From Flavobacterium alkalisoli (GTDB taxonomy: Bacteria; Bacteroidota; Bacteroidia; Flavobacteriales; Flavobacteriaceae), in assembly GCF_008000935.1 (NCBI RefSeq), contig NZ_CP042831.1:3410001-3474000 (forward strand): a stretch of 64,000 nt of DNA. Direction: 5' to 3'. The notes beneath the pieces are model-generated. The model was not told the DNA's origin. It saw only the letters and a program-made list of their open reading frames with translations, and searched no databases. The translations under genes and the position numbers were made by a program. Below are positions 1 through 64,000 of this stretch, piece after piece (within the stretch, counting starts at the first letter, position 1; every line of letters starts with the position of its first letter).

Positions 1-1901
1 TCAAAACTCATCTTTTCCGGATTTACTGCCGTAAATAGGGACGAAAGATTGCTCTCCACATTATAAGTAAATAACTGATCCATTCTTTGTGGCCTTACTG
101 CACTATATCCCCCTACAGACTGGTGGAAGTATGAAGTTCTTCCCTGTAGCCTTGCATAAGGCTCATACACCCTGTAGTTAGTCGTATCCTTAAGTATATA
201 CTCATCTGCCGGAGTAGCATCAAAAGGTTTGTCAACCTGTCTTGCACTCTTAAAGTTAGATTTATTTACATAATTCTGGTCAATCGCAAAAAGATCTATA
301 ACCATTAAACAGCATACTACCAAAACAGCTGTCATATCGGTTATTTTCTTACTTACAAACAACCATAGTGCAGCTGCCGCAACAAGAATAAACATTCCGG
401 ACCTCAACAGGTCTGAGCTATACATCTGTGCACGCTGTACCTTTAATGCTTCTACAAAATCAGGCCCCATTTGTCCGTACATCTGTCTTATCTGCTCATC
501 GCTTCCTCCTGTAAAATCAAACGAACCTTTAAACAGGAACAGCATAACTAGGATACCTAAAACGGTACCTGCCGCTATATAAAGCGATTTTAACTGCTGC
601 TCTTTCTCTGATTTAAAGAAAGACTGTAACCCCATTACTGCAAGTACAGGAAAACATAATTCCAGTATTACCTGTATAGAAGATACTGCCCTGAACTTAT
701 CATATAGCGGTACATTATTGATAAAGAAGTTTGTAAGCCCCGGAAAGTTTTTACCCCACGAAAGTAGTAGTGACAATATAGCCCCTGCCAAAAAGGCATA
801 TTTTATTTTACGTTTATCTATAAATAAGGCCAGTATTGCTAAAAAGAAGACAATAGCACCTATATATGCCGGAGCCTCAACTATTGGCTGATCACCCCAG
901 TAAGTAGGTACATTGGCTGCAAATTCCCTAGCTTCAGCCGGAGATGCCCCTACTCCAAGTATAAATTCATACATGTGAGACCCTTCGCCTACATCCTCGC
1001 GTGCACCACCACCAAAAAGCCTTGGCGCAATAAGGTTAAAACTCTCTGCCTTACCATAGCTATATTCAGTAATATAACTATAATCCATAGCCGATTTTGT
1101 GGTGTTTTCACTACCGTCAGGATTAAAGGTAAGCTCACTTTTGCTTCGCATACTGAAACCTGCATACTCTGAAGTAGCCATAAGGTTAGTAGCATTTGCC
1201 CCAAATGCCAGTATTCCGGCAATAACAAACACACCTATAGCTTTACCTAAATGTTTAAACTCTTTATCCTTAATTATCTCAATTATAAAGTAAACAGCCA
1301 ACACCAGTAATAACAGTAAAAGGTAATATGTCATCTGGAAGTGGTTGGCGTTAATTTCGAGTGCAGCGGCAATCATGGTGAGCAATCCGCCAAGTACATA
1401 CCTTCGCTGGAAAACCATTATAACCCCGGCAACAACCATTGGCATATAGGCAATGGCATGGGCTTTGGCATTATGCCCAACACCCAGTATTATAACGAGA
1501 TAGGTAGATAAACCAAAGGCAAGTGCACCAAAAAAGGCTTTAAGCGGACTAACCCGTAAAGCCATCATAAGTATATAAAACCCTAAAAAGTAAAGGAATA
1601 AATAATCTGCCGGACGCGGAAGAAAACGTAAAACACTATCAATTTTCTTGATATAGTTATGTGGGTAATTTGCCCCCAACTGATAGGTTGGCATACCGCC
1701 AAAGGCACTATTTGTCCAGTAAGGCTCCTGCCCCATTTCTTTCCTGAAGTCGTTTTGCTCTTTTGCCATTCCGGTGTACTGAACAATGTCTGACTGGAAT
1801 ATTTTTTTACCCTGTAAAACAGGATAAAAGTAAATAAGCGAAACAACTACAAAACCAACAATAGCAATCAGGTGCTGATAGGTCTTACTGATATTTTTCA
1901 T
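1..1901 (-). CDS. YfhO-family polytopic membrane protein (3' end beyond window)
   Basis: Reads leftward from the ATG at 1901-1899 and is still open at base 1, so about 633 codons are seen and the C-terminus is missing. The N-terminus carries a membrane segment (about residues 9-28). It is followed by an extracytoplasmic loop with PYWTNSAFGGMPTYQ and then many hydrophobic segments separated by short loops, with a longer polar stretch around residues 240-300. This matches YfhO-type proteins, a large GT-C-like membrane family; some Firmicutes members take part in cell-envelope glycosylation. The role in Bacteroidota is not established, so substrate and reaction are unknown. No TAnnTTTG box was found just upstream. 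Confidence 0.75.
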   Translation of the reverse strand, partial: MKNISKTYQHLIAIVGFVVVSLIYFYPVLQGKKIFQSDIVQYTGMAKEQNDFRKEMGQEPYWTNSAFGGMPTYQLGANYPHNYIKKIDSVLRFLPRPADYLFLYFLGFYILMMALRVSPLKAFFGALAFGLSTYLVIILGVGHNAKAHAIAYMPMVVAGVIMVFQRRYVLGGLLTMIAAALEINANHFQMTYYLLLLLLVLAVYFIIEIIKDKEFKHLGKAIGVFVIAGILAFGANATNLMATSEYAGFSMRSKSELTFNPDGSENTTKSAMDYSYITEYSYGKAESFNLIAPRLFGGGAREDVGEGSHMYEFILGVGASPAEAREFAANVPTYWGDQPIVEAPAYIGAIVFFLAILALFIDKRKIKYAFLAGAILSLLLSWGKNFPGLTNFFINNVPLYDKFRAVSSIQVILELCFPVLAVMGLQSFFKSEKEQQLKSLYIAAGTVLGILVMLFLFKGSFDFTGGSDEQIRQMYGQMGPDFVEALKVQRAQMYSSDLLRSGMFILVAAAALWLFVSKKITDMTAVLVVCCLMVIDLFAIDQNYVNKSNFKSARQVDKPFDATPADEYILKDTTNYRVYEPYARLQGRTSYFHQSVGGYSAVRPQRMDQLFTYNVESNLSSLFTAVNPEKMSF

Positions 1902-2019
1902 ATACCTTTTATTAATTTCTTTTCCTTTACGGATTTTTGATTAAACGCCGTGAAGATACTTAATTTCATTAAAAATACTGCCATAAGACAGCAATTAATA
2001 AAAGTATATAAAATAAAAA

Positions 2020-2040
2020 ATCCCTCTGTAAAAGAGGGAT
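2020..2040 (-). terminator. Intrinsic terminator of the DUF4834 gene
   Basis: An 8-bp perfect stem (ATCCCTCT / AGAGGGAT) with a 5-base loop lies 11 bases past the stop of the leftward DUF4834 gene. On the minus strand it is followed by a run of T. Confidence 0.85.
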
Positions 2041-2050
2041 TATGCTTTAT

Positions 2051-2314
2051 CTAGTCAATTTCTTCGAAGTCAATATATTCGCCTACTTTTTTACTTTCTT
2101 TAGGCTGTTCTTCTTTTTTTGTATACTGCTGCTGAGTATTGGTATTCTGATTGTAATATTCCTGTTGCTTACCATAAAAATTTTGCTCTGCCTTCTTAAC
2201 AACCTGTTGTATAAGTACCGGCGCCAGCAAACGCATAATAAATCTTAGTGAATAATAAATTACTATAATCCAGAATATCGTTTTTATTAAACCTGTAAAA
2301 CTTGCAGTATCCAT
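2051..2314 (-). CDS. DUF4834 family small membrane protein
   Basis: 87 residues. An N-terminal hydrophobic helix (about residues 9-33, rich in I, F, V and Y) is followed by a positively charged segment and a polar, Q/N/K/E-rich tail ending in an acidic patch. Length, the opening MDTASFTGLIKTIF and the tail fit DUF4834, a Bacteroidota-specific family of unknown function. Expected topology is one membrane anchor with a cytoplasmic tail. It has its own promoter box (2331-2338) and terminator, so it is probably monocistronic. Confidence 0.8.
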   Translation of the reverse strand: MDTASFTGLIKTIFWIIVIYYSLRFIMRLLAPVLIQQVVKKAEQNFYGKQQEYYNQNTNTQQQYTKKEEQPKESKKVGEYIDFEEID

Positions 2315-2330
2315 TGTAATAACTTTTTCT

Positions 2331-2338
2331 CAAAATTA
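2331..2338 (-). promoter_or_regulatory. -7 promoter box for DUF4834 gene
   Basis: Reads TAATTTTG on the minus strand, ending 17 bases upstream of the ATG at 2314. Confidence 0.55.
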
Positions 2339-2390
2339 CGGAATCTCTTCCTTAAAAATAAATTACCTTCCTTAAAATAATAAAATATAC

Positions 2391-2398
2391 TACTTTTG
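2391..2398 (+). promoter_or_regulatory. -7 promoter box for the outer-membrane barrel gene
   Basis: TACTTTTG, 40 bases before the ATG at 2438. A possible in-frame start at 2396 lies inside this box and would not be transcribed from it, which favours 2438. Confidence 0.6.
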
Positions 2399-2437
2399 GG
2401 AAAATGTAATTTATTACTTTCAATAAACGAGCCAAAC

Positions 2438-3409
2438 ATGAATTTTATTAAAAATTTTTTTCCGCTTGCCTTACTACTATCATCTGTGTGCCTGCATGCA
2501 CAATATACCGACCAGATAAACTCTAACCGACCGGGAAAATCCATGTCAGGATTTGCCGTTGGTAAAACCGTTTTACAACTTGAATCAGGCCTTTATGGTA
2601 TTTGGGAAGACCACGATATTTTAAACTACGATGCCAAAGGTGCAGGACTGGATTTACAGCTTCGCTATGGTGCGTTTCTTGAAGAACTGGAGTTTATTGC
2701 CGATGTGCAGTATCAGTTTGACTGGTATGATAATGCTCTGCAAACCACTACCCGTAACGACTTTAAAACATTTATATTAGGAGCTAAATACCTTATATAC
2801 GACCCTGATAAAAATTACAACCCTGAACCAAACTTATACAGCTGGAAAGCCAACCATAAATTTAAATGGAGAAACCTTATTCCTGCCGTTGCTGCTTATG
2901 CCGGAGTAAACCTTGTAGGAGGTAAAAGTGTATATACTTTCCCTCAGGATCAGGTTAGTCCGAAAGTTATGATTATTACCCATAACCACTACGGAAGATG
3001 GGTTTGGGTAAACAATATTATTGCCGATAAGATTACTACCGAATACCCCAGCATAGGATTTATTTCTACACTGACACACGGGTTTAATGACAAATGGTCA
3101 GCTTTTGGAGAATTCCAGGGATACAGCAGTGACTATTATTCTGATGCTATTTTCAGATTAGGAGCCGCACGCCTGTTAAGCGATAATTTACAGGTAGATG
3201 CTTCCATAAGCAAAAACTTTAAGGATACTCCTTTCATTTTATACGGAGGTGTAGGTATATCATGGCGCTTTGATGCCGATTACAGAGATATACTTTTACC
3301 TGGTAAAGCCGAGTTTGAGGAAGAAAAGAGTAAAGAAGAAGAGAAAAAAGATAAGAAAAAGGACAAAGAAAAAGAACGCGTAGACGAATTTGAAACAGGA
3401 GAAGATTAA
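2438..3409 (+). CDS. Outer-membrane transporter-like beta-barrel protein
   Basis: 323 residues from the ATG at 2438, chosen because it begins a clean signal peptide (cleavage expected near LHAQ) and lies downstream of the promoter box. The mature part alternates polar and aromatic residues in short strands. It has the opening INSNRPGKSMSGFAVGKTV, seen in Bacteroidota proteins annotated as transporters related to the phenol-degradation MetA family. The last 30 or so residues are a highly charged K/E tail, unusual for an outer-membrane barrel that normally ends in an aromatic strand, so the tail is probably periplasmic. The stop codon directly abuts the next gene's ATG, implying coupled translation with the GNAT-like protein. 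The substrate is unknown. Confidence 0.6.
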   Translation: MNFIKNFFPLALLLSSVCLHAQYTDQINSNRPGKSMSGFAVGKTVLQLESGLYGIWEDHDILNYDAKGAGLDLQLRYGAFLEELEFIADVQYQFDWYDNALQTTTRNDFKTFILGAKYLIYDPDKNYNPEPNLYSWKANHKFKWRNLIPAVAAYAGVNLVGGKSVYTFPQDQVSPKVMIITHNHYGRWVWVNNIIADKITTEYPSIGFISTLTHGFNDKWSAFGEFQGYSSDYYSDAIFRLGAARLLSDNLQVDASISKNFKDTPFILYGGVGISWRFDADYRDILLPGKAEFEEEKSKEEEKKDKKKDKEKERVDEFETGED

Positions 3410-4528
3410 ATGATTACTATAAAAGAAGCTAAAACCAAAAGCGAATTAAAAGACTTTGTAAAGTTTTCTTTCGACTTATATAAAGATAACCCTTATTGGG
3501 TTCCGCCAATAATAGCCGAAGAACTTGAAAGTTTTGACAAGACAAAAAACCCTGCATTTGAAAATGCCGAGGCTAAATTCTATCTGGCCTATAAAGACGG
3601 TAAAATAGTAGGGAAAACAGCTGCCATTATCAACTGGCAGGAAGTAAATAACCAACAGAAGAAAAAAGTACGCTTTGGATGGTTCGATGTAATTGACGAT
3701 ATTGAAGTTACAAAAGCATTGCTTGAAAAAGTATATGAATACGGACGCGAACATAATCTTGACCATGTAGAAGGCCCTTTGGGCTTCTCTAACCTGGATA
3801 AAGTAGGCGTGCTAACGGAAGGGTTTGACCAGATAGGCACCATGATTACCTGGTACAATTACCCTTATTACAAAGAGCACTTTGAAAAACTGGGTTTTAC
3901 TATTGAAAAAGAGTATAGGGAAAGTATCTTTTCTATGACAGATGTGGATCCAGCCCCTTTTAAGAAAGCAAGCGAGCTTATCAGAAAAAGATACAACCTA
4001 AAGTCGGTAAGCTTTACTTCTACAAAAGAGGTTATGCCTTATGTAGATAAAATGTTTAAACTGTTTAATACTACTTATGAAAGGCTTTCATCGTTTGTAG
4101 CTATAAGTGACGTACAGATAGAGTACTTTAAAAAGAAATACATTGGGCTTATCAATCCGGAGTATATAAAGTTTGTAATGGATGAAAACGACAATATGAT
4201 AGCCTTTACCATAGTAATGCCTTCTTTCTCGGAAGCGCTTATAAAAGCTAAAGGCAAACTCTTTCCGTTTGGTTTTATCCACCTTTTAAAGGCTCGTAAA
4301 AGCAGTAGAGACGTTGTTTTTTATCTTATAGGTATTGATCCTGAATATCAGAATAAAGGCGTTACAGCCATTATTTTTGAAGATTTCCATAAAGTGTTTA
4401 CTAAAAATAAGATTGAAAACTGCATAAGGACTCCTGAGCTGGAAGAAAACCATGCCATGAACAACCTATGGAAAAACTTTAACCCGATTATCCACAAGCG
4501 CAGAAAAACATATAAAAAGGACTTATAG
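3410..4528 (+). CDS. GNAT-like acetyltransferase family protein
   Basis: 372 residues, beginning on the base after the stop of the barrel gene. The N-terminal region (DLYKDNPYWVPP, about residues 24-35) and the C-terminal block FYLIGIDPEYQNKG (about residue 305 onward), a classic acetyl-CoA pyrophosphate-loop environment, indicate the GNAT fold. Bacteroidota homologues of this size are annotated as N-acetyltransferases without a defined substrate. No signal peptide is present, so it is expected to be cytosolic. The zero spacing to an outer-membrane protein suggests an envelope-linked modification, but that is inference. A bidirectional terminator follows. Confidence 0.6.
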   Translation: MITIKEAKTKSELKDFVKFSFDLYKDNPYWVPPIIAEELESFDKTKNPAFENAEAKFYLAYKDGKIVGKTAAIINWQEVNNQQKKKVRFGWFDVIDDIEVTKALLEKVYEYGREHNLDHVEGPLGFSNLDKVGVLTEGFDQIGTMITWYNYPYYKEHFEKLGFTIEKEYRESIFSMTDVDPAPFKKASELIRKRYNLKSVSFTSTKEVMPYVDKMFKLFNTTYERLSSFVAISDVQIEYFKKKYIGLINPEYIKFVMDENDNMIAFTIVMPSFSEALIKAKGKLFPFGFIHLLKARKSSRDVVFYLIGIDPEYQNKGVTAIIFEDFHKVFTKNKIENCIRTPELEENHAMNNLWKNFNPIIHKRRKTYKKDL

Positions 4529-4552
4529 GCTATTTCTTTAAGTCTTGTAAAT

Positions 4553-4583
4553 AAAAAAGCCTCCTTAATAAGGAGGCTTTTTT
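4553..4583. terminator. Bidirectional intrinsic terminator
   Basis: The GCCTCCTT / AAGGAGGC stem (4559-4566 and 4570-4577) is flanked by an A run on the left and a T run on the right, between convergent genes. Confidence 0.9.
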
Positions 4584-4600
4584 ATTTAGCATGTTTTTAA

Positions 4601-5866
4601 TTACTCTGCAGAAACGTCAACTGTAGTCTGCTCAGCAATTTTTTTATAAGTACCGTTTACAAGTTTCTCACGGATAGCCTCATAAGCAGCAAGCGTTATG
4701 TTGATATCTTCAAGAGTGTGAGTAGCTGTAGGGATCATTCTTAAAAGGATAATTCCTTTTGGTATTACCGGATATACAACTATAGAAAGGAAAATGCTGT
4801 AGTTTTCACGAAGGTCATTCACCATCACCATAGCTTCCGGAATACTACCTTCAAGGTATACAGGTGTTACACATGTATTAGTATCTCCAATATTAAAGCC
4901 ACGCTCTTTTAATCCGTTTTGTAAAGCATTTACATTTTCCCAAAGTTTATCCTTAAGCTGAGGAGTTGTTCTAAGTAAATCTAAACGTTTTAAAGCTCCT
5001 TTTACTAAGATCATTGGTAATGATTTAGCAAACATCTGCGAACGTAAGTTATATTTAAGAAAATCGATAACGTCTTTATCAGCAGCAACAAATGCCCCTA
5101 TACTTGCCATAGATTTTGCAAATGTAGAGAAGTAAACATCAATACCATCCTGGCATTCCTGCTCCTCACCTGCTCCGGCACCTGTTTTACCAAGTGTACC
5201 AAAACCGTGTGCATCATCCACTAATAACCTAAAGTTGTATTTCTCTTTAAGAGCTACAATTTCTTTAAGTTTACCCTGCTGCCCTCTCATACCAAATACA
5301 CCTTCGGTAATTACAAGAATACCACCGCCTGTAGTTTCAGCCATGTTAGTAGCACGCTCAAGGTTTTTCTCTAAGCTTTCTACATCGTTATGCTTGTATG
5401 TAAAACGCTTACCCATGTGAAGGCGAACACCGTCTATAATACATGCGTGAGAGTCTACGTCATACACAATAATGTCATTTTTAGAAACAAGGGCATCAAT
5501 AATAGATACCATACCCTGGTAACCAAAGTTTAATAAGTATGCCGATTCTTTATGTACAAATGCAGCAAGCTCCTGCTCTAATTGTTCGTGAACAGATGTG
5601 TGACCAGACATCATCCTTGCCCCCATTGGGTATGCAGCACCAAATTCGGCAGCTGCCTCAGCATCAACTTTTCTTACTTCTGGGTGATTTGCTAATCCAA
5701 GGTAATCGTTTATACTCCAGTTGATAACCTCCTTACCGTGAAACATCATTCTGTTTGCTAAAGGGCCTTCCAGTTTAGGAAAAACAAAATAACCTTCAGC
5801 CTGTGAAGCCCATTTTCCCAAAGGGCCTTTATTTTTTTGTATCCTGTCAAATAAATCTTTTACCAT
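4601..5866 (-). CDS. Alpha-oxoamine synthase family PLP enzyme (possible serine palmitoyltransferase)
   Basis: 421 residues from the ATG at 5866; a possible start at 5905 lies inside the promoter box and is rejected. Fold-type I PLP enzyme of the alpha-oxoamine synthase group (KBL, BioF, HemA, SPT). It carries SINDYLGLANHPEV, GARMMSGHTSVHEQLE, the cofactor Asp-Ala-His motif LLVDDAHGFGTLG and the lysine motif STFAKSMASIG. These enzymes condense an amino acid with an acyl-CoA and release CO2. Bacteroidota make sphingolipids with such an enzyme, and this Flavobacteriaceae type is a reasonable candidate; 2-amino-3-ketobutyrate CoA ligase activity is the alternative. No tdh or bio gene adjoins it. 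Soluble and cytosolic. Confidence 0.75.
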   Translation of the reverse strand: MVKDLFDRIQKNKGPLGKWASQAEGYFVFPKLEGPLANRMMFHGKEVINWSINDYLGLANHPEVRKVDAEAAAEFGAAYPMGARMMSGHTSVHEQLEQELAAFVHKESAYLLNFGYQGMVSIIDALVSKNDIIVYDVDSHACIIDGVRLHMGKRFTYKHNDVESLEKNLERATNMAETTGGGILVITEGVFGMRGQQGKLKEIVALKEKYNFRLLVDDAHGFGTLGKTGAGAGEEQECQDGIDVYFSTFAKSMASIGAFVAADKDVIDFLKYNLRSQMFAKSLPMILVKGALKRLDLLRTTPQLKDKLWENVNALQNGLKERGFNIGDTNTCVTPVYLEGSIPEAMVMVNDLRENYSIFLSIVVYPVIPKGIILLRMIPTATHTLEDINITLAAYEAIREKLVNGTYKKIAEQTTVDVSAE

Positions 5867-5902
5867 TGTTTTAGAAATTTTTCTATGTTTAAAAAAACGC
5901 AC

Positions 5903-5910
5903 CAAAAGTA
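5903..5910 (-). promoter_or_regulatory. -7 promoter box for the alpha-oxoamine synthase gene
   Basis: TACTTTTG on the minus strand, 36 bases before the ATG at 5866. A second match, TATATTTG, occurs farther up at 5957-5964 and could be an additional start site. Confidence 0.55.
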
Positions 5911-5998
5911 ATTATTATATCCATACCTTCATAATAATTTTCAAGAATACGTGTAACAAATATACAGTTATTGTTACTTATTTGTTAAGGATGATCTA

Positions 5999-6006
5999 TA
6001 TATTTG
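5999..6006 (+). promoter_or_regulatory. -7 promoter box for the TM2-rdgB operon
   Basis: TATATTTG, 51 bases before the ATG at 6058, divergent from the alpha-oxoamine synthase promoter. Confidence 0.6.
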
Positions 6007-6057
6007 AACATCAAATCAAAATCAAAACAATATTAACAACCAAAATCAATCAATTTT

Positions 6058-6396
6058 ATGGATTCTCAAAAAGTAGACATGTTCATCATGATGAACGGTA
6101 AGTATTTTAAAGGCGAACATTTAAACTATATCCGCGAAAGACTATTAATGGCAGACGAGTCAAAATGGACCATGATCCAGTCGTTAGACCTTAAAGACCC
6201 TACCGTAATTCTTATAGTATCTATCGTAGGTGGTGGAGCATTAGGTATAGACCGCTTTCTTATAGGTGATACAGGCCTGGGTGTAGCCAAACTACTTACA
6301 TGTGGTGGTGCCGGTATATGGACAATTATAGACTGGTTCCTTATTATGGATATTACCAAAGATAAAAACATGGAAAAACTTCAGGCTTTCCTTTAA
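6058..6396 (+). CDS. TM2 domain-containing membrane protein
   Basis: 112 residues. After a polar N-terminus of about 45 residues come two hydrophobic segments joined by a short loop. They carry the TM2 hallmark: small residues then GIDRFLIGDTGLG, then GGAGIWTIIDWF with the conserved Asp in the second helix. Function of bacterial TM2 proteins is not settled. It is the first gene of a tight membrane-protein cluster (next start 7 bases after the stop) that also contains DUF2752 and Tic20-like proteins and rdgB. Confidence 0.85.
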   Translation: MDSQKVDMFIMMNGKYFKGEHLNYIRERLLMADESKWTMIQSLDLKDPTVILIVSIVGGGALGIDRFLIGDTGLGVAKLLTCGGAGIWTIIDWFLIMDITKDKNMEKLQAFL

Positions 6397-6402
6397 TAAA
6401 CT

Positions 6403-6810
6403 ATGACAAGAAACAGGCTATACCTGATTTTAGCAGCAGTACTTACAATTGGTTATTGCTATACAGCATGGTCTATATTACATATACACCAAAATAACAA
6501 CCTAACCTTTTGCCCTGTTAAAAACATAACCGGTATAGCCTGCCCTTCTTGCGGAAGCACCCGAAGCCTGATTGAAATATCAAGAGGCAATTTTACAGAC
6601 GCCCTACTACTCAATCCCTTCGGTTACATTATAGCAGCCGGATTACTGGTCTTACCGCTCTGGCTTTTATATGATACTCTTTTTAAAAAAGATTCTCTCT
6701 ACAAAAGCTACCTGAAGTTTGAAAAAACACTTCGTATAAAATGGGTAGCGATTATTTTAATACTGTTAACCATAGCCAATTGGGGCTGGAATATTTGCAA
6801 AGGATTATGA
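6403..6810 (+). CDS. DUF2752 family membrane protein
   Basis: 135 residues with three hydrophobic segments (about residues 5-25, 65-88 and 108-130). The loop after the first has the DUF2752 signature: a Cys-Pro followed by TGIACPSCGSTRS, i.e. three Cys that look like a metal or disulfide site. Biochemical role unknown. The stop codon overlaps the ATG of the next gene (ATGA), so the two products are probably translated in a fixed ratio. Confidence 0.85.
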   Translation: MTRNRLYLILAAVLTIGYCYTAWSILHIHQNNNLTFCPVKNITGIACPSCGSTRSLIEISRGNFTDALLLNPFGYIIAAGLLVLPLWLLYDTLFKKDSLYKSYLKFEKTLRIKWVAIILILLTIANWGWNICKGL

Positions 6811-7316
6811 ACAACACAATACAACAGCAGGCCATACACCCAAATGAATATGAACAGGCTTCTAACGGCTACCTAATGGCCATAGTTGCCGTAATAGGCG
6901 GATTACCCTTACCTATAATAAATCTTATTGCCTCTTTTGGCTATTACCTTGCCAAACGAAAGGCTTCTTATTTTGTAAGATGGCATGCCATACAGGCCGT
7001 GTTAGCCCAGTTGATACTAGTTCCTTTTAACAGCTTGGCATGGGCATGGACTTTAGGCACATTTATAAAATCAGGCAGATTTCTTCTGGAACACAGCCAT
7101 GATGGGCGTAATCATCTCTGGCCGTTACTTGAAGCCTTAACTACACCTTACATCATTTATATGAGCTTTATAATTCTTTTTAATACCTTTGAATTCTTCG
7201 CAGTAATGTACACCGGAGCCAGAGTAAGAAAAGGGCACAACGTGCGTTGGTTTTTAATCGCCAGCATAACCGACCGCCTTTGTTCAAAGGAAAAAAGAGA
7301 TATTTACAACATATAA
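6807..7316 (+). CDS. Tic20/DUF4870-like membrane protein
   Basis: 169 residues from the ATG at 6807, which overlaps the preceding stop (an earlier in-frame start at 6741 would run deep into the DUF2752 gene). It has about four hydrophobic segments and a central [15 protein letters not shown] block, like the R-x-HA-x-QA motif of Tic20 and DUF4870 proteins. Function unknown. It sits in an operon with TM2, DUF2752 and RdgB. The family assignment rests on topology and one motif only. Confidence 0.6.
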
Positions 7317-7318
7317 TT

Positions 7319-7891
7319 ATGAAACTTGTTTTTGCTTCAAACAATAAGAATAAAATACAGGAAATAAGACACCAACTCCCAATAGATATAGAACTTTTAA
7401 GCCTTGAAGATATAGGATGTTTTGAGGATATTCCCGAAACTGCCGATACCATAGAAGGAAATGCAGTTATAAAAGCAAATTATGTTACCGAAACATACGG
7501 CTATAACTGTTTTGCCGACGATACCGGACTTGAGGTAGAAGCGCTAAACGGTGAACCCGGTGTATACTCAGCACGCTATGCCGGAGAACAAAAAGATGCA
7601 AACGACAATATGGATAAGCTGTTATCCAATCTTGAAGGCAAAGAAAACAGAAAAGCACTTTTTAAAACAGTAATAGCCCTAAATCTTGACGGGCAGCAAC
7701 ACCTGTTTACAGGAATTGTAAATGGTGAAATCACCACCGAAAAAGCAGGAGATAAAGGTTTTGGCTATGATCCGGTATTTAAACCTGTAGGATTAAACCT
7801 TACTTTTGCTCAAATTTCTATGAACGAAAAAGCTAAACTAAGCCATCGCGGCAGGGCCGTACAACAACTTATAGACTTTTTAAAAAATTAA
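7319..7891 (+). CDS. rdgB: Non-canonical purine NTP diphosphatase (RdgB/HAM1)
   Basis: 190 residues from the ATG two bases after the preceding stop; a longer version from 7247 overlaps the upstream gene and lacks homology. It hydrolyses XTP, ITP and dITP to monophosphates, cleaning the nucleotide pool. The family signatures are present in order: [12 protein letters not shown] at the N-terminus, [18 protein letters not shown] with the catalytic Asp pair, [14 protein letters not shown] and the C-terminal SHRGRAV. Cytosolic homodimer expected. It is the last gene of the TM2 operon. Confidence 0.95.
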
Positions 7892-7962
7892 CTTGTTGAT
7901 TTTCAATAATTTTAATCTAAATAAAACTACTTCAGCTATTAGTTTATCTCGCTAATAAACAG

Positions 7963-7970
7963 TACCTTTG
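7963..7970 (+). promoter_or_regulatory. -7 promoter box for the DEAD-box helicase gene
   Basis: TACCTTTG, 20 bases before the ATG at 7991. Confidence 0.6.
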
Positions 7971-7990
7971 CAGCTATTTTAAAATTATAT

Positions 7991-9793
7991 ATGAATAAAT
8001 TTGAACAATTAGGATTGAATGAATCGCTACTGAGGGCGATAAACGATCTAGGATTTGAAAATCCGTCGGAGGTACAGGAAAAGGCGATTCCCCTATTATT
8101 GGAAAAAGACACAGACATCGTAGCATTAGCACAAACGGGTACAGGTAAAACTGCTGCCTTTGGTTTCCCGCTAATTCAAAAGATAGATGCCGAAAATAAG
8201 AATACTCAGGCTTTAATTTTATCTCCTACACGTGAGCTTTGCTTACAGATTACTAACGAGATAAAATTGTACTCTAAATACGTTAAGGGACTACACACTG
8301 TTGCTGTTTATGGCGGGGCCAGTATTACAGAGCAGGCAAAAGAAATCAGAAGAGGTGCACAAATTATTGTGGCAACACCTGGAAGGATGCAGGACATGAT
8401 TAACCGTGGGTTAGTTAATATTTCTAAAATAGATTACTGTGTACTTGATGAGGCAGATGAAATGCTTAATATGGGATTCTATGATGATATCGTTTCTATC
8501 CTTTCTACATCACCAACAGACAAAAGCACATGGCTTTTCTCAGCTACTATGCCACAGGAGGTTGCAAGAATTGCACGTGAATTCATGAGAAAACCACTTG
8601 AAATTACAGTTGGCCACAAAAACTCAGGTTCATCTACAGTATCACACGAGTTTTATCTTGTTAATGCACGCGACCGTTATGAGGCATTAAAACGTCTTGC
8701 AGATGCTAACCCTGATATTTTCTCAGTTGTTTTCTGCCGTACAAAAAGAGATACTCAGGCAGTTGCCGAAAAACTTATAGAAAACGGATATAACGCAGCT
8801 GCTTTACACGGAGACCTTTCTCAGGCTCAGCGTGACGCAGTAATGAAATCATTCAGAAACAGACAGATACAAATGCTTGTTGCTACCGACGTAGCCGCAA
8901 GGGGTATTGACGTTGATAACGTAACACACGTAATTAACTACCAGCTTCCTGATGATATTGAAACCTACAACCACCGTAGCGGACGTACAGGACGTGCCGG
9001 TAAACTGGGTACATCAATCGTTATCATCACTAAGAGTGAGCTTCGTAAAATAAACGCTATCGAAAGGACTATCAAACAAAAGTTTGAGGAGAAATCAATC
9101 CCTTCAGGTATCGAAATTTGCGAAATACAGCTTTTCCACTTAGCAAACAGAATTAAAGATGTTGAAATAGACCACGAAATAGACTCTTACCTTCCTGCAA
9201 TATATGAGGTTATGAAAGACCTTACTAAAGAGGAGCTTATCAAGAAAATGGTATCGGTAGAGTTTAACAGGTTTATTAACTATTACAAAAAGAATAAAGA
9301 TCTTTCTGCACAAAAAGGCGGAGAAGAAAGACGTGACTTCAGTGCAGGTAGCGGTGCGGTTCGTTTCTTTATCAACATAGGTTCAAGAGACGATTTCGAT
9401 TGGATGAGCCTTAAAGACTTCCTTCGTGATACACTTGGCCTGGGCCGTGACGACATTTTTAAAGTGGATGTAAAAGAAGGTTTCTCTTTCTTTAACACAG
9501 AAGCAGAACATGCCGAAATGGTAATGGATACATTTAACAGTATGCACCTTGAGGGCAGAAAAATAAATGTTGAAATTTCTAAAAATGACGGTGGTTCTAA
9601 CAACCGACGCAGAGACCACAACGGTAGAAGCAGCGGTGGTGGCTCTAACAGAGGCGCGAGAGGTGAACGCAGAAGCGATTCTTTCGGAGGCGGAAGACCA
9701 CCTAGAAGAGATGGCGGAAGAGATGGTGGTGCTCCCAGAAGAAAGGACAGCAACAGTGGCTCTCGAGACAGAAAACCAAGAAGAAGCAATTAA
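7991..9793 (+). CDS. deaD: DEAD-box ATP-dependent RNA helicase (DeaD/CsdA type) with basic tail
   Basis: 600 residues with all core motifs: Q-motif FENPSEVQEKAIP (22-34), Walker A AQTGTGKT (47-54), PTREL (79-83), TPGR, DEAD (153-156), SAT (184-186), ARGIDVDNVTHVINY and HRSGRTGR. After the two RecA-like domains comes a domain of the DbpA RNA-binding type (about 445-530, GAVRFFINIGSRDDFDW). A low-complexity R/G/S/N/D tail of about 65 residues follows and probably binds RNA non-specifically. Expected roles are unwinding structured RNA during ribosome assembly or in the cold. Monocistronic. The symbol is by family resemblance. Confidence 0.9.
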   Translation: MNKFEQLGLNESLLRAINDLGFENPSEVQEKAIPLLLEKDTDIVALAQTGTGKTAAFGFPLIQKIDAENKNTQALILSPTRELCLQITNEIKLYSKYVKGLHTVAVYGGASITEQAKEIRRGAQIIVATPGRMQDMINRGLVNISKIDYCVLDEADEMLNMGFYDDIVSILSTSPTDKSTWLFSATMPQEVARIAREFMRKPLEITVGHKNSGSSTVSHEFYLVNARDRYEALKRLADANPDIFSVVFCRTKRDTQAVAEKLIENGYNAAALHGDLSQAQRDAVMKSFRNRQIQMLVATDVAARGIDVDNVTHVINYQLPDDIETYNHRSGRTGRAGKLGTSIVIITKSELRKINAIERTIKQKFEEKSIPSGIEICEIQLFHLANRIKDVEIDHEIDSYLPAIYEVMKDLTKEELIKKMVSVEFNRFINYYKKNKDLSAQKGGEERRDFSAGSGAVRFFINIGSRDDFDWMSLKDFLRDTLGLGRDDIFKVDVKEGFSFFNTEAEHAEMVMDTFNSMHLEGRKINVEISKNDGGSNNRRRDHNGRSSGGGSNRGARGERRSDSFGGGRPPRRDGGRDGGAPRRKDSNSGSRDRKPRRSN

Positions 9794-9868
9794 TTTATTT
9801 TAGATAAATTGTATACTAACTACAAAATATCGCGTTTGTTTATTACTTTTACCTTACTAAAGCGAACA

Positions 9869-10651
9869 ATGAGATATTTTGTAGTTATTTTATTTTTAAT
9901 ACTGTCGTTCCCTTCTTTTGCACAGGAAAAGAAGCAGGAAGACTCAACCAGTGTAAGTGGTACTATTGTAAACAATTCAAACATGCTGCCACTTGAAAAC
10001 GCAACGGTTATTAATGTTAACTCTGTAAAAGGGGTAGTTACCGACAGTAAAGGGTATTTCACGCTTAACGCTAAGGTAAACGACACTATACACATAACAC
10101 TTATAGGCTTTCAGCCTATTAAGGTTCGCGTTACTAACGACTGGATTAAAAATACTACCTCAACAAAAATTCCGCTTACAGAAAAGGCTTATGCCCTGGA
10201 AGAAGTGGTAATTAATAAATACGGACTTACCGGTTACCTTCAGGTAGACTCCAAGCTTGTACCTGTTAAGGAAAATCACAGATACAGTATTTCCGGACTT
10301 AACTACGGTTATGAAGGAGGCCCTAAATCGCCTTCGTCTTTCAAAAAGATTATTAGCTCTGTATTCAACCCTGCCGATTTCCTACATAATGTGTTTGGTA
10401 AAAAACCAAAAGAAATGCGCAGGTTAAGGGAAATGAAAAAAGATGATACGGTAAGAAACCTGTTAGCTACTAAATTTGACCGTGAAACACTTGCAGCACT
10501 TTTAGGTGTTATGCCGGAAGACATTGCAGAAATACTTGAAAACTGCAACTATTCAGAAGAGTTTATAAGGACTGCTAACGACTTACAGATTATGGATGCC
10601 ATAAGCAGTTGTTATGAAGAGTACAAAGCCCTTAACAGGGATAAGAACTAA
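9869..10651 (+). CDS. Secreted carboxypeptidase-regulatory-like (CarboxypepD_reg) protein
   Basis: 260 residues from the ATG at 9869, which begins a signal peptide ending at PSFAQ; an upstream start at 9809 adds a non-homologous lead. Residues about 30-110 form a CarboxypepD_reg-like beta-sandwich (VSGTIVNNSNMLPLENATV, then GVVTDSKGYFTL, DTIHITLIGFQPI), the domain often found at the N-terminus of TonB-dependent receptors. Here no plug or barrel follows. The rest is an alpha-helical region (FGKKPKEMRRLREMKKDD) of unknown role. Envelope location is likely. Its 3' end overlaps the convergent trmH-like gene by 4 bases. Confidence 0.75.
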   Translation: MRYFVVILFLILSFPSFAQEKKQEDSTSVSGTIVNNSNMLPLENATVINVNSVKGVVTDSKGYFTLNAKVNDTIHITLIGFQPIKVRVTNDWIKNTTSTKIPLTEKAYALEEVVINKYGLTGYLQVDSKLVPVKENHRYSISGLNYGYEGGPKSPSSFKKIISSVFNPADFLHNVFGKKPKEMRRLREMKKDDTVRNLLATKFDRETLAALLGVMPEDIAEILENCNYSEEFIRTANDLQIMDAISSCYEEYKALNRDKN

Positions 10652-11316
10652 ACTTCCTGCTCCAGGTATTTCTTAGTTATAAAATCTATATCTTTTATGG
10701 ATTTACGGGTCCAGTCTATCCTTTTTTCAAGAACCTCCTCTTCGGTTAACTGCCATTTAATATCCGATTTTCTCAATCGGCTGGTAATATTTTGTATTAC
10801 TATCGCAGCTGAGGATGATATATTAAGACTCTCTGTAAATCCAACCATAGGTATCTTTAAAAAGCCGTCTGCCCTTTCCAGAACCTCTTCGGAAAGCCCC
10901 ATCTTCTCAGTCCCAAAAAATATGGCTGCAGGCTGCGAAATATCAAAATCATCAAGCATACACGACTCCTCGTGTGGTGTTGTGGCAATAATCCTGTAAC
11001 CTTTAGCTTTTAAATCGTCAATACAGTTGGTTGTTGTGGCAAATCGGTTTACATCTACCCATTTTTGGGCTCCCAATGCAATTTCCTTATCAATACGCTT
11101 ACCGTATTTCTCCTCTACTACATTAAGCTCCTGAATCCCAAAAACTTCACAGGTCCTCATTACGGCACTTGTATTATGCAGCTGAAAAACATCTTCTATA
11201 GCTATGGCAAAATGTTTGGTGCGATTTTGCAATATCTTAATAAAATTCTCTTTTCTACTTTCGGTAATAAACGTTTCTAAATAATCAAGATAGGCTTTAT
11301 CACAGGTATTTTTCAT
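10648..11316 (-). CDS. trmH: tRNA/rRNA 2'-O-methyltransferase, TrmH (SpoU) family
   Basis: 222 residues. The SPOUT knot motifs are present: the N-terminal block VFQLHNTSAVMRTCEVFGI (the Asn-x-x-Ala-x-x-Arg catalytic arm), AAIFFGTEKMGLSEE, and FLKIPMVGFTESLNISSSAA for SAM binding. The extra C-terminal helical segment after the knot is typical of TrmH, which methylates the 2'-OH of G18 in tRNA. Other SpoU targets are possible. Shares its last bases with the convergent CarboxypepD_reg gene. Confidence 0.85.
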   Translation of the reverse strand: MKNTCDKAYLDYLETFITESRKENFIKILQNRTKHFAIAIEDVFQLHNTSAVMRTCEVFGIQELNVVEEKYGKRIDKEIALGAQKWVDVNRFATTTNCIDDLKAKGYRIIATTPHEESCMLDDFDISQPAAIFFGTEKMGLSEEVLERADGFLKIPMVGFTESLNISSSAAIVIQNITSRLRKSDIKWQLTEEEVLEKRIDWTRKSIKDIDFITKKYLEQEV

Positions 11317-11377
11317 TATAAAGGTAAATGTTAAGAATCTTTTACTAACTTAGGAGTGCCAAAACCACAATTATTAT

Positions 11378-11908
11378 ATGACACAGGAAGAATTACTCGA
11401 ACAAATCTACAAAAAAGACAGCAAAGCATTCACTACGCTGTATGATATGTATTCCAAAAGCCTTTACGGAGTTATTTACAACCTTATAAAGGACAAGGAA
11501 GAATCGGAAGATGTTTTACAGGAAGTTTTTGTAAAAATCTGGAAAAACATCGACTCTTATAACGAAAGTAAAGGACGTTTTTTTACATGGATTCTTAACA
11601 TAGCACGTAATACAGCTATAGACAAGTTAAGATCTAAAAGCCATAATAACAGTTTAAAAAACCTTTCTACCGACAATTTCGTACATATTCTTGACAACAA
11701 TTCAACAGTTACCAACAGGATTGATGCCATAGGTATACGTGAGTTTGTTAAGAAGCTGAAACCGGTATGTGTGCGCATCATCGACCTGCTTTTCTTTAGG
11801 GGATACACCCAACAGGAAGCATCGGAAGAACTTGCCATACCACTGGGCACAGTTAAAACACAAAACAGAAATTGTATTAGAGATTTAAGAACTATATTAG
11901 AGGTATAA
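11378..11908 (+). CDS. ECF-type RNA polymerase sigma factor
   Basis: 176 residues. Region 2 is at about 20-90 (ALYDMYSKSLYG-like start, then SEDVLQEVFVKIWKNIDSY and FFTWILNIARNTAIDKLRS for -10 recognition). Region 4 is at about 120-172 with a helix-turn-helix (GYTQQEASEELAIPLGTVKT). No region 1 or 3, so an extracytoplasmic-function sigma factor of about the usual size. The next gene, overlapping by one base (TAATG), is a membrane anti-sigma factor. This is a sigma/anti-sigma module resembling SigK/RskA. Confidence 0.92.
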   Translation: MTQEELLEQIYKKDSKAFTTLYDMYSKSLYGVIYNLIKDKEESEDVLQEVFVKIWKNIDSYNESKGRFFTWILNIARNTAIDKLRSKSHNNSLKNLSTDNFVHILDNNSTVTNRIDAIGIREFVKKLKPVCVRIIDLLFFRGYTQQEASEELAIPLGTVKTQNRNCIRDLRTILEV

Positions 11909-12693
11909 TGAACACAGAGTATATTGAATCAGGTATTTTAGAATTATATATTTTCGGCCTCCTTTCGGAAGAAGAGAATCTTCAGGTAAAGGAAATGGCC
12001 GATAATAATGAGGATGTGAGAGCCGAAATACTATCTATAGAAAAGGCTATCATAGATCTTTCATACAGTGTATCACCGTATCTGTCGGCAGAGGTGTATG
12101 AAAAAATTCGCCAGCAACTTATCGAAAAACATGATGGCGTTGTGCAAATGCCACGCAGTAGTACTTCATCTTTTATAGGGTGGGCAGCGGCTGTTATCCT
12201 TTTATTCGGATTGGGCTTCCAGTACTACAAGTACAACGAGGCTACCGAAGAGGTACAGGCTGCAGCTAAACAACGTGATAAATTTGAGCAGATGCTTGCC
12301 ACTGTAAGTGAAGAGAATACGCAAAATGAGAAAGCACTTGCCATCATCCGTGCTAAGAACAACGATGTTATTCCGCTAGAGGGACAACAGGTTGCTCCGG
12401 ATGCATTTGCTAAAGTGTATTTAAACAGCGAAGACAATAAAATTTATGTCGATATAGCCGGACTACCGGAACCTCCTCAGGGTAAAGTTTACCAGGTATG
12501 GGCTTTAAAGCTTACTCCGCAACTTACCCCTACGAGTATAGGTGTACTTGACGACGGACAAAGGGCAGAAAACAAAGGTATCTATGCTGTAGACAACTTT
12601 GAAGGTGCCGAGGCTTTTGGTATTACTCTTGAGCCTGCAGGCGGTAGCCCTTCACCTACTCTTGAGCAACTATATACTTTAGGTAAAGTATAA
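11908..12693 (+). CDS. Membrane anti-sigma factor with RskA-type C-terminal domain
   Basis: 261 residues. The N-terminal cytoplasmic part (1-85, ESGILELYIFGLLSEEEN) resembles the anti-sigma domain that holds the sigma factor. One transmembrane helix follows (about 88-106, GWAAAVILLFGLGF), then a coiled-coil-like stretch and a C-terminal RskA domain (GLPEPPQGKVYQVWALKL, TPTSIGVLDDG). The domain order and the coupled start with the sigma gene indicate that it sequesters that factor until an envelope signal triggers release. No zinc-binding HxxxCxxC motif is seen. Confidence 0.85.
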   Translation: MNTEYIESGILELYIFGLLSEEENLQVKEMADNNEDVRAEILSIEKAIIDLSYSVSPYLSAEVYEKIRQQLIEKHDGVVQMPRSSTSSFIGWAAAVILLFGLGFQYYKYNEATEEVQAAAKQRDKFEQMLATVSEENTQNEKALAIIRAKNNDVIPLEGQQVAPDAFAKVYLNSEDNKIYVDIAGLPEPPQGKVYQVWALKLTPQLTPTSIGVLDDGQRAENKGIYAVDNFEGAEAFGITLEPAGGSPSPTLEQLYTLGKV

Positions 12694-12700
12694 TACATAA

Positions 12701-13390
12701 ATGAAAAAGAAACTTGTTGTATTATCGGGTGCCGGTGTTAGCGCCGAAAGCGGAATAAAAACATTTCGTGATGCCGGCGGTCTTTGGGAGGGTCATGACG
12801 TGATGGAAGTGGCTTCTCCCGAGGGTTGGCGCAAAAACCCTGCGCTGGTACTCGATTTTTACAACAAACGAAGACGACAGCTTTTTGAAGTTGTTCCCAA
12901 CAAGGCACATCATATTATTGCCGAACTTGAAAACCATTTTGATGTTACTGTTATTACCCAAAATGTAGACGACCTGCACGAACGTGCGGGAAGTACTAAC
13001 GTTTTACACCTGCATGGCGAACTACTTAAGGCCCGCAGCGTTAATAACCTTAATGACATAATAGAATGGACTACAGATATTAACGAAGGTGACCTGCATA
13101 CCGACGGGCATCAGCTACGCCCACACATTGTATGGTTTGGAGAGGCAGTCCCTGCCATAGAACCCGCAGTTACTATTGTAGACCAGGCCGATTATCTTAT
13201 TGTAATAGGTACTTCGCTACAGGTATATCCAGCAGCCGGACTTATCGATTTTGCAAGACCAAATACTACTATTTATTACATAGACCCCAACCCTGCCCAA
13301 ATACCTAATTTGAGAAATAAACTGGAAGTTTTTGCACACTCCGGCTCCATAGGCATGGAAATGGTGTATGAAAAATTAAGAGTACTATAA
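12701..13390 (+). CDS. cobB: NAD-dependent protein deacylase (sirtuin, CobB/SIRT5-like, no zinc module)
   Basis: 229 residues. Sirtuin signatures: LSGAGVSAESGIKTFRD near the N-terminus, TQNVDDLHERAG, the catalytic His in HLHGE (H105) and IGTSLQVYPAAGL. Tyr54 and Arg57 in FYNKRRR match the Y-x-x-R pair that binds acidic acyl groups in SIRT5 and CobB, so desuccinylase/demalonylase activity is likely. The segment after H105, which normally carries the four zinc-binding cysteines, contains none. It starts 8 bases after the anti-sigma gene and may be co-transcribed with it. Confidence 0.85.
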   Translation: MKKKLVVLSGAGVSAESGIKTFRDAGGLWEGHDVMEVASPEGWRKNPALVLDFYNKRRRQLFEVVPNKAHHIIAELENHFDVTVITQNVDDLHERAGSTNVLHLHGELLKARSVNNLNDIIEWTTDINEGDLHTDGHQLRPHIVWFGEAVPAIEPAVTIVDQADYLIVIGTSLQVYPAAGLIDFARPNTTIYYIDPNPAQIPNLRNKLEVFAHSGSIGMEMVYEKLRVL

Positions 13391-13391
13391 T

Positions 13392-13841
13392 TTACTCAGC
13401 CAGATATTTTTCAATTTCTTTTGCCAAATCTTTTCCGTAATGCGGAGCATCGGCATTTACAAGCTTTCCTTTTTTATCGATTATCATATATCTGGGGATT
13501 GCTCCTACCGACTGCCCTTTTAAAACCTCCGACCCTTTAATAGGATAATTTAAAAAGTGTGTGTCCTCTGTAAGGCCTTCTTCCTCAATTGCCTTTTTCC
13601 ATTTGGCATCTTCAATATCCATAGAGATATAGACATACACTACATCCTTACCGTCAAACTTTTTCTTAAACTTAGGCAGTTTTTTCAGCTCTTCTCTACA
13701 AGGTTTGCACCAGCTCGCCCAAAAGTCAACCAGTATTACTTTGCCTTTGTTTTGGGCCACAAAAGTGTCAAAAGGATTGTTGCCGGTTTTAAACGAAGTA
13801 AGTATTACAAAAAACAGTGAAAGCAAAAAAAATCTTTTCAT
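13392..13841 (-). CDS. Secreted TlpA/thioredoxin-like disulfide oxidoreductase
   Basis: 149 residues. A signal peptide (hydrophobic core 4-16) precedes a thioredoxin fold with the active site WCKPC (Cys45, Cys48) and the cis-proline loop GAIPRYMIID. The TlpA-like insertion contains HFLNYPIKGSEVLKG. It probably acts on disulfides or haem-binding cysteines in the periplasm. It converges on the sirtuin gene with only one base between the two stops. Confidence 0.85.
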   Translation of the reverse strand: MKRFFLLSLFFVILTSFKTGNNPFDTFVAQNKGKVILVDFWASWCKPCREELKKLPKFKKKFDGKDVVYVYISMDIEDAKWKKAIEEEGLTEDTHFLNYPIKGSEVLKGQSVGAIPRYMIIDKKGKLVNADAPHYGKDLAKEIEKYLAE

Positions 13842-13947
13842 GGCAAGTGTGTTTTGGTTTCTTTTATTAACTTCTATGTAGCCGTTTTAGTATTAAATAA
13901 AGGCAATTTAATTGACTTTGCGGTTTCTTTAATTGCCTGTAAAAGTT

Positions 13948-13955
13948 TATCTTTG
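13948..13955 (+). promoter_or_regulatory. -7 promoter box for purB
   Basis: TATCTTTG, 29 bases before the purB ATG. Confidence 0.6.
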
Positions 13956-13984
13956 CGCAAATACGTTATTTTAAACAAAAGACA

Positions 13985-15337
13985 ATGCAAAGTTTATCTG
14001 AACTGAATGCCATTTCCCCAATAGACGGGAGATATAGAAATAAAACCGTATCATTATCAGGGTATTTTTCTGAAGAAGCACTTATTAAGTACAGGGTGCT
14101 TGTAGAGATTGAATATTTTATCGCCTTATGCGAACTTCCGTTACCTCAGCTTACGGGAGTAGACAAAGCTGTTTTTGAGCCGTTGCGCGATATTTACAGA
14201 AACTTCTCTTCAGAAGACGCGCTTCAGATAAAAGAAATTGAAAAAACAACCAACCACGACGTAAAAGCGGTTGAGTACTTTATAAAATCGGCTTTTGATA
14301 AGCTTAACCTTGAGCAGTACAAAGAGTTTATCCACTTTGGACTAACTTCTCAGGATATCAACAACACAGCCATTCCGCTTTCTACAAAAGAGGCATTTGA
14401 AAATGTGTACATGCCAACGCTTATAAGCGTTATCTCTAAACTTAAAGAACTAAGCATTGAATGGAAAGATGTGCCTATGCTTGCCCGTACTCACGGCCAG
14501 CCTGCATCGCCTACACGCTTAGGTAAAGAGATACTTGTATTTGTTGAAAGGCTTGAAGAGCAGCTTCGACTGTTATTCAACGTACCTTTTGCCGCTAAGT
14601 TTGGTGGTGCAACAGGTAACTTTAATGCACACTTTATTGCCTATCCGCAAAACGACTGGAGAAAATTCGGTAATGATTTTGTTGAAGGTACTTTAGGGCT
14701 TAAACACTCATTCCCTACTACACAAATTGAGCACTACGACCATTTTGCAGCCTTTTTTGATGCCTTAAAACGTATCAACAACATCATACTTGACCTTGAC
14801 AGGGATATATGGACATATGTGTCTATGGATTACTTTAAGCAAAAAATTAAAGCCGGAGAAATTGGATCTTCTGCAATGCCACACAAAGTAAACCCTATTG
14901 ATTTTGAAAACTCTGAAGGTAACCTGGGTATTGCAAACGCTATTTTTGAACACCTTGCTGCAAAGCTTCCGGTTTCAAGATTACAACGTGACCTTACTGA
15001 TAGTACAGTACTAAGAAATGTAGGTGTGCCTATTGGTCATACTATTATTGCTTTTGAAGCTACACTTAAAGGACTTAACAAACTTCTTTTAAATGCTGAT
15101 AAGTTTGAGGAAGACCTTGAGAGAAACTGGGCTGTGGTGGCTGAAGCTATTCAAACCATACTACGTCGCGAAGCTTATCCAAATCCGTATGAGGCACTTA
15201 AGGATCTTACAAGGACAAACCACGTGATTAATAAAGAATCTATACATGCCTTTATAGGAACACTTAACGTTACAGACAGCGTTAAAGAGGAGTTAATGAG
15301 AATTACTCCTTCCAATTATTTAGGTATATTACCATAA
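13985..15337 (+). CDS. purB: Adenylosuccinate lyase
   Basis: 450 residues, the size of the long PurB type. Catalyses two fumarate-releasing steps of purine synthesis (SAICAR to AICAR, adenylosuccinate to AMP). Signatures: opening LNAISPIDGRY, FGLTSQDINNTA, ARTHGQPASPTRLGKE with a catalytic His, and the fumarase/lyase loop GSSAMPHKVNPIDFEN. Cytosolic tetramer. The KefG-like gene starts 14 bases later, so read-through into the efflux pair is possible. guaB, the GMP-branch enzyme, is nearby but on the other strand. Confidence 0.97.
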   Translation: MQSLSELNAISPIDGRYRNKTVSLSGYFSEEALIKYRVLVEIEYFIALCELPLPQLTGVDKAVFEPLRDIYRNFSSEDALQIKEIEKTTNHDVKAVEYFIKSAFDKLNLEQYKEFIHFGLTSQDINNTAIPLSTKEAFENVYMPTLISVISKLKELSIEWKDVPMLARTHGQPASPTRLGKEILVFVERLEEQLRLLFNVPFAAKFGGATGNFNAHFIAYPQNDWRKFGNDFVEGTLGLKHSFPTTQIEHYDHFAAFFDALKRINNIILDLDRDIWTYVSMDYFKQKIKAGEIGSSAMPHKVNPIDFENSEGNLGIANAIFEHLAAKLPVSRLQRDLTDSTVLRNVGVPIGHTIIAFEATLKGLNKLLLNADKFEEDLERNWAVVAEAIQTILRREAYPNPYEALKDLTRTNHVINKESIHAFIGTLNVTDSVKEELMRITPSNYLGILP

Positions 15338-15350
15338 ACAAACACAATGT

Positions 15351-15953
15351 ATGCCAAACAGGGTTCTTATTCTCTTCGCTCACCCGCTATTCGAGAAATC
15401 GAACCTTAATGACGTACTTGTAAAACACATTCCGGATAATCCTAACATCACGTTTCACGACCTGTACCAGGAATATCCGGAATTTGATGTTGATATGCAG
15501 CGCGAACAGGAGTTGCTTTTACTTCACGACATCATTATCTGGCATCATCCTATGTACTGGTACAGCTGCCCCCCACTTTTAAAACAGTGGATAGACATTG
15601 TACTGGAACACGGCTGGGCTTACGGAAAAGACGGCAAAGCCCTTGAGGGCAAACTGCTGCTACAAACTATTACAACCGGCGGCCGAAAGGAAAACTACAG
15701 CGAAACAGGCCGTGATCGCTATACCATACAACAATTACTGGAACCGTTTAACCAAACGGCTAAAGTTTGTAACCTGACCTATTTACCTCCGTTTATAGTA
15801 CATGGCGCTCACTCCATGACCACGGAAGGATATGAAGAGAACGGAAAGCTTTACGGTCAGATACTGGAGTATCTGGTTAATAAACCCATAAACCCTAAAG
15901 AAATATCCGACTATCAGTATTTTAACGATTGGTTCACAACTAAACTAGGCTAA
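15351..15953 (+). CDS. kefG: KefF/KefG-like NAD(P)H-dependent quinone oxidoreductase
   Basis: 200 residues of flavodoxin-like fold: RVLILFAHPLFEKSN at the phosphate loop, TFHDLYQEYPEFDVD, WHHPMYWYSCPPLLKQWID and VLEHGWAYG, all typical of the ancillary subunits that activate Kef potassium efflux. Cytosolic, FMN-binding. It lies 6 bases upstream of the KefB/C-type antiporter, the canonical ancillary-then-channel order. KefF or a stand-alone MdaB-type reductase cannot be excluded. Confidence 0.85.
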   Translation: MPNRVLILFAHPLFEKSNLNDVLVKHIPDNPNITFHDLYQEYPEFDVDMQREQELLLLHDIIIWHHPMYWYSCPPLLKQWIDIVLEHGWAYGKDGKALEGKLLLQTITTGGRKENYSETGRDRYTIQQLLEPFNQTAKVCNLTYLPPFIVHGAHSMTTEGYEENGKLYGQILEYLVNKPINPKEISDYQYFNDWFTTKLG

Positions 15954-15959
15954 AAAACT

Positions 15960-17852
15960 ATGGAAACCGGATTTTTCTTTGAGTCGATAATTTATCTGGC
16001 TGCAGCTGTTATATGCGTACCTATTGCCAAAAAATTTGGATTAAGTTCCATATTGGGTTACCTCTTTGCAGGTATACTTATCGGGCCGTTTGTGTTAGGG
16101 CTAATTGGTCAGGAAGGTGAAGATATTATGCACTTTGCAGAATTTGGTGTAGTAATGATGCTTTTCCTTATCGGATTGGAACTCGACCCTTATAAGTTTT
16201 GGAAAATGCGACGGTTTATTGTCGGCATGGGTTCGTTACAGGTATTCGGTACCTGTATTATCCTTTTTGTAGCCTGCTTACTGGTGTTACGTTGGGAATG
16301 GCAGGCCACACTTGCTGTTGCACTGGCATTAACACTGTCCTCAACCGCTATTGTACTGCAAACCCTTAAAGAAAAAGGATTATCACAAACCTCAATGGGG
16401 CGTTCGGCATTTGCTGTCTTATTGTTTCAGGATATAGCCGTAATCCCTATACTGGCAATATTACCATTGCTGGCTGTTGAGGGCGTTCAAAATACAGGTG
16501 TAAACGAATCGCTTATATCAAATTTACAAGGCTGGCTGCAAACCCTTATTGTATTTGGTACCATAGGACTTATTTACCTTGCCGGACGTTTTATAATTGT
16601 ACCGCTGTTACATGTAATTGCCAACACCAGACTACAGGAACTCTTTACAGCCTCTGCCCTTTTATTAGTACTTGCCGTTTCCTATATTATGCAGTTAGTA
16701 GGGTTAAGCCCCGCGCTTGGTGCATTTATGGCAGGTGTGGTATTGGCAAACAGCGAGTTCAGGCACGAGTTGGAAGGCGATATTGCTCCCTTTAAAGGAT
16801 TACTATTAGGACTTTTCTTTATTGGCGTAGGTGCTTCCATTAACTTTAGTCTTATAATGGTAGACCCTGTGTTTATCATTGTTTTCTGTACGCTGTTTAA
16901 CGTTATAAAATTCTTTGTCCTATTGGGCATTGGTAAGATATATAAAAAGAGTTCTGATCAAAACCTACTGTTCTCCTTTGCATTGAGCCAGGGAGGTGAG
17001 TTTGGTTTTGTAATACTGAGCTTTGCTACACAGCTTAACCTTATGCCTACTTACCTCGCCAGCCAGATGATGGCAGTAATAGCATTAAGTATGCTGGGTA
17101 CACCCATTTTATTACTGATAAACGAAAAATGGATAGACCCTTATTTTGGAGTTAAAGAAAAACAGTCCAATAAAAATTATGACGACATTGAAAATGAAAA
17201 GAATGATGTTATCATTGCCGGATTCGGAAACTTTGGCAGTACCATAGGCCGCTTATTAAAAACAAACGGTATTGGGGCAACAGTATTGGATATGGACTCT
17301 GACAGGGTAGATTCCCTGCGTAAAATGGGCTTTAAGGTATATTACGGAGACGCCTCAAGACTCGAACTGCTTAAAGCAGCAGGTTGTGAAGATGCCAAGC
17401 TCTTTATAGCCGCAATTGACAACCCTGCGGTAAACCTTATCGTTGTAGAGATGATACGCAAGCATTTCCCTCACCTAAAGATATTGGCAAGGGCAAGAAA
17501 CCGTAGCAATGCCTTTGAGCTCGTAGATATGGGTATTAATCAGTTTTATCGTGAAAACCTGTATAGTGCAGTCCATTTAGGCGTAGATGCCTTAGTGGAA
17601 CTGGGCCATCGTCGTTATACCGCTACCAGACAAGGGCAACGCTTCATAAAATATGACGAGCAGGCCGTATTACGACTTTCACAAAAACGACATGATAAAA
17701 AAGCTTTCCTTATGACTGCAAAAGAAGAGATTGAAATGCAGGAACAGCTACTGAAAAATGACCTTTATGCACAGCTTGGCGCTAATGATCATGCCTGGGA
17801 AAGTGAAGACCTGAGAAAAGAAAACCTCGAAAACTCACAAAGCAAAAAATAA
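15960..17852 (+). CDS. kefC: KefB/KefC-type monovalent cation:proton antiporter (CPA2) with TrkA-N domain
   Basis: 630 residues. About 12 membrane segments (residues 5-390) carry the CPA2 features FLIGLELDPYKFWKMRR, SSTAIVLQTL, LLFQDIAVIPILA and LSPALGAFMAGVVLA. A cytosolic RCK/TrkA-N domain follows (about 415-535), with the NAD-binding loop GFGNFGSTIGRLL and acidic strand end VLDMDSDR, then a polar tail. It exports K+ in exchange for H+ under electrophile or pH stress, gated through the RCK domain. The gene ends at a strong bidirectional terminator. Confidence 0.93.
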   Translation: METGFFFESIIYLAAAVICVPIAKKFGLSSILGYLFAGILIGPFVLGLIGQEGEDIMHFAEFGVVMMLFLIGLELDPYKFWKMRRFIVGMGSLQVFGTCIILFVACLLVLRWEWQATLAVALALTLSSTAIVLQTLKEKGLSQTSMGRSAFAVLLFQDIAVIPILAILPLLAVEGVQNTGVNESLISNLQGWLQTLIVFGTIGLIYLAGRFIIVPLLHVIANTRLQELFTASALLLVLAVSYIMQLVGLSPALGAFMAGVVLANSEFRHELEGDIAPFKGLLLGLFFIGVGASINFSLIMVDPVFIIVFCTLFNVIKFFVLLGIGKIYKKSSDQNLLFSFALSQGGEFGFVILSFATQLNLMPTYLASQMMAVIALSMLGTPILLLINEKWIDPYFGVKEKQSNKNYDDIENEKNDVIIAGFGNFGSTIGRLLKTNGIGATVLDMDSDRVDSLRKMGFKVYYGDASRLELLKAAGCEDAKLFIAAIDNPAVNLIVVEMIRKHFPHLKILARARNRSNAFELVDMGINQFYRENLYSAVHLGVDALVELGHRRYTATRQGQRFIKYDEQAVLRLSQKRHDKKAFLMTAKEEIEMQEQLLKNDLYAQLGANDHAWESEDLRKENLENSQSKK

Positions 17853-17870
17853 AAAGAGCCTATACAATAA

Positions 17871-17907
17871 ATACAAAAAGCAGAAGTAGTACTTCTGCTT
17901 TTTGTAT
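17871..17907. terminator. Bidirectional intrinsic terminator
   Basis: A long near-perfect palindrome (ATACAAAAAGCAGAAGT with its complement, centre near 17889) separates convergent kefC and guaB. A and T runs on the two sides make it usable from both directions. Confidence 0.9.
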
Positions 17908-17935
17908 TATGATTTAAGTCTTTCGACTTTCCGTC

Positions 17936-19408
17936 TTATCTTGAATAGTTTGGAGCCTCTTTAGTGATAGTCACATTGTGAGGGTGACTCTCAGATATAC
18001 CGCTTGACGTTAAACGTACAAAACGGCTTGTTTCCTGTAGTGTAGGGATATCTTTAGCACCACAGTAACCCATACCTGCACGAAGACCACCGATAAACTG
18101 AAGCATACTTTCAAAAAGCTCTCCTTTGTATGGTACACGGCCTACGATTCCTTCCGGAACAAGTTTCTTAACATCATCCTCTACATCCTGGAAGTAACGA
18201 TCTTTAGAACCTTCTTTCATAGCCTCTACAGATCCCATACCACGATATGATTTAAACTTCCTTCCTTCAAATATGATTGTCTCTCCAGGAGATTCTTTAG
18301 TACCTGCAAGTAACGAACCAAGCATTACACAGTCGGCTCCTGCAGCAAGTGCCTTAGGAATATCACCCGTATAACGGATACCACCATCAGCAATTACAGG
18401 AACACCTGTGCCTTTTAATGCAGCAGCAACTTCAAGTACCGCAGAGAACTGAGGGAAACCAACACCTGCAACTACACGTGTAGTACATATTGAACCAGGA
18501 CCAATACCTACTTTTACAGCATCGGCACCGTTTTCTGCAAGGTATAGAGCAGCTTCGGGAGTAGCAATGTTACCCACTACAACATCTAGCTGAGGGAATT
18601 TAGCTTTTACTTCTTTCAACACACTTACAACACCTCTTGTATGTCCGTGAGCCGTATCAATAATAACAGCATCAACTCCGGCATTTACAAGTGCTTCTGC
18701 CCTTTGTACAGCATCAGCAGTAACACCTAAAGCTGCAGCTACTCTCAGTCTTCCGAAAGTATCTTTGTTAGCGATAGGTTTTTGTGTAAGTTTAGTAATA
18801 TCCCTAAATGTAATTAGGCCTACAAGTTTGTAGTCACCATTTACAACAGGTAGTTTTTCAATTTTATGTTCCTGAAGAATACCTTCGGCAACCTCAAGGG
18901 TTGTACCCTCACCTGCTGTTACAAGATTCTCTGAAGTCATTACTTCAACTATAGAGCGTGCACCGTCTTTTTCAAAACGAAGGTCACGATTAGTAACAAT
19001 ACCTTTAAGTATTCCGTTTTCATCTACTACAGGTATACCACCTATACCAAACTCACGCATTGCATTTTTAGCATCAGCAACAGTTGCATTAAGAGGAAGC
19101 GTAACAGGATCTATAATCATACCCGACTCTGCCCTTTTCACTTTTCTTACCTCTGCAGCCTGGCGCTCAATAGTCATATTTTTATGTAATACACCTATAC
19201 CACCTTCACGAGCCATAGCAATAGCCATAGCGCTTTCAGTCACCGTGTCCATAGCCGCCGAAACGATAGGAACGTTTAATGTTATATTTTTTGAGAATTT
19301 AGATTTGATACTTACTTCGCGCGGAAGTATTTCAGAATAATTTGGAACCAGCAGTACATCATCGTAAGTTAGACCTTCACCGATGATTTTAGTTGTGTGT
19401 GCTTTCAT
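17936..19408 (-). CDS. guaB: IMP dehydrogenase
   Basis: 490 residues from the ATG at 19408; an earlier possible start at 19447 lies upstream of the promoter box and is rejected. Oxidises IMP to XMP with NAD+, the committed step to GMP. The TIM barrel starts [12 protein letters not shown]. Two CBS domains are inserted (about 95-215, [16 protein letters not shown] and [16 protein letters not shown]). The catalytic Cys loop is [11 protein letters not shown], with [11 protein letters not shown] and the flap YRGMGS after it. Cytosolic tetramer. The leader has a hairpin directly before the start codon (19411-19431). Confidence 0.97.
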
Positions 19409-19410
19409 GT

Positions 19411-19431
19411 TGCAATTGTCGTTAAATTGCA
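19411..19431 (-). promoter_or_regulatory. Hairpin in the guaB leader next to the start codon
   Basis: A perfect 7-bp dyad (TGCAATT / AATTGCA) with a 7-base loop. On the minus strand it begins about where transcription should start and ends 2 bases before the guaB ATG. Confidence 0.45.
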
Positions 19432-19433
19432 TG

Positions 19434-19441
19434 CAAATATA
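19434..19441 (-). promoter_or_regulatory. -7 promoter box for guaB
   Basis: TATATTTG on the minus strand, 25 bases upstream of the ATG. Confidence 0.6.
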
Positions 19442-19550
19442 AGACATTTCTATTGAATGTGCTACAAGAGTTTCAATAATATAAATTTATCATAAAATAG
19501 AGACTATTTATAGTTATATTCGTAAACATCCAACTAACATCTATATAATA

Positions 19551-20153
19551 ATGAAAATAAAGATTACCATAATTTTACTTTTAGCAATATTAGTAAGTGC
19601 TTTTACTATAAATAAACAGGAAAAAATCGTAAAAGCTGAAGAATTTCAAAAAGAGGCAGACACCATCGGGCTTAAATTTGTAATGCCGGAAAACTATAAA
19701 GAAACCGTTGTAAAGAAAAACAGGGATTTATGGTACTCCTTTGCTATAAAAAATAAGGATGCCGATTTTGAGATACGCTACACCATAAGATCACTTAAGC
19801 CGCAATTTGAAGAGTATGAAAAATGTAAACTGGATAAAAATTGTTTAATGATAAACCCTAACAATATCTACAAAGGAACTACAATGACAAACGTACTCAA
19901 CATGACCGCAGGACAGGGGGCGGAAATAGGACCTTTTCCTACTGAGGCAGTAAAAAGCGAATTTAATGCTGACGCAGGAGGATCTGCTTTTTTTGAGTTC
20001 AATTGCGAATTCGGAAAAGGATATAAGTATGGGCAGATGGTTTACTTACATAAAGACAATGTAGCCGATGTAATAATAACCTACCTGAGTAATGACGTAG
20101 ACGTCCATTCAGACTTAATGATGGAGCCTTTTCATGCACTTACTTTTAAATAA
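19551..20153 (+). CDS. Secreted protein of unknown function
   Basis: 200 residues. The signal peptide has the hydrophobic core IILLLAILVSAFT. The mature part is mixed alpha/beta with LKFVMPENYKETVV and a Cys pair (CKLDKNC, about residues 92-97), plus one more Cys at FNCEF, which could form disulfides. I recognise no family. A near-consensus promoter (TATATTCG, 19515-19522) lies 28 bases upstream. It stands alone between guaB and HMG-CoA lyase, both on the opposite strand, so context gives no functional hint. Confidence 0.7.
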   Translation: MKIKITIILLLAILVSAFTINKQEKIVKAEEFQKEADTIGLKFVMPENYKETVVKKNRDLWYSFAIKNKDADFEIRYTIRSLKPQFEEYEKCKLDKNCLMINPNNIYKGTTMTNVLNMTAGQGAEIGPFPTEAVKSEFNADAGGSAFFEFNCEFGKGYKYGQMVYLHKDNVADVIITYLSNDVDVHSDLMMEPFHALTFK

Positions 20154-20168
20154 AGACAGTTTTATTAA

Positions 20169-21032
20169 TTAATGATACTCGGTAAAAATTTTAGTAGCCT
20201 CATTGTAGGCACTCTCAAAACTAAGTGAGTTTAGGTTGCTTGTAACTTTCTCAGCCGTAAAATAAGAAAGCATCTTTTCGGTAGGCATATTACCCGTTAG
20301 GTCGTCTTTTGCCATAGGGCATCCGCCAAAGCCCTGTATAGCCCCGTCAAAACGTGTACATCCTGCCTTGTAAGCTGCATCTAATTTTTCAAACCACTTA
20401 TCAGGTGTAGTATGCAAATGCGCCCCAAATTCAATTTCTGGGTATTTAGGGATAAGATTAGAGAAAAGATACTCTATAACTTCAGGTGTTGAACTGCCTA
20501 TAGTATCAGAAAGTGAAAGGATTTTCACTCCCATACCGGCAAGCTTTTCTGTCCACTCCCCTACTATTTCCACATTCCACGGGTCACCATAAGGATTACC
20601 GAACCCCATAGAAAGGTAAGCAACCACTTCCTTATTGCTTTTATGGGCAATATCAAGTATTTCCTGTAACGTAATTATAGATTCGGCTATGGTTTTGTGC
20701 GTATTACGCATCTGGAAGTTTTCCGATATGGAAAAAGGATAACCTAAGTATTGTATTTCGCTGTGTACCGACGCGTTCTCTGCCCCTTTAGTATTCGCTA
20801 TAATAGCTAACAGTTTACTTTTTGTAGCACTTAAATCAAGCTTTGCCAAAACCTCGGCAGTATCCTGCATTTGAGGGATGGCTTTAGGCGATACAAAACT
20901 GCCAAAATCGATAGTATCAAACCCCACCCTTAAAAGCGACTGTATATAAGCCACTTTCTTATCTGTTGGTATAAAGGCTTTGATGCCCTGCATGGCATCT
21001 CTCGGACACTCGATAATCTTAACCTGTTTCAT
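20169..21032 (-). CDS. mvaB: Hydroxymethylglutaryl-CoA lyase
   Basis: 287 residues. Cleaves HMG-CoA to acetoacetate and acetyl-CoA, the last step of leucine breakdown. TIM-barrel lyase features: IIECPRDAMQG at the N-terminus (metal/substrate Arg-Asp), FGSFVSPKAIPQM, AYLSMGFGNPYGDPW, the metal ligands HLHTTPD, and the catalytic signature GFGGCPMAKDDLTGN with its reactive Cys. The start is secure because the conserved N-terminus begins within ten codons, yet a promoter box ends only 7 bases upstream. It fits with leucine dehydrogenase elsewhere in the window. Confidence 0.93.
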   Translation of the reverse strand: MKQVKIIECPRDAMQGIKAFIPTDKKVAYIQSLLRVGFDTIDFGSFVSPKAIPQMQDTAEVLAKLDLSATKSKLLAIIANTKGAENASVHSEIQYLGYPFSISENFQMRNTHKTIAESIITLQEILDIAHKSNKEVVAYLSMGFGNPYGDPWNVEIVGEWTEKLAGMGVKILSLSDTIGSSTPEVIEYLFSNLIPKYPEIEFGAHLHTTPDKWFEKLDAAYKAGCTRFDGAIQGFGGCPMAKDDLTGNMPTEKMLSYFTAEKVTSNLNSLSFESAYNEATKIFTEYH

Positions 21033-21039
21033 AGAGGCC

Positions 21040-21047
21040 CAAATATA
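21040..21047 (-). promoter_or_regulatory. -7 promoter box immediately before mvaB
   Basis: TATATTTG on the minus strand. Its last base is only 7 bases before the ATG, implying a leader of almost no length. Confidence 0.45.
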
Positions 21048-21107
21048 AGTAAAGAATCGGGTTTAACGAAATCGTTTTCTCTTAAAAATACCTTACAAAG
21101 CTAAAGA

Positions 21108-22139
21108 TTACTTTTTAGCAAGCAGCCTTTTATTTATGGCTTTTATAAGTCCCGGACCTTCATAAATAAAGCCCGTATAAAGCTGTACCAGGCTCGCACC
21201 TGCTTCCAGTTTTTCAATAGCATCATCGGCAGAGTGAATACCTCCCACTCCTATTATAGGGAATGCCTTATTACTCTTTTCTGAAAGGAACCTTATTACC
21301 TCGGTAGATCTTTTAGTAAGAGGCTTACCGCTAAGTCCGCCCATTTCTTTTTGGTTTTCAGATATTAGCCCTTCACGTGAAATGGTAGTGTTGGTAGCAA
21401 TAACACCCGCTATTTTTGTAGTTTTTACAATATCAATAATATCCAGTAACTGGCTATCAGTAAGATCAGGAGCTATTTTAAGCAATATCGGTTTCTGTAC
21501 CGGTTTTGTTTGATTTTTATCCTGTAGTGTTTGCAGTAATTGTGTAAGAGGCTCTTTATCCTGTAGTTCCCTAAGGTTTGGGGTATTTGGCGAACTTACA
21601 TTTACCACAAAGTAGTCTACATAATCATATAGTGCATCAAAGCATATTTCGTAATCGCTTACAGCATCTTCGTTAGGGGTCACTTTGTTTTTACCAATAT
21701 TACCTCCTATAAGCACGTGGCCTTTACCTGCCGGGTTCTTTTTAAGACGCTCCACAGCAGCGGCAACTCCGCCATTATTAAAGCCCATTCGGTTAATAAG
21801 ACCACTGTCTTCCCTAAGCCTGAAAAGCCTTTTTTTAGGGTTACCATCCTGTGGTTTTGGAGTAAGTGTTCCTATCTCAATAAAGCCAAAGCCCAGGTTA
21901 CCAAGCTCTTTGTACAGTTTTGCATCTTTATCAAGCCCTGCTGCAAGTCCTACCGGATTCTTAAATTTAAGCCCGAATACTTCACGCTCCAGTTTTGGGT
22001 CATTTACCTCATACATCGATTTAAGCAAGGACGGCATACCCGGTATGCTGTTTAAAAATCTGATGGTTGAAAATGTAAAGTGGTGGATTTTTTCCGGATC
22101 AAAACGGAATAATACAGGCCTTATTAAAGATTTGTACAT
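21108..22139 (-). CDS. pyrD: Dihydroorotate dehydrogenase (quinone), class 2
   Basis: 343 residues, the class 2 length. Oxidises dihydroorotate to orotate in pyrimidine synthesis, passing electrons to menaquinone. The N-terminal amphipathic helices ([17 protein letters not shown]) dock it to the inner membrane. The core has [32 protein letters not shown], the catalytic-Ser region [23 protein letters not shown] and [11 protein letters not shown]. Transcribed alone from a box at 22159-22166. Confidence 0.97.
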
Positions 22140-22158
22140 AGCTAAATTATTGTGCGTG

Positions 22159-22166
22159 CAAATTTA
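22159..22166 (-). promoter_or_regulatory. -7 promoter box for pyrD
   Basis: TAAATTTG on the minus strand, 19 bases before the ATG. Confidence 0.6.
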
Positions 22167-22222
22167 AGATTATCTGTAGAATATTATAAACTTTATAAGC
22201 CTTAAAATTTAAAAGTTATACA

Positions 22223-22230
22223 TAATTTTG
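22223..22230 (+). promoter_or_regulatory. -7 promoter box for the HD-superfamily gene
   Basis: TAATTTTG. A possible TTG start at 22228 lies inside it, so the ATG at 22252 is taken as the true start. Confidence 0.55.
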
Positions 22231-22251
22231 AAGGAATTATACATCACCACT

Positions 22252-22860
22252 ATGCTTAAGAGTGTATTTACAGAACTGGTAAGCCAATATAAAAACGAAA
22301 CTGCAGAAACACTTTGGCTTGAAATAAACGAGCATTATAACGGAAAAGACCGCAAATACCATAATCTTATACATTTAGAAAACATGTATAAAGAACTGCT
22401 AGCCTGTAAAGAGCTCATTACAGACTGGAAAACAGTTCTTTTTGCTTTGTTCTACCATGATATTATATATAAGTCAACCAGAAACGATAACGAAGAGCAA
22501 AGTGCTTTACTTGCCGAAAAAAGGTTAAAACTTATAAACTACCCTGAAGACAGGATTGCAAAGTGCAAACAACTGATTTTAGCTACAAAGTCACATTTAC
22601 CGGTAAGCGATATAGATACCAATCTGTTTACGGATTCCGATCTTTCCATACTGGGATATGATTGGGAAACGTACTACGACTACTCAAAAAACGTTAGAAA
22701 AGAATACTCTTTCTATCCTGACATTCTTTACAAGCCGGGAAGAAAAAAAGTTTTACAGCATTTTCTTTCTATGACGTACATATTTAAAACCGACTATTTC
22801 AGGGAAAAATATGAGGACAACGCTAAAGAAAACATAAGAAAAGAATTAACCAAACTTTAG
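22252..22860 (+). CDS. HD-superfamily predicted metal-dependent phosphohydrolase
   Basis: 202 residues. It has the His/Asp pattern of the family: YHNLIHLENMYKEL (first metal His), then LFALFYHDIIY with the HD pair and a later DSDLSILG Asp. Length and motif spacing fit the group of small predicted HD hydrolases whose substrate is unknown. Cytosolic. Its own promoter and a separate promoter for the following kinase argue against an obligate operon. Confidence 0.75.
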   Translation: MLKSVFTELVSQYKNETAETLWLEINEHYNGKDRKYHNLIHLENMYKELLACKELITDWKTVLFALFYHDIIYKSTRNDNEEQSALLAEKRLKLINYPEDRIAKCKQLILATKSHLPVSDIDTNLFTDSDLSILGYDWETYYDYSKNVRKEYSFYPDILYKPGRKKVLQHFLSMTYIFKTDYFREKYEDNAKENIRKELTKL

Positions 22861-22893
22861 CTAACCTTAAAAACAACACTATTATTAAATTAT

Positions 22894-22901
22894 TATATTT
22901 G
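22894..22901 (+). promoter_or_regulatory. -7 promoter box for the PAS histidine kinase
   Basis: TATATTTG, 24 bases before the ATG at 22926. Confidence 0.55.
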
Positions 22902-22925
22902 AATCATACCTAGCTATATACAGTA

Positions 22926-24500
22926 ATGAATAATTTCAATGAAAATACTGCACCTGCCTCATTAAGTTTTGAACTTATGAAAATGGCATTTGATGCCCCT
23001 AACAATCGCAGTATATTCTTTACTCCTGTGTACAATGAAGAAAAAGAAATTATAGATTTCAGGTTCACTTTATTAAGCCGTGGTACAATAGACTTCTTTA
23101 AAGGTATAGACCGTACCGGGCAAACATTACTGGAAATATTGCCCGATCAGATAGCCCAAATAGAAAGTTTAAAAAAAGCTTTTTTAGACAACGAACAACA
23201 AAATTGGGTTAGGTATTATGAAAATCTTGAAGGGAAACAACATTGGTTTAAAGTATCTGACTGCAAAGTAGGCAATGGTGTTTATAGAATATGGGAAGAT
23301 ATTACCGAACAAAAAATTGCCGAGAAAAAAATCAATGCTCTTTTAGCCGAACAGATTGAAGATAAGTACCTTTCTTTATTTAATTCTGTCGACCAGGGCT
23401 TTTGTATTATTGAGATGATTTTTGATGAAAACGATAATGCTATAGATTATCGGTTCATAAAAACCAATCCTGCTTTTGAAAAACAGACAGGATTAAAAGA
23501 CGCCATCGGCAAAACCATGAAAGAAATAGAACCTAAACATGAAAATCACTGGTTCGAAATTTATGGTGAAATTGCAAAAACAGGTAAACCTCAATATTTT
23601 GAACAGGAGGCAAAAGAGCTTATTAATGGATGGTATGAGGTTTCTGCCTTTCCTTTAAATGAAGAGCTCAACAATAAAGTAGCAGTTATATTTAATGACA
23701 TTACAGCCCGTAAAAATGTACAAAAAGAATTGAGTGAGTTTAACTCCCGACTTGAGGAAGAAGTTAGAGAAAGAACCGCATCGTTAAAGAAAGTGAACTC
23801 CTTACTGGAACAAAAAAATATACAGCTGGAAAACTCCAACAGGGAGTTGGAATCGTTTAACTATATTGCCAGTCATGACTTACAGGAGCCTTTAAGAAAG
23901 ATACAAACGTTTATAAGTTTCATTAAAGACAGAGACATGTCGCGTGAAGAGGCAGAACCTTACATCAAGAAAATACACAGCTCTGCAGGACGTATGACAC
24001 AGCTTATTAAAGACGTATTGGTATACAGCAGGCTATCTGTAGAAAAAGAATTTGTAGATGTTGACCTCAACGATATTCTTGATAATGTTATTGCCGATTA
24101 TGAGCTTTTAATAAAGGAAAAAAAAGCTAAAATTGAAAAAAGCTGGCTGCCTACCTTAAAAGCAATACCCTTACAAATGGAGCAGCTGTTTTCTAACCTT
24201 ATAAGCAATTCATTAAAATACAGCAGCGAAAAACCGGTTATTACCATATCACACGAAATAAACCCTTTAACCAATACAATCCATCTTATCTTCTCAGATA
24301 ATGGTATTGGTTTTGATGCACAATACAGCGAACAGATATTTAAATTATTCCAAAGGCTTCATGGAAAAGGAGATTATGCCGGTACCGGAATAGGCCTAAG
24401 TATATGTAAAAAAATTGTTGAACAGCACAGAGGAACTATATCGGCAAAATCACAACCGGGCATGGGTGCTACTTTTAACATTACACTACCTTTAAACTAG
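22926..24500 (+). CDS. Soluble PAS-domain sensor histidine kinase
   Basis: 524 residues with no membrane segment. Two PAS domains (about 12-130 and 147-265, the second ending VIFNDITARK) are followed by a coiled coil (265-310). Then come the H-box FNYIASHDLQEPLRKI with phospho-acceptor His317, and an ATP-binding domain with N-box SNLISNSLKY, G1 DNGIGF and G2 GTGIGLSI. The H-box type resembles that of phytochrome-like kinases, but no chromophore-binding Cys or GAF domain is visible. No response regulator adjoins, so it is an orphan cytosolic kinase with unknown ligand and partner. Confidence 0.88.
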   Translation: MNNFNENTAPASLSFELMKMAFDAPNNRSIFFTPVYNEEKEIIDFRFTLLSRGTIDFFKGIDRTGQTLLEILPDQIAQIESLKKAFLDNEQQNWVRYYENLEGKQHWFKVSDCKVGNGVYRIWEDITEQKIAEKKINALLAEQIEDKYLSLFNSVDQGFCIIEMIFDENDNAIDYRFIKTNPAFEKQTGLKDAIGKTMKEIEPKHENHWFEIYGEIAKTGKPQYFEQEAKELINGWYEVSAFPLNEELNNKVAVIFNDITARKNVQKELSEFNSRLEEEVRERTASLKKVNSLLEQKNIQLENSNRELESFNYIASHDLQEPLRKIQTFISFIKDRDMSREEAEPYIKKIHSSAGRMTQLIKDVLVYSRLSVEKEFVDVDLNDILDNVIADYELLIKEKKAKIEKSWLPTLKAIPLQMEQLFSNLISNSLKYSSEKPVITISHEINPLTNTIHLIFSDNGIGFDAQYSEQIFKLFQRLHGKGDYAGTGIGLSICKKIVEQHRGTISAKSQPGMGATFNITLPLN

Positions 24501-24543
24501 GTTATTAAGCTGCTTAAAATTATTGTACTTCGGGGCAAAATTG

Positions 24544-24551
24544 TAAATTTG
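24544..24551 (+). promoter_or_regulatory. Promoter of pepT
   Basis: -7 box TAAATTTG with a TTG at 24523-24525, 18 bases upstream, a good -33/-7 pair. It ends 25 bases before the pepT ATG. Confidence 0.65.
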
Positions 24552-24576
24552 ATGCTTCATTTAAAATTTATTAAAA

Positions 24577-25818
24577 ATGCAGCATATTATTGACCGCTTT
24601 ATTAGCTATGTCACTGTTGATACAGAATCTGATCCAAACTCTAACACTACACCCAGTACTGCAAAACAATGGGACCTTGCCAACCAGCTTGTAGAAGAAC
24701 TTAAAGCTATAGGTATGGAAGATGTTACCATAGATGAGCATGCTTATATTATGGCTACGCTTCCTTCAAATGTAGATCATGAAGTACCTGTAATAGGTTT
24801 TGTTTCTCACTTTGACACTACTCCCGATTTTACAGGAGCTAATGTTAATCCACAAATTATAGAAAACTATGATGGTGGCGACATAATACTTAATAAAGAG
24901 CAAAATATAGTGCTGTCTCCGGGTTATTTTAAAGACCTTTTACAATATAAAGGGCAAACCCTTATCACTACCGATGGAACGACTCTTTTAGGAGCAGACG
25001 ACAAAGCAGGTATTACAGAAATTGTTACTGCTATGGAGTACCTTATTAAGCATCCTGAAATTAAGCACGGTAAAATACGTGTAGGTTTTACTCCGGATGA
25101 GGAAATTGGTCGTGGAGCTCATAAGTTTGACGTAGAGAAATTTGGCGCAGACTGGGCTTATACAATGGACGGCAGCCAGATAGGTGAACTTGAATACGAA
25201 AACTTTAATGCTGCAGGCGCTAAAATTACTTTTAGCGGTAAGAGTGTACACCCTGGTTACGCTAAAGGAAAAATGATAAACTCTATGTTATTAGCCAATA
25301 AGTTTATCTCTAAACTTCCTAAAGAAGAAGTACCTGAGAAAACTTCAGGTTACGACGGGTTCTTCCACGTAACAGGAATAAACGGAAGTATTGAGGAAAC
25401 TACAGTTCAGCTTATCATCCGTGATCACGATAAAAAGAAATTTGAAAAAAGGAAAAAGCTTGTTGCCAAGATTACTGAAAGTATCAATGAAAAATATGCT
25501 AAGCAATTTGGCGGTGACATAGCCAAAGCTGAGATAAAAGACCAGTACTTTAACATGAAAGAAAAGGTTGAGCCCGTTTTCCATATTGTAGAGATTGCTG
25601 AAAAAGCTATGAAAGAACTGGGTATTAAACCTATCATCAAACCTATTAGAGGTGGGACAGATGGTTCTCAGCTATCATACATGGGCTTACCTTGCCCTAA
25701 CATATTTGCGGGTGGACATAACTTCCACGGAAAATATGAATATGTTCCTGTAGAGAGCATGCAAAAAGCTGTAGAAGTAATTGTAAAGATTGCAGAGCTT
25801 ACAGCTGAAAAGAAATAA
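24577..25818 (+). CDS. pepT: Peptidase T (tripeptide aminopeptidase)
   Basis: 413 residues, the usual size. M20 metallopeptidase releasing N-terminal residues from tripeptides in the cytosol. Zinc-site motifs: [10 protein letters not shown] (His-x-Asp), [11 protein letters not shown] with the bridging Asp, [11 protein letters not shown] with the catalytic Glu pair, and C-terminal [17 protein letters not shown] and AGGHNFHG. The next gene starts 2 bases after the stop. Confidence 0.97.
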
Positions 25819-25820
25819 CG

Positions 25821-26396
25821 ATGGAAGAAAGAAAAACATGGGATAAGACCAATCAGTGGAGCGAAGAGCTTGAGCTGCTTAAAAGTATTATCAATAAAAC
25901 CCCGTTAACCGAAACGACCAAATGGGGAGGTATTGTTTACACCTATAACGACAAGAATGTTTTGGGGATAGGCGGTTTCAAAAACTTTTTTACCATATGG
26001 TTCTTTAAAGGTGTTTTTCTTAAAGATGAACAAGAAATACTTGTAAACGCTAACGAGGGGAATACAAAATCGTTAAGACAATGGCGCTTTACCTCAAAAA
26101 AAGAGGTTAACGAAAAAGAGGTGCTTAAGTATATTAACGAAGCTATTGAGGTAGAAAAAGCAGGACTTGAAATTAAACCTGAAAAAAGAGAAACGGTAAT
26201 ACCCGAATACCTTCAGGAAGAACTGGACAATTCTACAGCCTTAAAAGCTGCTTTTGAGCAACTAACACCCTTTAAGCAGCGTGAGTATGCCGAATTCATT
26301 GAAACTGCCAGGAGAGAAGCTACAAAGCTTTCAAGAGTGGAAAAAATTAAGCCCATGATTCTTGACGGAATCGGGCTTAATGATAAGTATAGATAA
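25821..26396 (+). CDS. YdeI/OmdA-like DUF1801-containing protein
   Basis: 191 residues in two parts. The N-terminal DUF1801-type domain has TTKWGGIVYTYNDKNVLGIG and FFTIWFFKGVFL. The C-terminal OmdA-like segment has LTPFKQREYAEFIETA and ATKLSRVEKI. Such proteins are small cytosolic proteins with no agreed function. Start-to-stop spacing of 2 bases to pepT indicates co-transcription. A terminator follows within 5 bases of the stop. Confidence 0.8.
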   Translation: MEERKTWDKTNQWSEELELLKSIINKTPLTETTKWGGIVYTYNDKNVLGIGGFKNFFTIWFFKGVFLKDEQEILVNANEGNTKSLRQWRFTSKKEVNEKEVLKYINEAIEVEKAGLEIKPEKRETVIPEYLQEELDNSTALKAAFEQLTPFKQREYAEFIETARREATKLSRVEKIKPMILDGIGLNDKYR

Positions 26397-26400
26397 AAAA

Positions 26401-26430
26401 ATCCTCAGCGTTTGCTGAGGATTTTTTTTA
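26401..26430. terminator. Bidirectional intrinsic terminator
   Basis: The ATCCTCAGC / GCTGAGGAT stem (26401-26409 and 26414-26422), with an A run before and eight T after, sits between the pepT operon and convergent yajC. Confidence 0.9.
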
Positions 26431-26703
26431 TTTCTGATTCTGAAGTTTTTGAGAAAGTTCAGATGATATAGCAGAACGCTCCATTTTAAGCTTACCTGCC
26501 ATAGTCTCGATAACTACAGTAGTTTCTGCTATTTCAGCAATCTTACCGTGAATACCGCTTTTTGTAACTATTTTATCACCTACCTTAAGGTTACTTTCAA
26601 ATTCCTTTTCTTTTTTCTGTCTTTTTTGTTGCGGAACAATCATTAAAAAATAAAATATCGCAATAATTAAAACTAAAGGACCAAACTGTTGAATTGCTTC
26701 CAT
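26428..26703 (-). CDS. yajC: Preprotein translocase accessory subunit YajC
   Basis: 91 residues. One N-terminal membrane helix (VLIIAIFYFLMIV) is followed by the cytosolic hallmark PQQKRQKKEKEFESNLKVGD and GIHGKIAEI. YajC associates with SecDF in the Sec translocase. It is last of the leftward nusB-DUF1573-yajC run, an order often seen in Flavobacteria. Confidence 0.95.
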   Translation of the reverse strand: MEAIQQFGPLVLIIAIFYFLMIVPQQKRQKKEKEFESNLKVGDKIVTKSGIHGKIAEIAETTVVIETMAGKLKMERSAISSELSQKLQNQK

Positions 26704-26720
26704 GTTGTTTTATAAAAATA

Positions 26721-27194
26721 TTAGTGTGATGCTGCACCTATTCCTTGTGGAGCATTAATTTCTGCCGTAAATTTAAGTACGTCTGTTCCTGATTCAGTAT
26801 TAGAGTGTACGTTTACAGTTTTGCTTTGTTTACCTGATTTACCGTTAGAATCGAAAACCACTTTAATCTCACCAGACGCACCCGGTGCAACAGGAGTTTT
26901 AGTCCATTCAGGAGCAGTACAACCACAGCTTGGTTTAACCTGGCTGATTACTAGGTCTGCAGCACCTTCATTAGTAAACTTATATACATACTCAACTTTA
27001 TCACCCTGTTTAATGGTTCCAAAGTCGTGTTCCATTGTTTCAAATTTAATTACTGGCATTTTTCCAGCTTCAGCATGAGCTATTTCTGCTTGTTTTGCTG
27101 CGTTTTCATCAATTTTAAGCGCTGCGTTTTCTTTGCATGAAACTGAAAGTACTAAAGATGCTATGGCCAGCATAGCAGCTGATTTTTTTAACAT
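26721..27194 (-). CDS. DUF1573 family exported lipoprotein-like protein
   Basis: 157 residues. The signal peptide has a lipobox-like end (LVLSVSCKE), so it is probably lipid-anchored at Cys20. The core is a beta-sandwich: FETMEHDFGTIKQGD, FTNEGAADLVISQVKPSCGCTAPEW and GASGEIKVVFDSNGKSG. This is the DUF1573 signature, including the CGC motif, an immunoglobulin-like fold of unknown function. 24 bases separate it from nusB and 17 from yajC, indicating a shared transcript. Confidence 0.88.
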   Translation of the reverse strand: MLKKSAAMLAIASLVLSVSCKENAALKIDENAAKQAEIAHAEAGKMPVIKFETMEHDFGTIKQGDKVEYVYKFTNEGAADLVISQVKPSCGCTAPEWTKTPVAPGASGEIKVVFDSNGKSGKQSKTVNVHSNTESGTDVLKFTAEINAPQGIGAASH

Positions 27195-27218
27195 AACTAA
27201 TAGTTTTTTAAATTGGTT

Positions 27219-28169
27219 CTACATTAAACCTCTGCCGGTTTTTACTAATTTATTGGTGTTTTGATAGTCTTTAATCAAATTATCAAGAATACCGTTGATA
27301 AAGATACTGCTTTTTGGTGTAGAATACTCCTTAGCGATCTCAAGATATTCGTTAATTGTTACCTTAACAGGAATAGACGGGAATTTTAAGAATTCGCAAA
27401 TTGCCATTTTAAGGATAATAGAGTCAATTTCAGCAATACGTTCAGCATCCCAGTTAGGGGTTTTATCGATAAACTCCTGAGAAAGTTCAGACTCGTTAAG
27501 TACGGTCTTTCTAAACAGACTCTTTACAAACTCCCTGTCGTCAATATCTTTAAAAAGCTTAGGTATATAAAGGGCATCTACATCTTCCTCAACATTCTTT
27601 ATCTGCTTAAGCTGCTTAACAATCATTGTATTAACAAGCGGAATATCATCTACCCATGTTAATTTATGATCTTCAAGATATTCATACAGCTTTTCGTTTG
27701 GAGCTACAACCTCTGTAAACAGGTCTACAACAAAATCCCTGTCTTCAAAAAAGTTATTCTCCTTTGTCTCCATATATTTTTCATACACTTTGCTGCTTTT
27801 AACAGCATCAAGAAGGATAAGGATATAATCGTCGTTGTTTTTCCAGTTTGTAATCTTCCTGTCTTCCATAGCAATACTTAACGAATTGCTGTCGTTTAGA
27901 AGCTTAAGTACAATATTGTTTACAAACTTTTTGTTGGGATTGCGCTCCAGTGCGGTAGCAAGGTGCTTTTTGCTGGATCTCTCTAAAAACAGTTCTTCAC
28001 TGTTACGAATTTCTACCAATGCAGAAAGCATAATCAGGTACAGGTCCTGAACGTTTTCAATACTTTGGAAAAGAAATTTCTCTTCCTTATCAAGGCTATC
28101 TGAACCATTTTGATGCATGGCATAAATTGACTGCATCACTTTAACACGAATATGTCTTCTGTTTAACAT
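27219..28169 (-). CDS. nusB: Transcription antitermination factor NusB (long Bacteroidota form)
   Basis: 316 residues, twice the size of the proteobacterial protein. The opening RRHIRVKVMQSIYA matches the NusB N-terminal helix. The C-terminal third has the conserved AERIAEIDSIILKMAICEF and VTINEYLEIAKEYSTPKS, which binds boxA RNA with NusE. The inserted middle is helical and charged, typical of the phylum. Required for rRNA antitermination. A 13-bp dyad and a -7 box lie just upstream. Confidence 0.93.
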   Translation of the reverse strand: MLNRRHIRVKVMQSIYAMHQNGSDSLDKEEKFLFQSIENVQDLYLIMLSALVEIRNSEELFLERSSKKHLATALERNPNKKFVNNIVLKLLNDSNSLSIAMEDRKITNWKNNDDYILILLDAVKSSKVYEKYMETKENNFFEDRDFVVDLFTEVVAPNEKLYEYLEDHKLTWVDDIPLVNTMIVKQLKQIKNVEEDVDALYIPKLFKDIDDREFVKSLFRKTVLNESELSQEFIDKTPNWDAERIAEIDSIILKMAICEFLKFPSIPVKVTINEYLEIAKEYSTPKSSIFINGILDNLIKDYQNTNKLVKTGRGLM

Positions 28170-28195
28170 CCGTACGTAAGAACTTTTAAAAATTA

Positions 28196-28226
28196 GCGAA
28201 GCGAAAGAGGTCTTCTTTCGCTTCGC
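28196..28226 (-). terminator. 13-bp hairpin between leucine dehydrogenase and nusB
   Basis: GCGAAGCGAAAGA (28196-28208) pairs perfectly with 28214-28226 around a 5-base loop. Read leftward it is followed by TAATTTTT, so it can end the leucine dehydrogenase transcript. It also begins at the last base of a nusB promoter box, so it may form the 5' end of nusB mRNA. Confidence 0.7.
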
Positions 28227-28233
28227 AAAAATA
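28226..28233 (-). promoter_or_regulatory. -7 promoter box for nusB-DUF1573-yajC
   Basis: TATTTTTG on the minus strand, 56 bases before the nusB ATG, touching the hairpin at 28196-28226. Confidence 0.45.
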
Positions 28234-28255
28234 GTAATATTATTTTTAAGGCTTA

Positions 28256-29359
28256 TTATTTAGCCATTTCTTTTTTTCTGTCGTCAATGCGTTTTTGAGC
28301 GATAGACATTGCAGCCTGCTGTGTAGTTACACCGTTAGCTTCTGCAAAGTGGAATATCTCTAATGTTGTGTTGTAGATATTCTCTGTTCTCTTCATTGCC
28401 TCTACTTTATCATAACCTGCAATCTCTGCATAAACGTTAATGATACCACCTGCATTGATTAGGAAGTCAGGAGCATAAAGAATACCTCTTTCCTGAAGCA
28501 TCTTACCGTGAATATTTTCGTTAGCAAGCTGGTTGTTTGCAGCACCTGCAATAACTTTAGCTTTAAGCCTTTCGATAGTTTCATCGTTTACAGTAGCACC
28601 TAAAGCACAAGGAGCATAAATATCTACATCTGCACTGTAAATATCATCACCCATAAATATTTTAGCACCATACTTAGCACCCACTTCTTCCATTCTTGCC
28701 TGGTTGATATCAGATATCTGTACAAGAGCACCTTCTTTAGTAAGATAATCAATAAGTGTTTCACCTACGTGACCTGTACCTTGCACTAATACTCTTTTAC
28801 CATCAAGGCTTGCTGAACCAAACTGGTGCATAGCAGCAGCTTTCATACCCATATAAACACCGTAAGCAGTTACAGGAGAAGGGTTACCGGAACCACCTCT
28901 TTCTTCAGAAATTCCTGTAACATAAGGAGTCACATCACGGATAAGGTCCATATCAGGAGTTGTTGTACCCACATCCTCTGCAGTGATATATTTACCGCTA
29001 AGAGAGTTTACAAACTGACCGAATCTTGTAATAAGCTCGGGAGTCTTATCTAATTTAGAATCACCAATAATAACAGCTTTACCACCACCCAGGTTAAGAC
29101 CTGAGATAGCCGATTTGTATGTCATACCTCTTGAAAGCCTTAACACGTCATTTAAAGCTTCCCATTCGTTTGCATACTTCCACATTCTTGTACCTCCAAG
29201 TGCAGGTCCTAAAACTGTATTATGAATACCGATTATTGCTTTTAAACCAGTATCTTTGTCATGACAAAAAACAATCTGTTCGTGGTCATTGAAAGAAGCC
29301 TGCCCAAAAACCGGATCGACTTTTGTAAGTTCGTTAGCTTTAACAACTTCTGTTATCAT
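28256..29359 (-). CDS. ldh: Leucine dehydrogenase (Glu/Leu/Phe/Val dehydrogenase family)
   Basis: 367 residues. Reversible NAD-dependent deamination of branched-chain amino acids. The catalytic domain has HNTVLGPALGGTRMW (substrate glycine loop), MTYKSAISGLNLGGGKAVI (catalytic Lys) and AEDVGTTTPDMD. The NAD domain starts VLVQGTGHVGETL. The Leu/Val type is favoured over glutamate dehydrogenase by length and by GPALGGTRM. With HMG-CoA lyase at 20169 it covers the first and last steps of leucine degradation. Confidence 0.92.
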   Translation of the reverse strand: MITEVVKANELTKVDPVFGQASFNDHEQIVFCHDKDTGLKAIIGIHNTVLGPALGGTRMWKYANEWEALNDVLRLSRGMTYKSAISGLNLGGGKAVIIGDSKLDKTPELITRFGQFVNSLSGKYITAEDVGTTTPDMDLIRDVTPYVTGISEERGGSGNPSPVTAYGVYMGMKAAAMHQFGSASLDGKRVLVQGTGHVGETLIDYLTKEGALVQISDINQARMEEVGAKYGAKIFMGDDIYSADVDIYAPCALGATVNDETIERLKAKVIAGAANNQLANENIHGKMLQERGILYAPDFLINAGGIINVYAEIAGYDKVEAMKRTENIYNTTLEIFHFAEANGVTTQQAAMSIAQKRIDDRKKEMAK

Positions 29360-29400
29360 GATAATATTTTTTAAATTGAAATTTATTCAAAAACAGTGTA

Positions 29401-29408
29401 CAAAAATA
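29401..29408 (-). promoter_or_regulatory. -7 promoter box for leucine dehydrogenase
   Basis: TATTTTTG on the minus strand, 41 bases before the ATG. Confidence 0.55.
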
Positions 29409-29472
29409 CATTTAAATTTAAGATACGGCAAAATAAATCCTTTTTTTTAAGTTTTCAATAATAAAAATACAT

Positions 29473-29480
29473 TAATTTTG
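29473..29480 (+). promoter_or_regulatory. -7 promoter box for the ABC exporter
   Basis: TAATTTTG, 74 bases before the ATG at 29555, divergent from the leucine dehydrogenase promoter. Confidence 0.5.
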
Positions 29481-29554
29481 ATAGGCTAATTACCTGACCA
29501 ATAAACTGATTTTAACAATTTTAGCTAAAAAAATCCTGATTTAACAATATTATC

Positions 29555-31312
29555 ATGAAGGAACTTCAGCATTTAAACAAATACTTTATAAAATATAAAT
29601 TTCAATTTCTTTTAGGGATTTTTATCACGATTATCGCCAATATATTCTCTTTATTTTCACCGGAATATACCGGGGCGATATTAACCTCTATAGAAAAGGC
29701 AACTTCGGGTAAAATTACAGCGTCAGTTGCACAAGAACAGATATTTCACAGTATCCTTATAATTATAGGTACTACCCTGCTTGCCGGTGTACTTACCTTT
29801 TTTATGAGGCAAACTATTATAGTAATGTCAAGGCATATTGAGTTCGACTTAAAGAACGAGATATTCGAACATTATGAAAAGCTTTCGCAAAACTTTTATA
29901 AAAAGAACCGCACTGGCGACCTTATGAACCGCATTAGCGAAGACGTAAATAAGGTACGTTCTTATGTAGGCCCTGCTATAATGTACAGCCTTAACACCAT
30001 TATACGTTTTGCGGTTATTACCACACACATGATAATTATATCGCCAAAACTTACACTTTACACGCTATTGCCATTACCTATACTATCATACAGTATATTT
30101 AAGATAAGTGTCGAAATAAACAAACGCAGCACCCGCTATCAGGAAAACCTGTCTAAACTTGCAACATTTACACAGGAAATGTTTTCAGGCATAAGGGTAA
30201 TAAAAGCCTACGCACTTGAAAAACAAAAACAGGACGATTTTACCGACCTTTCAAGAGACAGTAAAGACAAAAATATGAGCCTTGCTAAAGTAAGCGCGCT
30301 ATTTGGTCCGTTTATGATATTACTAATAGGTATAAGTAACCTTGTTGTAATATATGTAGGTGGTAAAATGTATATAGACGGCACCATTGCAGAAATAGGT
30401 ACCATTGCACAATTTATACTATACATAAACATGCTTACATGGCCTGTTGCTTCTTTAGGATGGATATCAAGTATGGTTCAGGAAGCTGAGGCTTCACAAA
30501 AAAGGATTAACGAGTTCCTTAAAACAGAGCCGGAAATACAAAACACAAATCCGGAACACTCGGTTATCGAAGGTGATATCGCATTCACCAATGTTACCTT
30601 CACCTATGAAGACACCAACATTACAGCACTTAAAAATGTATCGTTTAGTGTAGAGAAAGGTGAAACACTGGCTATTCTGGGAAAAACAGGATCGGGTAAA
30701 TCTACCATCCTTTCCCTAATTAGCAGGCTATATGATATTGAGGAAGGTAAAATAACTGTTGATGGTACCGATATTAAGAAACTTAATTTATACGACCTTA
30801 GAAACAGTGTAGGCTTTGTACCTCAGGACGCATTCCTTTTCTCAGACACCATTAAAAACAATATAAAATTTGGTGATGAATATGCTACTGATGAAGAAGT
30901 AGTTTCTGTTGCCAAAAAAGCTGTGGTACACAATAATATTATAGCTTTTAACAAGGAATACGAAACCGTATTAGGCGAAAGAGGTATTACACTTTCAGGA
31001 GGACAAAAACAGCGTGTTTCCATTGCACGAGCCATGATTAAAAATGCACCTGTATTATTGCTGGACGACTCGCTTTCTGCAGTAGATACTGAAACTGAGG
31101 AAGCTATATTAAATAACCTTATGGAGTTTTGTAAAGACAAGACTACTATTATTGTAAGCCACAGGGTATCCTCTGCCAAGAATGCCGATAAGATCATCAT
31201 TTTAGAGGACGGAGAAATCATTCAGCAAGGAACTCACAATCAACTTGTAAACGAACCGGGATATTACAAAGAGCTATATTTAAAACAGCTTTCAGAAAAA
31301 GAAATAAATTAA
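29555..31312 (+). CDS. ABC exporter half-transporter (fused permease-ATPase)
   Basis: 585 residues. Six membrane helices (about residues 18-320) form a type IV exporter domain with an EFDLKNEIFEHYEKL coupling-helix region. The nucleotide-binding domain has Walker A GKTGSGKST, Q-loop VPQDAFLF, signature LSGGQKQR, Walker B LLLDDSLSAVD and switch VSHR. It resembles MsbA/multidrug half-transporters and works as a homodimer or with a partner encoded elsewhere. The substrate is unknown. The Walker B ends in Asp (LLLDDS) rather than the usual Glu, as in some heterodimer-forming subunits. Confidence 0.92.
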   Translation: MKELQHLNKYFIKYKFQFLLGIFITIIANIFSLFSPEYTGAILTSIEKATSGKITASVAQEQIFHSILIIIGTTLLAGVLTFFMRQTIIVMSRHIEFDLKNEIFEHYEKLSQNFYKKNRTGDLMNRISEDVNKVRSYVGPAIMYSLNTIIRFAVITTHMIIISPKLTLYTLLPLPILSYSIFKISVEINKRSTRYQENLSKLATFTQEMFSGIRVIKAYALEKQKQDDFTDLSRDSKDKNMSLAKVSALFGPFMILLIGISNLVVIYVGGKMYIDGTIAEIGTIAQFILYINMLTWPVASLGWISSMVQEAEASQKRINEFLKTEPEIQNTNPEHSVIEGDIAFTNVTFTYEDTNITALKNVSFSVEKGETLAILGKTGSGKSTILSLISRLYDIEEGKITVDGTDIKKLNLYDLRNSVGFVPQDAFLFSDTIKNNIKFGDEYATDEEVVSVAKKAVVHNNIIAFNKEYETVLGERGITLSGGQKQRVSIARAMIKNAPVLLLDDSLSAVDTETEEAILNNLMEFCKDKTTIIVSHRVSSAKNADKIIILEDGEIIQQGTHNQLVNEPGYYKELYLKQLSEKEIN

Positions 31313-31384
31313 ATTGTTGGATTATTAAGATTTTTTTTAGATTTTTGGTAGCTACATAAACCAATTAAAAAAGTACGAAGGATT

Positions 31385-31756
31385 ATGAGAGATAATGACA
31401 TGCTTGAAAAAGAAGAAATCTTTTCTAAAGTTTTAAGGGCAGGAAGAAGGACATATTTTTTTGATGTGAGATCCACTAAAGCTGACGATTACTACCTAAC
31501 AGTTACTGAAAGCAAAAAGTTTACAGAAGAAGATGGTTCTTTCCACTTTAAAAAACACAAGATTTATCTTTACAAGGAAGATTTCGCTGCTTTCAAAGAA
31601 ATACTTAATGAAATGACCGATTATGTACTTGCACATAAAGGTGAAGAAGTAATATCTGAAAGACACCAGAAAGATTTCAAAAAACTGTTTGCCGATAAAG
31701 CTGAGGAAACTGTTACAACCGAAAGCTTTACAGACGTAAACTTTGACGACATTTAA
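31385..31756 (+). CDS. DUF3276 (PUR-alpha-like nucleic-acid-binding) protein
   Basis: 123 residues. It has FSKVLRAGRRTYFFDVRSTK, YYLTVTESKK and HKIYLYKEDFAAFKEIL, the PUR repeat features of DUF3276 proteins, which in related bacteria bind single-stranded DNA or RNA. The C-terminal third is acidic and low in complexity. Cytosolic. It is monocistronic, ending in a bidirectional terminator. Confidence 0.88.
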   Translation: MRDNDMLEKEEIFSKVLRAGRRTYFFDVRSTKADDYYLTVTESKKFTEEDGSFHFKKHKIYLYKEDFAAFKEILNEMTDYVLAHKGEEVISERHQKDFKKLFADKAEETVTTESFTDVNFDDI

Positions 31757-31757
31757 T

Positions 31758-31787
31758 AAAAAAACTGCCAATAGGCAGTTTTTTTAT
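31758..31787. terminator. Bidirectional intrinsic terminator
   Basis: The AACTGCC / GGCAGTT stem (31763-31769 and 31774-31780), flanked by A and T runs, lies between convergent DUF3276 and csaA. Confidence 0.9.
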
Positions 31788-31789
31788 TT

Positions 31790-32122
31790 TTATCCTATTC
31801 GCAATCCGTTTTCTACTTTAAAATCGGGTGCCAGTAGTACAATATCATTATCTGCACCCATAGCACCAAGTACCAGGCATTCGCTCATAAACTTCCCTAT
31901 CTGCTTTTTAGGGAAATTCACCACAGCAACAATCTGCCTGCCGGTTAGCTGCTCCTTTGTATAGCGCTTTGTAATTTGCGCAGATGATTTCCTCACCCCT
32001 ATTTCAGTCCCAAAATCTATAGTAAGCTGATAGGCAGGCTTTCTGGCTTCAGGAAAATCATTTACAGCAGTTATAGTACCCACCCGCATCTCGGTTTTCT
32101 CAAATTCTTCCCAGGTTAACAT
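31790..32122 (-). CDS. csaA: tRNA-binding chaperone-like protein CsaA
   Basis: 110 residues, a single OB-fold related to the Trbp111/EMAP tRNA-binding domain. Motifs: FEKTEMRVGTI at the N-terminus, AYQLTIDFGTEIGVRKSSAQIT, QIVAVVNFPKKQIGKFMSE and VLLAPDFKVENG. In Bacillus CsaA has export-related chaperone activity; a direct role in tRNA handling is also possible. Homodimer expected. Confidence 0.92.
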   Translation of the reverse strand: MLTWEEFEKTEMRVGTITAVNDFPEARKPAYQLTIDFGTEIGVRKSSAQITKRYTKEQLTGRQIVAVVNFPKKQIGKFMSECLVLGAMGADNDIVLLAPDFKVENGLRIG

Positions 32123-32187
32123 AGCTTTTTCTTTTTATTTTATTTTAAAATTTATCGTAATTTGCTAAAATAAATCTTTTCTAAAAA

Positions 32188-32742
32188 ATGGCAAACACAC
32201 CCTCAAATATGCTTCCGTTAGGCACTATAGCACCCGAGTTCCATTTAAAGGACACCAACTCCAGCAACAGCTTTTCTTTTAAGGATATTAAAGGAGAAAA
32301 AGGGACGTTGGTCATGTTTATATGTAACCACTGCCCTTTTGTATTGCATGTTATTGAGGAAATAGTAATGATTGCCAACGATTATACCGTACAGGGAATA
32401 GGTATGGTAGCCATTAGCAGTAACGATCCTGTAAAGTACCCTCAGGACGGACCCGACCGTATGACGGAGTTTGCCTTTAAAAATGATGTAGATTTCCCTT
32501 ATCTTTTTGATGAAACCCAAGAAGTAGCAAAAGCATACGATGCTGCCTGTACCCCTGACTTTTACTTGTTTGATTCTCAAAACCGACTTGTATATCGCGG
32601 CCAGCTTGACGATTCACGTCCGGGTAATAACATACCGGTAAGCGGTAGCGACCTGCGCAACGCAATAGATGGCATTTTATACAACCGTACTATACCTGAG
32701 CCTCAAAAACCAAGTATGGGTTGTAATATAAAATGGAGATAG
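32188..32742 (+). CDS. Peroxiredoxin-like thioredoxin-fold protein
   Basis: 184 residues. Redoxin fold with IAPEFHLKDTNSS, the active-site segment MFICNHCPFVLHV (Cys46 and Cys49), a cis-Pro region ACTPDFYLFDSQ, and YRGQLDDSRPGNN. It belongs to the PRX-like group annotated as thioredoxin family proteins. The CNHC arrangement differs from the usual CxxC of thioredoxins. No signal peptide is present, so it is cytosolic. The substrate is not known. Confidence 0.85.
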   Translation: MANTPSNMLPLGTIAPEFHLKDTNSSNSFSFKDIKGEKGTLVMFICNHCPFVLHVIEEIVMIANDYTVQGIGMVAISSNDPVKYPQDGPDRMTEFAFKNDVDFPYLFDETQEVAKAYDAACTPDFYLFDSQNRLVYRGQLDDSRPGNNIPVSGSDLRNAIDGILYNRTIPEPQKPSMGCNIKWR

Positions 32743-32766
32743 ATTAATAAATTACTTAATTGCAAT

Positions 32767-33309
32767 TTATTTCTTTTCAAGTACTATCTCCAAAGGCTTG
32801 TTTGTCTTACGCCCAAACTTAATTGCAGCATCCCTACTTTCATTAGAGCAAAGTACATACATATTGTAGGCATAAAGCTGAATAATTACAGGTTTATAAG
32901 CTCCCGTTGTATCTTCAACCTTTATACTGTAACTATCTGCAGGAAAAGTATTAGCTACAGATAACAGGTAATTATCTTTAGCAAAAGGAAAAAACCAACG
33001 CTCTTTTGTAGCGGTAGCGCCTTCCTCCAGCCTTTTATTATTATCATCTATAAGATAGTTAAGCGAAAACTGAAGCGGTTTGTTAGCATTACTCCAGCTA
33101 TACATATTATTTACATTAATAAGGTCACGACCCAAGCTGTCTACAACAGTAATCTTAAGATTTTTTACGTTTTCCTCCTTACCCTGCTCATGTACATGCA
33201 ATACCAGATATGATGTAAAATCATACCCGCAATGCATGGTAGAACCCGGTAACTGGGCTTTTGCGGTAAAACCTATCAATATCGTAACTAAGAATAAAAG
33301 CTTTTTCAT
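32767..33309 (-). CDS. Secreted protein of unknown function
   Basis: 180 residues from the ATG at 33309, the one that begins a signal peptide (LLFLVTILIGFTAKAQ) and lies downstream of its promoter box; an earlier start at 33387 would lie upstream of the box. The mature part is predicted beta-rich: FTSYLVLHVHEQGKEENVKN, ITVVDSLGRDLI, then VEDTTGAYKPVIIQLYAYN. It has two Cys (HCGYD and VLCSN). The strand pattern could be a carboxypeptidase-regulatory-like sandwich, but I do not recognise a family. Confidence 0.65.
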   Translation of the reverse strand: MKKLLFLVTILIGFTAKAQLPGSTMHCGYDFTSYLVLHVHEQGKEENVKNLKITVVDSLGRDLINVNNMYSWSNANKPLQFSLNYLIDDNNKRLEEGATATKERWFFPFAKDNYLLSVANTFPADSYSIKVEDTTGAYKPVIIQLYAYNMYVLCSNESRDAAIKFGRKTNKPLEIVLEKK

Positions 33310-33328
33310 AACACTGTAATGTATTTCA

Positions 33329-33336
33329 CAAAAATA
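33329..33336 (-). promoter_or_regulatory. -7 promoter box for the secreted protein at 32767-33309
   Basis: TATTTTTG on the minus strand, 19 bases before the ATG at 33309. Confidence 0.5.
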
Positions 33337-33372
33337 AGCCATATAAACATCACATTCAAAAAGTATTCCAAT

Positions 33373-33400
33373 AAAAAAGCGCCTCAAAAAGAAGCGCTTT
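33373..33400 (-). terminator. Intrinsic terminator of the dual prolyl isomerase gene
   Basis: The AAAGCGC / GCGCTTT stem (33376-33382 and 33394-33400), followed on the minus strand by T, lies 44 bases past the stop. Confidence 0.65.
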
Positions 33401-33443
33401 AAATATTTAAAAGCATAAGAATCTCATTTCTGAAATCTCAATA

Positions 33444-34376
33444 CTATTTTACATCCATTAGTTCCACATCAAAAATAAGTGTAGCATCCGGCGGAATAAC
33501 ACCACCTGCACCACGAGAACCGTAACCTAAATGAGAAGGAATAACAAATCTTGCTTTATCACCAACCTGTAGTAAAGCAATACCTTCATCCCATCCTTCA
33601 ATTACATGACCCATACCAAGTGGGAAATCAATAGGCTGTTTTCTTTTGTATGATGAATCAAACACCTGTCCGTTATCTAAAGAACCTGTGTAGTGAACAG
33701 ATACAGTTTTTCCTTTTTCAGCTTTCTTGCCGCTACCTTTCTGGATTATTTTATAACGAAGTCCGCTATCTGTTTTATCAAAACCTGCAGCAAGCTTTTC
33801 CATTTCAGCTTCAGCTCTTTCTTTTTCCTCAGCAATACGTTTTTCACGCGAACCTTCAAAAGTTCTGAAAGCCTCAATCGCATTCCAGTTTTTAGCCTCA
33901 TCACCTTCACGGATAATCTCAATACTCTCAATAGCATCTCCCTGAGCAACTGCATCAACAATATCCTGACCTTCTACCACATGTCCGAAAACAGTGTGTT
34001 TGTTGTCTAACCAAGGCGTTTCTACGTGAGTGATAAAAAACTGAGATCCGTTAGTACCGGGACCTGCATTTGCCATAGAAAGTACTCCCGGCTTGTCGTG
34101 TCTAAGTTCGGGGTGGAACTCATCATCAAACTGATAACCAGGACCACCAACACCTGTTCCTACCGGGCATCCTCCCTGAATCATAAAATCAGGAATAACC
34201 CTGTGAAATTTAAGTCCGTTATAATATGGTTTGCCTTGTGGCTTAGCATCGTTTTCAAGATTACCTTCGGCAAGTCCTACAAAGTTACCTACAGTACCAG
34301 GCGTTTTATCATGAGTAAGTTTTACTAAAATAGAACCTTTTGGGGTATTGAATTTAGCGTAAATTCCGTTTTCCAT
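33444..34376 (-). CDS. Cyclophilin-FKBP dual-domain peptidyl-prolyl isomerase
   Basis: 310 residues with two unrelated isomerase folds in one chain. Residues about 5-155 are a cyclophilin ([50 protein letters not shown]), including the catalytic Arg of FHRVI. A charged coiled-coil linker follows (about 165-200, rich in E, K and A). Residues about 205-310 are an FKBP ([52 protein letters not shown]). Such fusions are described for flavobacteria. No signal peptide, so a cytosolic folding factor. Confidence 0.93.
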
Positions 34377-34402
34377 CTGTCTTTATTTTTTAATATGAGG
34401 CG

Positions 34403-34410
34403 CAAATTTA
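34403..34410 (-). promoter_or_regulatory. -7 promoter box for the dual prolyl isomerase
   Basis: TAAATTTG on the minus strand, 26 bases before the ATG at 34376. Confidence 0.55.
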
Positions 34411-34455
34411 CAAATTAATTACCACTAAACCTGATAACGAATTATAAGAAAAAGG

Positions 34456-34463
34456 TAAATTTG
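34456..34463 (+). promoter_or_regulatory. -7 promoter box for the SAM methyltransferase gene
   Basis: TAAATTTG, 19 bases before the ATG at 34483, divergent from the isomerase promoter. Confidence 0.55.
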
Positions 34464-34482
34464 GATATCAAACCCAAAAGCT

Positions 34483-35289
34483 ATGGAAAACGAAAGCAAT
34501 TACATAAACATAAATAAAGATGCCTGGAACAAAAAGACGGAATTCCATATCGACTCCGCTTTCTACAATATGACCGGGTTTCTTAATGGAGAAACATCTT
34601 TAAACAGCATTGAGGTTGAACTTTTAGGCAACATTACGGGTAAAAAAATACTGCACCTGCAATGCCATTTCGGCCAGGACACCTTGTCTTTAGGAAGAAT
34701 GGGCGCCCAGGTTACCGGAGCAGATCTTTCTGATGTTGCTATCAATAAAGCCCGTGAACTTGCCATAACCACAGGAATACCTGCTAACTTTGTATGTTGC
34801 GATATTTATGACCTACCCAATCATCTGGATGAAAAATTTGATATTGTATTTACCAGTTATGGCACTATTGGTTGGCTGCCCGACCTTGACAAATGGGCAA
34901 AAGTGATTAATCATTTTTTAAAACCGGGAGGCAGTTTTGTTTTTGCAGAGTTCCATCCTTTTGTATGGATGTTTGACAGCAGTTTTCAAAAAATAGATTA
35001 CAGCTATTTTAATGTAGAGACTATTATTGAAACCGAAACAGGAACTTATGCCGATAAAGCAGCACTGATGGAGGCAAAAACCATTTCATGGAACCATGGC
35101 CTTAGCGAGGTTTTTACCAGTCTTATTTCTAATAATCTTGAAATTAAGACGTTTAAGGAGTATGATTATTCTCCCTACAATTGCTTTAGCAACATGAAAG
35201 AATTTGAAAGCAAACGCTTTAGAATCCCTCATCTTCAAAACAAAATTCCTTTTGTTTATGCACTTGTAGCCGTGAAAAAGTTAGATTAA
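34483..35289 (+). CDS. Class I SAM-dependent methyltransferase
   Basis: 268 residues. Rossmann methyltransferase with motif I KKILHLQCHFGQDTL (an H-x-G variant of the usual G-x-G-x-G), the acidic strand end TGADLSDVAINKAR, and the catalytic-loop region DIVFTSYGTIGWLPDLDKW, then LKPGGSFVFAEFHP. The substrate is not identifiable; small-molecule methyltransferases look alike. Transcribed alone. Confidence 0.85.
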   Translation: MENESNYININKDAWNKKTEFHIDSAFYNMTGFLNGETSLNSIEVELLGNITGKKILHLQCHFGQDTLSLGRMGAQVTGADLSDVAINKARELAITTGIPANFVCCDIYDLPNHLDEKFDIVFTSYGTIGWLPDLDKWAKVINHFLKPGGSFVFAEFHPFVWMFDSSFQKIDYSYFNVETIIETETGTYADKAALMEAKTISWNHGLSEVFTSLISNNLEIKTFKEYDYSPYNCFSNMKEFESKRFRIPHLQNKIPFVYALVAVKKLD

Positions 35290-35296
35290 TAATCCT

Positions 35297-35304
35297 TAAA
35301 TTTG
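35297..35304 (+). promoter_or_regulatory. -7 promoter box for DUF1569 gene
   Basis: TAAATTTG, 25 bases before the ATG at 35330. Confidence 0.55.
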
Positions 35305-35329
35305 GGAGAAATTTTCAAAAAACGAACTT

Positions 35330-35782
35330 ATGCCGAGTATATTTAATCCCTCCGATAATAAAGAACTTATAGAAAGAATAAACCAGCTTACGCCAATTAC
35401 CCTTTCTCAATGGGGAAAAATGACGGTAAGCCAAATGCTGCTGCACTGCCAGCAGCCTATTAAGGTAGCCCACGGCACATTGCAATTAAAGCCAAACAAG
35501 CTTCTTGTTTTCTTTTTTGGTAAATCGGCCAAAAAGAAATTATTACAGCCACAGCCTTTTGGCAAAGGCATGCCTACCGCAAAAGAGTTTAGGGTATCTC
35601 ACGAACCTGATTTTGAAACCTCAAAAAACGAACTTGTAGAACTTGTAGAGGTTTTTGCCAAAGATGGACACAAGTGCATAAAAAATCTTACACACCCTTT
35701 CTTTGGCACAATGAATATGGAAGAATGGGATGCATTACAGTACAAACACCTTGATCACCATTTAAAACAATTTGGAGCATAA
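35330..35782 (+). CDS. DUF1569 (DinB-like) family protein
   Basis: 150 residues, four-helix type. WGKMTVSQMLLHCQQP near residue 35 supplies the first His of a DinB-like metal site, and ALQYKHLDHHLKQFG at the C-terminus the rest. It fits DUF1569, whose biochemical role is not known; DinB relatives include thiol-transferases. Soluble. Confidence 0.82.
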   Translation: MPSIFNPSDNKELIERINQLTPITLSQWGKMTVSQMLLHCQQPIKVAHGTLQLKPNKLLVFFFGKSAKKKLLQPQPFGKGMPTAKEFRVSHEPDFETSKNELVELVEVFAKDGHKCIKNLTHPFFGTMNMEEWDALQYKHLDHHLKQFGA

Positions 35783-35787
35783 TAAAC

Positions 35788-35817
35788 AACGGCTAACCCT
35801 TTTGCAGGTTAGCCGTT
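35788..35817 (+). terminator. Strong hairpin between DUF1569 and trmD
   Basis: An 11-bp perfect stem (AACGGCTAACC / GGTTAGCCGTT, loop 35799-35806) begins 6 bases after the DUF1569 stop. The T tract after it is poor, so termination strength is uncertain. Confidence 0.6.
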
Positions 35818-35825
35818 AAACTTTG

Positions 35826-35833
35826 TATCTTTG
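35826..35833 (+). promoter_or_regulatory. Promoter of trmD
   Basis: -7 box TATCTTTG. A TTTG at 35801-35804, 21 bases upstream, could be the -33 element and falls in the loop of the preceding hairpin. Confidence 0.6.
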
Positions 35834-35860
35834 CCGCTTTAAAACTCTGAAACTTTAAAA

Positions 35861-36535
35861 ATGCGCATAGACATTATAACTGTACTGCCCGAACTTTTAA
35901 GAAGCCCATTTGAAGCCTCTATACTTAAACGCGCCATAGACAAAGGCCTTGTGGAAGTACATCTACATAACCTAAGGGATTACAGCACCAACAAACATAA
36001 AAACGTAGACGACTACCAGTTTGGTGGAGGTGCCGGTATGGTTATGATGATAGAACCTATAGACGCATGCATAAGCAAACTGAAAAGCGAAAGGGAATAT
36101 GACGAGGTTATCTATATGACTCCCGACGGGGAAACCCTTAATCAGGGAATGGCTAACCGAATGTCGTTACTTAAAAACATCATTATACTTTGCGGACATT
36201 ATAAAGGTGTTGACCAGCGTGTTCGCGATCATTTTATTACCAAAGAGATTTCTATTGGAGATTTTGTACTATCGGGAGGTGAGCTTGCAGCAGCTGTTGT
36301 TGCCGACTCCATAATACGACTTATACCGGGCGTATTAAGTAATGAAACCTCTGCTCTTACTGATAGTTTTCAGGATAACCTGCTTTCCCCTCCTATCTAC
36401 ACGCGCCCGGCGGAATATAAGGGATGGAAAGTACCTGATGTGCTTTTAAGCGGAAACTTTGCCAATATTGACAAATGGAGGGAAGAAAAAGCTTTTGAAC
36501 ACACAAAAAACAGAAGGCCTGATCTTTTGGAATAA
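35861..36535 (+). CDS. trmD: tRNA (guanine(37)-N1)-methyltransferase
   Basis: 224 residues, on the short side for the family. Makes m1G37 in tRNAs for Leu, Pro and Arg, preventing frameshifting. SPOUT features: opening [73 protein letters not shown] (the SAM knot) and C-terminal [19 protein letters not shown]. rplS follows, but behind its own promoter. Confidence 0.97.
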
Positions 36536-36610
36536 GATACAAAACCAAAACAACGCTAAACAACTGAATCTTAACACTTAAGAAACAGTTATTTTACACT
36601 TAAATTTGTT

Positions 36611-36639
36611 TTGACGTTTAGAAAAAATAACTATATTTG
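36611..36639 (+). promoter_or_regulatory. Promoter of rplS
   Basis: TTG at 36611-36613, an 18-base spacer, then TATATTTG at 36632-36639, leaving a leader of roughly 70 bases before the rplS ATG. Confidence 0.7.
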
Positions 36640-36712
36640 CAGCCAATTTCGGATCAACCTCTGGCGAAAACCGTGAATGTTGTTCTGATTCAAACTATAT
36701 AAATTTAAAATC

Positions 36713-37063
36713 ATGTCTGATTTAGTAAAATTCGTTCAGGACGAATTCGTTGCGAAAAAAGATTTCCCTGAATTCAACTCAGGAGACACAATTACTGTGT
36801 ACTACGAAATTAAAGAGGGTGAAAAAACAAGAACTCAGTTCTTTAAAGGTGTTGTTATCCAAAAAAGAGGTGCTGGTATCACTCAAACTTTCACCATCCG
36901 TAAAATGTCTGGTTCAGTAGGTGTAGAGCGTATCTTCCCTATCAACATGCCTGCATTACAAAAAATTGAAGTTAACCAAAGAGGTAAAGTTAGAAGAGCT
37001 CGTATATTCTACTTTAGAGACCTTACTGGTAAAAAAGCAAAAATCAAAGAAAGAAGAAGATAA
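36713..37063 (+). CDS. rplS: 50S ribosomal protein L19
   Basis: 116 residues, normal length. Conserved features: FNSGDTITVYYEIKEGEKTR, FKGVVIQKRGAGITQTFTIR, GVERIFPI and the C-terminal RRARIFYFRDLTGKKAK. It sits at the 30S-50S interface. It has its own strong promoter and terminator, and a leader long enough for autogenous control, although no clear leader fold is visible. Confidence 0.98.
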   Translation: MSDLVKFVQDEFVAKKDFPEFNSGDTITVYYEIKEGEKTRTQFFKGVVIQKRGAGITQTFTIRKMSGSVGVERIFPINMPALQKIEVNQRGKVRRARIFYFRDLTGKKAKIKERRR

Positions 37064-37083
37064 TTTCTTTGATTGCAGTATAC

Positions 37084-37117
37084 AAAATCCCTACGCATTG
37101 CATAGGGATTTTTTTAT
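37084..37117 (+). terminator. Intrinsic terminator of rplS
   Basis: The AATCCCTA / TAGGGATT stem (37086-37093 and 37103-37110) is followed by a run of T. Confidence 0.88.
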
Positions 37118-37194
37118 GCCTTTTATTGAGGATTCCTAAATTACTACAACGTTTTTTTAAAGAATTACCAATAAGGTTTTTATTTAGATTTTGC

Positions 37195-37202
37195 TATATT
37201 TG
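37195..37202 (+). promoter_or_regulatory. -7 promoter box for icd
   Basis: TATATTTG, leaving a leader of roughly 145 bases before the ATG at 37354. Two short dyads lie in it (GGGCT/AGCCC at 37230-37254 and GGCC/GGCC at 37323-37335). Confidence 0.6.
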
Positions 37203-37317
37203 CAAGCCTGCTTTTTAGGGATACTACTTGGGCTACCTCCATTTACTACAGCCCTTATAAGCACAGCACACAAACAAAAATACAACTCATTAATAATTAC
37301 ACCTGCTGGCTTCATGA

Positions 37318-39579
<2,262 letters not shown>

Positions 39580-39599
39580 TAACAAACAATCATAATTTA

Positions 39600-39628
39600 A
39601 AAGCTGCCTTTTCAGGCAGCTTTTTTTA
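39600..39628 (+). terminator. Intrinsic terminator of icd
   Basis: The AAAGCTGCC / GGCAGCTTT stem (39600-39608 and 39615-39623), extended by one pair towards a 4-base loop, followed by T. Confidence 0.88.
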
Positions 39629-39796
39629 TGTACTGAAATTGTGACAATCACGCAAAAAAAAGTAGGAAATCGATTAAAAAACCATCAATTATGTAACACA
39701 ACACAATTTAATTCGTCTATACGACGTTACGATACCGGAAAGTTATGCTTTCCAAAGAATTTGCTAAGAAAACTAATCACTTCAATCAATCAACAA

Positions 39797-42178
39797 ATGA
39801 ACACTTTTAAACAAAGGTGCCTCCCGGCATTCTTTCTATTGTTCTTTACAGCTGTTGCCTTTTCTCAGGAAAAGTTTACCCTAAGTGGTACAATATCAGA
39901 CAACAGCAGTAATGAAACTCTCATCGGAGCAAACGTTTACATTAAGGAAACCGAAACCGTAGCCGCTACAAACCAGTACGGATTTTTTTCCATCTCGCTT
40001 CCGGCAGGAACCTACACGGTAGAGATAAGCTATGTAAGCTTTGGCACGATTACCGAAACCATTACCCTTAACCAAAATGTAAGGAAAAATTTTCAACTCT
40101 CTTCATCCAGTGAAGAGTTGCAGGAGGTAGTTATTACTGCTAATCAGCAAAAAGCAAACATCCGCACACCAGAGATGAGCGTTAATAAACTATCGGTGCA
40201 GGAAATTAAAAAAATGCCTGTAGTAATGGGTGAGGTCGATGTACTTAAATCCATCCTTACACTTCCCGGGGTTACCAATGCGGGAGAAGGAGCTTCAGGT
40301 TTTAACGTACGCGGTGGTGCTGCCGATCAAAACCTTATCCTCTTGGATGAGGCTACCATATTCAACTCCTCTCACCTTTTCGGTTTCTTCTCAGTTTTTA
40401 ATGCCGACGCTATTAAGGACCTTAAGCTTTATAAAGGCGGTATCCCGGCACGATATGGCGGACGTTTATCTTCAGTACTTGACATTTACCAGAAAGAGGG
40501 TAACAGCAACGAATTTCACATGACAGGAGGTATTGGTGCCATTTCAAGCCGAATTCTGGCTGAAGGCCCTATAGTAAAAGAAAGAGGTTCATTCCTTATA
40601 GGAGGCCGCGCTTCTTATGCACACCTTTTCATGAAACTGGCAGGAGAAGAAAACAGCGCCTATTTTTATGACCTTAATACTAAACTAAGCTACAAGCTTA
40701 ACGATAACAACAACCTTTACTTATCGGGGTATTTTGGGCGTGACTTATTAGAAATAAGCGACAGCTTTAATAACATATATGGTAACGCAGTGGTAAACCT
40801 TCGCTGGAACCACCTTTTCAGCGAGAAGCTGTTTGCTAACATGTCTTTAATCTATAGCGATTACTACTATGGTTTGGAGCTTGATTTTGTTGGTCTAAAC
40901 TGGGATTCGGGTATTAAAAACTACAACTTCAAGTACGACCTTAAACATTACCTGTCAGATAAATTCAAATTAAACTACGGGCTTAATACTATCTATTATG
41001 ACTTTAATCCCGGTACAATTGAACCAAGCGGTGAAGACTCTGATATAAACCCTGACCAGCTGGATAAAAAATATGCTTTTGAACCTGCTATATATATAGA
41101 TGCAGAACAACAGCTTACAGAAAACCTTACCGTTAGCTATGGTCTTCGTTACAGTATGTTCTACAGGCTTGGTGCTCAGGATATGAATATTTATGCCAAC
41201 AATCAGGCTGTTGTTTTTAACGACGATTTAAAAATCTATGAAAAAGCCACTCCTATAGATACTAAACATTATGGCAGCGGTGATGTTATAGCCGACTTCA
41301 ATAATCTTGAACCTCGTGTAGGTATCGCTTATAAATTAAACGATGAGCAGTCGGTTAAGGCATCCTATAACAGGATGGCACAATACCTTCACCTTATAAC
41401 CAATACCTCATCACCTACTCCGTTAGATGTTTGGGCTCCAAGTGATGATTACTTAAAACCGCAAACACTTGACCAGTATGCTGTAGGATACTTCAGAAAC
41501 TTTAAAGACGCTGCTTACAGCCTTGAAACAGAAGTATACTATAAAAAGATAAAAAACAGGCTTGACTATATTGACGGAGCCAACCTTATTGCAAACGATG
41601 CTATCGAACAGGTTGTACTACCGGGTAAGGCAAGATCTTACGGACTTGAAGTATTGTTTAGAAAAAATACAGGTAAGCTAACAGGATGGATATCTTACAC
41701 TTTATCCCGTACTGAACAGCAAACACCGGGCAGAACTCCAAATGAGCTGGGAATTAATAATGGCGACTGGTATTTTGCCGGATATGACAAGACACACAAC
41801 CTTTCTGTTACCGGAAGTTATGAACTTAACCCTAAATGGTCGTTTGGTGCGATATTCGCCCTACAGTCGGGTCAGGCAGTAACCTACCCTAACGGATATT
41901 ACCAGTACGGAGATGTTGTAGTACCTAGTTTTGGCGCAAGAAACATGGACAGAAACCCTGCTTACCATCACCTGGATGTATCGGCAACTTACACTCCTAA
42001 ACCTGAAAAGAAAAAAGGATGGCAGGGAGAATGGGTATTTAGTATTTATAACCTTTACAATAGGATGAATGCAGCTTCTATCACGTTCAGGCAAAATGAA
42101 GATACAGGAGCCAATGAGGCTGTAAGGCTTTCTATTTTTGGTGTTATACCAAGTGTTACGTATAACTTTAAATTTTAA
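39797..42178 (+). CDS. TonB-dependent outer-membrane receptor with CarboxypepD_reg N-terminus
   Basis: 793 residues from the ATG at 39797, which begins a signal peptide (LPAFFLLFFTAVAFSQ); an in-frame extension to 39641 is unlikely. Domain order: CarboxypepD_reg-like sandwich (about 25-105, LSGTISDNSSNETLIGANV), TonB plug (about 125-225, GFNVRGGAADQNLILLDEA and GGIPARYGGRLSSVLDI), then a barrel ending in the aromatic strand VTYNFKF. It takes up a large substrate through the outer membrane using TonB energy. It is followed after 9 bases by two DUF4249 lipoproteins, a common Bacteroidota arrangement. The substrate is unknown. Confidence 0.92.
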   Translation: MNTFKQRCLPAFFLLFFTAVAFSQEKFTLSGTISDNSSNETLIGANVYIKETETVAATNQYGFFSISLPAGTYTVEISYVSFGTITETITLNQNVRKNFQLSSSSEELQEVVITANQQKANIRTPEMSVNKLSVQEIKKMPVVMGEVDVLKSILTLPGVTNAGEGASGFNVRGGAADQNLILLDEATIFNSSHLFGFFSVFNADAIKDLKLYKGGIPARYGGRLSSVLDIYQKEGNSNEFHMTGGIGAISSRILAEGPIVKERGSFLIGGRASYAHLFMKLAGEENSAYFYDLNTKLSYKLNDNNNLYLSGYFGRDLLEISDSFNNIYGNAVVNLRWNHLFSEKLFANMSLIYSDYYYGLELDFVGLNWDSGIKNYNFKYDLKHYLSDKFKLNYGLNTIYYDFNPGTIEPSGEDSDINPDQLDKKYAFEPAIYIDAEQQLTENLTVSYGLRYSMFYRLGAQDMNIYANNQAVVFNDDLKIYEKATPIDTKHYGSGDVIADFNNLEPRVGIAYKLNDEQSVKASYNRMAQYLHLITNTSSPTPLDVWAPSDDYLKPQTLDQYAVGYFRNFKDAAYSLETEVYYKKIKNRLDYIDGANLIANDAIEQVVLPGKARSYGLEVLFRKNTGKLTGWISYTLSRTEQQTPGRTPNELGINNGDWYFAGYDKTHNLSVTGSYELNPKWSFGAIFALQSGQAVTYPNGYYQYGDVVVPSFGARNMDRNPAYHHLDVSATYTPKPEKKKGWQGEWVFSIYNLYNRMNAASITFRQNEDTGANEAVRLSIFGVIPSVTYNFKF

Positions 42179-42187
42179 GGAATCGTC

Positions 42188-43012
42188 ATGAAAAATATAA
42201 AATTCATATTAGCAATAGTAACCATAGCCTTCTTCACTAGCTGTGAAGAGGTAGTTGATGTAGATCTTGAAACTGCACCACCACGCCTTGTTGTTGATGC
42301 TTCTCTTGACTGGGTTAAGGGTACCGATGGTAGCGAACAAACTATAAGACTAACCACTACAGCAGGATATTATGAGCCTGAAGTACCTGTTGTATCAGGT
42401 GCTACGGTATTTGTAACCAATTCAGCAGGAACAATATTCGATTTTGTTGAAAATCCGGGTACAGGACTTTATAACTGTATTAATTTTGAGCCTGTAATTG
42501 GTGAGAATTATATACTTACAGTAATTTCAGGGGGACAAACCTTTAAAGCTACAGAAACACTTTATGCCTGCCCTGATATTACTGAGATTGTACAGAACAA
42601 CGAAGGAGGTTTTCTTGGTGACGCAGTGGAGGTACGATTCTTTTTCCAGGATAACGGAGAGGAAGACAACTGGTACCTGAGCCGTTTTGATGCTCCGGTT
42701 ATTCCCTACCCTGACTATGATGCCATAGAAGACCGTTTTAATCAGGGGAATGAAATATTTAACTTTTTTAGTGATGAAGATCTGGAACCGGGTCAGGTTG
42801 TAAATATAAGTCTTCATAGTAGCTCTGAAAGGTATTATAACTATATGAGACAGCTAATCGAAATTGCCGAAGGGGGTGCGGGTAGTGGTCCGTTTCAGGT
42901 ACCGCCGTCTACTGTAAGAGGTAATTTGGTTAATCAAAATGATATTAATAATTATGCTTTGGGGTACTTTCGTGTAACTCAGGCTGTAAAAACTGATTAC
43001 ACCATTCAATAA
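42188..43012 (+). CDS. DUF4249 family lipoprotein (first of tandem pair)
   Basis: 274 residues. Signal peptide with lipobox FTSC (Cys18 or so), so probably an outer-membrane lipoprotein. Beta-rich mature part: EEVVDVDLETAPPRLVVDAS, RLTTTAGYYEPEVPVVSGA, then C-terminal TVRGNLVNQND and NYALGYFRV. DUF4249 proteins commonly follow TonB receptors and probably bind or present the ligand, by analogy with SusD-type partners; that is inference. It is clearly paralogous to the next gene. Confidence 0.88.
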   Translation: MKNIKFILAIVTIAFFTSCEEVVDVDLETAPPRLVVDASLDWVKGTDGSEQTIRLTTTAGYYEPEVPVVSGATVFVTNSAGTIFDFVENPGTGLYNCINFEPVIGENYILTVISGGQTFKATETLYACPDITEIVQNNEGGFLGDAVEVRFFFQDNGEEDNWYLSRFDAPVIPYPDYDAIEDRFNQGNEIFNFFSDEDLEPGQVVNISLHSSSERYYNYMRQLIEIAEGGAGSGPFQVPPSTVRGNLVNQNDINNYALGYFRVTQAVKTDYTIQ

Positions 43013-43054
43013 TAGCATAGTTTTTGCGTTAGTTTTTTCAGCAAACCTTTCTGA

Positions 43055-43876
43055 ATGAGAAAACTATACACTTTATTACTCGTCTTCACAAGCCTGTTTT
43101 TTACAGCTTGTGAAGACGTTGTTGATTTAGACCTGCCCACAGCTCCTCCCCGATTGGTTGTAGAAGCCTCTTTTAACTGGATGAAAACATTTACCGGACA
43201 TTATCAGGAAGTGCGCTTAACCACAACAGCAGGATTTTATGATACAGAGGTTCCTAAAGTTAGCGGAGCTACCGTATATGTTACCAACAGCAAAAATGAT
43301 GTCTTTGAATTCAGTGAAGATAAATCTGGGTTTCAGGGTATATACGCGTGCATTAATTTTAATCCTGAAATTGGAGAAACATACACTTTGTTTATAGAAC
43401 TTAACGGGGAAACATTTACGGCTACCGAAACACTGATGCCCGTTCCTCAGCTTGAGGAAGTGATTCTAACTAATGAAGGTTTTGACCCTAACGATATGTC
43501 CTTAAAAGCTTACTTTCAGGACCCTCCCGAAACCAACTACTATCTCAGGGAAATAGGCCGTGAAGGATACAGCGGCGGCGTGGCTATTTTTGATGATCGT
43601 TTTGTAAACGGTAACTATACTTATACCATAACCATATTTGATGACCTGAAACCGGGAGACGAAATTACAACTTTCCTTTACGGAATTTCTTCAAGACACT
43701 TTGATTATATGTCTAAGATATTAAGTATTGTAGACGAAGAAAATGTTACTAATCCGTTTAGAACACCTTCAATAAATGTTAGGGGCAATATTGTAAACCA
43801 AACAAATCCTGACAATTATGCCCTTGGCTATTTCAGACTTAGCGAGGGTTCTTATATAACATATACCGTAGAATAG
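43055..43876 (+). CDS. DUF4249 family lipoprotein (second of tandem pair)
   Basis: 273 residues with lipobox FTAC and the same layout as its neighbour: EDVVDLDLPTAPPRLVVEAS, RLTTTAGFYDTEVPKVSGA, NVRGNIVNQTN and NYALGYFRL. The ends are strongly conserved between the two copies while the middle (about residues 125-215) has diverged, as expected of an old duplication whose surface has specialised. 42 bases separate the copies, so they probably share the receptor transcript. Confidence 0.88.
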   Translation: MRKLYTLLLVFTSLFFTACEDVVDLDLPTAPPRLVVEASFNWMKTFTGHYQEVRLTTTAGFYDTEVPKVSGATVYVTNSKNDVFEFSEDKSGFQGIYACINFNPEIGETYTLFIELNGETFTATETLMPVPQLEEVILTNEGFDPNDMSLKAYFQDPPETNYYLREIGREGYSGGVAIFDDRFVNGNYTYTITIFDDLKPGDEITTFLYGISSRHFDYMSKILSIVDEENVTNPFRTPSINVRGNIVNQTNPDNYALGYFRLSEGSYITYTVE

Positions 43877-43895
43877 CATTATACTGTAAAGTTTG

Positions 43896-43903
43896 TATTT
43901 TTG
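43896..43903 (+). promoter_or_regulatory. -7 promoter box for thiamine pyrophosphokinase
   Basis: TATTTTTG, 17 bases before the ATG at 43921. Confidence 0.6.
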
Positions 43904-43920
43904 CAGCCTAAATTAAAAGT

Positions 43921-44583
43921 ATGTCATCACACCATATTGTAAGGGACGACCAGGAACCGGCTTTAATTATTGCTAACGGCGCTGCCTGCTCACGAGAGTT
44001 AACAGATCAGTTGCTGGAATGGTCTCCACTTGTAATTGTACTGGATAATGCCATAGAACGCGTTATGGAACTTGGCATTAAGATAGATGTGCTTTTAGGT
44101 GATTTTGATGGCGGTCTTGATATAGAAAAATACAAAGACCTACAGTATCCGCTTGAGGTTGTTTACAGTCCGGATCAGGAAAAGACCGATCTTGAAAAAG
44201 CCTTTGATTACCTTATTGAGCGTAAAATACCTGCTGTAAATGTAATTTGGGCTACCGGTAAACGTGCCGATCATACCATTACCAACATTACCAATATAGT
44301 ACGCTACCGTAACCTCATCAAAATAGTTATACTGGACGACCATTCTAAAATTTTCCTGTTACACCAAAAGTTTGAGAAATGGTATCCTGCCAACACCCCT
44401 ATCTCATTAATTCCTATAGGTAAAGTATCGGGTATAAGTACACAAAACCTAAAGTACCCTCTAACTGACGAGGAACTAACTATAGGCTACCGTACAGGCA
44501 GCAGCAATACTACCGTAAATGATGGTATTGTAACCATAGAATATAAGAAAGGTGACCTGCTTATGATGGAGTGTTTTGATTAA
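43921..44583 (+). CDS. thiN: Thiamine pyrophosphokinase
   Basis: 220 residues. Transfers pyrophosphate from ATP to thiamine. Catalytic-domain motifs: ALIIANGAACS, DVLLGDFDGGL (the metal-binding Asp cluster), DQEKTDLEKAFDYL and GKRADHTITNI. The C-terminal beta domain contains LIPIGKVSGISTQNLKYPL and RTGSSNTTVNDG, the thiamine-binding half. No riboswitch is seen upstream. Confidence 0.9.
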   Translation: MSSHHIVRDDQEPALIIANGAACSRELTDQLLEWSPLVIVLDNAIERVMELGIKIDVLLGDFDGGLDIEKYKDLQYPLEVVYSPDQEKTDLEKAFDYLIERKIPAVNVIWATGKRADHTITNITNIVRYRNLIKIVILDDHSKIFLLHQKFEKWYPANTPISLIPIGKVSGISTQNLKYPLTDEELTIGYRTGSSNTTVNDGIVTIEYKKGDLLMMECFD

Positions 44584-44673
44584 TTTCATGTAGCTTGTTG
44601 ATACGTTAATTTGTTTATTTGATTACCCCAAACCGAATAACCATATAAACAAATAACCAAAAATCTATTTCAC

Positions 44674-44681
44674 TATCTTTG
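44674..44681 (+). promoter_or_regulatory. -7 promoter box for uvrB
   Basis: TATCTTTG. A possible GTG start at 44681 shares its last base, so the ATG at 44702 is used. Confidence 0.6.
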
Positions 44682-44701
44682 TGGAAAGCAAGGAAAAAGA
44701 A

Positions 44702-46690
44702 ATGAAATTCAAGGTAGTATCAGACTATAAGCCTATGGGCGATCAGCCCGAAGCAATAAAACAACTCAGTAACGGATTAAAATCGGGGGAACGTTTTCAA
44801 ACTCTGTTAGGGGTTACCGGTTCGGGTAAAACTTTTACCATGGCAAACGTTGTGGAAGAGGTACAAAAACCTACCCTTGTACTGGCACATAACAAAACGC
44901 TGGCGGCACAGCTGTATAGCGAGTTTAAGCAGTTTTTCCCTAACAATGCGGTTGAATACTTTGTGTCTTACTACGACTACTACCAACCCGAAGCTTATAT
45001 ACCCGTAACGGGAACATATATAGAAAAAGACCTTTCCATAAACGAGGAACTGGAAAAAATGCGTTTAAGCACTACCTCTTCCCTACTTTCGGGAAGGCGC
45101 GACGTACTTGTGGTTGCTTCGGTTTCCTGCCTGTATGGTATAGGTAACCCTGTTGAGTTTCAAAAGAACGTAATCTCTATAGAGCGCGATCAGGTTATAT
45201 CAAGAACTAAACTTTTACACAGGTTGGTACAGAGCCTTTATTCCCGTACCGAAGCTGAATTTACCCCAGGTACTTTCCGTATTAAGGGGGATACGGTAGA
45301 GATTTTCCCTAGTTATGCTGATGATCCTTTCCGAGTACATTTCTTTGGGGATGAGATTGAAGAAATTGAAGCTTTTGATGCCAAAACAGCTCTTGTAATA
45401 GAAAAATACGACCGTCTTAATATTTATCCTGCCAATATGTTTGTAACCTCTCCCGACGTGCTTCAGGGTGCTATATGGGAAATACAGCAGGATTTGGTAA
45501 AACAGGTAGATTACTTTAAGGAAATAGGCAAGCACCTAGAAGCTAAACGCCTTGAGGAGCGTACCAATTTTGACCTTGAGATGATTCGTGAACTTGGTTA
45601 CTGTTCAGGTATCGAGAACTATTCCCGTTATCTTGACCGAAGGTTACCGGGCACAAGGCCTTTCTGCCTTCTGGATTATTTCCCTGATGATTTTCTTATG
45701 GTGATTGACGAAAGCCACGTAACGGTTTCTCAGGTACACGCCATGTATGGTGGTGACCGTTCCCGTAAAGAAAATCTTGTGGAATACGGCTTTAGGCTGC
45801 CTGCGGCGATGGATAACCGTCCGCTTAAGTTTGAGGAGTTTGAAGCGCTGCAAAATCAGGTAGTCTATGTAAGTGCCACTCCTGCCGATTATGAGCTTCA
45901 AAAAAGTGGCGGTGTATATGTGGAACAGGTTATACGTCCTACTGGGCTATTAGACCCTATAATTGAAGTTCGCCCAAGCCTTAACCAAATAGACGATCTT
46001 ATAGAAGAGATACAACAACGTGTAGAGGCCGACGAACGCGTACTGGTTACTACACTAACCAAACGTATGGCCGAAGAACTTGCCAAATACCTGACCAAGG
46101 TATCTATTCGATGCCGTTATATCCACTCGGAAGTGGATACACTGGAGCGTGTGGAGATCATGCAGGATTTACGTAAAGGCCTGTTTGATGTACTTATTGG
46201 GGTTAACCTTTTAAGGGAAGGGCTTGACCTGCCGGAAGTATCGCTTGTGGCTATACTGGATGCCGATAAGGAGGGCTTTTTAAGAAGTACGCGTTCACTG
46301 GTACAAACTGTAGGGCGTGCTGCCCGTAACGTAAACGGTAAGGCAATTATGTATGCTGATAAGATAACCGACAGTATGCAACGTACCATAGATGAAACCA
46401 ACTACCGCCGCGAAAAGCAAATGAACTTTAATACGGCACACGGACTGGAACCTAAAGCGCTTAATAAGAAAATTGAAAGTTCGCTTACCAAGAGCCCTAT
46501 CTCGTCATACCATTATGACAATACTCCTAAAATGGCTGCCGAGCCTGATACCACTTATATGGCTAAAGGCGAAATTGAAAAGATTATACGTGAAAAACGT
46601 AAGGCTATGGAAAAAGCCGCTAAAGATCTTGACTTTATGCAGGCTGCCAAGCTAAGGGATGAAATTAAGGTATTGCAGGAGAAGATATAA
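44702..46690 (+). CDS. uvrB: Excinuclease ABC subunit B
   Basis: 662 residues, the normal length. DNA-damage verification helicase of nucleotide excision repair, working with UvrA and UvrC. Walker A GVTGSGKTFT, the beta-hairpin region YYDYYQPEAYIP, helicase motif DESHVTVSQ, SATPADYE, LVTTLTKRMAEELA, GVNLLREGLDLPEVSL, QTVGRAARN and a C-terminal UVR motif (FMQAAKLRDEIKVLQ). Composition is normal for the window, in contrast to the gene that follows. Confidence 0.98.
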   Translation: MKFKVVSDYKPMGDQPEAIKQLSNGLKSGERFQTLLGVTGSGKTFTMANVVEEVQKPTLVLAHNKTLAAQLYSEFKQFFPNNAVEYFVSYYDYYQPEAYIPVTGTYIEKDLSINEELEKMRLSTTSSLLSGRRDVLVVASVSCLYGIGNPVEFQKNVISIERDQVISRTKLLHRLVQSLYSRTEAEFTPGTFRIKGDTVEIFPSYADDPFRVHFFGDEIEEIEAFDAKTALVIEKYDRLNIYPANMFVTSPDVLQGAIWEIQQDLVKQVDYFKEIGKHLEAKRLEERTNFDLEMIRELGYCSGIENYSRYLDRRLPGTRPFCLLDYFPDDFLMVIDESHVTVSQVHAMYGGDRSRKENLVEYGFRLPAAMDNRPLKFEEFEALQNQVVYVSATPADYELQKSGGVYVEQVIRPTGLLDPIIEVRPSLNQIDDLIEEIQQRVEADERVLVTTLTKRMAEELAKYLTKVSIRCRYIHSEVDTLERVEIMQDLRKGLFDVLIGVNLLREGLDLPEVSLVAILDADKEGFLRSTRSLVQTVGRAARNVNGKAIMYADKITDSMQRTIDETNYRREKQMNFNTAHGLEPKALNKKIESSLTKSPISSYHYDNTPKMAAEPDTTYMAKGEIEKIIREKRKAMEKAAKDLDFMQAAKLRDEIKVLQEKI

Positions 46691-46708
46691 GTATTTTTTG
46701 TATTTTGT

Positions 46709-46722
46709 GATAATAATCACCT
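46709..46722 (+). promoter_or_regulatory. Dyad upstream of the ATPase-methyltransferase locus
   Basis: GTGAT and ATCAC arms separated by 4 bases, centred 20 bases before the ATG at 46736. T-rich near-matches to the -7 box lie at 46694-46709 (TATTTTTTG and TATTTTG), none exact. It could be an operator or a weak leader hairpin. Confidence 0.3.
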
Positions 46723-46735
46723 TACAAAAAATAAC

Positions 46736-47275
46736 ATGAGAATAAAAGAATTACATTTAGATAATAAAGATGTTGAACAGTTCGGTTTAAAGGATTTTAA
46801 ATCTTCGAAATTTAGCTCTGTAATTGCTTTAGTTGGTAAAAACGGATCGGGTAAATCGCGATATCTAAAAGCCATTGAAAATAAGATAAAAAATTACGAT
46901 ATAACATCTGAATTAAATAAAAAATTTGATTATTTATCAAGTGATTTAGATGAAATACAAAGTCATTACACTAATCATTATAATGTTTATTTAGCTTATC
47001 AAGAGCTACAAGAAGCAAAAAAAAGTAAAAATGTTACTAAAATAAGTGATAAAGCAAATCTTTTTACGATTGCATGTAATAAATTGCCTCGGGGATTAAG
47101 ACCTACAGAAAAAACAATTAGTGAAAGAATCGATAAAATAAACAAAGAAATCACTCAACATCTGAAAATAATAAATCCCTCTGATTTAAGACGGCTTCAA
47201 AAAAGTTTTGATAATACAAACAAAAAAAAAGTTTTATTTCAAGATATAATTGACTCAGTAATTGAGATAGGATAA
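46736..47275 (+). CDS. ATPase-methyltransferase locus, N-terminal part with Walker A
   Basis: 179 residues. Starts like an ABC/RecF/SMC-type AAA ATPase: a short strand (RIKELHLDNKDV), FKSSKFSSVIALVGKNGSGKS with Walker A at 34-41, then a lysine-rich helical region (about 45-178) likely to be a coiled-coil arm. It lacks Walker B and the signature motif; both are in the next reading frame segment, which is in the same frame after one TAA (47273-47275). It is very AT-rich (a sampled stretch 46981-47040 has 14 G+C of 60). Either a split ATPase subunit or the 5' end of a gene with a nonsense mutation. Confidence 0.75.
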   Translation: MRIKELHLDNKDVEQFGLKDFKSSKFSSVIALVGKNGSGKSRYLKAIENKIKNYDITSELNKKFDYLSSDLDEIQSHYTNHYNVYLAYQELQEAKKSKNVTKISDKANLFTIACNKLPRGLRPTEKTISERIDKINKEITQHLKIINPSDLRRLQKSFDNTNKKKVLFQDIIDSVIEIG

Positions 47276-47290
47276 ATCAATGAATTCCAA
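47273..47290 (+). other. In-frame stop junction of the ATPase-methyltransferase locus
   Basis: TAA at 47273-47275 is followed by five sense codons in the same frame (Ile, Asn, Glu, Phe, Gln) and then the ATG at 47291. Without the TAA the locus reads as one chain of about 655 codons. Confidence 0.85.
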
Positions 47291-48703
47291 ATGATTAATG
47301 AAAGTTCTTTGACCTTTCTAGAAAAGCTTCCACATAGACTTGTATTGGATAAACTTGAATGTCAGGGAGACGAAAAAAAATTTAAAAGCCGTGTATCCTA
47401 TAAAAGATTTACATTATTAAAAGATCTTATCAAAGAATTTTTGGGAAAAGAAATTCTTTGGCACTATAAAAATTCTGATATAGATGAGCACGATGACCAT
47501 GTTTCTATAAAAGCTAGAGGATATTGGACTATAAATAATCGAACTTTCAACTATCAAGACTTTTCAGATGGGGAGAAGGTTCTTTTTTCATATGCCATAT
47601 TATTATTCCTACTGAATCTTAATCCAAAAATTAAATTTAAAGAATCAATAATCATAATTGATGAGCCTGAACTTAACCTACATCCAAAAGCTCAAATAAA
47701 ATTAATCCAAAGTTTAGAAAATTTAGTTAAAGAAAGAGGTCAACTTATTATTGCTACCCATTCATTATCTATTATTGCTACCTTAGATTATGGTTCAATT
47801 TTCTTGGTAAAAGATGATGAGTTATTAACTCCATCATCTTCTGTTCCTTTCAATGCAGTTGATGAATTAATGGGTTTTGAAGAACATTATAATAAGATTG
47901 TGGAATTTCTAGTTTCAACACCTTCTTGGGCAATGACAAATTTTATGGCTCAATGTTTTAAAGACCCAGAAGTATTTGAATCAGCAAATAAAAATGATCC
48001 TCAATTAGATGTTTTTAAACAACTAATTTTAAAAAAGAAAGAATTAAGGATTTTGGATTTTGGTTCTGGTTTAGGAAGACTATTAAAATGTATTAAAGAA
48101 GACAACGAAACTTGGAGTAGAATAAAAAATTATGATTGTTTTGATATTAATAAGGATTATAATCAAACTGTACTTGAACAAGGAGCTAACGCCATTTTTA
48201 ATGAAATAGATAATGTCCCTAAAAATTTCTATGATATTATTGTTTTAGTTAATGTATTACATGAGATACATATTCAATATTGGGAGGATACTTTAAATAA
48301 ATTAAAATTAGCCTTAAGCTCAAATGGTCATTTAGTCATTATTGAAGACTTTGAGTTACCTATAGGTGAGTTACCTAATGATTTAGGATTTCTTCTTTTG
48401 GAAAAAGATGAACTTAAAATTTTACTTGGCAAGAATGTCACTTTCATATCTCCAAATAATGATCGTTATAAAAATCGCATAATTGGCAGTATAATTTCAT
48501 CTGAAAACATGAATACAATAGACAAAAAGCTCATAATCAAAACTATGGAAAGTTTGAAAGAAAATGCTTTAAATGCTATTCAAGACTACAGAAATATGCA
48601 AGAAAAAAAACTTAACATAGGAAGACTGTATGCTTTAAAATCAAACTCTTATGTTAATAGCCAATTAGCTATAAATTATTTAAATGAGCAAAAATCAGGC
48701 TAA
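47291..48703 (+). CDS. ATPase-methyltransferase locus, C-terminal part: ATPase signature/Walker B plus SAM methyltransferase
   Basis: 470 residues. The first half completes an ABC-type ATPase: signature FSDGEK (91-96), Walker B IIIIDEPELNLHP (120-132) and H-loop ATHS (155-158), the pattern of AAA_15/AAA_21 and OLD-like proteins. From about 250 a class I methyltransferase domain follows: motif I ILDFGSGLGR (254-263), acidic residue in YDCFDINKD, and YDIIVLVNVLHEI (314-326). The C-terminal 90 residues are helical and unassigned. No Toprim, HNH or other nuclease domain is visible. The ATPase cannot bind ATP without the Walker A in the upstream segment. AT-rich (18 G+C of 60 at 47641-47700). Function unknown; genome defence is a hypothesis. 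Confidence 0.75.
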   Translation: MINESSLTFLEKLPHRLVLDKLECQGDEKKFKSRVSYKRFTLLKDLIKEFLGKEILWHYKNSDIDEHDDHVSIKARGYWTINNRTFNYQDFSDGEKVLFSYAILLFLLNLNPKIKFKESIIIIDEPELNLHPKAQIKLIQSLENLVKERGQLIIATHSLSIIATLDYGSIFLVKDDELLTPSSSVPFNAVDELMGFEEHYNKIVEFLVSTPSWAMTNFMAQCFKDPEVFESANKNDPQLDVFKQLILKKKELRILDFGSGLGRLLKCIKEDNETWSRIKNYDCFDINKDYNQTVLEQGANAIFNEIDNVPKNFYDIIVLVNVLHEIHIQYWEDTLNKLKLALSSNGHLVIIEDFELPIGELPNDLGFLLLEKDELKILLGKNVTFISPNNDRYKNRIIGSIISSENMNTIDKKLIIKTMESLKENALNAIQDYRNMQEKKLNIGRLYALKSNSYVNSQLAINYLNEQKSG

Positions 48704-48758
48704 TCATATTCCTTTTAAAAATCAAAAAAATCCCTATATTTATGTGTTGTAACACAGG

Positions 48759-50651
48759 ATGAGGATGAAAAAACTTTACAGCTTACTCTTTGCGCTAATT
48801 ATCTTTACATTATCGCAAAACATTTATGCCCAAAAAGACAGCATTGCAAAAGCAACTGATTCTGTTAATGCGGTTACCCTTGAGGCATATAATATTAAGC
48901 TGGCTCAAATTGAGCAGCAGCGTTTAAAAGACTCCATTAAGAAGTCTGAACTGGAACAACAGCTGCAATCTCTTAAAACTACCGACAACCTTAAGAAAGA
49001 AGAACTCCAAAAGGAACTGGAAGAGCTTGAAAACCGTGAAGCGACCAGGCTTGCTGCTAAAAGGGAACAGATAGACAAACTGCGTTCTAAAATAAAAGGC
49101 AGTCCGGTTAGGGGCTTTTTTAACGATACCCTGTTCAATATTTACAGTAAGTTGGGCAGCTTCTCCGCTGCCGAAAGGGCTCAGGCCATAACAAGGCGCA
49201 TAGAAGAACTTGGCGACAATATACTGTTTGAACCCGATTCACTAAAAACATCAAACAACGAAACAACAGCCGATTTAGTTTACCACGACAGGATAATTGT
49301 AAGTGTATCTGAAAATGATGCCATTTGGAACAATACCTCAAAAGAGCTGCTTGCAAAAACATATCAGAAGATTATTACTGATGAGATTACTGCCTATAAA
49401 AATGAAACCAGTTTCAAGACTCTCGCTAAAGAAGTTGCATTGGCACTTTTGGTTATAGGCTTACTGGTACTCTTAATATACCTTTCAGGAAAACTATTCC
49501 ACTGGACTGCTGAAAAAATAAAACAGCAGAAAGACAAAAGGATACATGGTATTAAAATTAAATCCTACGAGCTTTTTGATGCCGACAGGCAGGTTAACCT
49601 TCTGCTATTGGTAAATAAACTGGTTAAGTGGCTGTTTATATTATTACTTATTTACATAGCCTTACCTGTATTATTTGGTATTTTCCCTTGGACACAAAAC
49701 TTTGCCGAAACGTTATTTGGTTATATACTAAGTCCGGTTAAAAAAGTTGCTTTCGGCTTATGGGGTTACCTCCCTAACCTTATTACAATTATTGTACTGA
49801 TAATCATATTCAGGTACATCCTTAAATTTGCGCGATTCCTTAAAAATGAGATTGCAAGAGGCAACCTGCATATAGATGGTTTTTACCCCGACTGGGCTAA
49901 CCCTACTTACCAGATTGTTCGTGTACTTATACTCGCATTCTTACTGATAGTTATTTTCCCTTACTTACCGGGAAGCGACTCTGCCGTATTTAAAGGCGTA
50001 TCGGTTTTCTTAGGATTTCTTTTCACTTTTGGGTCTATGGGCTCGTTGTCTAATATCATAGCAGGAATCGTACTTACCTATATGCGTCTGTTCAAGATTA
50101 ACGACCGCGTAAAAATTGGTGATGTCGTGGGCGATGTTATAGAGAAATCGCTGCTGGTAACACGTATACGTACCACTAAAAATGAAATTATATCCATACC
50201 AAACTCTACGGTTATGAGCAGCCATACTATTAATTACAGTAGCGACACCGTGAGCAATGGCCTTATATTACACACTACGGTAACCATTGGGTATGATGTA
50301 CCGTGGAAAGACATACAACAGGCACTTATTGAAGCTGCCGACAGGACGGAATTCCTGCTTAAAGACCCTAAGCCTTTTGTACTGCAAACCAGCCTTGAGG
50401 ACTTTTATGTAGCCTACCAGATTAATGCCTATACCAAGGAAGCCAACAAACAGGCGGGTATATATAGCGAACTTCATAAAAATATACAGGATTGCTGTAA
50501 TGAAATGGGAATAGAAATATTATCTCCTCATTACAGGGCTGCACGCGACGGTAATATGACCACTATTCCGGCAGATTATCTGGATAAGGACTATAAAGCA
50601 CCTTCGTTTAATGTGAAAATGGATAAAGACAACAACGAACCTAAAGCATAA
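48759..50651 (+). CDS. MscS-type mechanosensitive channel, large form with exported N-terminus
   Basis: 630 residues. A signal peptide (LYSLLFALIIFTLSQNIYAQ) leads into a long charged coiled coil (about 45-115) and a periplasmic domain. Four or more membrane helices follow (about 223-420), then the MscS pore and beta domain (SNIIAGIVLTYMRLFKINDRVKIGD, TTKNEIISIPNSTVMSS). The extended N-terminus recalls MscK/YnaI-like channels. It opens under membrane tension to release solutes. ATGs at 48759 and 48765 are both possible. The partner channel starts 6 bases later. Confidence 0.88.
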   Translation: MRMKKLYSLLFALIIFTLSQNIYAQKDSIAKATDSVNAVTLEAYNIKLAQIEQQRLKDSIKKSELEQQLQSLKTTDNLKKEELQKELEELENREATRLAAKREQIDKLRSKIKGSPVRGFFNDTLFNIYSKLGSFSAAERAQAITRRIEELGDNILFEPDSLKTSNNETTADLVYHDRIIVSVSENDAIWNNTSKELLAKTYQKIITDEITAYKNETSFKTLAKEVALALLVIGLLVLLIYLSGKLFHWTAEKIKQQKDKRIHGIKIKSYELFDADRQVNLLLLVNKLVKWLFILLLIYIALPVLFGIFPWTQNFAETLFGYILSPVKKVAFGLWGYLPNLITIIVLIIIFRYILKFARFLKNEIARGNLHIDGFYPDWANPTYQIVRVLILAFLLIVIFPYLPGSDSAVFKGVSVFLGFLFTFGSMGSLSNIIAGIVLTYMRLFKINDRVKIGDVVGDVIEKSLLVTRIRTTKNEIISIPNSTVMSSHTINYSSDTVSNGLILHTTVTIGYDVPWKDIQQALIEAADRTEFLLKDPKPFVLQTSLEDFYVAYQINAYTKEANKQAGIYSELHKNIQDCCNEMGIEILSPHYRAARDGNMTTIPADYLDKDYKAPSFNVKMDKDNNEPKA

Positions 50652-50657
50652 TACACC

Positions 50658-51485
50658 ATGTGGGAACAAATTAAAGAGTTGCTTAATGAAACGCTTATAA
50701 CCATTGGCAAAACCCAGTTAAAAGTAAGCTCTGTTATTACACTTATCCTGTTTTGGGTAGTGGTAACCTTTATTTTAAAAATAATTAAAAAGAGTATTTA
50801 CCGTATACACAGTTTTGATGATGCTAAAAAGTACTCCATTTTTACATTGGTTAAATACATACTGCTGGTAATTGCTGTAGTATTATCAATGGAAATAGTA
50901 GGCTTTAACCTTTCGGTACTGCTGGCCGGATCCGCTGCCTTATTAGTAGGTTTAGGTTTAGGTATCCAAAATCTGTTTAGCGATTACATATCGGGTATAG
51001 TAATATTGGTAGACTCCGCAGTAAAAATGGGAGATGTTATAGAGGTTAATAACATTGTAGGAACGGTAGAGGAAATAAGATTAAGAACCACCACAGTACT
51101 TACCCGTGACGATAAGTATATTATTATACCTAACTCAGACCTTACCCGTAACGAACTTATTAACTGGACACATAACGCGTTAGCTTCCCGTTTTGAGGTA
51201 ACTGTGGGTGTAGATTACTCATCGGATGTTGAACTGGTAACAAACCTTTTAAAAGAAGCTGCTGCCGAAGAACCGGGAGTACTACAAAAACCCGCTCCGT
51301 TTGTACGTTTCAATAATTTTGGAGATTCATCGTTGGACTTCTCGGTTTACTTTTGGGTAGAAGACGTATTTAGAGTAGAAAATGCCAAAAGCCAGATGCG
51401 CTACCGCATTTTAGATAAATTCAGGAAGAATGGAGTTTCAATACCATTCCCGCAAAGAGTGCTGCATACAGCGACTGGAAATTAA
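50658..51485 (+). CDS. MscS-type mechanosensitive channel, small form
   Basis: 275 residues. Three membrane helices (about 20-42, 62-82 and 88-110) lead to the Gly/Ala-rich pore helix LAGSAALLVGLGLGIQNLF, then the beta domain (DVIEVNNIVGTVEEIRLRTT, IIIPNSDL) and the C-terminal vestibule (FGDSSLDFSVYFWV). This is the E. coli MscS size. Tandem with the large channel, so probably co-expressed; hetero-oligomers are unlikely given the size difference. Overlaps the convergent TerB-like gene by 4 bases. Confidence 0.92.
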   Translation: MWEQIKELLNETLITIGKTQLKVSSVITLILFWVVVTFILKIIKKSIYRIHSFDDAKKYSIFTLVKYILLVIAVVLSMEIVGFNLSVLLAGSAALLVGLGLGIQNLFSDYISGIVILVDSAVKMGDVIEVNNIVGTVEEIRLRTTTVLTRDDKYIIIPNSDLTRNELINWTHNALASRFEVTVGVDYSSDVELVTNLLKEAAAEEPGVLQKPAPFVRFNNFGDSSLDFSVYFWVEDVFRVENAKSQMRYRILDKFRKNGVSIPFPQRVLHTATGN

Positions 51486-51883
51486 TTATGCTGTGCCCTG
51501 AAAAGCGCCAGCAATACATCAGGATCAATAAGTCCGGTTGGAGATTTCTGCATTTCCTGCAACACACTTCTCATGGCAAAAGGACTAAGCCCCATATTAA
51601 CACCCATTTCACGTATGGCAACCTGCTCATTATCATGCAATATACCATCTGCATGCATTAAAAGTGCCAGACGGTAAAACTGTAGTATACGCTGATGTTC
51701 GGATTTAATAACCACCTTTTTAGCCTCATGTACAAAAAGACTTTCAAAAACACTTTTTTCAACCTTAAGCTGAGAAGCTACAATAGTCAGAAACTGGTAT
51801 TCGCGCTCGTGTATCTGCCCGTCTATTCTTGCAAACGCAATCATTTCTGACAATAAGCTTAATTTTTCTTCATATGTGCTCAT
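51482..51883 (-). CDS. TerB-like helical protein
   Basis: 133 residues, all alpha-helical. Two similar halves carry the TerB-like pattern: LLSEMIAFARIDGQIHEREY and LALLMHADGILHDNE, each with an acidic D-G-x-I-H-x-x-E motif that could bind metal. In related genomes such small proteins are sometimes misnamed excinuclease subunit B, for which there is no basis here. Cytosolic. Function not established; no other ter genes are present, so tellurite resistance is not implied. Confidence 0.75.
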   Translation of the reverse strand: MSTYEEKLSLLSEMIAFARIDGQIHEREYQFLTIVASQLKVEKSVFESLFVHEAKKVVIKSEHQRILQFYRLALLMHADGILHDNEQVAIREMGVNMGLSPFAMRSVLQEMQKSPTGLIDPDVLLALFRAQHN

Positions 51884-51934
51884 GAAAGTGGTATTTTTAG
51901 CTAATATATTGTTTTTACTGCAAAACTTTTAATT

Positions 51935-52738
51935 ATGGTTCGCAATTTTTTGTTAATCGTCCTATCTTTATGGTATATGACTGCTAAATCTCAAGAACAT
52001 ACTTCTTCACAAAACGTATCATCATTTACCATACAGGCACCACAACTTGGCGGTGAAAGAAAAATATGGGTATACCTGCCTTTTAATTATAATGAAACCC
52101 ATAAAAAGTTTCCTGTAATATATATGCATGACGGTCAAAACCTGTTTGACAGCTTTACAGCCTTTGCAGGAGAATGGCGCATTGATGAAGTGTTGGACAG
52201 TCTAAAAGCTGAGTCTATAGTAATAGGAATAGAAAACGGAGGCGATAAACGGATTAACGAGCTTACCCCCTACACCAACGAAAAATACGGCGGAGGTGAT
52301 GGTGATAAATACCTTGATTTTTTGGTAAACACCCTTAAGCCTTACGTAGATGAAAATTACCATACACTTACCGACAGGAACAATACAACTATTTTTGGCA
52401 GCTCGCTTGGAGGATTAATATCCTTTTATGCCATACTTAAGTATCCAAAAGTGTTTGGTAAGGCAGGTGTATTCTCCCCTTCATTTTGGTTTAGTGAAGA
52501 TATGTATGACCTTCTACATAATACCGAGACTATAGATGCCAGGATATATTTTATGGCCGGTGACCATGAAAGCAGCGAAACCATTACCGATTTAGAGCGA
52601 ATGGAAGAACTGGTAAAGTATAAGATAAAGGACAAAAAACAGTTTCTTAAAAAGGTTGTACACAACGGCAGGCATAATGAAACGCTTTGGACTAACGAGT
52701 TTAAAGAAGCTTATTTATGGCTTACTGATAATGATTGA
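51935..52738 (+). CDS. Secreted esterase (alpha/beta hydrolase, esterase D-like)
   Basis: 267 residues. Signal peptide at the N-terminus (FLLIVLSLWYMTAKSQ). Alpha/beta-hydrolase core of the putative-esterase family: RKIWVYLPFNYNETHKKFPV, YMHDGQNLFDS, nucleophile elbow FGSSLGG with the catalytic Ser, GVFSPSFWFS and a terminal His in GRHNETLW. Related proteins are siderophore, feruloyl or carbohydrate esterases; the substrate is undetermined. Confidence 0.85.
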   Translation: MVRNFLLIVLSLWYMTAKSQEHTSSQNVSSFTIQAPQLGGERKIWVYLPFNYNETHKKFPVIYMHDGQNLFDSFTAFAGEWRIDEVLDSLKAESIVIGIENGGDKRINELTPYTNEKYGGGDGDKYLDFLVNTLKPYVDENYHTLTDRNNTTIFGSSLGGLISFYAILKYPKVFGKAGVFSPSFWFSEDMYDLLHNTETIDARIYFMAGDHESSETITDLERMEELVKYKIKDKKQFLKKVVHNGRHNETLWTNEFKEAYLWLTDND

Positions 52739-52749
52739 GTGTAAAAAGA

Positions 52750-52779
52750 TTGTTATATCAACACATTGCCATACCTTTG
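52750..52779 (+). promoter_or_regulatory. Promoter of the DUF1456 gene
   Basis: TTG at 52750-52752, a 19-base spacer and TACCTTTG at 52772-52779, one of the best -33/-7 pairs in the window. It ends 13 bases before the ATG. Confidence 0.7.
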
Positions 52780-52792
52780 CAAAAAATAAGAT

Positions 52793-53245
52793 ATGAATAA
52801 TAACGATGTATTTAAAAAATTAAGGGTAGCACTTCAGCTTCGTGATGACCAGATTGTAGAGATTATGGAACTGGTAGACTTTAGGGTATCTAAAGCTGAA
52901 TTGGGAGCTTTTTTCCGTAACGCCGACCATCCAAACTATATGGATTGTGGCGACCAGGTGCTTCGTAATTTTTTAAACGGACTTATTATTCACCTTCGAG
53001 GCACTAAGGAAGAGCCTAAAAACCCACAGGAAGTACTGGCTAAAAACAAAACTGCAGTTAAAAATAATAAAAAGAGTTTCTCTACCACTAAACAGGATAA
53101 ACCGAAGACTGACAGACCTAAAAGCAATAAACCTAAAGCTACTAAAGCAGACGATAAAAAGCCCGCTAAGAACTTTAAGGCTAAAAAACCGGCTCCTGTT
53201 GTTGAGAAGTTTAAGTTTAAATCTGGCAAGAAGTCGGATTCATAA
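52793..53245 (+). CDS. DUF1456 (YehS-like) protein with basic tail
   Basis: 150 residues. The N-terminal 80 contain a DUF1456 repeat: NNDVFKKLRVALQLRDDQI, then VSKAELGAFFRNADHPNY and QVLRNFLNGLIIHLRG. The remaining 70 residues are Lys/Ala/Pro-rich, resembling histone-like or RNA-binding tails. This suggests nucleic-acid contact, but no function is established. Monocistronic. Confidence 0.85.
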   Translation: MNNNDVFKKLRVALQLRDDQIVEIMELVDFRVSKAELGAFFRNADHPNYMDCGDQVLRNFLNGLIIHLRGTKEEPKNPQEVLAKNKTAVKNNKKSFSTTKQDKPKTDRPKSNKPKATKADDKKPAKNFKAKKPAPVVEKFKFKSGKKSDS

Positions 53246-53368
53246 TTCATGCTTTAATTCTGAGTGAGGATTCCGTAATTATTTTCTTTCATTTTATCAA
53301 TCCCGTAAAAGTTTAATAAATATATGTTAAGTAACATTATATTAAACCTTTAAGAGGATATCGTTTTG

Positions 53369-53376
53369 TAAATTTG
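53369..53376 (+). promoter_or_regulatory. -7 promoter box for otsAB
   Basis: TAAATTTG. A possible TTG start at 53374 is inside it, so the ATG at 53434 is used, giving a leader of about 50 bases. Confidence 0.6.
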
Positions 53377-53433
53377 GATGAATCGCCTGCATGGCAGGAC
53401 TTTACTTCCATCAGGCAAAACGCCATCTATATA

Positions 53434-55617
53434 ATGAAAATAATTACTGTATCATACAGGTTGCCTGTATCTATTAAAAGGCAAAAGGAGAATGTAAAAA
53501 TTACACAAAGTGCCGGAGGGCTTGCCACTGCCATACTTTCTTATTCTGAAAAGAGCAAAAAAAACCTTACGTGGGTTGGTGTAGCCGATTTTGACGAAGA
53601 GCTTTGGGAAAACAACAAAGATAACTACGATAGGAACTTTGATATTGAACCCGTTTATCTTGAAAAAAGACTGAACAGGAATTTCTATAATGTATTCAGT
53701 AACTCTGTATTATGGTCATTGTTTCACTATTTCCCTTCATATATAGAGTATAATCACGAAGGATTTGAAGCCTATAAGACAGCTAATGAAATTGTTGCCG
53801 AAAAGGTAAACAGTATTTATAAACCCGGAGATATCGTTTGGATACATGATTACCATTTTATGGGACTGGCCAAAATAATAAGGGAGAAGCATCCTGAGGC
53901 AAAAATTGGCTATTTCCTTCACATACCTTTCCCTAATTTTGAAATATTCAGGGTATTGCCAAACAAAGTAAGGCGCTATCTGCTAGAAGGCGTATTGGGC
54001 AGTAACTTAGTCGGTTTCCATACTTGGGACAATGCCATTCATTTTACAGAATGTGTCGAGAAAATGCTGGGCCATTCACACAAGAATTTTATCTTCAGCC
54101 AGGAAACACACCGCACAAGAGTAGGATCCTTCCCTATCAGTATCGATTTTGATAAGTTCAATGATGCTTATGATAAGCCTGAGGTAATAAAGCTGCGAGA
54201 GGAGATTAAGCACTTATATGAAGACAAAAAAATAATCTTTTCGGTAGATAGATTAGACTATACAAAAGGGATAACCAACAGGCTTAATGCCTTTGAGACC
54301 TTTTTAAAGAATTATCCCGAATGGAAAGAAAAGGTTGTATTTCTGCTGGTTATTGTACCTTCCCGTGAAGAGATTACCAAATACGGAGAGCGTAAAAAAA
54401 TGATTGAACTCAATATAGCCCGCATAAACGGTACCTTGGGTAATTATAAATGGTCGCCTGTGGTGTATCAGTACCAGTCGGTCGATTTTGATAAACTAAT
54501 AGCATTATACACAAGTGCCGATGCAGCTCTTATATCTCCTGTAAGAGACGGAATGAACCTTGTAGCAAAAGAATACATAGCTGCCCGTAAAGATTTAAGG
54601 GGAGCACTCATATTAAGTGTAATGGCAGGTGCAGCAAAAGAACTTCAGGAATCGCTTACTATTAATCCTTTTGATGACGAACAGATTGCCCTTAAGCTGA
54701 ACTACGCCCTTACTATGAGCGAAGAAGAACAGGAACGACGTATAGAAAGAATGCAGCGCTACCTTAAGAAGCATGATGTATTTAGATGGGCTACCGATTT
54801 CCTTAACGAGACTGAGGAAATACACAGTAGAGATACAAAACCTGTAGCCCTGGCTGATGAAACAAAAGAAACAGTTCTTGAAAAATTTGATAAGACCAAA
54901 AAGAGGCTTATTCTTCTGGATTTTGACGGGACTCTTGTAAACCTGCAGCCAAAGCCCGAAATGGCAGTACCTGACGACAAACTTATAAAACTGCTAAACA
55001 CACTGGCAAGCGATGAGAAAAATGACGTATGGATAATTAGCGGCAGAAATCATGAATTTTTAGAAGAATGGTTAGGCAAACTCCCTATTGGACTTGTTGC
55101 AGAACATGGCGGATATATAAAACGTGATAAATGGGAATCTATAATAAATGGTACGCCGGAATGGAAAGGCCGTGTTATTGAGATAATGCATGATTATGTA
55201 GATACTAATGCGGAAAGCTTTGTTGAAATAAAAGAATTTGGCGTTGCATGGCATTACAGGAATGTAGAACAAAGACAGGGTTTCCTAGCTTCGAGGGAAT
55301 TATTATCACTACTTAAAAACCAGCTTTATAACATGCCTACACAAATTATAGACGGTAATAAGGTTATAGAGGTAAAACACTTTTTGGCACACAAAGGTAC
55401 CACCTGTAAAAACAATATCCTAAATCCTGATTATGACTTCGTTCTATCTTTCGGTGATGATAAAACTGACGAAGACCTGTTTGAAATGCTTACCGGAACC
55501 AATGAACATACCGTTAAGGTGGGTCCGGGTAATACGGCCGCTAAATACAGGGTACAATCGGTAGAGGAAGTATTAAGTTTTTTAGGAGAGCTTACACAGT
55601 GTAACGTGTTGAAATAA
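53434..55617 (+). CDS. otsAB: Bifunctional trehalose-6-phosphate synthase/phosphatase
   Basis: 727 residues with two enzymes fused. The N-terminal two-thirds is an OtsA/GT20 glycosyltransferase (VSYRLPVSIKRQKEN, SAGGLATAI, WIHDYHFMGLAKI, GYFLHIPFPNFEIF, FSVDRLDYTKGITNRL, SPVRDGMNLVAKEY). It joins UDP-glucose and glucose-6-phosphate. The C-terminal third is an OtsB HAD phosphatase (LILLDFDGTLVNLQ, ISGRNHEFLEEW, FGDDKTDEDLFE). Together they make trehalose, an osmo- and desiccation protectant. Single-gene operon, close to two MscS channels. Confidence 0.95.
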   Translation: MKIITVSYRLPVSIKRQKENVKITQSAGGLATAILSYSEKSKKNLTWVGVADFDEELWENNKDNYDRNFDIEPVYLEKRLNRNFYNVFSNSVLWSLFHYFPSYIEYNHEGFEAYKTANEIVAEKVNSIYKPGDIVWIHDYHFMGLAKIIREKHPEAKIGYFLHIPFPNFEIFRVLPNKVRRYLLEGVLGSNLVGFHTWDNAIHFTECVEKMLGHSHKNFIFSQETHRTRVGSFPISIDFDKFNDAYDKPEVIKLREEIKHLYEDKKIIFSVDRLDYTKGITNRLNAFETFLKNYPEWKEKVVFLLVIVPSREEITKYGERKKMIELNIARINGTLGNYKWSPVVYQYQSVDFDKLIALYTSADAALISPVRDGMNLVAKEYIAARKDLRGALILSVMAGAAKELQESLTINPFDDEQIALKLNYALTMSEEEQERRIERMQRYLKKHDVFRWATDFLNETEEIHSRDTKPVALADETKETVLEKFDKTKKRLILLDFDGTLVNLQPKPEMAVPDDKLIKLLNTLASDEKNDVWIISGRNHEFLEEWLGKLPIGLVAEHGGYIKRDKWESIINGTPEWKGRVIEIMHDYVDTNAESFVEIKEFGVAWHYRNVEQRQGFLASRELLSLLKNQLYNMPTQIIDGNKVIEVKHFLAHKGTTCKNNILNPDYDFVLSFGDDKTDEDLFEMLTGTNEHTVKVGPGNTAAKYRVQSVEEVLSFLGELTQCNVLK

Positions 55618-55641
55618 ATATAAAAACATATCTTTTTAAAT

Positions 55642-55665
55642 CCCGGCTATACGTCGGGTTTTTTT
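55642..55665 (+). terminator. Terminator of otsAB
   Basis: The CCCGGC / GTCGGG stem (one G-U pair, loop 55648-55652) is followed by seven T, the last of which begins the next promoter's -7 box. Confidence 0.75.
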
Positions 55666-55672
55666 ATATTTG
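55665..55672 (+). promoter_or_regulatory. -7 promoter box for the alpha/beta hydrolase gene
   Basis: TATATTTG, 36 bases before the ATG at 55709, overlapping the T tract of the otsAB terminator. Confidence 0.6.
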
Positions 55673-55708
55673 GGATACCCATCTTTAATAATAATTAATA
55701 CCAGTTTA

Positions 55709-56533
55709 ATGAAAAAACAGTTTTTTCTTTTTCTGTTTGTCCTTACGGCAACTATCAGTAAGGCACAAACGGAGTATGTAACCCAAACAAACATCCAGTA
55801 TTATGATCAGGCAACAAATAAGTCGGACGCTTATATAAATGAGCGTTGTGTACTGGACATCTATTACCCTAAAAATACCAAAAACTTTGCTACGATAGTA
55901 TGGTTTCACGGTGGCGGAATTACACAGGGAAGCAAAGAGATTCCCGAATACCTTAAAAACAAAGGCTTTTGCGTTGTAGGTGTTAACTACAGGCTTAACC
56001 CTAACGTAAAAGCACCTGCTTACATAGAAGACAGTGCTGCTGCGGTAGCCTGGGTGTTTAATAACATCAGTAAATATGGTGGTGATACCTCATCCATATT
56101 CCTTTCAGGGCATTCTGCCGGAGGATACCTTATCAGTATGGTAGGGCTTGATAAAAAATACCTAGCCAAACATAATATAGATGCTAACAGTATTGCGGGG
56201 CTTATACCTTTTAGTGGGCAGTGTATTACTCATTTTACCATAAGACAGGAAAAAGGCATTAAAGATACCCAGCCAATAGTAGACGAATATGCTCCTTTAT
56301 TTCATGTAAGGGCAGATGCGCCTCCCCTTTTACTTATTACCGGCGACAGGGAAATGGAAATGCTGGGCCGTTATGAAGAAAACGCTTATTTGGCCCGTAT
56401 GATGAAAATTGCAGGACATAAAGATACCCGCCTGTATGAACTGGAAGGTTACGGACATAACATGACCGAGCCCGCCTTCCCTCTACTGGTTAAGGAAGTA
56501 AAAAGGATTATGGAACTTAAAAAGAAGAAATAA
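55709..56533 (+). CDS. Secreted alpha/beta hydrolase (esterase/lipase family)
   Basis: 274 residues from the ATG at 55709, which begins a signal peptide (FFLFLFVLTATISKAQ); an in-frame start at 55670 lies in the promoter box. Hydrolase features: IVWFHGGGITQGSKEIP (oxyanion hole HGGG), LSGHSAGGYLIS with the catalytic Ser, a late Asp in LLITGDREMEM and His in YGHNMTEP. This is the HSL-like esterase arrangement; feruloyl or acetyl esterases are related. Substrate unknown. Confidence 0.85.
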   Translation: MKKQFFLFLFVLTATISKAQTEYVTQTNIQYYDQATNKSDAYINERCVLDIYYPKNTKNFATIVWFHGGGITQGSKEIPEYLKNKGFCVVGVNYRLNPNVKAPAYIEDSAAAVAWVFNNISKYGGDTSSIFLSGHSAGGYLISMVGLDKKYLAKHNIDANSIAGLIPFSGQCITHFTIRQEKGIKDTQPIVDEYAPLFHVRADAPPLLLITGDREMEMLGRYEENAYLARMMKIAGHKDTRLYELEGYGHNMTEPAFPLLVKEVKRIMELKKKK

Positions 56534-56552
56534 TCTTATTCTATACAAAACT

Positions 56553-56582
56553 AAAAAGCCCTCGCTAATGCGAGGGCTTTTT
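56553..56582. terminator. Bidirectional intrinsic terminator
   Basis: A 13-bp perfect stem (AAAAAGCCCTCGC and complement, loop TAAT) between the convergent hydrolase and sucC genes. Confidence 0.92.
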
Positions 56583-56605
56583 ATATATAACCTATTATGA
56601 TTTTA

Positions 56606-57799
56606 TTAGCTTAAAGCAGCTTTAACCTGATCTGCAGCTTCCTGGAACAGAGTAGCAGAAAGGATTGGCATACCTGAGTTATCGATAAGTTCTTTAGCGA
56701 TATCTGCATTCGTACCCTGTAAACGTACAATGATAGGCACTTTAATAGAGTCACCCATATTTTTGTAAGCATCTACAACACCCTGAGCAACACGGTCACA
56801 ACGAACTATACCACCAAAGATGTTAATAAGGATAGCTTTTACGTTTGGATCACGAAGGATAATACGGAAAGCAGTTTCAACACGCTTAGCATCTGCAGTA
56901 CCACCTACGTCAAGGAAGTTAGCCGGCTCAAAACCTGCATACTTAATAAGGTCCATAGTAGCCATTGCAAGACCTGCACCGTTTACCATACAGCCTACTG
57001 TACCGTCAAGATCCACATAGTTAAGACCTACTTCTTTAGCCTCAACCTCAATTGGGTTCTCTTCACGAACGTCACGCATATCTGCATATTTCTTTTGTCT
57101 GTAAAGAGCGTTGTCATCAAGAACAACTTTAGCATCTACAGCTAAGATTTTATCGTCAGAAGTTTTTAATACAGGGTTAATTTCAAATAGTGAAGAATCG
57201 CTTTGTACATAAGCTGTATAAAGAGAGTCAACAAATTTCACCATTTCTTTAAAAGCATTACCAGACAGGCCAAGGTTAAATGCAATCCTTCTTGCCTGGA
57301 AGCCCTGTAAACCTACTGCAGGATCAATTTCTTCAGTAAAGATAAGGTGAGGAGTTTTTTCTGCAACCTCTTCGATATCCATACCACCTTCAGTAGAATA
57401 CATAATCATGTTACGGCCTTTACTTCTGTTTAATAAAACAGACATATAGAACTCAGAAACTTCACTTTCACCAGGGTAGTAAACATCCTCAGCGATAAGT
57501 ACTTTGTGAACTTTTTTACCTGTTGGAGGAGTTTGAGGCGTTATAAGATCCATACCTATAATCTGCTCTGCAATCTCTTCAACCTGCTGAAGGTTTTTTG
57601 CAAGCTTAACACCACCACCTTTACCGCGGCCACCTGCGTGTATCTGTGCTTTTACCACATACCACTGTGTGCCGGTCTCGGCAGTTAATTCTTTAGCGGC
57701 AGCAACAGCCTCCACAGCATTGTTAGCAACAATACCGCGCTGTACACGTACGCCGTGACTTGCCAGTATTTCTTTTCCCTGATATTCGTGTAAATTCAT
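56606..57799 (-). CDS. sucC: Succinate-CoA ligase (ADP-forming) subunit beta
   Basis: 397 residues, exact family length. ATP-grasp subunit of the TCA enzyme that makes ATP from succinyl-CoA. Motifs: NLHEYQGKEILASHGV, KAQIHAGGRGKGGGVKLA, FEINPVLKTSDDKILAVDAK, NGAGLAMATMD and NIFGGIVRCDRVAQG. The alpha subunit SucD is not adjacent, so it must be encoded elsewhere. Confidence 0.97.
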   Translation of the reverse strand: MNLHEYQGKEILASHGVRVQRGIVANNAVEAVAAAKELTAETGTQWYVVKAQIHAGGRGKGGGVKLAKNLQQVEEIAEQIIGMDLITPQTPPTGKKVHKVLIAEDVYYPGESEVSEFYMSVLLNRSKGRNMIMYSTEGGMDIEEVAEKTPHLIFTEEIDPAVGLQGFQARRIAFNLGLSGNAFKEMVKFVDSLYTAYVQSDSSLFEINPVLKTSDDKILAVDAKVVLDDNALYRQKKYADMRDVREENPIEVEAKEVGLNYVDLDGTVGCMVNGAGLAMATMDLIKYAGFEPANFLDVGGTADAKRVETAFRIILRDPNVKAILINIFGGIVRCDRVAQGVVDAYKNMGDSIKVPIIVRLQGTNADIAKELIDNSGMPILSATLFQEAADQVKAALS

Positions 57800-57830
57800 A
57801 ATTAATGCATTTATCTTATTAAAAGTGGAA

Positions 57831-57838
57831 CAAAAATA
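57831..57838 (-). promoter_or_regulatory. -7 promoter box for sucC
   Basis: TATTTTTG on the minus strand, 31 bases before the ATG. Confidence 0.5.
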
Positions 57839-57947
57839 GAAAATTCAATCCAATGACCGAAAGTATTTTTAATTTTTTATCCTACTCTTAATACAGCCGT
57901 ACGCAACCGTTTTCTGGTTTAAGCATCTTAGTATAAAAACCATAACT

Positions 57948-58388
57948 ATGAAAACTTTAAAATTACTGCTTTTATTACTGTACATCCCTGTTGCCTTTAG
58001 CTGCAATAATGATGACGACAACAACCAACCTTCAAATCAGGAGTTTACAGGAACATGGAAACTTATAAATGTAAGTGGGGGATTTGGCGGAGTTGACCAC
58101 GACTTTGAAGAAGGTATTATTACATGGACATTTAATTCGCAAAACGAAACAATTGTTGTTGTAAATAATAACCCTGCCGATGTTTACGACGGACTTGGCA
58201 CAGGCGAATACACTTACGATTTTGTTCCTAATGACATAACTACTATCTGTGCAGAATCATTTGAAACACAGGGGCCGGGTGATGCAGAAACAACATCTAA
58301 TTTTGGTTGTATGACCATAACAGGCGACAACATGACACTGTCTATGGCTGAAGCCGATGGTTTCTTACTTACATTTAAAAAAAATTAA
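57948..58388 (+). CDS. Lipocalin-like lipoprotein
   Basis: 146 residues. Signal peptide with lipobox (PVAFSC, Cys at about 19) followed by a flexible acidic N/D stretch that is typical for surface-directed Bacteroidota lipoproteins. The core begins FTGTWKLINVSGGFGG and ends MTLSMAEADGFLLTFKK, the short beta-barrel pattern of lipocalin-like proteins. Two mature Cys (TTICAE and NFGCMT) may pair. Ligand unknown. Confidence 0.7.
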   Translation: MKTLKLLLLLLYIPVAFSCNNDDDNNQPSNQEFTGTWKLINVSGGFGGVDHDFEEGIITWTFNSQNETIVVVNNNPADVYDGLGTGEYTYDFVPNDITTICAESFETQGPGDAETTSNFGCMTITGDNMTLSMAEADGFLLTFKKN

Positions 58389-58436
58389 TTTGAGCGGTTA
58401 ACATAAATCGTATTACATTTTAATTGTTACCCAGTT

Positions 58437-58496
58437 CCGGGCAAAACCTAAGGCCGTTATTCGTCACTGCAGCCAAAGGAATAGCCCGGTTTTTTT
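58437..58496 (+). ncRNA. Structured RNA or elaborate terminator downstream of the lipoprotein
   Basis: Outer stem CCGGGC (58437-58442) with GCCCGG (58484-58489), then nested CCT/AGG (58447-58449 and 58477-58479) and GGC/GCC (58452-58454 and 58472-58474) stems. These are separated by a 4x4 and a symmetric AA/AA internal loop, capped by a loop of 17 bases, and followed by seven T. The architecture is more complex than the simple terminators elsewhere in the window. It may still be just a terminator. Confidence 0.4.
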
Positions 58497-58585
58497 GTTT
58501 CCCTGAGTTATTTAAATCGTTGTAGTTATAAATTTTAGTTATATTTATAACTTTTTGTTATATTTTGTTAATATACTTTATTTAA

Positions 58586-58616
58586 TTGTCTGGTATATAA
58601 TTCATAAATAATTTTG
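58586..58616 (+). promoter_or_regulatory. Promoter of lysA
   Basis: TTG at 58586-58588, a 20-base spacer and TAATTTTG at 58609-58616, 29 bases before the ATG. Confidence 0.6.
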
Positions 58617-58645
58617 TACCCGAAACAAGTATATCAAATAAAAGA

Positions 58646-59872
58646 ATGGAAGCAAAAGAATTATTAAAATTAGCCGAAGAATTTGGAAGCCCTTTATATG
58701 TTTATGATGCGGCTAAAATTCAATCACAATACTACCGACTTGAAAATGCTTTTTCAAAGGTAAAAAATTTAAGAATAAACTACGCTTGTAAGGCGCTGTC
58801 AAACATATCAATACTAAAACTGCTTAAACAAATGGGCTCCGGCCTGGATACCGTTTCCATACAGGAAGTGCAACTCGGTATATTGGCCGGCTTTACGCCC
58901 GAAAGTATCATCTATACACCAAACGGTGTATCTATGGAAGAAATTGAAGAAGTAGCGGCACTTGGTGTACAAATTAATATAGACAATCTATCAATACTGG
59001 AGCAGTTTGGTGCAAAGCACCCTACTACCCCTGTATGTATCCGCATAAATCCACATGTTATGGCGGGCGGCAATAGTAATATTTCCGTGGGGCATATAGA
59101 CAGCAAATTCGGTATTTCTATCCATCAGATGCCACATTTGTTGCGAATAGTGGAAAATACCGGAATGCACATCAACGGTATCCATATGCATACTGGGTCG
59201 GACATACTGGATATCGAAGTGTTCCTTTATGCTGCCGAGATATTATTTAAAGCCGCCCTAAATTTTAAAGAGCTGGAGTTTGTTGACTTTGGAAGCGGAT
59301 TTAAAGTACCTTATAAAAAAGACGACATCCAGACCAATGTTGAGGAACTGGGTAAAAAACTAAGTAAAAGATTTAATGCTTTTTGTGAAGAATACGGGCG
59401 CGACCTTACCCTTGCTTTTGAGCCGGGTAAATTCCTTGTAAGTGAGGCAGGTTACTTCCTTGCAAAAGTAAATGTGGTTAAACAAACTACATCCACGGTA
59501 TTTGCAGGTATAGACACAGGTTTTAACCACCTTATCCGCCCTATGTTCTATGGTTCTCACCATCATATAGAAAACATAAGCAACCCCAAAGGAAAAGACC
59601 GTTTCTACTCGGTTGTAGGGTACATTTGCGAGACCGACACTTTTGCCAGCAACAGAAAAATTGCTGAAATAAACGAAGGAGATATCCTGTGTTTCAGAAA
59701 TTCGGGTGCGTACTGTTTCTCTATGTCATCAAACTACAACTCAAGGGTACGCCCTGCAGAAGTACTTTGGTATCAAGGCAAAGGACACTTAATAAGACAA
59801 AGAGAAACCTTTGAAGATATAATCCGTAACCAGGTTGTTATGGATTTTATAGACGAACCGATTACGGTTTAG
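58646..59872 (+). CDS. lysA: Diaminopimelate decarboxylase
   Basis: 408 residues. PLP-dependent decarboxylation of meso-diaminopimelate to lysine. Fold-type III motifs: the PLP lysine in NYACKALSN, HMHTGSDILDIEVF, FGSGFKVPYKK, AFEPGKFLVSEAG, the partner-site Cys in GYICETDTF, and the C-terminal RNSGAYCFSMSSNYNSR. Soluble dimer. It stands alone, without other lysine genes nearby. Confidence 0.95.
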   Translation: MEAKELLKLAEEFGSPLYVYDAAKIQSQYYRLENAFSKVKNLRINYACKALSNISILKLLKQMGSGLDTVSIQEVQLGILAGFTPESIIYTPNGVSMEEIEEVAALGVQINIDNLSILEQFGAKHPTTPVCIRINPHVMAGGNSNISVGHIDSKFGISIHQMPHLLRIVENTGMHINGIHMHTGSDILDIEVFLYAAEILFKAALNFKELEFVDFGSGFKVPYKKDDIQTNVEELGKKLSKRFNAFCEEYGRDLTLAFEPGKFLVSEAGYFLAKVNVVKQTTSTVFAGIDTGFNHLIRPMFYGSHHHIENISNPKGKDRFYSVVGYICETDTFASNRKIAEINEGDILCFRNSGAYCFSMSSNYNSRVRPAEVLWYQGKGHLIRQRETFEDIIRNQVVMDFIDEPITV

Positions 59873-59900
59873 TTAGGTTATATATACTTGTTATTGTTTC

Positions 59901-59930
59901 AGGGCCGGAGCTATGCTTCGGCTTTCCTGT
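59901..59930 (+). terminator. Terminator of lysA
   Basis: The GCCGGAGC / GCTTCGGC stem (59904-59911 and 59915-59922, one G-U), extended by AGG/CCT outside a bulge. The T tail is weak. Nearly the same core recurs at 61336-61361. Confidence 0.65.
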
Positions 59931-59961
59931 TTATTTAACATGGCTGTTTAACCTATTATGA

Positions 59962-59969
59962 TATATTTG
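59962..59969 (+). promoter_or_regulatory. -7 promoter box abutting the small gene at 59974
   Basis: TATATTTG, only 4 bases before the ATG, so the transcript would be essentially leaderless. Confidence 0.5.
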
Positions 59970-59973
59970 CAAA

Positions 59974-60351
59974 ATGCACAGCACATTTAAAAACAGTATT
60001 TTTATTAAGTATGTATGGGGATTTATGTCCTTATACATACTAAACTGCTGTATAGATGTACCCGGTGCCGCTAACACTCACGAAGACCTTACCATAAATA
60101 AACAGGAGAGCTTACTGGAGCTTATTATAGAAAAACTACTTGGTTTTGATAATGCTGTTGCCGAATATGATGACAATGATACCGACAGTAACTCGGTAAA
60201 AAAGATAAGCTTTGATTTTTTTGTGAGTCAACCCTGTGCACTATCAAAAAAACAAAACCACATTTTTATAAAAAGGGAAAGTGATACTGCTAAAGAACAG
60301 GACATACAAACTCCCTTTTTTGAGATTACCTCCCCTCCTCCGGAAGTTTAA
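59974..60351 (+). CDS. Small protein of unknown function preceding the HAEPLYID gene
   Basis: 125 residues. A hydrophobic N-terminal segment (about 7-25, IFIKYVWGFMSLYILNC) with Cys-Cys could be a signal or anchor. The rest is polar and acidic (AEYDDNDTDSNS), with one further Cys (SQPCALSKK) and a proline-rich end (SPPPEV). I recognise no family. A start at Met18 (60025) is possible, but the signal-like segment would be cut. It precedes the HAEPLYID protein by 84 bases and may function with it. Confidence 0.55.
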   Translation: MHSTFKNSIFIKYVWGFMSLYILNCCIDVPGAANTHEDLTINKQESLLELIIEKLLGFDNAVAEYDDNDTDSNSVKKISFDFFVSQPCALSKKQNHIFIKRESDTAKEQDIQTPFFEITSPPPEV

Positions 60352-60435
60352 TTTATTACATCATACAAAATTACACCTACCTTATGTCAAACGGCATGAG
60401 GCATAGGTTTTTGTCTAATTGCTAATAAATTAAAA

Positions 60436-61305
60436 ATGAATACTTTTTTAAAGGCAGGATCAGCTGCCTTACTTACCTGTTTGGGAATGCTTAACGGTTT
60501 TGCCCAAATTAATGATGAAATTCCTAATAATGTAGCCGACAGCCTTTATATAGCAGAGGTACAGGATTATGCACAACCCGTTAAAGTACTCCATGCAGAA
60601 CCTTTGTATATTGACCTGATAAGGGATCTTGGTGCCCGTAAAGGAGAAAAGGAATGGAACGTGGGTATGGGACTAACCGACAAAAACACTCACGACGAAT
60701 ATATCGCCCTTGTAGAGTATGAATGGGCTCCGGTAAACCGATTGGGACTTGAAGTGGAGCTTCCTTTTTCGTTTTACTATCCTGTAAACGGTAATACAAA
60801 TGCTCCGGGAAGTAAATTAAACAGTCTTAAAATGGCTGCACAATATTCTTTCTTCGTTTCAGAAAAACTCAAAACATCTTTGGCTATTGGTTACATACAG
60901 GAATTTGAACTTACCGATTTTAATCAGTATAGCAGCTCTCCGCTGTTTACAGGTAATGTTTATAATCCGTTTTTTATTGCGGCAAAACGCTGGGGTCAAA
61001 ATTTCCATACGTTACTCTATACAGGCCCGCAGGTGTTTCATCATTTTGAGGATAACAATACCCATACCGTTTGGCAAATCAATACAAATGTGCATTACAT
61101 GATACCCGGTACGCGGAATTTTATCGGTATCGAATTTAATAAGGAAGCCCAAAAACATGATTTTGACATGACCATAAGGCCTCAAATGCGTGTAGGTATT
61201 ACAGATAATATTCTTATAGGTATTGTAACCGGTATTCCTATAAATCGTGAAAATGAAAGATTCAGCACTTTTTTAAGGCTTATATATGAGCCCGGACACA
61301 ACTAA
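60436..61305 (+). CDS. HAEPLYID-motif envelope protein of unknown function
   Basis: 289 residues. Signal peptide ends near LNGFAQ. Soon after come HAEPLYIDLIRDLGARKGEK and EWNVGMGL, a strikingly conserved-looking motif known from proteins annotated only by that motif. The remainder alternates aromatic and polar residues (ALVEYEWAPVNRLGLEVELP, VSEKLKTSLAIGYIQEFEL, FLRLIYEPGHN), compatible with an outer-membrane beta-barrel. Whether it transports anything is unknown. Confidence 0.65.
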   Translation: MNTFLKAGSAALLTCLGMLNGFAQINDEIPNNVADSLYIAEVQDYAQPVKVLHAEPLYIDLIRDLGARKGEKEWNVGMGLTDKNTHDEYIALVEYEWAPVNRLGLEVELPFSFYYPVNGNTNAPGSKLNSLKMAAQYSFFVSEKLKTSLAIGYIQEFELTDFNQYSSSPLFTGNVYNPFFIAAKRWGQNFHTLLYTGPQVFHHFEDNNTHTVWQINTNVHYMIPGTRNFIGIEFNKEAQKHDFDMTIRPQMRVGITDNILIGIVTGIPINRENERFSTFLRLIYEPGHN

Positions 61306-61335
61306 ATTGTTTGGTTAATTTGTTTTATTGTGTTC

Positions 61336-61366
61336 AAGCCGGAGCTGTATAGCTTCGGCTTTTATT
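61336..61366 (+). terminator. Terminator of the HAEPLYID gene
   Basis: The AAGCCGGAGCT / AGCTTCGGCTT stem (61336-61346 and 61351-61361, one G-U, loop GTAT), followed by TTATTTT. Confidence 0.82.
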
Positions 61367-61404
61367 TTGCTGTAATTTACCTACATAAAAACAACTTAAT
61401 TCAT

Positions 61405-61412
61405 TATATTTG
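61405..61412 (+). promoter_or_regulatory. -7 promoter box for DUF523 gene
   Basis: TATATTTG, 20 bases before the ATG at 61433. Confidence 0.6.
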
Positions 61413-61432
61413 AATTAATTAACCACTATACC

Positions 61433-62053
61433 ATGACAGATCTAAACTATATAAAATCCCTAAGAGTTCCTACAATCGAAAATCCGCTTCGCATACTTAT
61501 GAGTGCGTGCCTTAAAGGTATAAAATGCGGTTATGACGGTACTGCAAATGGGGAATATCCAAGTGCTTTAAAAGTACTGCAATATGACACCGTAAAAGTA
61601 TCTTCCTTTTGTCCGGAAGAATACTCTTTTGGTTCTCCGCGTGAAATGTGTGATATACATGGTGGCACAGGAATGGATGTACTTAACGGTAAAGCAAAAG
61701 TACTCACCGATAGTGGAAAAGACTGGAGCGAAGGAATGATTAAAGCTTCAGAAAAAATGCTCGAAATAGCCAAAGCCGAAGATATAGAACTTGCCATATT
61801 AATGGATGTAAGTGCTGCCTGCGGTAGCCAGGTTATTTATGATGGTAACCGCTTTGCCGAAAATAAAATATACCAGATAGGTATGGGAGTTTGTGCTGCC
61901 CAGCTTATGCGAAACGGATTTAAAGTTATAAGTCAGCGGGATTATGCCAGCCTTGAGATAGTATATTCTAAAATTGACTCAGCCCATACAATCAAAACTG
62001 ATGCAAAAGACCATCACGGAATTGACTGGTATAAAGAGTACTTTAATGTTTAA
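61433..62053 (+). CDS. DUF523 family protein
   Basis: 206 residues. The DUF523 signature is present: ILMSACLKGIKCGYDGTANG with its Cys pair, FCPEEYSFGSPREMCDIHGG with two more Cys, and SAACGSQVIYDG. The conserved cysteines suggest an iron-sulfur or thiol-based site, and relatives include desulfidase-like proteins. Function not demonstrated. Cytosolic, monocistronic. Confidence 0.88.
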   Translation: MTDLNYIKSLRVPTIENPLRILMSACLKGIKCGYDGTANGEYPSALKVLQYDTVKVSSFCPEEYSFGSPREMCDIHGGTGMDVLNGKAKVLTDSGKDWSEGMIKASEKMLEIAKAEDIELAILMDVSAACGSQVIYDGNRFAENKIYQIGMGVCAAQLMRNGFKVISQRDYASLEIVYSKIDSAHTIKTDAKDHHGIDWYKEYFNV

Positions 62054-62192
62054 GTATAATAACTGTTTATCACTTCCTATATAAAAAATCTTTAAATGTT
62101 AAACCCGGGCAGCAGGTTTAAAAGTTCCTTACATTTGCCTTGTTTTACAATTATTTAAAGTTAAATTCCGTTTTCCTTAAAGTTTAAATAAC

Positions 62193-62229
62193 ACTGCGCG
62201 TAAACCCTGTGTTGGCGCAGTTGCGTAAA
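62193..62229 (+). promoter_or_regulatory. Inverted and direct repeats overlapping the alkaline phosphatase promoter
   Basis: Inverted repeat ACTGCGC (62193-62199) / GCGCAGT (62215-62221), and a direct repeat GCGTAAA at 62198-62204 and 62223-62229, 25 bases apart. The second copy runs into the -7 box. Likely an operator. Confidence 0.45.
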
Positions 62230-62233
62230 TTTG
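62226..62233 (+). promoter_or_regulatory. -7 promoter box for the alkaline phosphatase
   Basis: TAAATTTG, 34 bases before the ATG at 62268. Confidence 0.6.
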
Positions 62234-62267
62234 GCGGATTCCTTTTTACTACAAACAAAACTTAAAA

Positions 62268-63683
62268 ATGAACAGGAGAAAATTTTTCAGGAACGGTTCG
62301 CTTTTCACCATTGGCGCTGCTGTCCTTAATCCTTTTGAGGGTACTGCACAGGTACTTGACCTTAACAACTTAGACAAAAACAAAAAAGCTAAGAACATTA
62401 TATTTATGGTTAGCGACGGTATGAGTACCGGTACGCTAAACATGGCCGATTTATACCTTAGCCGCAAAACCGGAAAAGGTTCTAACTGGTTACAGCTTTA
62501 TAAAGACCAACGCATTAGCAGGGCACTTATGGATACGGCTTCTGCAAGTTCTATTGTTACCGACTCGGCTGCTGCCAGTTCTTCCTGGGGTGGTGGTGCA
62601 AGGGTTAACAATGGTTCGCTTAACGTAGGCCCTAACGGAGAAAGAAACATGCCTATATGGCAAAAGTTTAAAAAAGCAGGTAAAATGGCAGGATGTGTTA
62701 CTACTGTACCTATTACCCATGCTACTCCTGCCGGTTTTTGTGTAAACAGCGACAGCCGTAACGCTCAGCCTGAAATTGCCGAAGAATACCTTAAACAAGG
62801 TTTTGACGTAATGATGGGTGGCGGTAATAACTACTTTAGCGCTGATAAAAGAAAAGATAAAAAAGACGTTTATGCCGATTATAAAGCTAAGGGATGGCAG
62901 GTTGCCCGTACCCGTAGCGAAATGATGGCGGCAAGTAACGATAAACCCATACTGGGTGTTTTTGCTGATGACGGATTACCATATACTATAGACCGCAGAA
63001 GCAGCAAAGAACTTACCGAGGCTACTCCTACCCTTGCGGAAATGGCTCAAAAGGCTATTGATCGCATGAAAGGACATAAAAATGGTTTTGTACTTCAAAT
63101 TGAAGCCGGTAAGGTAGACTGGGGTGCACATGCCAATGATATTGCAGCAGTTCTTTATGACCAGACTGCTTTTGACGAAGCTATTAAGACGGTTATTGAT
63201 TTTGCTGAGAAAGACGGTAATACCCTTGTTGTTATCACTACCGACCACGGTAATGCCAATCCGGGTATAATATACGGTCAGGAAGCCAACAGTAACTTCG
63301 ACAGTATTCAAAAATATACACAAACCAATGAGTGGATACTTAATACTATTCACGAAGATTCTACCACAGCACAGGTACAGGAAATTATTGCTCATGCTAA
63401 CGGAAGGACAATCTCTCAAGATGAGGCAAAAACCATATTAAGCTATTATAGCGGACTTGAAAAAGAAGGAGGGCTTTATAATTACAAGCACCTTCCTTTT
63501 AAGGCTTTTGCAGAAATGCAGAAAGAGAACAACTCGGTGGGATGGATAAGCATGAACCACTCTGCAGACTATGTGGAACTGGCAATGTTTGGTCCGGGTA
63601 GCCAACTGCTTAAACCATTTGTAAAAAACACAGACCTGCACTACCTTATGCTGGAAGCCGCAGAGGTTGAAAATAAGTTCTAA
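62268..63683 (+). CDS. phoA: Alkaline phosphatase (PhoA family), Tat-type signal
   Basis: 471 residues. The N-terminus MNRRKFFRNGSLFTIGAAV has a twin-arginine motif, so export in folded form through Tat is likely. Catalytic motifs: IIFMVSDGMSTG (metal Asp), TASASSIVTDSAAASSSWGG with the nucleophilic Ser, GKVDWGAHANDI with metal ligands, and ITTDHGNANPG. It releases phosphate from monoesters outside the cytosol. Repeats at its promoter suggest regulated expression, plausibly by phosphate. The symbol is by family. Confidence 0.9.
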   Translation: MNRRKFFRNGSLFTIGAAVLNPFEGTAQVLDLNNLDKNKKAKNIIFMVSDGMSTGTLNMADLYLSRKTGKGSNWLQLYKDQRISRALMDTASASSIVTDSAAASSSWGGGARVNNGSLNVGPNGERNMPIWQKFKKAGKMAGCVTTVPITHATPAGFCVNSDSRNAQPEIAEEYLKQGFDVMMGGGNNYFSADKRKDKKDVYADYKAKGWQVARTRSEMMAASNDKPILGVFADDGLPYTIDRRSSKELTEATPTLAEMAQKAIDRMKGHKNGFVLQIEAGKVDWGAHANDIAAVLYDQTAFDEAIKTVIDFAEKDGNTLVVITTDHGNANPGIIYGQEANSNFDSIQKYTQTNEWILNTIHEDSTTAQVQEIIAHANGRTISQDEAKTILSYYSGLEKEGGLYNYKHLPFKAFAEMQKENNSVGWISMNHSADYVELAMFGPGSQLLKPFVKNTDLHYLMLEAAEVENKF

Positions 63684-63705
63684 AACTTTACAATCCTATT
63701 ACATC

Positions 63706-63732
63706 AAGGTGCCTCAATGGCACCTTTTTTTA
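63706..63732 (+). terminator. Terminator of the alkaline phosphatase gene
   Basis: The AAGGTGCC / GGCACCTT stem (63706-63713 and 63719-63726, loop TCAAT) followed by T. Confidence 0.88.
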
Positions 63733-63759
63733 TATATTGCATCGTTAAAAATCCACACC

Positions 63760-64000
63760 ATGAATAGATATATTAAAGAAATAATATGGCTGATAATTAT
63801 ATTATTACCTACTTTTTTTCTTTATACTCAAGAAGATACCATTAACATAGATATTTATGATATTTACTACGTAATGGATCGTTTAACATTCATTGCTGTA
63901 ATTTTTACATTGCTGGGGTTTCTTGTTTATGGAATAAGGTCTTTAACTTATAAATTCAGGGATAACTTTATAAATATTGTTTTTTTAATATTCACCGTAA
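63760..64000 (+). CDS. Membrane protein of unknown function (3' end beyond window)
   Basis: Open from the ATG at 63760 to the right edge, 80 codons seen. Two hydrophobic segments (about residues 8-20, IIWLIIILLPTFFLY, and 44-58, TFIAVIFTLLGFLVYG) and the start of a third (INIVFLIFTV) indicate a polytopic inner-membrane protein. Too little is visible for a family. Confidence 0.6.
   Translation, partial: MNRYIKEIIWLIIILLPTFFLYTQEDTINIDIYDIYYVMDRLTFIAVIFTLLGFLVYGIRSLTYKFRDNFINIVFLIFTV

Follow-up and report, generated by a model that had tools for sequence, protein, structure and literature searches.

An interrupted gene for a PtuA/OLD-type ATPase fused to a SAM methyltransferase in Flavobacterium alkalisoli, a candidate acquired anti-phage gene

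Results

The window (a stretch of 64,000 nucleotides of F. alkalisoli contig NZ_CP042831.1, to which all positions refer) carries a real fusion of an ATPase and a methyltransferase. The fusion occupies a single reading frame on the plus strand (46736-48703), which is broken by one internal TAA at 47273-47275. The N-terminal open reading frame (46736-47275, plus strand; 179 aa) ends at this in-frame codon and comprises the ATPase N-lobe, with the Walker A motif GKNGSGKS, and a helical insert. In an alignment with P0003, an intact relative, the TAA falls beside residue 183-184, where a low-confidence loop of that protein (residues 168-184) ends. A 475-codon continuation follows on the same strand (47276-48703), with an ORF from the ATG at 47291, and holds the ATPase C-lobe (Walker B IIIIDEPE), a linker, a class I SAM methyltransferase and C-terminal helices, the last three spanning 47867-48703 (plus strand). 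Its motifs are ordered as signature FSDGEK, Walker B IIIIDEPELNLHP and H-loop ATHS, then motif I ILDFGSGLGR and NVLHEI (47291-48703). Thus, the interrupted copy at present consists of two ORFs, not one working chain. The original prediction had placed the gene and its motifs correctly, with GKNGSGKS in 46736-47275 and the rest in 47291-48703. The two segments that it described are both present, but they are parts of one frame.

The site is variable among relatives. The gene lies in an AT-rich interval (46699-48705, no strand assigned) between uvrB, which ends at 46690, and an mscS-like gene, which starts at 48759 (both named from sequence). GC content is 25-30% at the gene and 35-46% in the flank windows. 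In the nearest same-genus relative found (G024; uvrB 96% and mscS 86% identical), the two flanking regions can be aligned as far as 46698 on one side and again from 48706 on the other, with a different 182-aa ORF in between; another relative (G033) has yet other ORFs between the two genes. These differing contents indicate a variable site and suggest that the gene was probably acquired. With differing accessory genes in the window (46691-48758), G024 and G033, the uvrB-mscS interval is a possible integration hotspot. Rfam gave no match in 40000-56000 of the window. Elsewhere in the window, two similar tandem genes for probable lipoproteins of ~274 aa (42188-43876) follow a TonB-type receptor gene, as judged by eye, an arrangement that is ordinary for Bacteroidota.

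The ATPase is of the PtuA/AriA/OLD kind. The two halves of the window protein were searched separately against Pfam and the other family collections. The second half matches AAA_21 (PF13304; 63.7 bits, cut-off 27) and AAA_15 (PF13175; 50.4 bits, cut-off 32.1), and the first half matches ABC_tran at 25 bits, exactly at the cut-off of 25. Among the PADLOC matches considered for the halves (best 25 of 42 and best 25 of 106 models), the ATPase C-lobe gave the top score, 69.5 bits, against AriA. Walker A, signature, Walker B DEPE and H-loop follow one another in the layout of OLD/PtuA-like ABC ATPases, together with the helical insert. Family and structure comparisons thus support this part of the original prediction, an ABC-type ATPase akin to those of known anti-phage systems. 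No nuclease family was significant in the Pfam scan of both halves (Mrr_cat_2, E 0.13), as had also been predicted.

The methyltransferase domain has a glycine-rich motif I and a predicted Rossmann fold, as in class I SAM methyltransferases. Methyltransf_23 scores 43.0 bits in the second half (Pfam cut-off 27), so that both domains of the predicted fusion lie above their Pfam cut-offs. The domain, whose failure to model as a Rossmann methyltransferase had been named as a possible objection, does model as one, with a pLDDT of 90.1. Many of the nearest methyltransferase folds are small-molecule enzymes. The fold matches include GtmA, PfPMT, NTMT1 and bacterial Hen1, class I SAM enzymes that methylate small molecules, peptides or RNA, with 9-19% identity in those rows, and the C-terminal helices of the window protein fall outside the range covered by most of them. 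Methyltransferase folds do not reveal the substrate. DNA N6/N4 methyltransferases of restriction-modification (R-M) systems carry a motif IV of the pattern [DNS]PP[YFW]. This pattern is absent from the second half of the window protein, from the 46 rows of alignment A3 beyond residue 380 and from the 40 rows of alignment A4, which leaves the nucleic-acid modification originally proposed without support as far as DNA is concerned. RNA stays among the candidate substrates.

The fusion defines a protein family. Including the window's own ORF, 215 protein homologues were found at E <= 1e-3, and 108 of the 120 among the matches listed are 600-720 aa long, in line with the single protein of ~650 residues that had been anticipated. 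Across 46 aligned full-length relatives, 37 residues are invariant over both domains, with ATPase and SAM-motif residues conserved. These homologues and invariant residues place the fusion beyond chance. A characterised housekeeping enzyme, which the original prediction had considered as an alternative identity, appeared neither among the matches listed nor in the structure and family comparisons. The helical insert (residues 55-152) diverges far more than the rest of the protein: mean identity among the 46 relatives is 16.3% there, compared with 57.6% over residues 271-370 and 39.7% in the methyltransferase, and the corresponding values for eight close relatives are 27.1%, 80.6% and 62.4%. 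A rapidly evolving insert of this kind, set in a conserved core, would fit a trigger-sensing element.

The family is broad in phyla and sparse in genomes. In searches that score just a few candidates per genome, the gene was found in one of 198 relatives at 1e-20, its own genome not counted, and in none of 396 family genomes and five of 394 class genomes at 1e-25. A pattern-plus-tblastn scan of a species collection returned 41 loci, many of them in metagenome bins, whose record titles name Bacteroidota, Bacillota, Pseudomonadota, Campylobacterota, Planctomycetota, Spirochaetota, Myxococcota and, once, Patescibacteria. One of the scan patterns contained NVLHEI, which biases the invariance of this motif in alignment A4. 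L095 was excluded as seemingly the same contig as L015, and L098 as no NVLHEI ORF was found in it; the tree has 42 rows, L043 not having been picked and L044 and L045 being too short. The fusion had no match among phage records, and two scans of viral contigs by pattern likewise turned up no relative. Profile searches also found two fusion relatives with NTLHEI replacing NVLHEI and with C-terminal TPR repeats (L109:8331-10802 and L110:8838-10856).

The window copy is most likely a recently inactivated gene. Its N part is 34-44% identical to eight relatives that are mutually 33-47% identical (67-68% in the closest trio), and its C part is 61-70% identical to the same relatives, which are mutually 63-74% identical (84-87% in the closest trio). 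Columns invariant among the relatives are kept, and the stop is the sole sign of decay; intact copies occur in other strains, and the intact relatives include those of Flavobacterium phragmitis (L005) and Flavobacterium sp. 245 (L008). Three relatives end early, in the linker or the methyltransferase (P0043, P0048 and P0095, of which only P0048 lies on a long contig, of 5.1 Mb), so inactivation may recur in the family. A functional split, in which the TAA falls in a flexible loop and reinitiation at the ATG at 47291 yields two assembling chains, would account for a break within loop residues 168-184, where pLDDT is under 50 in the model, and for halves that have diverged no further than the relatives have from one another, with motifs intact on both. 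A recent nonsense mutation would leave the same signature, however, and the length of most listed homologues, the lack of an identified second split at the TAA site among relatives and the decayed look of the early-ending copies make a split improbable. Still less probable is a sequence or assembly error in an intact gene: a single defect in 1968 bases, with the invariant columns retained, is what an error would produce, but the source genome is a single contig with a completeness of 99.8%.

Genes near the fusion are enriched in matches to defence models. We compared genes within three positions of the fusion (near) with genes six to nine positions away (far) at 21 loci, using PADLOC at E 1e-20. 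The 109 near proteins matched 145 models and the 84 far proteins matched six, a contrast that is overstated since the tally counts models rather than proteins and one R-M gene matches many. The clustering with defence genes that had been anticipated is thus seen, at a strength inflated by model counting. The near scan covered 109 of 110 proteins of at least 100 aa (a 1535-aa protein of L007 was omitted), and its loci are mostly from Bacteroidota, with L013 titled Patescibacteria and L097 and L099 in another clade of the tree. PDC-S01, PDC-S13, PDC-S26 and DrmMII in the near tally were not traced to a locus. R-M genes lie at most three genes from the fusion at L006 (type II), L013 (type II/I methyltransferase), L019 (type IIG) and L021 (type I methyltransferase), as do a type III methyltransferase and a weak type III restriction enzyme match at L015. 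When near proteins were scanned singly, 14 of 20 in a first set and 6 of 10 in a second had no defence match. An OLD-Toprim gene and a UvrD gene (Gabija-like) lie directly downstream of the fusion at L024; L026 has a GajB-like helicase neighbour, L031 a partial GajB match, and L110 an HsdR-like gene 14 bases upstream of the fusion. The fusion of L037 adjoins a UvrA-like protein (11000-13816), which in its C-terminal part scores 300 bits against mad3, the MADS ATPase. The PDC-S01 match of an L041 neighbour is weak evidence, as this is a widespread AAA_14/DUF4143 ATPase type.

Copies in other clades have recurrent partners. Four loci (L022, L025, L039 and L040) share a run of the fusion, an HD protein of ~930 aa, a protein of ~270 aa and a HerA-type ATPase. 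Residues 421-598 of the HD protein profile match the HD protein structure 2o6i at E 5e-12 and SAMHD1 at E 1e-10; its first ~400 residues have no PDB sequence match and are SIR2-like by eye only, and the ~270-aa protein of L025 and of L039 has no Pfam match. At L030 and L032 the fusion is accompanied by a small gene and a different HD protein, which resembles the ~930-aa protein only distantly (E 5e-8). The HD proteins at L025 and L030 score 29-33 bits against PADLOC dCTP-deaminase/dGTPase defence models. At five further loci (L034, L036, L038, L042 and L045), a dCTP-deaminase defence gene lies upstream on the opposite strand. The deaminase of L042 scores 530 bits in PADLOC and the other four were assigned by homology; the gene is split over two ORFs in L036 and L045, and the fusion match of L045 is a fragment. 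A close relative of the L042 deaminase is rare in the order of L042: at 1e-60 it was found in one of 185 genomes, that of L042 itself aside. In total, 11 of the 41 loci, from three lineages, have an HD or dCTP-deaminase neighbour.

The members of each partner set that were placed in the tree, which does not include L045, fall on one side of a supported branch. Within the HD-operon clade, L029 has neither the operon nor a Walker A; within the deaminase clade, L026 is without the deaminase and L033 starts near a contig end. The neighbour comparison showed no conserved partner of Bacteroidota copies, the window copy included, and the window holds no HD or dCTP-deaminase partner. The single-gene system originally proposed would thus suit Bacteroidota copies only, with conserved partners in other clades. 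The recurrent neighbours suggest nucleotide metabolism as the first place to look for the substrate.

Discussion

The ATPase is of a known kind, and the novelty appears to lie in the methyltransferase fused to it. The window protein is far below the NCBIfam cut-off for PtuA (NF041760; 53.5 bits for the second half, cut-off 500). PtuA of Septu and of type I-A retrons (Ec78, Ec83) has an HNH PtuB or a reverse-transcriptase gene alongside, neither of which is found beside the window fusion, and the fusion, unlike PtuA, carries its own C-terminal methyltransferase. Beyond the window, the same genome encodes a 652-aa ATPase and, next after it, a 285-aa protein with an HNH-like CxxC...H by eye (L002, ~G000:C1:3141564-3141947), possibly a second, Septu-like ATPase and nuclease pair. 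AriA of PARIS, OLD and GajA of Gabija have the same kind of ATPase as the fusion. PARIS has an AriB Toprim/DUF4435 partner or fusion, of which there is none in the Pfam matches or adjoining genes of the window fusion, and OLD and GajA have a C-terminal Toprim nuclease where the fusion has Methyltransf_23. The dCTP-deaminase and dGTPase defence systems (PADLOC PDLC02373 and PDLC02374) are matched by neighbours in other clades, and the fusion itself is neither.

To our knowledge, the defence effectors coupled to OLD/PtuA-type ATPases are nucleases. A 2026 paper names Toprim, HNH, PD-(D/E)XK and PIN effectors with such ATPases (PMC12839542). PD-lambda-5, an anti-phage system with a domain labelled 'methyltransferase' by its authors, resembles the fusion in that label; the terms 'ABC ATPase' and 'AAA ATPase' are absent from the main text of the paper that describes it (PMC9519451). 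We saw no model spanning both domains in PADLOC 2.0 (2023; best 25 of 42 and of 106), NCBIfam 20 or Pfam, and recognised no ATPase-methyltransferase defence fusion in the literature covered. The likeliest earlier source, a 2020 ABC-ATPase survey, is outside that coverage, and we therefore do not claim the fusion as 'undescribed'.

Among the relatives listed, most consist of a single protein and some stand beside other anti-phage genes, which suggests that the fusion probably acts in defence, with an unusual effector. We favour, with some confidence, an acquired anti-phage gene in which a PtuA/OLD-type ABC ATPase gates the class I SAM methyltransferase fused to it. The ATPase would assemble on ATP and recognise an infection cue via its fast-evolving helical insert, and this recognition would gate the methyltransferase. 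The enzyme may then methylate a non-DNA host or phage molecule (RNA, protein or a small molecule, for example one of the nucleotide pool). Methylation would block phage growth, alone in Bacteroidota and elsewhere alongside HD, dCTP-deaminase or restriction partners. More tentatively, the fusion could represent a new class of defence effector, in which the output of an OLD/PtuA-type sensor is methylation rather than cleavage, with a metabolite, RNA or protein methylated on infection and a host resource thereby made unusable for the phage. The repeated pairing with HD proteins and dCTP deaminase makes nucleotide metabolism a plausible target.

It is rather unlikely that the methyltransferase is a modification partner instead, whose mark on a self molecule would make separate effectors (restriction enzymes, HD proteins or dCTP deaminase) spare the host or remain inactive, the ATPase acting as a switch. 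The conserved neighbours in other clades (HD protein, ~270-aa protein and HerA; small gene and HD protein; divergent dCTP deaminase), and their confinement to one side of supported branches, are as such a role would predict. Yet it leaves the Bacteroidota genes, which showed no conserved partner, unexplained, and the DNA-methyltransferase motif IV is missing. OLD-family ATPases need not be defensive, and one study reports a cell-cycle role in an archaeon (PMC12796447). A metabolic or inter-bacterial role for an ATP-gated methyltransferase that merely travels in genomic islands would suit the small-molecule enzymes among the nearest folds and the many singly scanned near proteins without a defence match. 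We consider this less likely again, given an ATPase closest to PtuA/AriA, the near/far difference in defence models, the hypervariable insert and the lack of any neighbour cluster, metabolic or other, common to Bacteroidota copies.

If the anti-phage reading is correct, the family would give OLD/PtuA-type defence ATPases a chemically different output, with a SAM motif conserved across several phyla. In Bacteroidota, it would also provide an easily tested one-gene system.
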